A stretch of 25,686 nucleotides of DNA, taken from a virus. Below are positions 1 through 25,686 of the stretch, piece after piece (within the stretch, counting starts at the first letter, position 1; each line of letters starts with the position of its first letter). The translations under genes were made by a program, and so were the position numbers. The notes under the pieces are model-generated. The model had not been told where the DNA came from. It did no database searches and was given only the letters and a program-made list of their open reading frames with translations. The stretch is from positions 1 through 25,686 of IMG/VR virus record IMGVR_UViG_3300017772_000104. One strand, 5' to 3'.

Positions 1-1
1 A

Positions 2-193
2 TATAATGGTGGTAGTCCAACAGATTTAAACAATATTGCAAGTGGCTTGTCATCGCCAACAACGTGGTTTAGAATGGGAGAAAATTCTGTTTGGAATGGC
101 TTTACTTGGACAATGACAGATGTAAATGGAGGTGCTGTTTTAAGAGGTGCAAATATGCAAGAATCAAGTCGAACAACAGACGTACCAACATAA
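2..193 (+). CDS. LamG/concanavalin A-like phage protein, C-terminal part (5' end outside window)
   Basis: An open frame enters from the left edge and stops at TAA 191-193, leaving 63 residues. It contains YNGGSPTDL followed by WFRMGE and WNGFTWTMTD. These motifs are typical of the end of LamG/concanavalin A-like domains in phage and marine bacterial proteins, where this beta-sandwich usually binds sugars or decorates the virion. The gene lies directly before the head protease block, so a capsid-decorating or head-associated role is a reasonable inference, but the N-terminal part that would settle this is missing. The family call rests on motif resemblance only. Confidence 0.55.
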   Translation, partial: YNGGSPTDLNNIASGLSSPTTWFRMGENSVWNGFTWTMTDVNGGAVLRGANMQESSRTTDVPT

Positions 194-215
194 ACACGAA
201 TTAATAAATAAAAAA

Positions 216-473
216 ATGAGTACAAGAATAGCAGACACTTACGCAATAATAAACATTGCAGATTTGTCAAACATTGACTTTAGTCAAGTAGGTGAAACGG
301 ATCAAGATACAATTCGAAAGTCATTAGATGATTCGCAGTTTGTAATTAAGTACAATGATGAACCTTCATTCATTGCCGATGGTAGTGTTGTGCCGGTTCA
401 AGTTTTAACACATTCCGAATGTCTTGTCCTGATGGCAAGTGCTGAATGGAGTGAACCAATGCCGGTTGAATAA
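216..473 (+). CDS. Conserved small phage protein, 85 aa
   Basis: I chose the start at ATG 216 (protein begins MSTRIADTYAI). It follows an A-rich leader and the stop of the previous gene. An in-frame ATG at 147 exists, but it lies inside the upstream coding sequence. The protein is small and acidic, with no membrane segment or signal peptide. Its pattern, YAIINIADLSNIDFSQV near the start and a THSE...EW..PMP ending, resembles small hypothetical proteins that accompany LamG-type proteins in phages. Function is unknown; its position suggests a head-associated or accessory structural protein. Confidence 0.75.
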   Translation: MSTRIADTYAIINIADLSNIDFSQVGETDQDTIRKSLDDSQFVIKYNDEPSFIADGSVVPVQVLTHSECLVLMASAEWSEPMPVE

Positions 474-482
474 TTTTATAAT

Positions 483-1532
483 ATGAAACATAATCTTTAC
501 AATTCGAAAAGCGGTTTTGAGGTCAAAGATATTGACACGGAATCAAGAAAAGTTGCGGTCTATTTATCAAAGTTTGATGCATTGGATTCCGATATGGATG
601 TCATCCGAAAAGGTGCATTTAAAAAATCTATTCAGGAACGAGGTGTCAACTCAACATCAAATCGAAAGATTGCATTTTTACGTCATCACGATTGGGAAAA
701 ACAGATTGGTAAATTCCTTGAATTGCGTGAAGATGACTATGGTCTTTATGCGGTCGGACAACTTGGTCGGTCAACTGATGGTGAAGATGCATTAAAAGAT
801 TATGAAGATGGAATAATAAAAGAACATTCAATCGGATTTCAATACATTGCCGATAAAATGAATTATGTGGAAGATGACACATATGGTTCAAAAGGTTACA
901 ATGAAATAAAAGAATTGATTTTGTGGGAAGGTAGTGCGGTCACATTTGGTTCGAATGAACACACATATGTTATTGGAATGAAAGGTCAAGATAAAACGGA
1001 CCACATTGAAAAAATAAAAAAAGAATTAAATCTTTGCATACGTGCCTTAGCAAATGGAAAAGGTACAGATGAAAGATTGTATGAAATTGAAATGAAAGTC
1101 AAATATTTGAATAGTCAATTAATTTTACTTGCATCAAATGAACCGGTCGCAGACCATTCACAAGAAAACAAGTCAAAAGAGATTGTTCAACCATATGATT
1201 GGAATTTCGTGGTAAAGTCACTTGAAACAAAACAGACTTTTGCCGATTATCCTGAACAAGCAAAGAAAAATGCAAAGCGTGGGATTGAATTAAACGAGGC
1301 GGTCAACAATCGTTGTGCGACAAGCGTGGGAAAAAATCGTGGACGTGATATTTCACAAGGTCGAGGGTTGTCATTAGATACCTTAAAACGTACTTATTCC
1401 TATTTGAGTCGTGCAAAAACGTATTATGATCCGAGTGATTCAAAAGCGTGTGGAACAATATCTTACTTGTTATGGGGTGGGAACGCAATGTTGTCCTATT
1501 GTGAAAGGAAACTTGCCGAATTAGATAAATAA
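483..1532 (+). CDS. HK97-type prohead protease with extra C-terminal module
   Basis: Residues 1-165 match the U35/S78 prohead serine protease family, which cleaves the scaffold or delta domain of the major capsid protein during head maturation. Visible motifs are RHHDW (His 68/69), HSIGF (Ser 116) and ELILWEGSAVTFGSN (acidic residues near 144-149), in the expected order. The usual family length is about 160-220 aa; this protein has 349. After a charged linker (about 168-245), residues 251-349 carry a separate module: YPEQAKKNAKRGIEL, then GLSLDTLKRTYSYLSR, then ISYLLWGGNA. It resembles a conserved uncharacterised phage module with an 'IAWLLWGGDAG' ending that is often attached to head proteins. 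The gene sits immediately before the capsid gene, as expected. Confidence 0.9.
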   Translation: MKHNLYNSKSGFEVKDIDTESRKVAVYLSKFDALDSDMDVIRKGAFKKSIQERGVNSTSNRKIAFLRHHDWEKQIGKFLELREDDYGLYAVGQLGRSTDGEDALKDYEDGIIKEHSIGFQYIADKMNYVEDDTYGSKGYNEIKELILWEGSAVTFGSNEHTYVIGMKGQDKTDHIEKIKKELNLCIRALANGKGTDERLYEIEMKVKYLNSQLILLASNEPVADHSQENKSKEIVQPYDWNFVVKSLETKQTFADYPEQAKKNAKRGIELNEAVNNRCATSVGKNRGRDISQGRGLSLDTLKRTYSYLSRAKTYYDPSDSKACGTISYLLWGGNAMLSYCERKLAELDK

Positions 1533-1559
1533 ATATTAACAATTTAAAACAAAGAAAAC

Positions 1560-2780
1560 GTGGAAAACACTAATCTTACACCGGAAGAGGTTGTTGAAAA
1601 ATTAAACAACACTTTCGCAGAAAAAATGTCCAACGTTCCGACAAATGCGGATGTTGATGCATTAAAAAGTGACCTTGAGTCATTGAAAAATCTTGAGGAA
1701 AAATCTCAAGAATTAGAAAAGTCGATTGCAAAATTCGAAGGGAAACTTGAAGCAATGTCAGAAAAAGCAACAGAACCAAAAGCGGAAAAACTTTCTATTG
1801 GTCAGGCGGTTGCAAAGGCATACGAAAAGAATCTTGATTCAATCAAAGATGCAGTTGAAAAAGGTGGTAAAATGTCTTTAAGCATTAAGACAACAACTAT
1901 CAATGCAGATTACACCGGAGATTTTGCACTTACTGATTTCGATTCAGAAGTTGACCGTACTGTTCGCAAAAGATACGGAATCCTTGAGAACGTTAACAGA
2001 GGACAAACGGCATCAAAGTTTGTTACTTATGTGCAACAAACCGCAGATTCAAACACCGGATGGACAACTGAAGGAAGTGCAAAAACACAAGGTGAACCAA
2101 CGTGGGCGGAAGTTTCTGAAGAGGTGAAGAAAATCGCATCATATGTGAAGGTTTCAAAAGAAATGCTTGATGATTTATCTTTCATTCGTGGTGAAATAAA
2201 CAACGATTTGATGGAAGGTGTTCGTGAAGGTATTGAGGAAGCACTATTGAACGGTACCGGTGCAACCGGACAAATCAAAGGTTTGATTAACGCATCAATG
2301 GGATTACCGGCATACAATGGTAACTTTGACGATGAAATTCAAGATGCAAACATCACGGATTTAATGCGAGTTGCAAAAGCACAAATTGAAGGTGCAAACT
2401 TTTCACCTACACACGTTGTGTTGAATCCTGAAGATATTGCAAAACTACAATTGACAAAAGCATCAGATGGAATGTATACTTATCCAATGTTTTTACCAAC
2501 ACAAGCCGGTGATGGTGAAATGTCAATTGCCGGAATGCGAGTTATCTCTTCAACATATATGCCGGTAGGCGATTACCTTGTTGGTGATTTGTCAAAGGTA
2601 AATGTAAAGTTCCGTGATGATATGAACCTTAGCGTTGGTTTAGATACTGATGATTTCACAAAAAATATGATTACAATCTTAGCAGAGGCAAGACTTGTAT
2701 CTTATGTGAAGAACAATCAAAAACTTGCTTTCGTTTATGGTGATATCGCTACTGATGTTGCTTTAATTCTTAAGCCATAA
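1560..2780 (+). CDS. Major capsid protein, HK97 fold
   Basis: This 406-aa protein starts at GTG 1560, preceded by an A-rich stretch and no better start. Residues 1-75 are a charged, Glu/Lys-rich coiled coil, the usual delta (internal scaffold) domain. The mature shell protein probably begins somewhere around residues 105-125, where the sequence turns into the N-arm. Features of the HK97 fold follow: GWTTEGSAKTQGEPTWAEV, a KVSKEMLDD segment, a spine-helix-like NDLMEGVREGIEEALLNGTG, and a late domain with the GMRVISSTYMPVGDYLVGD pattern. The preceding gene is the protease that would remove the N-terminal domain. Order and architecture agree, so the call is firm. Confidence 0.93.
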   Translation: MENTNLTPEEVVEKLNNTFAEKMSNVPTNADVDALKSDLESLKNLEEKSQELEKSIAKFEGKLEAMSEKATEPKAEKLSIGQAVAKAYEKNLDSIKDAVEKGGKMSLSIKTTTINADYTGDFALTDFDSEVDRTVRKRYGILENVNRGQTASKFVTYVQQTADSNTGWTTEGSAKTQGEPTWAEVSEEVKKIASYVKVSKEMLDDLSFIRGEINNDLMEGVREGIEEALLNGTGATGQIKGLINASMGLPAYNGNFDDEIQDANITDLMRVAKAQIEGANFSPTHVVLNPEDIAKLQLTKASDGMYTYPMFLPTQAGDGEMSIAGMRVISSTYMPVGDYLVGDLSKVNVKFRDDMNLSVGLDTDDFTKNMITILAEARLVSYVKNNQKLAFVYGDIATDVALILKP

Positions 2781-2792
2781 TAACACGAAACT

Positions 2793-3128
2793 ATGGAGGA
2801 CAAGAAACCAATAAAGAACAAGAAACAACGTAAACCAAGAACCAAAAAACCGGTTGACTTTAGTATTGACACAAAGAATGTTGATATTGATTTCAAGCGT
2901 GATGAGGAAGGTAACGTTGAATTAGATATCGACACAAAAAAGTTCGATGCCAAACTCACAAAGAAAGATGGAAAAGTCACTTTGGGTGTTGACATTGACG
3001 ATGATGGTATTTATGATTTTGTTGCTAATGGTGAAGCCGATTTTATGAAAAGGAATCAGGTTTGGTCTGTGACCGGCAAGGTTCTGAAACAATGGTTGAA
3101 GTCTAAATTTGGAAAACTCAAAAAGTAA
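2793..3128 (+). CDS. Small protein with basic N-terminus and internal acidic beta repeat, 111 aa
   Basis: I do not recognise a family with certainty. Residues 1-20 are very Lys/Arg-rich. An internal repeat follows: residues 25-42 (IDTKNVDIDFKRDEEGNV) and 46-62 (IDTKKFDAKLTKKDGKV), with a shorter echo at VDIDDDGIYDF (67-76). The alternating pattern suggests short beta strands with Asp/Lys turns, and the DIDDDG segment could bind a divalent ion. The C-terminus is basic again. It lies between capsid and adaptor genes and overlaps the next start by one base, so it is probably a virion or head-assembly protein; DNA contact through the basic ends is only a guess. Confidence 0.8.
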   Translation: MEDKKPIKNKKQRKPRTKKPVDFSIDTKNVDIDFKRDEEGNVELDIDTKKFDAKLTKKDGKVTLGVDIDDDGIYDFVANGEADFMKRNQVWSVTGKVLKQWLKSKFGKLKK

Positions 3129-3874
3129 TGCCTTTAATAACAACACAAGATTTCATTAACAAGTGGGAATTAAGTACCGGAATGTATTCAACGGCAAAAT
3201 TGTCGGAGTATATTGACCGGTATGAACCACAATATCTTCGCCAATTGTTTGGTGTGGATTTATACAATGCTTTCATTAGCGATTTAGAAAACAATGTACC
3301 AAGGTCACCCAATTTTAAATTGGTTTTTGATCCGTTGTATGTTGACGAAAATCTATATTATATGATTGAAAGTCGTGGAGTCTTGGATATGTTAAAAGGG
3401 TTCATTTATTTTGAGTATGCTAAAGACTTACTAAATCAAATGACACCATACGGAAACGTGCAACAAACTGCTGAAAATTCAGTTGTTGTTAACACATTGC
3501 AAACGATGATGTACGCACGGTATAATGAATCAATTACGTCTTATCAAAATATCAGGAATTATATTCTATTAAAGAATCCTAAAGTTGGTCAAGTCGTGAC
3601 GATTACATTGTCAAATGCCGGTACAAATTATGCGGATGCTTTAGATGTTGCAACAACCGGTGGAAGCGGTTCAGGATGCACGGTTGACATCGTTCAAACC
3701 GGTGGTGTAATTGATGCGGTTACAATCAACAAAGTCGGAAGCGGTTACAAGGTGGGTGACATCTTGTCCATCGTTGGAGGTGATAGCAATGCAACAATCA
3801 CATTGTCGTATGTCGGCATTGGTGAGTTTGCGGATTATAATGGTATAAACAAAGGAACGGCATATTGGATATGA
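3128..3874 (+). CDS. Head-tail adaptor-like protein with inserted Gly-rich beta domain
   Basis: The start codon overlaps the previous stop (TAATG). Residues 1-150 are mainly helical, with YIDRYEPQYLRQLFGVDLYNAF and a later GFIYFEYAKDLLNQMTPYGN. This looks like the head-tail connector/adaptor proteins of Bacteroidetes phages (DUF6712-like). Residues about 153-228 are different: Gly/Ser/Thr-rich, with ITLSNAGTNY and VGSGYKVGDILSIVGG. This is a motif type found as an inserted or appended beta domain in many phage structural proteins. The short tail EFADYNGINKGTAYW may be the original C-terminus. Position after the capsid gene fits an adaptor bound under the portal. The adaptor call is by context and pattern, not by a diagnostic residue. 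Confidence 0.6.
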   Translation: MPLITTQDFINKWELSTGMYSTAKLSEYIDRYEPQYLRQLFGVDLYNAFISDLENNVPRSPNFKLVFDPLYVDENLYYMIESRGVLDMLKGFIYFEYAKDLLNQMTPYGNVQQTAENSVVVNTLQTMMYARYNESITSYQNIRNYILLKNPKVGQVVTITLSNAGTNYADALDVATTGGSGSGCTVDIVQTGGVIDAVTINKVGSGYKVGDILSIVGGDSNATITLSYVGIGEFADYNGINKGTAYWI

Positions 3875-4560
3875 GTAAAGAAATCACACAAATTGTTGAT
3901 GGTTTGGTGTCGGAAATTGACAATACAATTCTTGGTGAATGGGATGTGGTTAATCAAAGGACAAATGTTTGTGAAACTAAATGGGCGAGAGTCGGTAAAG
4001 TTGTCGCAGATTCTCAAGGTTACGAATACACCATCACCGAAATTGAAGTTGATGAATGGATCAAGGCGGTTGCCGTTGATTCGACAAACACAAATCCATT
4101 GAACGGTGTGATATATTTATCCGTTCCTTTTTACTTATCAGGAACAAAAGTTGCAACCAACAACGAATGGACAAAGAGTTCAAACAACTTAACAACCAAA
4201 ACACCTTTGGCTTGGTTGCTTGAAGTGTTACGAATCCAACAATTTGGTCGTGGTGATACAAGGGATTTTGCTTGTGATGTACGAATGTTTTTTCTTGATG
4301 AAACAGATATTCGAAACTATTACACAAAAGACCATCGTGAAAATGTCGTTTATCCGATGCAAAATTTAGCGATGGAATTCATTGGTATCATACAAAAAGA
4401 CCGACAATTCCAAACACTTGATGAATGGGAATTAATTACATTCTCAAGGTTCGGAGTTGAAAGGGATAACGGAATGTTTCAAAATGTCCTTGATGCCAAT
4501 TTAAGCGGTGTCGAGTTGCGTGTTACGTTAACAAAATACAAAGTGAATTGCAAGTGTTAA
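3871..4560 (+). CDS. Probable neck or tail-terminator protein, 229 aa
   Basis: I take ATG 3871 (MSKEITQIVDG), which overlaps the preceding stop as ATGA; a TTG two codons earlier is less likely. The protein is mixed alpha/beta, with no membrane segments and a Cys pair at its very end (NCKC). Between an adaptor-like gene and the tail tube gene, phages of this type normally encode head-closure and tail-terminator proteins. Segments such as KTPLAWLLEV and a long beta-rich C-terminal half would suit such a role. I see no decisive motif, so the role is inferred from gene order. Confidence 0.6.
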   Translation: MSKEITQIVDGLVSEIDNTILGEWDVVNQRTNVCETKWARVGKVVADSQGYEYTITEIEVDEWIKAVAVDSTNTNPLNGVIYLSVPFYLSGTKVATNNEWTKSSNNLTTKTPLAWLLEVLRIQQFGRGDTRDFACDVRMFFLDETDIRNYYTKDHRENVVYPMQNLAMEFIGIIQKDRQFQTLDEWELITFSRFGVERDNGMFQNVLDANLSGVELRVTLTKYKVNCKC

Positions 4561-4626
4561 TTCACAAAAGGGTGGTCACCTGATAACTAAAAATTAAAAT
4601 ACTAATACTCAAAAAAAATAGAAAAT

Positions 4627-5538
4627 ATGAGTTTAGGATGTAATTGCGAAATGGGATTATCGAATACCGGTAGACCATCTTGCGTTCCGATTTTTTCGGT
4701 AACAAGTTCGTTGATTATGGTTCCCTTGAAAGGTAACGATGGCGTTGTAAATGCTATTGATTTAACCGCATCGGTTCCGGTATGGTCAACATTGATAAAT
4801 GAAGCGGATTCATCAAAGAGATGGTTCCCATTACCACAATTTGAAAACGTTGAATTACCAAAAGCGGATTCACTTTTTGAAGAAGCAAATTCAGGAAAGA
4901 TGGCTTTCCTTAGACAAGGTAAAAGAAGTTTTTCCGGTGAATTATGGAGTGAAGATTCAACACCAACATTACTTGGAAAACTACAATTAAACAGATGTGT
5001 TGACTTTGGTGTCTTTATCATTGACGTAAATGGTAACCTTATCGGTTCAAAAGTTGGTGATAAATTACTACCAATTCCGGTTGACAATCCATCATTTGAT
5101 CCGAAGTTTGCTTTCGCAACTGATTCAACGGTTCAAAAATTAATGCTTGGATTTGACTTTGACAGATTATTTGACGAGTCTACAATGTATATGATTACGC
5201 CAACGGAAGCCGGTATTAATTTCAATGACCTTGAAGGTTTGGTTGATGTTGTTCTTACACAATCGGCATTGACAAATGCGTTGTTGACGGCAACGGCAGA
5301 ATTTCAATATGGTACGGCTTACAATCCTTTGAAATACAAAGGTGCTGACCAAGTTACAGATTGGGCCATTTATGATTCAGCAAATTCAGTTGTTGCCGGT
5401 GGTGTTTCTGCCGTAACTGAAGCACCTGATGGAACATATGCAATCGGTTTATCAGGTTTAACAACCGGAGATGTGTATGAATTAAGAACCGCAAAAGATG
5501 GTTTTGAAGGGAAACTTTCATTTACTGCGGTAGCGTAA
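4627..5538 (+). CDS. Probable major tail (tube) protein with C-terminal Ig-like domain
   Basis: This 303-aa beta-rich protein starts at ATG 4627 after a 66-bp A-rich gap, the longest gap in the head-neck block. A strong terminator follows it, as expected for a highly expressed tail tube gene. Residues 1-20 are Cys-rich (LGCNCEMG...SC). Residues 60-215 contain repeated beta segments with PLPQFENVELPKAD and RQGKRSFSGELW. From about residue 225, a separate Ig-like domain is suggested by DQVTDWAIYDSANSVV, APDGTYAIGLSGL and DVYELRTAKDGFEGKLSF; such domains often decorate tail tube proteins. The call rests on architecture and position before the tape measure gene. Confidence 0.65.
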   Translation: MSLGCNCEMGLSNTGRPSCVPIFSVTSSLIMVPLKGNDGVVNAIDLTASVPVWSTLINEADSSKRWFPLPQFENVELPKADSLFEEANSGKMAFLRQGKRSFSGELWSEDSTPTLLGKLQLNRCVDFGVFIIDVNGNLIGSKVGDKLLPIPVDNPSFDPKFAFATDSTVQKLMLGFDFDRLFDESTMYMITPTEAGINFNDLEGLVDVVLTQSALTNALLTATAEFQYGTAYNPLKYKGADQVTDWAIYDSANSVVAGGVSAVTEAPDGTYAIGLSGLTTGDVYELRTAKDGFEGKLSFTAVA

Positions 5539-5562
5539 TTTTTGGTTAAATAATACAATTAA

Positions 5563-5589
5563 GGGGTGGGGTATCCCATCCCTTTTTTT
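5563..5589 (+). terminator. Intrinsic terminator after the tail tube gene
   Basis: The arms GGGGTGGG (5563-5570) and CCCATCCC (5575-5582) pair over 8 bp with one G-U pair and a GTAT loop, followed directly by seven T residues. This is the clearest GC-rich hairpin with a T tract in the window. It would end or reduce head/tail-tube transcription before the distal tail genes. Confidence 0.85.
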
Positions 5590-5765
5590 GTAATAATTAA
5601 AAATATTTGTGAAAACGTTTGGAAAATACAAAATTGATTTTAAGGTGCTTTTAAGACGTTTTAAACAACTTTAGTGTTTTGTTAGTATAACACCATTAAA
5701 AAACCGAGAAAGTAAAAAACTCAGTAACGACAAGGGTTTCAGAGGCACAAAATTTGACATAAAAA
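5590..5765 (+). other. Intergenic region between tail tube and distal tail genes
   Basis: There is no convincing gene here. It holds the 12-mer TTTTAAGACGTT (5649-5660), a weak GTGTT...AACAC dyad, and one copy of ACAAGGGTTTC (5730-5740), which also occurs at 18578 and 19496. A poor -7-like sequence (AAAATTTG, 5749-5756) precedes the next ATG. A promoter for the distal tail genes is likely needed here because of the upstream terminator, but I cannot assign one confidently. Confidence 0.45.
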
Positions 5766-6239
5766 ATGACATCACTTAAAGAAACAAAACTTGGTTCATT
5801 GCTAAACGTCACAAAGATTGCGTTGAAAATGGATTTGATTTGGTTGCGTGTCTTTAGTGAACCGACATTCAAAAGATGGATTTTGGATTTGGTCAGGCAA
5901 GACCAATTGTTCGACCAAGGTATTGATGAGGATGGTGATATCATCGGAACATATTCCGAAGCAACTGAAATGATAAATCCAAGTAAACTTGCCGGAACAC
6001 CTTACACACTTTTTGACACCGGTGAATTTTATAATTCGTTCGTGATTAACGTTGGAAAACGTATCTTTGAAATAAATGCAGACACCACAAAAATGGATGG
6101 TGAAAGTTGGTGGATTCAAAACAACATCACAAAAGAGGCAATATTAGGATTAACGGATGAAAATAAAATCAAACTTTCTGTCGAAGTTAAAAGGCGTTTT
6201 ATCATCGAAACAAGAAAATTACTATTACAAAACTATTGA
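5766..6239 (+). CDS. Probable tail-completion or minor tail assembly protein, 157 aa
   Basis: The protein starts at ATG 5766 and ends in two adjacent stops (TGATGA). It has an amphipathic N-terminal half, then the motif FDTGEFYNSFVINVG (around residues 83-97), which resembles the 'DTG..Y.SF' core of gp10-like tail-completion proteins in phages of Bacteroidetes and others. No membrane segment is present. It sits between the terminator and the tape measure gene, a place that can also hold tail assembly chaperones. Its last 83 bases are shared with the next gene in a different frame. Role by motif resemblance and position only. Confidence 0.55.
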   Translation: MTSLKETKLGSLLNVTKIALKMDLIWLRVFSEPTFKRWILDLVRQDQLFDQGIDEDGDIIGTYSEATEMINPSKLAGTPYTLFDTGEFYNSFVINVGKRIFEINADTTKMDGESWWIQNNITKEAILGLTDENKIKLSVEVKRRFIIETRKLLLQNY

Positions 6240-6681
6240 TGATTTACCATTATACAATTGGATTGAATGTCAAAAAGGCAAGATTGAATTTGTCCGAAAA
6301 GGTGACAAAGGAACGTCAGAACAAGACAATATTATTTGGATGGACATATACGACCAATACATTAAAGAGTTTGGTCTTGGTAAATTACACATAAAGATGT
6401 TGGAAGCAATGAAGAAAAAAGCATTGTTACAACTTGAATATGTGTCAACACGAAAAGCGTTTCAACTTACAAAGATTGAAATGCAAATAACAAAATTGGA
6501 TGGAATGTTAGCGAACAAAGGTTCAGGAATATCCATCGAACAAACATTGATTCACCTTTCAAAATGGGTTGGTCATTGGTTGAATACAAAGAAACTGACA
6601 ACAAGGGAATATTTTAACTTAGTTCGAGAATTCGAACGATATAACAAACAAAGCAATGGCGAAGCAAATCAGGGCAAATGA
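6157..6681 (+). CDS. Phage protein just before tape measure, 174 aa; start uncertain
   Basis: The first ATG in this frame is 6157, which gives an unusual 83-nt overlap with the previous gene. The region that looks like a true protein begins at about residue 22 (NYYYKTIDDLPLYNW), close to the end of that overlap, but no ATG, GTG or TTG occurs there. A CTG lies at 6178. The rest is largely helical and Lys-rich, with no recognised catalytic motif. The position directly before the tape measure gene is where tail assembly chaperones usually lie, so this is a candidate, but I do not recognise the family. It overlaps the next gene by 26 nt. Confidence 0.65.
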   Translation: MKIKSNFLSKLKGVLSSKQENYYYKTIDDLPLYNWIECQKGKIEFVRKGDKGTSEQDNIIWMDIYDQYIKEFGLGKLHIKMLEAMKKKALLQLEYVSTRKAFQLTKIEMQITKLDGMLANKGSGISIEQTLIHLSKWVGHWLNTKKLTTREYFNLVREFERYNKQSNGEANQGK

Positions 6682-9600
6682 ATTATTTGAAAAGGAAGAT
6701 ATCTTTGAAGGAATTCGAAGGAGTGCCGAAAAGACAATGGTCACCTTGGAAAAGGTTGACAAAGAGTTCAAAGACCTTGGTGAAACTTTAAAAAAGAGTT
6801 TAGGAAAAGCATCTTTTGGCGGATCAAAAGAGTTAAAAGAATTTCTTGCGATGGTTGAAAAGGCGAACAACCTACAAACTCAAGCCGTAAAAATCGAAAA
6901 AGAAAAAGCCATTGCCGAACAACAAGCGGAACGATTAAAGCGTGAAAAGTTAAAAACACAAACGGCAGAAAATAGAGAACAAGAACGTCAGAACAAACAA
7001 AAACAACGTGCCTTAAAACTTGCCAAAGACGAACAAAACGCATACAAGAAACTTGTAAAGTCTACAAGGGATTTAAAAAACGAATCAAAAAGATTAGGTG
7101 CGGAATTGATTGCCTTGGAACAATCAGGAAAAAAGAACACCGCACAATATAGAAAACTTGAATCACAATACAAGCGTGTTACAAAGTCGGCACAAGCCGG
7201 TGATGTGCAACTGAAAAAACTTGATAAAACCGTTGGTGATAACTTTAGAAATGTCGGTAATTACACCGGTGCATTAAACACCCTGAAGAACGGATTGATG
7301 CAATTAGGGGTTGCCTTTGGTACGGCACAAATTGTTCGAAACGTTGCCGGTATCATTGTTGACTTTGACCAAGCACAAGCGGATTTAAGTGCCATTTCAG
7401 GAAAGACAACGGAAGAGTTAGCCGGTTTAACACAACAAGCAAAAGACCTTGGTGCAACTACTCAATTTAGTGCGACACAAATCACAGAAATGCAAATTGA
7501 GTTGGCGAAATTAGGTTTCACAACTGAACAAATTACCGCATCAACTGAAGCCGTGTCCAACTTTGCATCCGCTACCGGCTCAGATATGGCGGAAGCGTCA
7601 AAACTTGCCGGTGCAACATTGCGTGGATTTGGATTGGAAGCCGATGAAATGGAACGTGTGGTTTCCGTTCTTGGTGTGGCAACAACAAAAAGTGCATTAA
7701 GTTTTGAATCTCTTAATACATCAATGTCAACAATTAGTCCGGTCGCAAATGCTTTTGGATTTAGTGTTGAAGATACAACGGCATTACTTGGACAATTAGC
7801 AAATGCCGGTTTTGATGCATCATCAAGTGCAACCGCAACAAGAAACATTCTTTTGAATCTTGCCGATGCAAATGGTGATTTGGCTCAGGAGTTAGGCAGA
7901 CCAATAAAAAGTGCGGATGACCTTGCGGAAGGATTAAAAGAATTACAAGCAAAAGGAATTGACCTTGCAACGGCATTAGAATTGACCGACAAACGTTCGG
8001 TTGCGGCTTTTGAAACGTTCCTAAAAGGTTCAGATACATTGATTGAGTTCCGTGATTCAATTACAGATGTCAACGATGAATTGTCCGCAATGGCGGAAAA
8101 ACGTCTTGATTCGGTCAAGGGACAATTGACACTTTTATCAAGTGCGTGGGAAGGTTTCATTCTTGGTGTTGGTGATTCGGCAAACGCATCAAACATTTTC
8201 AAAGATACAATAGGTTTTGTTGCGAGAAACCTAAATACAATAATGACCGTATTGGGTAAAGTAATTAAAGGTTTTGTTCTTTACAAGTCAACAATGATTG
8301 CATTAAAAGGTGTCAACTTTTTAGTAAATGGCGGTTTCAAAACGATGTTAATTAACATAGGTAAATTAATACCGGGAACAAGGGCATACAGACTTGAACA
8401 AATTCAACTTGCAAGGGCATCAACACAAGCCGGAAAACAAATTTCGTTTATGGGTAAAATGATGACCGCTATACCTTGGCTCGTCATAATTGGGTTGGTT
8501 GTTGATTTGGCAATGTCGTTGTGGGATGTTTCAAGTGCAAGTGAAGAAGCAACAAGGCAACAAGAAAGATTGAATGCGGTAACACAACAAGGAAAGGAAC
8601 AAGGTGCAAAACTTGGTGCAAAGTTTAATGATACATTAAAGGAAGAAATTCGTTTATTAAATAATAAAATAAGAATTGAAAAAGCCAATGCAAAAACTCA
8701 AGAAGAGATTAAAGACCTTGAAGATAAAAGATTGTATAATACTGAGTTTTTAATAAGAGGTCAAATTGACAAACTTAAATTGGAAAAACAAGCCAATGAG
8801 CAAATAATACAAAGCAACAAAAACAAATTTAATTCTCAATTTATTGATGCACAATTAATTGCTCAAAATGAAGAATATGACAAAGCATTAAAAAATTTAA
8901 ACGATGCCTTGGATGAAAATATAATACAAAGAAAGGAATTGAATGCGGTTGAGAAAAAAGAAGTTAAAACAAATAAAGACAAGCCTAAAAAACAAAAGGA
9001 ATTTAACACACAATTAAAGCAAACAAATGAATATTTGTCAAAACAAAAAGAGTTGTTGCAACAATTGACAGAAATCGAACAAGATAGAGCATTGGCACGA
9101 AAGACAAAGGGCATTGATTCGGAGTTTGAAAGACAAATGAAATCATTGCAAGAAACCGGATCATTCGATGCATCACAATTGAACCAATTGATTCAGGAAC
9201 GTGCAGATATGGAAAGTGAATTTATTGACCAAAGAACGATTTATGAATTGGATGCATTAGAAGAAAAATATCGTTTGATAAAGGAAAAGGAATTGCAACA
9301 ATTGGAAGATGACCGTACAAAGAAACTTGCACAAACTGACATCACACAAGAAGCAATTGTCAAAATCGAAGCGGATTATAAAATCAAGAAAAAAGAATTG
9401 GAAGCCAATGAAGAAGCACGACAAAAAGACCGTGCAACTGAAGAGGTGATAATTGTTGAACGTGGCGAAAATGAAAAGTTGGAAGTGTATAAAAGCACCA
9501 ATGAACAAATATTAGATTTGGAAACACAATTAAGTGAAAAACTTAAAGAGTTAGGAAATCAACGACAACAAGAAACAAGGGAATTTGTCAAAGCAACTGC

Positions 9601-10303
9601 GGATTATTTTATCAAAAAGTCAAACGAAAAGATTGCACAAATAGAAAAAGAAATTCAAGCATCACAAAAGCAATATGACACCTTGAAAAAGTTAGCGGAA
9701 GAGGGTAACATTGATGCAAAAGAATCACTTGCCGAACAACAAAGAATCATTGCCGAAGCAAATAGAAAAAAGGAACAAGAACAAAAACGACAACAACGAA
9801 TTAAACTTGCCGAAAGTGTATATTCTACTTACTCACAAAAGGTTGAATCCAACTCTAAAAATCCATTAGCGGAAACGATTCGAGACACAACACTACTAAA
9901 TCAATTCATTTCATCACTACCGACATTTGAAGATGGTACAGATGACACCGGAAAAAATGGTCGTGGAATAGATGGAAAGGGCGGTTTCTTGTCCGTATTG
10001 CATCCAAACGAACGTGTTGTGCCTAAATCATTGAATGCACAAATTGGAGGGCTTACAAACGAGGAATTGAGCCGAATCGCAAACGAATACAATAATGGTA
10101 AAATTGTGCGGTCAGATTCACAACTTGGTTCGGCATTAGAGTTGTCACTTTTGGTTGGTAAATTAGACAACTTGACCAAAGTGATTCAGGACAAGCCGGA
10201 AACAAACATTGAATTGGGTGAAATCACACAAGGTGCAATGGAGATTGTAAAGTCAACCAAGGAAGGGAACACATATACATATAATAGATACAAAGTAAAA
10301 TGA
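6656..10303 (+). CDS. Tail tape measure protein, TP901 type
   Basis: This 1215-aa protein sets tail length and is ejected during DNA entry. Residues about 60-190 are a long charged coiled coil. Residues about 215-500 form the TP901-type core: DFDQAQADLSAISGKTTEELAG, LGATTQFSATQI, ASATGSDMAEASKLAGATLRGFG and GQLANAGFDASSSATATR are all visible. Hydrophobic stretches follow at about 521-565 and 606-625 (IPWLVIIGLVVDLAMSLW). A second long coiled coil covers about 660-1090. The C-terminal segment (FEDGTDD...GGFLSVLHPNERVVPKSLN) is a motif common at the end of these proteins. By length alone, a long flexible tail is expected. The stop overlaps the next start as ATGA. Confidence 0.96.
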   Translation: MAKQIRANELFEKEDIFEGIRRSAEKTMVTLEKVDKEFKDLGETLKKSLGKASFGGSKELKEFLAMVEKANNLQTQAVKIEKEKAIAEQQAERLKREKLKTQTAENREQERQNKQKQRALKLAKDEQNAYKKLVKSTRDLKNESKRLGAELIALEQSGKKNTAQYRKLESQYKRVTKSAQAGDVQLKKLDKTVGDNFRNVGNYTGALNTLKNGLMQLGVAFGTAQIVRNVAGIIVDFDQAQADLSAISGKTTEELAGLTQQAKDLGATTQFSATQITEMQIELAKLGFTTEQITASTEAVSNFASATGSDMAEASKLAGATLRGFGLEADEMERVVSVLGVATTKSALSFESLNTSMSTISPVANAFGFSVEDTTALLGQLANAGFDASSSATATRNILLNLADANGDLAQELGRPIKSADDLAEGLKELQAKGIDLATALELTDKRSVAAFETFLKGSDTLIEFRDSITDVNDELSAMAEKRLDSVKGQLTLLSSAWEGFILGVGDSANASNIFKDTIGFVARNLNTIMTVLGKVIKGFVLYKSTMIALKGVNFLVNGGFKTMLINIGKLIPGTRAYRLEQIQLARASTQAGKQISFMGKMMTAIPWLVIIGLVVDLAMSLWDVSSASEEATRQQERLNAVTQQGKEQGAKLGAKFNDTLKEEIRLLNNKIRIEKANAKTQEEIKDLEDKRLYNTEFLIRGQIDKLKLEKQANEQIIQSNKNKFNSQFIDAQLIAQNEEYDKALKNLNDALDENIIQRKELNAVEKKEVKTNKDKPKKQKEFNTQLKQTNEYLSKQKELLQQLTEIEQDRALARKTKGIDSEFERQMKSLQETGSFDASQLNQLIQERADMESEFIDQRTIYELDALEEKYRLIKEKELQQLEDDRTKKLAQTDITQEAIVKIEADYKIKKKELEANEEARQKDRATEEVIIVERGENEKLEVYKSTNEQILDLETQLSEKLKELGNQRQQETREFVKATADYFIKKSNEKIAQIEKEIQASQKQYDTLKKLAEEGNIDAKESLAEQQRIIAEANRKKEQEQKRQQRIKLAESVYSTYSQKVESNSKNPLAETIRDTTLLNQFISSLPTFEDGTDDTGKNGRGIDGKGGFLSVLHPNERVVPKSLNAQIGGLTNEELSRIANEYNNGKIVRSDSQLGSALELSLLVGKLDNLTKVIQDKPETNIELGEITQGAMEIVKSTKEGNTYTYNRYKVK

Positions 10304-12072
10304 GGCATTTTCTAAACGGTATTGAAGTCGCACCAAGAAATATTGATGATATTGGCGTTGTTTCAGATTTTTCAGGCAATCCGGATATCTTATCATTAAA
10401 CACCGAATCGGTAATTTTACCAAGGGAAGCAAATGATTTGATCCGTGAGCATATCAACAACGTGGGATTGTTTGAGGGAATTCCGTATTCGGTTGTCACA
10501 AGCGGTCAAACGTTGGAATACTTTGTGGATTTGACAGATGGATTAAAGGTTCGTGAACACGAGGTTGAAGTTAATTTGAAAAAGCGTGGTGATCTTGACA
10601 TCTTTCGTGAACGTGCAAACGGAACATCGTTTGATTTGATGTTGAAAAACGGTGTAATATTCGAAACAAAAAACGTTCCTTATTTTGTTATCAAGGACAA
10701 CCAAGGTGAATTGATTTTAAACCTTGCAATCACCACTTACATAATGACCAAAGAAATCATTCAAGCCGGTTATGAATTGCAAGAAGCCGGTCAAAATTTG
10801 ATTAGTGCATCAACACCAATTATTGGTTTGGGTGTCGGTGTTCCTCCGGTGGTAGTTACGTCATACGATGTAGGTGCAATTGTAAGTGCATCAATAATTT
10901 TTATTTTTAAAGTTGCATATTACGTTCTTTTAACACTTGCATTGATTAAATTGGCAAGTGAATTGATTAATGTATTATTTCCGGCAAAGAAATATTTAAA
11001 GGCAACTTATTTTGTTGAGATTATGCGAAAGAGTTGTGCCTACTTTGGTTATGACTTTCAATCAACATTATTGAGTGATTCACCTTACTTTGCTTTGATG
11101 CCGGTTCCGTTGACTCCTGAACGTGAATCAATATTTGATGCACAATTGTTTGGTTCGTTTACAACACAAAATTTTAGCACCGGTTTACCAAGTGCATCGG
11201 ACACGGTTGCAACATTTGGTCAATTTATTGATTCACTTGAAACAATGTTTAACGCACGATTGATTGTTCGTGATGGTGTGGTTCGTATTGAAAGGCGTGA
11301 TTGGTTAGAAAATCAAGCAATAAATATGATTGAACCGGCTTTGAATTTGCAGTCTGACCGTGATATTGAATTTCAATACAATGCACTTGATATTTGGAAA
11401 CGTTACTACATTCATTATGCACTTGATTATTCCGACATTCATACATTGGATCATATTACATATGACAAACACGATGCGGAATTCTCAACTGAACCGGATT
11501 TTCCGGTTGTCAATGAAGATTTAGTGACCATAAAAGGTTTAAACGATGTTTCGATTCCTTATTCATTAGGTGCAAGAAAAAACGGTTTAAATTTTATTGA
11601 ACAATTTGCAAAAGGAGTGTTTACCCTCATCGACACGGTGGCAAATGTGTTCGGTGGCAATTCAAACTTTGCATCACAAATTGATTCACGAAAAAATGCC
11701 TTGCAAATTAGTCAAACTTATTTTTCGACAACAAAAGTTCTTTATGGACAAACCGGTCAAGTCATTGCCAATGAGTTGGTTCAGGAAGAAAATTATTTCG
11801 ACAATGTAAGTGCAAAGGCGTTGTGGGATAAGTACCATTATATTAATGAAATCCAAGAAAATGATTGGAAAATTTACGAAAATAGTAGAATTCGCTTATC
11901 TCACGAACAATTCGTAACTTTGTTAGGCAATAATTTTGCAGAAATCAACGGAATTATGAGTGAAATCTTGCGAATTGAGTGGATTGACGAAAAAAGTTTC
12001 GCACAAATAACGTACAGAACACGAAATGATTGGGCAAACAACAAGGTGATTACACAAACAATTGATGAATAA
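10300..12072 (+). CDS. Distal tail/tail-tip structural protein with internal hydrophobic segment, 590 aa
   Basis: This gene lies directly after the tape measure gene (ATGA overlap), the usual place of distal tail and tail-hub proteins. The N-terminal 130 residues are beta-rich with a DxxGVVSDFSGNPDILSLNTESV start. Residues about 186-227 are strongly hydrophobic (GAIVSASIIFIFKVAYYVLL and following), which is unusual for a virion surface protein and could enter the host envelope. The rest is mixed, with VVRIERRDWLENQ in the middle and beta segments toward the end. No hydrolase motif was seen. The distal-tail role is inferred from position and size; the exact family is not recognised. Confidence 0.7.
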   Translation: MRHFLNGIEVAPRNIDDIGVVSDFSGNPDILSLNTESVILPREANDLIREHINNVGLFEGIPYSVVTSGQTLEYFVDLTDGLKVREHEVEVNLKKRGDLDIFRERANGTSFDLMLKNGVIFETKNVPYFVIKDNQGELILNLAITTYIMTKEIIQAGYELQEAGQNLISASTPIIGLGVGVPPVVVTSYDVGAIVSASIIFIFKVAYYVLLTLALIKLASELINVLFPAKKYLKATYFVEIMRKSCAYFGYDFQSTLLSDSPYFALMPVPLTPERESIFDAQLFGSFTTQNFSTGLPSASDTVATFGQFIDSLETMFNARLIVRDGVVRIERRDWLENQAINMIEPALNLQSDRDIEFQYNALDIWKRYYIHYALDYSDIHTLDHITYDKHDAEFSTEPDFPVVNEDLVTIKGLNDVSIPYSLGARKNGLNFIEQFAKGVFTLIDTVANVFGGNSNFASQIDSRKNALQISQTYFSTTKVLYGQTGQVIANELVQEENYFDNVSAKALWDKYHYINEIQENDWKIYENSRIRLSHEQFVTLLGNNFAEINGIMSEILRIEWIDEKSFAQITYRTRNDWANNKVITQTIDE

Positions 12073-12290
12073 TGGATGAATTTGTTAAAATAAGCCAAGA
12101 TTTAAAGAAAAACTTGAAAAGTTTGCAAGAAATGAACAATCAAATGTTGAAAACTATTCAGGAACAAGAACCGGAAAAGGTGAATGAATTGCTAAATGAT
12201 AATAACGCATTAATCAAAGCATTAAACAACCAAGATGTCAATGCGGTGATGAATATACATAAGAAATATGCCGATAAGAATAACAAATAA
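12072..12290 (+). CDS. Small coiled-coil protein, 72 aa
   Basis: The start overlaps the preceding stop (TAATG), and the end overlaps the next gene by 23 nt, so it is fully embedded in the tail operon. The sequence is almost entirely helical and charged: leucines and methionines recur at heptad-like spacing in the KKNLKSLQEMNNQMLKTIQEQ region. It has no membrane segment. A small helical linker or assembly factor of the tail tip is possible; no family was recognised. Confidence 0.75.
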   Translation: MDEFVKISQDLKKNLKSLQEMNNQMLKTIQEQEPEKVNELLNDNNALIKALNNQDVNAVMNIHKKYADKNNK

Positions 12291-14511
12291 ATCGTTTAGG
12301 GATGTATTCAATAATTCTTTGACATATGTCAAAGGAAACGTTGGTGATCCGATACAATCATCGTTTACGATTGAAGAAAGTATTGCGGTAAATTCTGAAG
12401 ATAATAACACTTTGCAAAATAGTGTATTACAAAACATTATCACGTGGGTTGGCGGTAACTTTGAGGATGAAGGTTTTCGTGCCGGTCAAACAATTACAAT
12501 CACAACTTACACAATTTCAACCGGTGTATATTTAGCACAAACGACAACAACAATTGATTGGGTTATTGACAACCAAATGAAAGTTGCATCAACGTTGTCA
12601 AGTTGGTACACATTTCCTGATGAAGCGGTTTCAATATTTACATCATCGGCAAGGGAAGGTTTGAAACTTGACGTTAACAATGTGGCAAATGGCACACAAG
12701 GTTCGCAATATAGTTTGATTGATGGCGAATCATCAACATTTACTTTTGACCTGACCGGTACTTTTCCGGTGCAAGGTGTTCCGGTTGGAAATCAATCCGG
12801 TATGTTTAGCGTATCAACATCAATTGATTTGGCATCATCTTCCGGTGGTGTTCGTACCTATACATTATCGACAAGTTGGATTCAAAGCGGTTTATATAAT
12901 TCCGCAAATTATGACTTTGATAATTGCCTTAAATTATATTTAAGAATGTCGTGGGAAACCGTAATTGGTGAACCATATGACAATCGTATTGAAATATTTA
13001 ATGATGATGCAAACACCGGATGGTTTAATGAAGGTCATAATACTGATGTGATTGATGCAACCATTGTTCAAGGTATAAGTGATGTTTCTTATTGTGATGA
13101 AACCATTGCAACATTTGTGATTGATTCAAGTGCAACCGATTTTGCATTTGGTGGTTCTTATGTTTCAGGTCTTGATAACTATTACAAAAACAAACCGGAA
13201 TCCGCATCAAAATATGCGATGACATTGGGTTCGGTTTTAATGAATGTCGGTCAAAGTTATGTATCACAAGCAAATGAAGATGGTGCGAAATGGTTCTTTG
13301 AAACGTTGTCAGTAATTACCAACGGAACACAACACACTTTCAACGTAAAAATTACACCGAATCCGGCATTTGAAACATTTATTGGTGGTCGTTCTGAAGG
13401 TGACCGCACATTTTATTTGTGGTGTAAGGTTGGCAATGTCAACTTGTTGGTGTTTAACGGACAGATGTCGTGTCCTCCGGTGGGAATTTTACCGCTTACA
13501 ATGGTAAAATCGGAATACTTTGACCATAGTCAACAATTGACAGACACAACGGAATTAAAAACCGGTAACACCGGAAACGTTGAAGATGATTTTGCATTTT
13601 GCGGAAAGTTTAGATTACCGGCAAAGTTTGTGAACGATTACGTCAATGCAAGAATCGAAGCATACAATTTGACAACGGATCAAAAATTTACGTTGCAACA
13701 AACAAACTTTAATTTGTCAGGCATTCCGCTTGTAAACTTTCAACAAGTAATTGACCTTGAATCACCGGTTTTTCCATCGTTGCCAACGACATCGGTCAAA
13801 CGTAATGCAAGACTTGTGAATGATTCATCGGCATCATTAGGAATTAACTACGGTGTTCGAATTTATTTTCCTTTCATATATAGATGGGAATATTGGATTG
13901 CTCAACTCAATGCGAATGCGGATTTTTATCCAAACAATCAAACAAGGGATTGGGTTGATTACGGCACAACCGGTGATTGGCGTTTGCGTATGGTTGTCGA
14001 AGTTGCAAGGGCAGAAAATTTATATCAATACACGGATTTTGTGAATATTCTTGACTACAATTCCGATGCAAATATTCAACAACAAATTGAATTGTATATT
14101 GATTCAAGTTCAACTAATGTTCAGGTTGTGACCGAAGGTCAATTAATGCGAGTAGTGGCAACACACACACTTGTTGATGGTTCGGCTTGGACACAAGATT
14201 CGGTTTGGGGAATGATAACCGTTGAACCAAAAGAATCAAGTCCAAGATGGATATCGTCAACGGCAATTGATTATGATGGTAATACATCGAATCCATTAAC
14301 ACCTTTGAGTGGTTTAAGATGTGATTTAACGTTTCCAACAACAGACGTTGCAAGATTGGAATGTTTCTTTGATCCGGACAAAATAAATCTTTCTAATGGT
14401 GTAAAATTTACATCGAAAATAAAAGGTTGCACCGATGGTGAAATTGTAAAAATGACAACATCAGGAATGCAGAAATTGACAACAAGTAATGACCAAAAAA
14501 TAAAAAGTTAA
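12268..14511 (+). CDS. Large beta-rich tail-tip or fibre-type protein, 747 aa
   Basis: ATG 12268 begins MPIRITNKSFRDVFNNSLTY. The protein is Ser/Thr/Asn/Gly-rich and almost wholly predicted beta, with alternating hydrophobic residues and many aromatic positions, typical of tail-tip, baseplate-upper or receptor-contact proteins. Around residues 635-725 is a more conserved-looking block with QLMRVVATHTLVDGSAWTQD and WGMITVEPKESSPRWISST, followed by a Cys-bearing end. No catalytic motif is visible. It is the longest protein after the tape measure and lies in the middle of the tail-tip block. A receptor-related or scaffold role in the tail tip is inferred. Confidence 0.75.
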   Translation: MPIRITNKSFRDVFNNSLTYVKGNVGDPIQSSFTIEESIAVNSEDNNTLQNSVLQNIITWVGGNFEDEGFRAGQTITITTYTISTGVYLAQTTTTIDWVIDNQMKVASTLSSWYTFPDEAVSIFTSSAREGLKLDVNNVANGTQGSQYSLIDGESSTFTFDLTGTFPVQGVPVGNQSGMFSVSTSIDLASSSGGVRTYTLSTSWIQSGLYNSANYDFDNCLKLYLRMSWETVIGEPYDNRIEIFNDDANTGWFNEGHNTDVIDATIVQGISDVSYCDETIATFVIDSSATDFAFGGSYVSGLDNYYKNKPESASKYAMTLGSVLMNVGQSYVSQANEDGAKWFFETLSVITNGTQHTFNVKITPNPAFETFIGGRSEGDRTFYLWCKVGNVNLLVFNGQMSCPPVGILPLTMVKSEYFDHSQQLTDTTELKTGNTGNVEDDFAFCGKFRLPAKFVNDYVNARIEAYNLTTDQKFTLQQTNFNLSGIPLVNFQQVIDLESPVFPSLPTTSVKRNARLVNDSSASLGINYGVRIYFPFIYRWEYWIAQLNANADFYPNNQTRDWVDYGTTGDWRLRMVVEVARAENLYQYTDFVNILDYNSDANIQQQIELYIDSSSTNVQVVTEGQLMRVVATHTLVDGSAWTQDSVWGMITVEPKESSPRWISSTAIDYDGNTSNPLTPLSGLRCDLTFPTTDVARLECFFDPDKINLSNGVKFTSKIKGCTDGEIVKMTTSGMQKLTTSNDQKIKS

Positions 14512-14514
14512 AAG

Positions 14515-15165
14515 ATGGGACAACAACAAATTAACCAATACGCAATTGAACGAACAACATTCGGTGATGATGACTATTATGACATTGATTATTGGAACGG
14601 TTCAGTATATCAAACCGCAAAGATAAAAGGTTCGGTTCTAAAAGCCGGTGCAAGTGGCATTGGATTATTTTCACAAACCGCAGATGGTACATTAATACAA
14701 AACACCACAACCGAAACAAGTTTGCTTGGAAGCGGTCAAGGTTCTTTGCAAGTTACTTCAAACACTTTTGCGGTAGGTAGTTCATACATATTAAAAATGT
14801 GCGGAAACATTAGTTGTGTAAATAATTCAGATATTGTGTTGAACGTGAAAAGCGGTTCGGTAATTTTAGGAACAACCGGAACGATACAATTGCCACAGAT
14901 AAACGCACAAACGTTTGAATTGGAATTGAATTTCACGGTTCGACAAATTGGTGTTTCAGGCGTTGCCGATATTGTTATGAATGGAGAATTTACATACATA
15001 CAACATTCATCAACTGATTTACAAGGTCACACATTTATCAGTCAGAACAACACAACGTTTGACACAACCGCAGACAACACACTTGATGTAACGTGGGCGT
15101 GGCAAAGTGCAGATGCATCAAACCGCATCAATTCAGTAGTTACTAATTTAAGACGAACGTACTAA
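14515..15165 (+). CDS. Phage fibre-type jelly-roll protein, 216 aa
   Basis: The first about 45 residues look like an attachment segment (DDDYYDIDYWNGSVYQTAKIKGS). The rest matches a recurring phage/virus pattern: GLFSQTADGTLIQNTTTETSL, LGSGQGSLQVTSNTFAVGSS, CGNISCVNNSDIVLNVKSG and later NTLDVTWAWQSADASNRI. This pattern occurs at the C-terminus of many predicted tail-fibre or virion-surface proteins, probably as a trimeric jelly-roll. No enzyme motif is present. Its place behind the large tail-tip gene supports a fibre or receptor-contact role. The stop overlaps the next start (TAATG). Confidence 0.75.
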   Translation: MGQQQINQYAIERTTFGDDDYYDIDYWNGSVYQTAKIKGSVLKAGASGIGLFSQTADGTLIQNTTTETSLLGSGQGSLQVTSNTFAVGSSYILKMCGNISCVNNSDIVLNVKSGSVILGTTGTIQLPQINAQTFELELNFTVRQIGVSGVADIVMNGEFTYIQHSSTDLQGHTFISQNNTTFDTTADNTLDVTWAWQSADASNRINSVVTNLRRTY

Positions 15166-16352
15166 TGTGCCAATGTTTACAACTCACAATTGATGCCGGA
15201 ACAACCGGAGTTCAAACGACAATCGCAAGTGCCGGAGGTACATATAACGGTGTTAATTATTGGACATTTACATATGATACATATACAATTGTAATTTGGT
15301 CAACCGGTTCATTATGGATTGCATCACCGGTTCTTGGAGATGCATCAGGAACACAAACAAGATATGCACCAAGTCCGCTTGGTGATTGTCCTGAAACATC
15401 ACTTGGTTCACCGGTAAACAATTTTTGGATTAATGCCGGAACAATTACAGACTTAAAAACATTCACAACTTTAGGTGTTCCGTGTCCGGATGACACAAAT
15501 TGTGAGAATCAAGACAGAACATTCCGTGAATATGGAAGCATAAAACTACCGGAAGTCGTTCAGGAACAAGATAGGGGTTTAAAAGAATGTTGTTGTGTTT
15601 ATAAGGTTCTTGGTGACACCGCAAAAACAGATTGGAAAAACGACCTTTCAAGTGCTTGGATTAAACTTTCCGCAGTAAGTGACACGGCAACATTCAGATT
15701 GAAAAAGAATGGTGTACTCGCAACATATACACCGACAAGTGTACCTTTCCCAAATGAAGCAAATGCGTTTTATACAACTGTTGATTGGGGTGATGTTATA
15801 ACATCCGATGGTGTGGGTTGTTACACAATTGAAATTCAATATTCAATTAGCGGTATTACCGGCACAATTGTTTGGGGAACATATGACCTTGAAGCGTATT
15901 CAATAAGCAATGCATTAAACACGGCAAGAATCCGTGCGATATTTAACGGATATCAAGAAATTGAACAAATTAATTTTACCGGTGCAGATGTTCAAAGCAC
16001 ATTTAGGTTCTTTGGTTACATTGGTAACAGACAACCGAACACCGAAATTGATAATATCATATACAACAATAGAGAAATGAAGCGTGTGATTCGTGAGAAT
16101 CTAAACACATATCAGTTGATAACTGATCCGAGTGACGATTGTATCATTCGACCATTAGTTGACCTTTATTTGTTAAGTGAAAACCAATTATTTATTTCAG
16201 ATTATAACGCACATAATCCATCGTATTTCATTCAAGATTTGCCGGTGATAGTCGAAGAAAGTCCGGAATTAGAATATTATGATTTTAGTCGTAAAGTGAA
16301 ATTGACTTGCACGTTGTCGGATAAATTCAAAAACAAACGCACATACTATTAA
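15165..16352 (+). CDS. Tail-tip structural protein with Cys-rich segment, 395 aa
   Basis: ATG 15165 overlaps the preceding stop and gives MCQCLQLTIDAG. Residues 1-110 are beta-rich and aromatic (NYWTFTYDTYTIVIWSTGSLW). A Cys cluster appears near residue 143-146 (KECCCVYKVLGD), then an Ig-like segment (DTATFRLKKNGVLATYTPTSV, followed by VDWGDVITSDGVGCYTIEI), and a final region with RAIFNGYQEIEQINFTGADV. It is the last gene before the lysis block, where host-contact proteins often lie. No hydrolase motif was found. I infer a tail-tip or baseplate component; the family is not recognised. Confidence 0.7.
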   Translation: MCQCLQLTIDAGTTGVQTTIASAGGTYNGVNYWTFTYDTYTIVIWSTGSLWIASPVLGDASGTQTRYAPSPLGDCPETSLGSPVNNFWINAGTITDLKTFTTLGVPCPDDTNCENQDRTFREYGSIKLPEVVQEQDRGLKECCCVYKVLGDTAKTDWKNDLSSAWIKLSAVSDTATFRLKKNGVLATYTPTSVPFPNEANAFYTTVDWGDVITSDGVGCYTIEIQYSISGITGTIVWGTYDLEAYSISNALNTARIRAIFNGYQEIEQINFTGADVQSTFRFFGYIGNRQPNTEIDNIIYNNREMKRVIRENLNTYQLITDPSDDCIIRPLVDLYLLSENQLFISDYNAHNPSYFIQDLPVIVEESPELEYYDFSRKVKLTCTLSDKFKNKRTYY

Positions 16353-16353
16353 A

Positions 16354-16677
16354 ATGAAAGGGATGGAAAATTTTGGTGATATTATAGCAATGGGGATTGG
16401 AATGTTTGGTGCGTTCCTGAAGGGTTTAAAAAAGAAACTAAAAACGCCAACAATTATTCTTGCAATGACAATTGCCGGAGTCCTTACATATTCGGTGACC
16501 GGTGTGATAGAAATATTTTATCACGATGCACCGCCAAAAATAGTCATCCTAATTTCATTCATTGTTGGATGGTTAGCAAACGAATTAACAACGACACTTG
16601 ACCAAGCAATTGGTGATTTGTACGAAATATTTATAAATTGGCTAAAAGACAAAATGAACAAAGGGGGAAAAAAATGA
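16354..16677 (+). CDS. Putative holin, 107 aa
   Basis: The protein is small, with a short amphipathic N-terminal helix (about 8-24), a Lys-rich turn (25-30) and two likely membrane segments: PTIILAMTIAGVLTYSVTGV (32-51) and KIVILISFIVGWLANELTTT (62-81), followed by a charged end (KDKMNKGGKK). Size, topology and the position two genes before an amidase fit a holin, which makes membrane lesions that let the amidase reach the cell wall. The stop overlaps the next start as ATGA. No specific holin family was identified from sequence alone. Confidence 0.7.
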   Translation: MKGMENFGDIIAMGIGMFGAFLKGLKKKLKTPTIILAMTIAGVLTYSVTGVIEIFYHDAPPKIVILISFIVGWLANELTTTLDQAIGDLYEIFINWLKDKMNKGGKK

Positions 16678-16991
16678 AATACTTAATTATAATTTTCTTG
16701 TGGTTTTCTACAAGTGCGTTGGCATTTACGGACACAATCGTTGAACAATCCGAAGGTGTTAAAACGACAACAATAATATTTGAAAACGATACGTTGGTTC
16801 ACACCGATTCAACGGATCAAATTATTCATCAAGTCGTTATTGAAAAAATCATTGAAAAAACAAACGACATTGTTCAGGCATACAAAAAAAAAGATTATGG
16901 GAAAGTTGTTTCGCATTTACTTATAATCGCATTCGTTTGTTATTCAATTTATCTAAGACGTAAACAAAAAAAATGCAAAGACAAGAATTAG
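16674..16991 (+). CDS. Small lysis-cassette protein with signal peptide and C-terminal membrane segment, 105 aa
   Basis: ATG 16674 overlaps the holin stop (ATGA) and follows a run of five Gs, GGGGG, about 8 bases upstream, a purine-rich site unlike the A-only leaders elsewhere. Residues 1-17 (MKYLIIIFLWFSTSALA) look like a signal peptide with a signal-peptidase-I-type ALA end; there is no lipobox Cys. About 60 polar residues follow, then a membrane segment near 78-93 and a Lys-rich end (RRKQKKCKDKN). This would place the middle in the periplasm. Its position between holin and amidase makes a spanin-like or lysis-regulator role possible, but a typical spanin signature is absent. Confidence 0.75.
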   Translation: MKYLIIIFLWFSTSALAFTDTIVEQSEGVKTTTIIFENDTLVHTDSTDQIIHQVVIEKIIEKTNDIVQAYKKKDYGKVVSHLLIIAFVCYSIYLRRKQKKCKDKN

Positions 16992-17656
16992 ATTTATCAA
17001 AGATTAATTTTGTGGGAATGGATGACAATGAATTCGTTCATCAGGAAACACAAAAAACACAAATATATTTGCACCATACCGCCGGAAATTCATCCGGTGT
17101 AAATTGCATTAGATATTGGAATAATGACAAACGTGGAAGGGTTGCAACTTGTGTTGTGATATCCGGCAAAGATGCAAGGTTGTCAAAGGATGGTCAAATT
17201 TGCCAATCATTTTCATCAAAATATTGGGCGTATCATTTAGGCGTAAAAAAAGAAATATTCAAATCACAAGATGTGCCATATCAATTACTTGACAAACATA
17301 GCATTGGGGTTGAAATTTGTAATTGGGGGTATTTAAAAGAACGTGATGGGAAGTTTTATAATTATGTGAACGGTGTTGTTCCTGAAGAAGATGTTTCTGT
17401 CTTAGACAAGCCGTTCAAAGGTCACCGGTATTGGCACAAATACACCGATGCACAAATTGAATCGGTTCGTCAATTGCTTGTGTTTTGGCACGAACGTTAC
17501 AATATAGATATCACTTATAATGAATGTGATATGTGGTCATTGTCAAAACGTGCTTTGCGTGGCGTTGATGGTCTTTATACGCACAACTCGGTGCGACCTG
17601 ATAAATCGGACATTTATCCGTGTCCAAGAATGATTGAAATGCTTAAAAATTTATGA
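16973..17656 (+). CDS. N-acetylmuramoyl-L-alanine amidase (endolysin), Amidase_2 fold
   Basis: The 227-aa protein cleaves the bond between N-acetylmuramic acid and L-alanine in peptidoglycan. The zinc-site motifs of the Amidase_2/PGRP family are visible: YLHHTAG (His 34), YTHNSVRPDKSDIYPCP (His 204 and Cys 217), plus the SIGVEICN strand in the middle. No separate cell-wall-binding domain is evident, as is common for phages of Gram-negative hosts. No signal peptide is seen, so passage would need the holin. It overlaps the preceding gene by 19 nt and the following gene by ATGA. Confidence 0.92.
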   Translation: MQRQELDLSKINFVGMDDNEFVHQETQKTQIYLHHTAGNSSGVNCIRYWNNDKRGRVATCVVISGKDARLSKDGQICQSFSSKYWAYHLGVKKEIFKSQDVPYQLLDKHSIGVEICNWGYLKERDGKFYNYVNGVVPEEDVSVLDKPFKGHRYWHKYTDAQIESVRQLLVFWHERYNIDITYNECDMWSLSKRALRGVDGLYTHNSVRPDKSDIYPCPRMIEMLKNL

Positions 17657-18531
17657 AAGTAATACAACACCAAAAGAATGTTCACGAATTAATATTAAAA
17701 GGAAATCTTTCCAAAATTGCAATTTTATCGGATGTGCATTGGGACAATCCAAAATGTGATTGGGATTTGCTCAAAAGAGATTTGGATTATTGCAAAAAAG
17801 AATCGATTCCAATTTTTATCAATGGTGATTTCTTTTGCTGTATGGCGGGGAAATATGACCGCAGAGCATCTAAGTCCGGAATAAGACCGGAACATCAAAA
17901 CGACAACTATCTTGATTCTTTGGTCACAACTGCGGTTGAATGGTGGCAACCTTACGCACACTTAATTTTTCTTTTGGGATATGGCAATCACGAAACCGCA
18001 ATGATTAAAATGCACGAAACGGATTTGTTGCAAAGATTTGCCGATTTGATGAATCTTAAAGAACACACGAACATTCAAGTCGGAGGATATTCCGGTTGGA
18101 TTGTATTCACACAAACTAATTCGACAACACAAACACCTTTTAAATTACATTATCATCACGGTCTTTCAAAAGGTGCTTCGGTAGTCACCAAGGGTGCTAT
18201 TGATTTAAGTCGTGCAATGGGTATTTATGAGGGTATGGATATCTTTACACAAGGACACATTCATCAATCAATGAGTCGTGAGGATGTGCGTGATACATTA
18301 GAACACACAAAGAACGGTTACCGGATCAAAAAACAACAAGTGCATCATATGATAACCGGAACATATAAAGAAGAGTATTTCGGCACGAATGGGATGGGTT
18401 GGCACGTTGAACGTGGTGCGGAAGCACGAAATCTTGGTGGTCGCATCCTAACCTTAGAATCAAAACGCATTGCAAAAAATGGCGTTCGCACAATGAAGAA
18501 ATATGTTGATTCACATCGTTTTCCGTTATAA
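17653..18531 (+). CDS. Calcineurin-like metallophosphoesterase, 292 aa
   Basis: The conserved metal-site motifs occur in order: SDVHWD (Asp 27, His 29), NGDFF (Asp 59), GNHET (Asn 112, His 113), HYHHG (His 168/169) and GHIHQS (His 202, His 204). The full set suggests an active two-metal hydrolase acting on a phosphomonoester or phosphodiester; the substrate cannot be told from sequence. The gene is translationally coupled (ATGA) to the amidase and ends the late operon, directly before an A/T dyad and the first promoter module. No signal peptide or membrane segment is present, so it is expected in the cytoplasm. Confidence 0.88.
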   Translation: MKVIQHQKNVHELILKGNLSKIAILSDVHWDNPKCDWDLLKRDLDYCKKESIPIFINGDFFCCMAGKYDRRASKSGIRPEHQNDNYLDSLVTTAVEWWQPYAHLIFLLGYGNHETAMIKMHETDLLQRFADLMNLKEHTNIQVGGYSGWIVFTQTNSTTQTPFKLHYHHGLSKGASVVTKGAIDLSRAMGIYEGMDIFTQGHIHQSMSREDVRDTLEHTKNGYRIKKQQVHHMITGTYKEEYFGTNGMGWHVERGAEARNLGGRILTLESKRIAKNGVRTMKKYVDSHRFPL

Positions 18532-18616
18532 TCTAAAAAAACTTTAAATTTTTTTTCATTCCTAAATCGTAACAACGACAAGGGTTTCAGGCAATTCGTG
18601 TGAATGATTTTACTTT

Positions 18617-18640
18617 TTAACAAAAAAAAAGTTTTGTTAA
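18617..18640. promoter_or_regulatory. Inverted repeat overlapping the -33 element (possible operator)
   Basis: TTAACAAAA and TTTTGTTAA form a perfect 9-bp inverted repeat separated by six bases, with the right arm covering the -33 TTG. A repressor site is a natural reading. A degenerate form is present at the same place in module B (TTAACA...TTGTGG). Confidence 0.5.
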
Positions 18641-18662
18641 CTCAAATATTGTTGTATCTTTG
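18634..18662 (+). promoter_or_regulatory. Bacteroidetes-type promoter A
   Basis: TTG (18634-18636), an 18-bp spacer, and TATCTTTG (18655-18662) match the Bacteroidetes -33/-7 consensus (TTG...TAnnTTTG). The conserved leader GTCAAAC begins four bases later, near the expected transcription start. It would drive the small genes beginning at 18702. Confidence 0.8.
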
Positions 18663-18701
18663 ACTTGTCAAACAATTAAAAACAATTAAAAAACACACAC
18701 A

Positions 18702-18869
18702 ATGAACACACAAGAACAATTATTGAAAGAATGCTTAGAAAGTTTATCAAAATTATCAAAAGAAAGACTACTTGAAGAAACTGAGCAATTATTGTTGAGT
18801 CTAATTGAAAAGTCTAACACACCATTAAGAAATTTAACAAGATTAAAAGATTACTATAATAAAAAATAA
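18702..18869 (+). CDS. Small helical protein, 55 aa
   Basis: ATG 18702 is the first start after promoter A, 20 bases beyond the conserved leader motif. The protein (begins MNTQEQLLKECLESL) is charged and Leu/Glu/Lys-rich, probably one or two amphipathic helices, with no membrane segment. It is the first gene of the small-gene cluster and therefore probably expressed early. No family was recognised. Confidence 0.7.
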   Translation: MNTQEQLLKECLESLSKLSKERLLEETEQLLLSLIEKSNTPLRNLTRLKDYYNKK

Positions 18870-18882
18870 AAAACACACATCA

Positions 18883-19128
18883 ATGAATCACGAAAGGATT
18901 AACGACATTTTACACACATTAGAACAGATGCATTTTAACATTCAGTTACACGAAAAAAGAATTGAATACAACCAAAATATAATTAAAGGTTGTGCCGGTT
19001 TTCTTCCTGAACAAAAATCAATTTGCGAACACCGGATCACAATTCAAAAGATGTGCATACAACGTTGGAAACTGAGAATTGAAAAATATGCCTTTCGTTT
19101 AATATTCACCATAAACAAAACAAAATGA
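18883..19128 (+). CDS. Small helical protein, 81 aa
   Basis: ATG 18883 follows the A/C-rich leader AAACACACATCA, the same leader style as the other genes in this cluster. The protein is helical with several His residues and three Cys (KGCAGF, SICEHR, KMCIQR) but no regular zinc-finger spacing. The C-terminus is basic. Its stop overlaps the next start as ATGA. Function unknown. Confidence 0.7.
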   Translation: MNHERINDILHTLEQMHFNIQLHEKRIEYNQNIIKGCAGFLPEQKSICEHRITIQKMCIQRWKLRIEKYAFRLIFTINKTK

Positions 19129-19298
19129 CCAAAGAAGAAAAAATGGTAAAACTAATTGACCAAGCAATCGAATCAGTTGATGAATGTTTGTCAGTTGTAA
19201 CACTTGCAAAATCGGTTGCGATAATCCTGAAAGAAAATTATGGTGTCCACAACTTTGACACCTTTACAGATACTTTGAATAAAGAATTAAATAAATAG
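19125..19298 (+). CDS. Small protein, 57 aa
   Basis: The ATG overlaps the preceding stop (ATGA), which supports real translation. The protein begins MTKEEKMVKLIDQAIESV and ends in a charged LNKELNK. It appears helical and soluble. It is too short for a confident family call. Confidence 0.65.
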   Translation: MTKEEKMVKLIDQAIESVDECLSVVTLAKSVAIILKENYGVHNFDTFTDTLNKELNK

Positions 19299-19301
19299 AT
19301 T

Positions 19302-19400
19302 ATGAACAAGAATGAATTAAAAGATACGATACTTGGCTTTTTAGCGGTTTTATCAATGTTTTGGATGTATTACATATGTCTGTGGGTTTTTGTTGCTTAG
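19302..19400 (+). CDS. Tiny membrane protein, 32 aa
   Basis: Three bases after the previous stop, ATG 19302 opens a frame with a charged start (MNKNELKDT) and one continuous hydrophobic segment (ILGFLAVLSMFWMYYICLWV) reaching nearly to the end. The layout is that of a single-pass inner-membrane micropeptide. Tight spacing to the upstream gene supports it, but its shortness limits certainty. Small early phage membrane proteins often target host envelope functions; that is only a possibility here. Confidence 0.5.
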   Translation: MNKNELKDTILGFLAVLSMFWMYYICLWVFVA

Positions 19401-19446
19401 AACGTCTTAAAATGCTTTTGTGCGATTTGTATGTTGCACGATTGTT

Positions 19447-19619
19447 TGACCAAAAAAAAGTTTAAAATTTTTTTTACTCCGGAATCCTAACAAACACAAG
19501 GGTTTCGGAATTTTTTTATAAAATAAATAGAAATTAACAGAAAAAAAGTATTGTGGAAACAAATAAGTTTTATATATTTGAAGTGTCAAACAATTAAAAA
19601 CAACGAAAAACAACACAAA
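19447..19619 (+). repeat. Promoter module copy B (A/T dyad, ACAAGGGTTTC motif, promoter, conserved leader)
   Basis: This copy has an A-tract and an eight-T tract around GTTTAAA, then TCCTAACAA, ACAAGGGTTTC (19496-19506), TTAACA with an A run, a promoter and the leader GTCAAACAATTAAAAA (19585-19600). Order and spacing match copy A at 18541-18701. The stretch 19401-19446 before it has no gene; it holds AACGTCTTAAAA (19401-19412), the reverse complement of a 12-mer found at 5649-5660. Confidence 0.75.
19551..19580 (+). promoter_or_regulatory. Bacteroidetes-type promoter B
   Basis: TTG (19551-19553), a 19-bp spacer and TATATTTG (19573-19580) match the Bacteroidetes consensus. Four bases later the GTCAAAC leader starts, exactly as in promoter A. 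The first gene it serves begins at 19620. Confidence 0.8.
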
Positions 19620-19823
19620 ATGAAATTAATTAGAACAACAGACATAGTAGGGATAAAACAAGAAATCTTTATTTTAGGAAAGACTACTGCAAACGGATAC
19701 ACTCATAAATTACTAAAAAGAGTGACTTTAGAAAGTGGTACGGTAAATGAAGATAGATACCAAGGTACAGTAATAGAGGATAGAGGTAGAGTAGAGATTG
19801 TATTAGGTCATAGATATAAATAA
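19620..19823 (+). CDS. Small beta-rich protein, 67 aa
   Basis: I start at ATG 19620 (MKLIRTTDIVGIKQEIF), which follows the conserved leader. An in-frame TTG lies further upstream at 19551, but it forms the promoter's -33 element and cannot be the start of a transcript made there. The protein is basic and probably beta-rich, ending RVEIVLGHRYK. Its codon use (many ATA, GTA, AGA) looks more A+T-rich than the structural genes. No family was recognised. Confidence 0.75.
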   Translation: MKLIRTTDIVGIKQEIFILGKTTANGYTHKLLKRVTLESGTVNEDRYQGTVIEDRGRVEIVLGHRYK

Positions 19824-19841
19824 CACTAAAAGACAAACACA

Positions 19842-19919
19842 ATGAAAAACTTAGAAAACGTAACAATTAAAGAACTGATAATATCAATTATAACTGTTCA
19901 AAAAATGAAAAAACTTTAA
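19842..19919 (+). CDS. Possible micropeptide, 25 aa
   Basis: ATG 19842 lies behind the leader AAGACAAACACA, the same A/C-rich style that precedes accepted genes here. The frame gives MKNLENVTIKELIISIITVQ and ends KMKKL. It might form one short amphipathic helix. Evidence is limited to leader and spacing. Confidence 0.35.
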   Translation: MKNLENVTIKELIISIITVQKMKKL

Positions 19920-19948
19920 ATAAATATTTTATATAACAACAAATAAAA

Positions 19949-20095
19949 ATGGAAAATAAAAAATTAAACAAAAAAATAAAGTTCGCAAAAATAGGAGGTG
20001 AGTTTGTCAAGCAATGGTTTGACAATGATAAAAATTGCTTTCAATACGAATTTTTTAAAACAGAAAAGGAATTTTTAAACGCACAAAACAAATAA
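19949..20095 (+). CDS. Small basic protein, 48 aa
   Basis: ATG 19949 follows an A-rich leader and the gene ends three bases before the next start. The N-terminus is Lys-rich (MENKKLNKKIKFAKIGGEFV), and the rest is aromatic (QWFDNDKNCFQYEFFKTEKEF). The shape resembles small phage early proteins, but no family was identified. Confidence 0.6.
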   Translation: MENKKLNKKIKFAKIGGEFVKQWFDNDKNCFQYEFFKTEKEFLNAQNK

Positions 20096-20097
20096 AA

Positions 20098-20388
20098 ATG
20101 GAAAATCAAAACAATTACGAGGTGCAAATCACTCAGGGTTTTACCGGTGAGTTTATCGTTCCTTTTGAAAATGATTATATTGAAATACAATATGGTTTTA
20201 ACGTCAACAATAAACCGGAAGGTTATGAAATAGACGTAAATATTCACGAATCTTTTTTTATGGATTCATCCGGATCAAAACATTTTATTTCACAAGAATC
20301 AATTCAAAAGTATATTGAACCGATTCAGGAATTGACATTGGAACAAATAACAATCGAACAACATATTTACGAACACTTAATTGATTAG
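20098..20388 (+). CDS. Hypothetical protein, 96 aa
   Basis: This acidic protein starts two bases after the preceding stop. The first 60 residues look beta-rich (YEVQITQGFTGEFIVPFEND), and the last 35 are a Glu/Ile-rich helix (IEPIQELTLEQITIEQHIYE). The small size and strong acidity are compatible with an early host-interacting or DNA-mimic-type protein, but there is no direct evidence of that. No membrane segment is present. Confidence 0.7.
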   Translation: MENQNNYEVQITQGFTGEFIVPFENDYIEIQYGFNVNNKPEGYEIDVNIHESFFMDSSGSKHFISQESIQKYIEPIQELTLEQITIEQHIYEHLID

Positions 20389-20390
20389 AA

Positions 20391-20597
20391 ATGAAAGATA
20401 TCTTAAAACTACAAGAACAAGCCAAGATTACTTTATTTGATGCAAACGTGCAATACAACAAACACAAAATGATGCTTGGTCACAATATGCCGGAAAACGA
20501 AATTCAAGCGGTTAGAACTAAATATTTTCAATTGATGCATTCGTATATGGTCATAATCAAAACAATTCAAAAACTGACATATGAAAAATACATATAG
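20391..20597 (+). CDS. Hypothetical helical protein, 68 aa
   Basis: ATG 20391 is two bases after the preceding stop. The protein is predicted helical throughout (MKDILKLQEQAKITLFDANV, then NEIQAVRTKYFQLMHSYMVI), with a slightly hydrophobic C-terminal helix that does not look like a full membrane segment. It precedes the replication genes. Function unknown. Confidence 0.7.
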   Translation: MKDILKLQEQAKITLFDANVQYNKHKMMLGHNMPENEIQAVRTKYFQLMHSYMVIIKTIQKLTYEKYI

Positions 20598-20685
20598 TAT
20601 TCAACAAATAATTGACTATTGGTCAAAAAACGGAAACTTTAATATAAATTTGTATCTCAAATTTTTAAAAGCAATAAAACAATGA
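20581..20685 (+). CDS. Possible micropeptide upstream of the DnaA-like gene, 34 aa
   Basis: ATG 20581 lies inside the end of the previous gene, and the stop TGA (20683-20685) overlaps the next start as ATGA. The product (MKNTYSIQQIIDYWSKNGNF, then LYLKFLKAIKQ) has a plausible amphipathic character. The coupling geometry is the main evidence. The same stretch also holds a weak promoter-like TAAATTTG (20645-20652), so it may instead be non-coding leader. Confidence 0.4.
   Translation: MKNTYSIQQIIDYWSKNGNFNINLYLKFLKAIKQ
20645..20652 (+). promoter_or_regulatory. Weak -7-like element before the replication genes
   Basis: TAAATTTG fits TAnnTTTG and lies 29 bases before ATG 20682. The nearest TTG (20619-20621) is 23 bp upstream, longer than the 18-19 bp in the other three promoters. 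The conserved leader is absent. Confidence 0.3.
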
Positions 20686-21071
20686 ATGAATTAATTGACA
20701 AGGTGGTTTATAAAATCCGCAAAGATAAGTTGAAACACAAAAGCCGAAAACGTGAGTTTATCAACAAAAGAATGTATTTGTATTATCTGTTAAAAGAACA
20801 CGATTATTCATATACTGACATAGGTAAGTTGTTTAATAAAAATCACGCAACCATTATTCACGGATGCCGACAATATAGAGATTTGAAAAAATCAAAGGAT
20901 GTTGGTTTGATGAATGACTTAGCGGAATATTATGCATTCTTTGAACCATATGAATTGAAAAATATTCAATTTAGAATTGCTGATGATGTGGGAAGTGCAA
21001 ATTCATTGCGAGAATTACAACGGATCAAAAACAGATTGCAAAGGGAATTATACATTGATATAAAAAAGTAA
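20682..21071 (+). CDS. Stand-alone DnaA domain IV-like DNA-binding protein
   Basis: Residues about 24-70 resemble the C-terminal DNA-binding domain of DnaA: a helix (NKRMYLYYLLKEHDYSYTDIG), then LFNKNHATIIHGCRQYRDL, matching the DnaA signature '.IG..F.rdHsTVihA...'. The HATIIHGC segment corresponds to the helix that reads the DnaA box. There is no AAA+ ATPase domain; the protein is 129 aa and continues with a helical, basic C-terminal part. In front of a replication protein and a helicase, it probably binds DnaA-box-like sites as phage initiator or as a competitor of host DnaA. The domain call is fairly strong; the role is inferred. Confidence 0.8.
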   Translation: MNELIDKVVYKIRKDKLKHKSRKREFINKRMYLYYLLKEHDYSYTDIGKLFNKNHATIIHGCRQYRDLKKSKDVGLMNDLAEYYAFFEPYELKNIQFRIADDVGSANSLRELQRIKNRLQRELYIDIKK

Positions 21072-21073
21072 AT

Positions 21074-21658
21074 ATGGCGAAAGATAAAAAATCATTTATT
21101 CTATATTGCGACATTATTCACACGGTCGAACAACTGAACGATGTTGATGCCGGTAAACTCTTTAAACACGTTTTAAGATACGTTAACGACCTTAATCCTG
21201 AAGCGGATGACATAATCACCAAGATTGCATTTGAACCGATTAAACAACAATTAAAACGTGACTTGGAAAAATACGAAAGATTATGTGTTCGAAATGCGGA
21301 AAATGGAAAAAGCGGTGGCAGACCAAGAAAACCCAAAAAACCCAATGGGTTAATTGGTAATTCAGAAAAACCCAAAAAAGCCGATAATGATAATGATAAT
21401 GATAATGATGTTGTAAATGATATAAATAAAAGAAAACTTTTATTTAAAGAAAAGTTAAAACAATATCTTCCGGAATATGGTAAAGAGTTATTAAATGATT
21501 TCTTTTTATATTGGTCGGAACATAACGAAAACGGTAAAAGAATGAGATGGGAAAAAGAACGAACATTTGGAATGAAGGCAAGACTCAACACTTGGCAAAA
21601 AAGAACACCGGACAGATACAAAAAAGATGATGGTAAATTTAAAGCACCTTGGTCGTGA
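21074..21658 (+). CDS. DUF6291-like phage replication protein, possible helicase loader
   Basis: Residues 1-75 (KDKKSFILYCDIIHTVEQLND, then HVLRYVNDLNPEADD) resemble the DUF6291 type found at the N-terminus of replication-initiation proteins in Bacteroidetes phages. A basic, Pro/Lys-rich linker (78-103) follows, then a DNDNDNDND run (104-112) encoded by a GATAAT repeat. The C-terminal half (LKQYLPEYGKELLNDFFLYW, then KERTFGMKARLNTWQKR) is a helical module seen in similar proteins. The arrangement recalls initiator/helicase-loader proteins. The gene is coupled to the helicase gene by a GTGA overlap. Confidence 0.7.
   Translation: MAKDKKSFILYCDIIHTVEQLNDVDAGKLFKHVLRYVNDLNPEADDIITKIAFEPIKQQLKRDLEKYERLCVRNAENGKSGGRPRKPKKPNGLIGNSEKPKKADNDNDNDNDVVNDINKRKLLFKEKLKQYLPEYGKELLNDFFLYWSEHNENGKRMRWEKERTFGMKARLNTWQKRTPDRYKKDDGKFKAPWS
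21383..21406 (+). repeat. GATAAT hexanucleotide tandem repeat, four copies
   Basis: Four exact GATAAT units lie in the linker of the replication protein and encode Asp-Asn repeats. The unit keeps the reading frame, so copy-number changes would only lengthen or shorten the linker. Confidence 0.9.
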
Positions 21659-22539
21659 AGGGTTTCGGAATTACACAAGCCGGTGATGTCATTGATAAGT
21701 TGTTTACATATCGTGACAAATATCACGAAAAAGGAAAGTATCTTGGATTTAATGCATTACACGAACACTATTCAATGTCATTAGGAAATTGCACGGATTG
21801 GTCAGGTTTTCCAATGTCCGGAAAAACACAATTCTTGATGGAATGTTTGGTCAACACATCGTTGATGTATGGTTGGAAACATTTGGTTTACTTTCCTGAC
21901 GTTGGTAGCAATGTCGAAATCATTGCCGATTTGATTCATAAAGTCACCGGTAAAACTTTTGATCCGGAAAAGAAAAATGCAATTACAGACCAAGAAATCA
22001 CACGTTCAATTGATTGGATTACGCAACACTTTAAAGTGCTTACAAAACGAGATGTAAAAGCCAAGATGACACCATTTGAGTTTTGGGATTATGCGGTCGA
22101 GATGAAACGAACGGAAGGTCTTGAAACGGCATCAATTGATTCTTGGAAAGATATGTTTCACGATTATTCAAAATATGGTCAGTATGCACAATATCTTGAA
22201 GTTGTATTGCCTTATCGTAATATGATTGCGGAAAATAATGACTTGCATTTGCACACGATTATTCACCCAAAGTTGACCGAAAAAGAAAACGGTGTTCGTA
22301 AGGCACCAACACCATTTGACCTAAAAGGGGGAAGTGAATGGATCAACTCAGGAAAGTGCCAAATTACAATTCACCGTGAAGATATAACCAACAACATCGT
22401 TGATGTATATTTCAATAAAATCAAACCAAGGTCAAACGGAAATGTTGGTCGAATACAAATGTATTTTGATATCGAAAAATTTGTTTATTATGACGAGGTT
22501 GGTATTCACCGCACAAAAGTATATGCACAAAAACAATAA
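21655..22539 (+). CDS. Minimal DnaB/RecA-type replicative helicase, 294 aa
   Basis: I take GTG 21655, which overlaps the preceding stop as GTGA; a TTG two codons earlier is less likely. A Walker A motif GFPMSGKT lies at about residues 51-58, a Walker B-like TASIDSW at about 158-164, and further motifs at HTIIHPK and DLKGGSEWINSGKCQITIHR. The last part (VDVYFNKIKPRSNGNVGRIQ, then YFDIEKFVYYD) is the C-terminal pattern of DnaB/T7-gp4 helicase domains. The protein lacks the N-terminal DnaB domain or a primase. It probably unwinds DNA at the phage fork as a hexamer. Neighbouring initiator-like genes support this. Confidence 0.8.
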   Translation: MKGFGITQAGDVIDKLFTYRDKYHEKGKYLGFNALHEHYSMSLGNCTDWSGFPMSGKTQFLMECLVNTSLMYGWKHLVYFPDVGSNVEIIADLIHKVTGKTFDPEKKNAITDQEITRSIDWITQHFKVLTKRDVKAKMTPFEFWDYAVEMKRTEGLETASIDSWKDMFHDYSKYGQYAQYLEVVLPYRNMIAENNDLHLHTIIHPKLTEKENGVRKAPTPFDLKGGSEWINSGKCQITIHREDITNNIVDVYFNKIKPRSNGNVGRIQMYFDIEKFVYYDEVGIHRTKVYAQKQ

Positions 22540-22542
22540 AAA

Positions 22543-22806
22543 ATGGAAACGTCAATTTTACTTGCACAAATAGATTTAAAGACTACAATACTAAAATTGG
22601 AAACATCTCTTCAGGATATAAAATATAAGAATCCGAAACGCACCGATTTGATTGATTCAATGGAACAAAGTTTGAACGACCTGATGAACGTATCAAAAAC
22701 ATTTGTTGCGATGGAAAAAGAATTGCAATTGCAACATCATCGAATAATGACATTGGAAAGATTGAACAATGAGATACAAACCGAGTTAAATATTAAAAAA
22801 TTTTAA
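22543..22806 (+). CDS. Small coiled-coil protein, 87 aa
   Basis: The gene starts four bases after the helicase stop. The sequence is helical with heptad-like Leu/Ile/Met spacing (ILLAQIDLKTTILKLETSL, then KELQLQHHRIMTLERLNNEI). It contains no enzyme motif. It could be a helicase accessory or an oligomerising adaptor, but the family is not recognised. Confidence 0.7.
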   Translation: METSILLAQIDLKTTILKLETSLQDIKYKNPKRTDLIDSMEQSLNDLMNVSKTFVAMEKELQLQHHRIMTLERLNNEIQTELNIKKF

Positions 22807-22807
22807 T

Positions 22808-23761
22808 ATGAAAACAATTAGAGTTGGTTCAGATTTTTCCGGTGTTGGTGCATTTGATTTTGCAATCAATCGTGTTGCGGAACAAAAGGGTTTTAAGGTA
22901 AGAAATGTATTTGCTTGTGATTGGGATAAATATGCACGAAAAAGTTATTTATCAAATCACGATGCACCGGAATATTATCCGAACGATGTTTATGAAAGGG
23001 ATGTTCCTGAACAACCTTTGGATGTTTATATGACATCACCGCCTTGTCAGGGCTTTAGTCTTGCCGGATCACGAATGACAAAAGAAGATGATAAAAGAAA
23101 TATTTTATTTTATAATTCACACGAATTTATTGTCAAAAATAAACCAAGATATTTTGTTTTTGAAAATGTTCGTGGTTTAATGAGTCACGAAAACGGTAGC
23201 ACATTCAGAGAATGGATAAATTTATTGTGTGGCAAAAGTGTCAACGGTTTACCGGTATTATTTCCGCACGATGAAAGTGTACCATATCACGTTTATTATG
23301 CGGTATTAAACACAAAGAAAATTTCAAACATTCCTCAAAATCGTGAACGTGTTTTTATTATTGGAATTCGTGATGATTCAGATAATAATTTTCGATTTCC
23401 AAAGGAACAACCTTTGATTACAAAATTAAAAGATATTTTGGAAGATAATGTTGATGAAAAATATGTTGTAAACTACAATCAAAAATATAATGATATTATA
23501 AAACAATCTTTAAATCAAAACTATTCAACTTGTATTGATGCAAGTTACTATAAGGGTTTTGGTGTTCGTCAGGGCAAATGTAGACAAGTTGTTCAGTATA
23601 AAAATAAAGTAAGAAGATTAACACCAAGGGAATGTTTTCGTTTGCAAGGGTTTAAAGATGATTTTGAATTTGTTGTTTCAAATTCACAACTTTACAAACA
23701 AGCCGGAAATTCAATCACAATTAATGTATTAGAAAAAATTTTAAATAATTTAACTTTTTAA
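22808..23761 (+). CDS. DNA (cytosine-5) methyltransferase, full length
   Basis: All main motifs are present in order: the AdoMet-binding start GSDFSGVGAFDFAI (7-20), ACDWD (36-40), catalytic PPCQGFS (Cys 80), FENV (118-121), QNRERV (177-182), the late RLTPRECFRLQGF (270-282) and AGNSI (299-303). The enzyme transfers a methyl group to C5 of cytosine in a target sequence. The region between about 185 and 270, which would contain the target-recognition part, is short, so the enzyme is compact (317 aa). No restriction nuclease gene is next to it, so it is probably solitary and protects phage DNA. Confidence 0.95.
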   Translation: MKTIRVGSDFSGVGAFDFAINRVAEQKGFKVRNVFACDWDKYARKSYLSNHDAPEYYPNDVYERDVPEQPLDVYMTSPPCQGFSLAGSRMTKEDDKRNILFYNSHEFIVKNKPRYFVFENVRGLMSHENGSTFREWINLLCGKSVNGLPVLFPHDESVPYHVYYAVLNTKKISNIPQNRERVFIIGIRDDSDNNFRFPKEQPLITKLKDILEDNVDEKYVVNYNQKYNDIIKQSLNQNYSTCIDASYYKGFGVRQGKCRQVVQYKNKVRRLTPRECFRLQGFKDDFEFVVSNSQLYKQAGNSITINVLEKILNNLTF

Positions 23762-23764
23762 TAA

Positions 23765-24031
23765 ATGCTTGAATCTATAAGGGACAATTATCCGGATGAG
23801 GATATATATATTTTAAAAAATCTTGATGATGCTATTATTGGATATCACCAACAATCAAATCGTGTTGTTTATTCAGTTAAAAAAATTATTGAATTAATTA
23901 TGATTGAAGAAACAATAAGTGATGAAAATTTTACTTTGCACGATGCAATGGATTATTTTGGTTATAATATCGAATCAAATGGATGTGGTGAATATAGTCC
24001 GATTTTATGTTATGATAATTTTGAATTATGA
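23765..24031 (+). CDS. Conserved small phage protein between the methyltransferases, 88 aa
   Basis: The pattern 'LDDAIIGYHQQSNRVVYSVKKIIEL' followed by 'HDAMDYFGYNIESNGCGEYS' and PILCYD resembles a family of small proteins common in phage genomes, typically with a '..DAIIG...S.R..YS...' start and a 'YF.YN..G...GE.TPI..D' end. The function of that family is unknown to me. The stop overlaps the start of the second methyltransferase-type gene (ATGA), so they are likely co-translated. Codon use looks very A+T-rich. Confidence 0.75.
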   Translation: MLESIRDNYPDEDIYILKNLDDAIIGYHQQSNRVVYSVKKIIELIMIEETISDENFTLHDAMDYFGYNIESNGCGEYSPILCYDNFEL

Positions 24032-24678
24032 ATGTTCTTGAATTATATGCCGGAAGTCGCAGTTTTGGAAAAACTTGTGAAAAATATGGTATGAATGTTT
24101 TTTCAATTGATTGGACAAATTACGATAATATTGATTTGCAAATTGATATTGAAAAATTAACAATGGATCATGTGCCGTTTATTCCTGACGTCATTTGGGC
24201 AAGTCCGGATTGCACTACATATTCAATTGCCGGTGTATCACACCATCGAAAAGGACAGATTGCACAAAGTGACTACGCAAAAAAATGTGACAGAACAAAT
24301 GAAAAAATGTGGAATTTAATTTTTGATTATTTAAAACTTAACAATCAAATGAAATACTTTGTTGAAAATCCAAGGGGTATGATGAGAAAAATGAATTTTG
24401 TCAAACATAGTGAACGTGCTTGTGTTTGGTATTGTCGTTATAATCACAAATTTGCAAAGCCAACGGATATTTTTACAAATCATTTAAAAACCATTTTTAA
24501 TCCTAATGGATGGAGTCCAAGACCAAGGTGTTTTAATGGCAATAAAAATTGCCATCACGAATCATCACCAAGGGGTTCAATAAATGGTATTAATGGAATA
24601 ACTGAAACATATGAAAAAAGTAAAATACCTGATGAATTATGTGATGAAATTATTTTATCCGTTATAAATGCGTTGTAA
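24028..24678 (+). CDS. Second, divergent C5-cytosine methyltransferase-like protein, 216 aa
   Basis: The start MNVLELYAGSRSFGKTCEKY has the AdoMet-binding motif I layout, followed by SIDW. Residues 57-68 (IWASPDCTTYSI) place a Cys (62) where Dcm-type enzymes have PPC, and FVENPRG (111-117) replaces ENV. The protein is about 100 aa shorter than the first enzyme and lacks the QNRERV and late RLQGF/AGNS motifs. Similar short proteins occur in phages and are usually annotated as DNA cytosine methyltransferases. Activity is plausible because Cys and Glu are retained, but substrate and product are uncertain. It overlaps the next gene by 11 nt. Confidence 0.75.
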   Translation: MNVLELYAGSRSFGKTCEKYGMNVFSIDWTNYDNIDLQIDIEKLTMDHVPFIPDVIWASPDCTTYSIAGVSHHRKGQIAQSDYAKKCDRTNEKMWNLIFDYLKLNNQMKYFVENPRGMMRKMNFVKHSERACVWYCRYNHKFAKPTDIFTNHLKTIFNPNGWSPRPRCFNGNKNCHHESSPRGSINGINGITETYEKSKIPDELCDEIILSVINAL

Positions 24679-25192
24679 AAACTGCAAAGATAAATTTGAA
24701 CCAAAGCATTTCAATCAAAAGTATTGCTTGAAAAAAGAATGCGTTGCGGTATGGGTTGCAAAAGCCAAAGAAAAGAATTGGAAAGATAAAAAACGCAAAA
24801 TGAAACAAGACTTGGAAACGGTTCAAGACCTAATGAAGAAATGTCAATCGGTGTTTAATCATTGGGTGCGTTTAAGGGATGCCGGTGAACCTTGTATTTC
24901 GTGCGGTGGTGAATTAGGTGAATCATATGATGCCGGTCATTATTTTTCTTCAGGCGGTCACAAATCAGTCACTTTTGATCCGGATAATTGTTTCGCACAA
25001 TGTAAACGTTGCAACAGATGGTTGCACGGCAATCTTTTGAATTACCAAATCGGTATTGAAAAAAGAATTGGTTCAGGAAGGTTGTTTGATGTCACGGTAA
25101 AAGCACACGAAACTCGTAAATACACAAGGGAAGAGTTGCGTGATTTAATTGCGTTCTATAAAGACCTGATAAAAAAATTACAGAAAAAGTGA
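24668..25192 (+). CDS. NinG-like HNH nuclease (Rap family)
   Basis: The protein matches lambda NinG/Rap in its core: VFNHWVRLRDAGEPCISCGG (62-81), SYDAGHYFSSGGH (86-98), and QCKRCNRWLHGN (111-122), with a late IEKRIGSG. Cys 76/79 and 112/115 would bind zinc, and DAGH holds the HNH-type catalytic His. An additional N-terminal Cys set (Cys 3, 6, 20, 25) forms a likely zinc ribbon. Family members cleave branched recombination intermediates such as D-loops or Holliday junctions. The basic linker at 30-50 fits DNA binding. It ends this operon. Confidence 0.9.
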   Translation: MRCKNCKDKFEPKHFNQKYCLKKECVAVWVAKAKEKNWKDKKRKMKQDLETVQDLMKKCQSVFNHWVRLRDAGEPCISCGGELGESYDAGHYFSSGGHKSVTFDPDNCFAQCKRCNRWLHGNLLNYQIGIEKRIGSGRLFDVTVKAHETRKYTREELRDLIAFYKDLIKKLQKK

Positions 25193-25211
25193 CATTTTTT
25201 TTGTTTGATGC

Positions 25212-25260
25212 TTGTTATATTAAAATAACTTTGTATATTGCGGTGTCAAACAATTAAAAA
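25212..25260 (+). promoter_or_regulatory. Promoter C with the conserved leader
   Basis: TTG (25212-25214), a 19-bp spacer and TATATTG (25234-25240), followed four bases later by GTCAAACAATTAAAAA (25245-25260), line up with promoters A and B, with one T missing from the -7 box. A second reading, TAACTTTG at 25226-25233, is also possible. The upstream ACAAGGGTTTC part of the module is missing here. Confidence 0.7.
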
Positions 25261-25267
25261 ACACACA

Positions 25268-25411
25268 ATGAGCAGAGAACAACAATACCAAATTAGACAA
25301 CAACAAATCATAAATGATTATCAAATGGGTTTTATTTCTTATGATGATTATTGCAGATTGATAAAAACAAATACCGACATCTTAGTGCAAGGTAAAGAAA
25401 TGATTAAATAA
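25268..25411 (+). CDS. Small protein, 47 aa
   Basis: ATG 25268 follows promoter C and the conserved leader, so this is the first gene of a new transcript. The protein is Gln-rich at its start (MSREQQYQIRQQQIINDYQM) and continues GFISYDDYCRLI, a layout reminiscent of short helical proteins with a 'G.ISxxEY' turn. Function unknown. Confidence 0.7.
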   Translation: MSREQQYQIRQQQIINDYQMGFISYDDYCRLIKTNTDILVQGKEMIK

Positions 25412-25413
25412 AA

Positions 25414-25674
25414 ATGGAAAACAAAAGAATTTATATTCATTCAGAATTTCAAAGTAAAAAATTTGGATTGATTAAATCCGGTCAATGGTCATATCAAACC
25501 GGTGATTCAGAAACACACAAAAAAAGTATTAGAGATTCTTGTATTGAAGAAATAATGCAATCGGTCAATGAATGGTCATTAAATCAATGTTGGGGATGGA
25601 AAAAACACGAATCGTTTACGCAAAAATTTAGTGACCAATTGGAAAAAAATGCAAAAATTATAATTCAAAAATAA
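25414..25674 (+). CDS. Hypothetical protein, 86 aa
   Basis: ATG 25414 is two bases after the previous stop. The protein has a mixed start (MENKRIYIHSEFQSKKFGLI), a Trp-rich middle (NEWSLNQCWGWKKHESF) and a charged helical end. No membrane segment, signal peptide or enzyme motif is seen. It continues the short-gene operon at the right edge. Confidence 0.7.
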   Translation: MENKRIYIHSEFQSKKFGLIKSGQWSYQTGDSETHKKSIRDSCIEEIMQSVNEWSLNQCWGWKKHESFTQKFSDQLEKNAKIIIQK

Positions 25675-25675
25675 A

Positions 25676-25686
25676 ATGGAAAAGAA
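25676..25686 (+). CDS. Start of a gene cut by the window edge
   Basis: ATG 25676 follows the preceding stop by one base, in the same compact style as its neighbours. Only three complete codons (Met-Glu-Lys) are visible, so nothing can be said about the product. Confidence 0.4.

Follow-up and report, generated by a model that had tools for sequence, protein, structure and literature searches.

An insulated motif-promoter cassette, duplicated at the late/early gene boundary of a Bacteroidota-type phage, as a candidate upstream-regulated early promoter and gene-exchange junction

Where the late genes of an uncultivated tailed phage give way to its early genes, two similar promoter modules follow one another, which raises the question of whether they form a conserved functional unit or are the residue of a duplication. 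The window, meaning the whole stretch of DNA analysed, comprises positions 1 to 25,686 (25.7 kb) of the virus record IMGVR_UViG_3300017772_000104. It carries an HK97-type capsid gene and a late block that contains an amidase and ends with a metallophosphoesterase (MPE) gene; small ORFs follow, and then a replication-type block encoding a DnaA domain IV-like protein, DUF6291, a C5 methylase and NinG. One module lies directly 3' of the MPE gene and the other 918 nt further on. Similarity to the proteins of named phages is distant only (MCP 34% to Flavobacterium phages), and no DNA match to the region was found among named phage isolates; this capsid similarity, together with the promoter type, points to the Bacteroidota as the host group. 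The relevant features are listed below.

5730..5740 (+): third exact ACAAGGGTTTC, intergenic, its upstream end 36 nt before a late-gene ATG (5766)
17653..18531 (+): MPE gene, end of the late block and last gene 5' of cassette 1 (Pfam PF00149, E 2e-4)
18535..18556 (+): copy 1 A/T dyad and T tract, seen in the sequence; T tract column-conserved in relatives
18560..18592 (+): copy 1 degenerate stem-loop around the motif, without a U run, unstable in the window phage
18578..18588 (+): copy 1 ACAAGGGTTTC, putative upstream site, centre near -84 from the predicted start
18634..18636 (+): copy 1 -33 element TTG, 18 nt before the -7 box
18655..18662 (+): copy 1 -7 box TATCTTTG, consensus TAnnTTTG (PMC6847099)
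18667..18701 (+): copy 1 A-rich leader, first base the predicted start, T of the -7 box at -12
18702..18869 (+): cargo ORF 1 (55 aa), with unrelated ORFs in its place in L004 and L006
19452..19475 (+): copy 2 A/T dyad and T tract, seen in the sequence
19478..19517 (+): copy 2 predicted intrinsic terminator, stem UCCGGAAUCCU / AGGGUUUCGGA, then A and U7, from folding and covariation
19496..19506 (+): copy 2 ACAAGGGTTTC, putative upstream site, seen in the sequence
19551..19553 (+): copy 2 -33 element TTG, 19 nt before the -7 box
19573..19580 (+): copy 2 -7 box TATATTTG, seen in the sequence
19585..19619 (+): copy 2 A-rich leader, first base the predicted start
19620..19823 (+): cargo ORF 2 (67 aa), with another gene in L004, L006 and L008
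20682..21071 (+): helix-turn-helix protein resembling DnaA domain IV, which marks the early/replication operon (Pfam PF08299, E 8e-15; alignment A1)
25226..25267 (+): promoter with exact leader for the third time, here lacking both motif and hairpin, seen in the sequence
25268..25411 (+): cargo ORF behind the third leader, homologue (91% aa) directly behind cassette 2 in L004

The two copies (18535-18706 and 19453-19624, ~172 nt each) align at a constant offset of 918 nt, and the alignment that had been proposed as a check ran through without a gap. The original prediction had named the elements common to both and had put 66 nt between motif and -7 box in each; every element was found where it had been placed, and the coordinates give exactly that distance. 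The composite motif-promoter pattern occurs twice in the window and in none of 100 dinucleotide shuffles. Several features add to that earlier description, namely the third exact motif (5730), the third leader (25245), the use of the copy 2 motif as a terminator arm, the compensatory changes that preserve this terminator and the swapping of genes 3' of the cassettes. The leader GTCAAACAATTAAAAA is exact at 18667, 19585 and 25245. The ACAAGGGTTTC at 5730 shares 17 nt (AACGACAAGGGTTTCAG) with copy 1, and neither a promoter nor a hairpin is present there. Rfam returned no match in the window at the gathering score.

The primary-sigma promoter consensus of the Bacteroidetes consists of a -33 TTTG and a -7 TAnnTTTG element; in Flavobacterium johnsoniae the -7 element spans -12 to -5, with 4-5 nt to the start (PMC6847099). 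Under this spacing rule the starts are predicted at 18667 and 19585, the first base of the shared leader in each copy, which places the centre of the motif near -84. Both -7 boxes are followed by 4 nt and then by the leader, and the TTG of the -33 element lies within the expected range of ~17-21 nt upstream. The modules resemble Bacteroidetes primary-sigma promoters in their two boxes, in the 4-nt gap between -7 box and leader and in an A-rich leader without a Shine-Dalgarno sequence. Unlike the consensus, they add a conserved element 66 nt further upstream.

We examined this added element in relatives of the window phage. A search with the MPE protein gave 80 loci, and relatives were present in 351 viral stretches; MPE identity to the window is 96-98% in L004, L005 and L006 and 64-69% in L008, L010 and L012. 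Of the 13 cassettes measured in this clade, 12 have motif and -7 box 66 nt apart; the exception is copy 2 of L010 at 77 nt, where an 11-nt tandem duplication lengthens the spacer. A scan for TAAYAANNACAAGGGTTTY that imposed no spacing found the motif before AT-rich intergenic Bacteroidetes-type promoters at 65-66 and 54-55 nt only: a second group (L435, L541 and others) has 65-66 nt with short forms of 54-55 nt, and L555 has 66 nt. Eight members of the L435 group were already among loci picked solely by their DnaA_C-like protein. A further scan, which required a spacing of 52-82 nt, is the source of L383, L414, L334 and L406 (64-65 nt), L326 (55 nt) and L361 (56 nt). The motif is thus kept in four other phage groups at 64-66 or 54-56 nt, mostly at the late/early boundary. 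It is absent from many related phages with 57-60% identical MPE. A literature search for the motif string gave, among the papers listed, unrelated matches only and nothing on the element, and a genome scan with a 21-mer gave four matches, all in Firmicutes MAGs and taken as chance. Patterns of hairpin and of promoter plus leader, run over viral contigs, gave mostly chance matches.

The distance is retained where the intervening sequence is not. Over its first 44 bases the L555 spacer shares only 30-36% identity with most other representatives, yet it is still exactly 66 nt long; the original prediction of divergence at fixed spacing thus extends across lineages, with identity in parts of the spacer falling to ~30-35%. 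It had also named random spacing in related genomes as the outcome that should count against it, and the search of related phages instead returned 64-66, 54-56 or 77 nt, near whole helical turns. For a period of 10.5, helical phase clusters with R 0.91 over the seven spacing states and R 0.93 over the five lineage founders (simulated p 0.008, which overstates independence as the lineages share ancestry). Counted from the predicted start, the motif centres lie near -84, -73 and -95. The spacing in L440 is 74 nt, about 2.5 bp off phase, and L361 has no -33 TTG at the normal distance. In L538, L532, L499 and L570 the spacer carries A-tracts every 11 nt between motif and promoter, and short forms without one A-tract repeat suggest curved DNA and slippage. 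Since the 11-nt steps of the L435 group lie within these repeating A-tracts, slippage alone could yield them. In L058, at about 3865-4030, a reversed motif is surrounded by AAGGGTAAARCCTTA repeats, with a TATATTTG promoter downstream of them.

The genomic setting of the motif is also conserved. In the window, L435, L326 and L414 it precedes an early operon with a small GGSFNxELYL-type ORF and a DnaA_C-like gene; a DnaA_C-like gene also lies downstream of the motif in L334 and L406, and in L361 the motif stands behind an MPE gene. Position at the late/early boundary is therefore common to divergent phages. The protein encoded at 20682-21071 is small and DnaA domain IV-like, lacks the ATPase part and is common in early operons of these phages.

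We identified a second role for the same bases in copy 2, where the motif is also the 3' arm of the UCCGGAAUCCU/AGGGUUUCGGA stem, which is followed by U7 (-14.6 kcal/mol, z -4.8). The L010 hairpin is more stable still (-19.7 kcal/mol, z -5.3), compensating changes occur in relatives, and covariation over the terminator reaches 0.195 vs at most 0.108 when slid. With its stable stem, U run and compensatory change, the copy 2 hairpin is predicted to be an intrinsic terminator. Copy 1 reaches -4.9 kcal/mol without a U run; its stem is fair in L007 (-10.9 kcal/mol) and poor in the window and L004. A stem-loop directly 5' of the promoter is accordingly clear in copy 2 and relatives and weak in copy 1. 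Folding of L435, L383 and L326 gave no stable stem and no U run, yet these phages keep motif and spacing, so the hairpin accounts for part of the conservation, in the window clade. The remaining conservation across clades would be explained by the linear motif and its distance; neither hairpin nor motif appears to cover everything. The opposite of the copy 2 arrangement is seen in L440, L422 and L361, whose terminator-like hairpin has ACAAGGGTTTC as its 5' arm, with GAAACCCTTGT or TGAAAC and then a T run.

Behind the cassettes, the first gene is exchanged between phages whose flanking DNA is ~90% identical. The window and L004 are ~93% identical through cassette 1 to 18709 (ATG 18702), where the first ORF differs; the match resumes at 18825-19623 (ATG 19620), is lost again and returns from 20086. 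In L004, cassette 2 is followed by the gene that the window has behind its 25245 leader, and cassette 1 by a gene that the window has behind cassette 2. Among 37 distinct motif cassettes we counted 21 first-gene families; the first gene differed in 23 of 26 pairs with 90-95% upstream identity, and synteny resumed in all ten testable pairs. Distant clades hold common cargo: cargo ORF 1 has a homologue in L555 (51% aa) that also lies behind a motif cassette, and L008 and L556 share another (49% aa). The same swapping of genes is seen in a second clade, which lacks the motif but has a similar promoter and a G+C-rich terminator. This second type of cassette stands behind the MPE gene, with a G+C-rich terminator and T7 at a near-constant distance from a GTTTTGCAGATATGAAA promoter and with differing first genes, in L013, L015, L020-L022, L024, L027, L028, L031, L032, L034-L038, L040, L047, L048, L052 and L057.

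Several other explanations have to be weighed against regulation from an upstream site. A recent tandem duplication without a function of its own, or a chance resemblance, is highly improbable. Copies that are just 918 nt apart and free of gaps are what a recent event would leave, but two cassettes also lie 0.8-1.15 kb apart in L004, L005, L006, L008, L010 and L012, and in their upstream halves L008 copy 2 and window copy 2 agree at 88%, L008 copy 2 and L008 copy 1 at only 66%. Because these halves group by copy, the pair predates these phages, with both copies retained, and the sequence relationships indicate that the duplication is old; the original prediction that it was not only a recent one agrees with the presence of both copies in relatives whose neighbouring protein is ~60-69% identical. 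Relatives with both copies and copy-wise grouping exclude recent duplication, as the shuffles exclude chance. Less easily set aside, though we still regard it as unlikely, is the reading in which ACAAGGGTTTC does no more than supply the 3' arm of an intrinsic terminator for transcription arriving from upstream, the spacing being constant because the cassettes are homologous and short and not because a protein spans the distance to the promoter. The stable stem and U run of copy 2 recur in copies of L004, L008, L010 and L012, the stem covaries, L010 copy 2 alters motif and 5' arm together, and L012 copy 1 has another stem sequence at the same place. Since L010 copy 2 and L012 copy 1 retain the hairpin with the motif core altered or lost, a protein site as the sole role of these bases is weakened as well. 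As a full account, however, the terminator arm is excluded by L435, L383 and L326, which keep motif and spacing without a stable hairpin; moreover, L555 folds differently, the motif is the 5' arm in L361, L440 and L422, and spacing steps of about one helical turn are not expected of a pure terminator.

Alternatively, the motif might be a repressor or origin-related site, at which an early phage protein (the DnaA_C-like one, for example) would shut off this region or replicate from it; we judge this quite improbable. All motif phages whose downstream region could be inspected have a gene for a DnaA_C-like protein in the operon that follows, and a further copy of the motif stands near a late-gene start at 5730. 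However, the second-clade phages L015, L046 and L067 have the protein without the motif, which leaves a tie between the two unsupported, and in our own comparison with TTATNCACA the motif is unlike a DnaA box. It is likewise improbable that the cassette is kept mainly as a homology block for swaps of accessory genes, motif and spacing being conserved simply as parts of that block. Identity that drops sharply at the start codon behind both cassettes and returns one gene later, genes that have moved among cassette 1, cassette 2 and the 25245 leader, and the cargo common to distant clades all favour such a recombination cassette. Against it, copies within a genome are not generally closer to each other than to the same copy elsewhere; L012 alone suggests homogenisation, and general homogenisation within genomes was rejected on this ground. 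As the copies are not generally homogenised, recombination leaves unexplained why motif and distance are kept while the spacer is not.

On balance, we consider it probable that each module works as an insulated early promoter under upstream regulation and, at the same time, as a junction for gene exchange. The cassette would begin with a stop signal (T tract and stem-loop, a full predicted intrinsic terminator in copy 2). Next would come the putative recognition site ACAAGGGTTTY and, after A/T-rich DNA whose length is fixed in helical terms, a primary-sigma promoter (-33 TTG, -7 TAnnTTTG), with the A-rich leader running on from +1. Each copy would start an operon of early genes in a Bacteroidota-type tailed phage, and a putative protein at the motif may act in the manner of a class I-type activator near -84, -73 or -95. 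Every cassette runs up to a start codon and recurs both inside one genome and from one phage to another, which suggests that it also serves as an exchange junction for small accessory genes. The functional unit of the original prediction thus stands insofar as the cassettes behave as a conserved operon-start unit (66 nt in nearly all clade cassettes, an ancient pair); the sequences themselves document its architecture, spacing, age and boundary position, the covarying terminator and the swapped genes, and promoter activation, early timing and binding at the motif are what we infer beyond this. More tentatively, ACAAGGGTTTY may be the site of an undescribed transcription factor that activates early promoters in a wide set of uncultivated Bacteroidota phages, phased near -73, -84 and -95, with the same bases acting in some clades as a terminator arm that insulates the cassette.

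Little seems to be known about the timing of early genes in Bacteroidota phages, with their unusual promoters. The element supplies a defined site, a rule for its distance and relatives for comparison, which makes the use of an upstream activator testable in such phages. Candidate host-interaction genes should be easy to gather, since the cassettes also mark entry and exit points of small accessory genes, and expression parts for Bacteroidota could be drawn from the conserved promoter and leader.

Among known systems, class I activator promoters offer a parallel for the phased distances. CRP acts at -61.5, -72.5, -82.5 or -92.5, on the polymerase face (PMC5352689), and the motif centres near -84, -73 and -95, counted from a predicted start, likewise move in one-turn steps. 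They differ from class I CRP promoters in sigma factor and promoter type, and in a motif that is not a clear palindrome; the activator here is putative.

Moron-type genes of lambdoid phages are accessory genes with their own promoter and terminator. The window cassettes share with them the delivery of an accessory gene together with both signals. In contrast to morons, they stay put and drive whole early operons, and it is mainly the first gene that changes.

The promoter early stem-loop (PeSL) cassettes of T4-type phages, reportedly described by Arbiol and colleagues in 2010, are said to consist of a stem-loop and then an early promoter, repeated in the genome beside small exchanged genes. 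The window cassettes are similar in this order, in their occurrence in several copies per genome (two full cassettes in the window, L004, L006, L008, L010 and L012, plus a partial third) and in the exchange of neighbouring genes with breakpoints at the cassette. They differ from PeSLs in the sequence-specific upstream motif at a helically phased distance, in having only two full copies per genome and in lacking any sequence relation; the PeSL belongs to T4-type phages with a sigma-70 early promoter, whereas the window combines a Bacteroidetes -33/-7 promoter with an HK97-type capsid protein. By this comparison the PeSL appears to be the nearest analogue in behaviour, with the window cassette standing outside that class by both sequence and promoter type.
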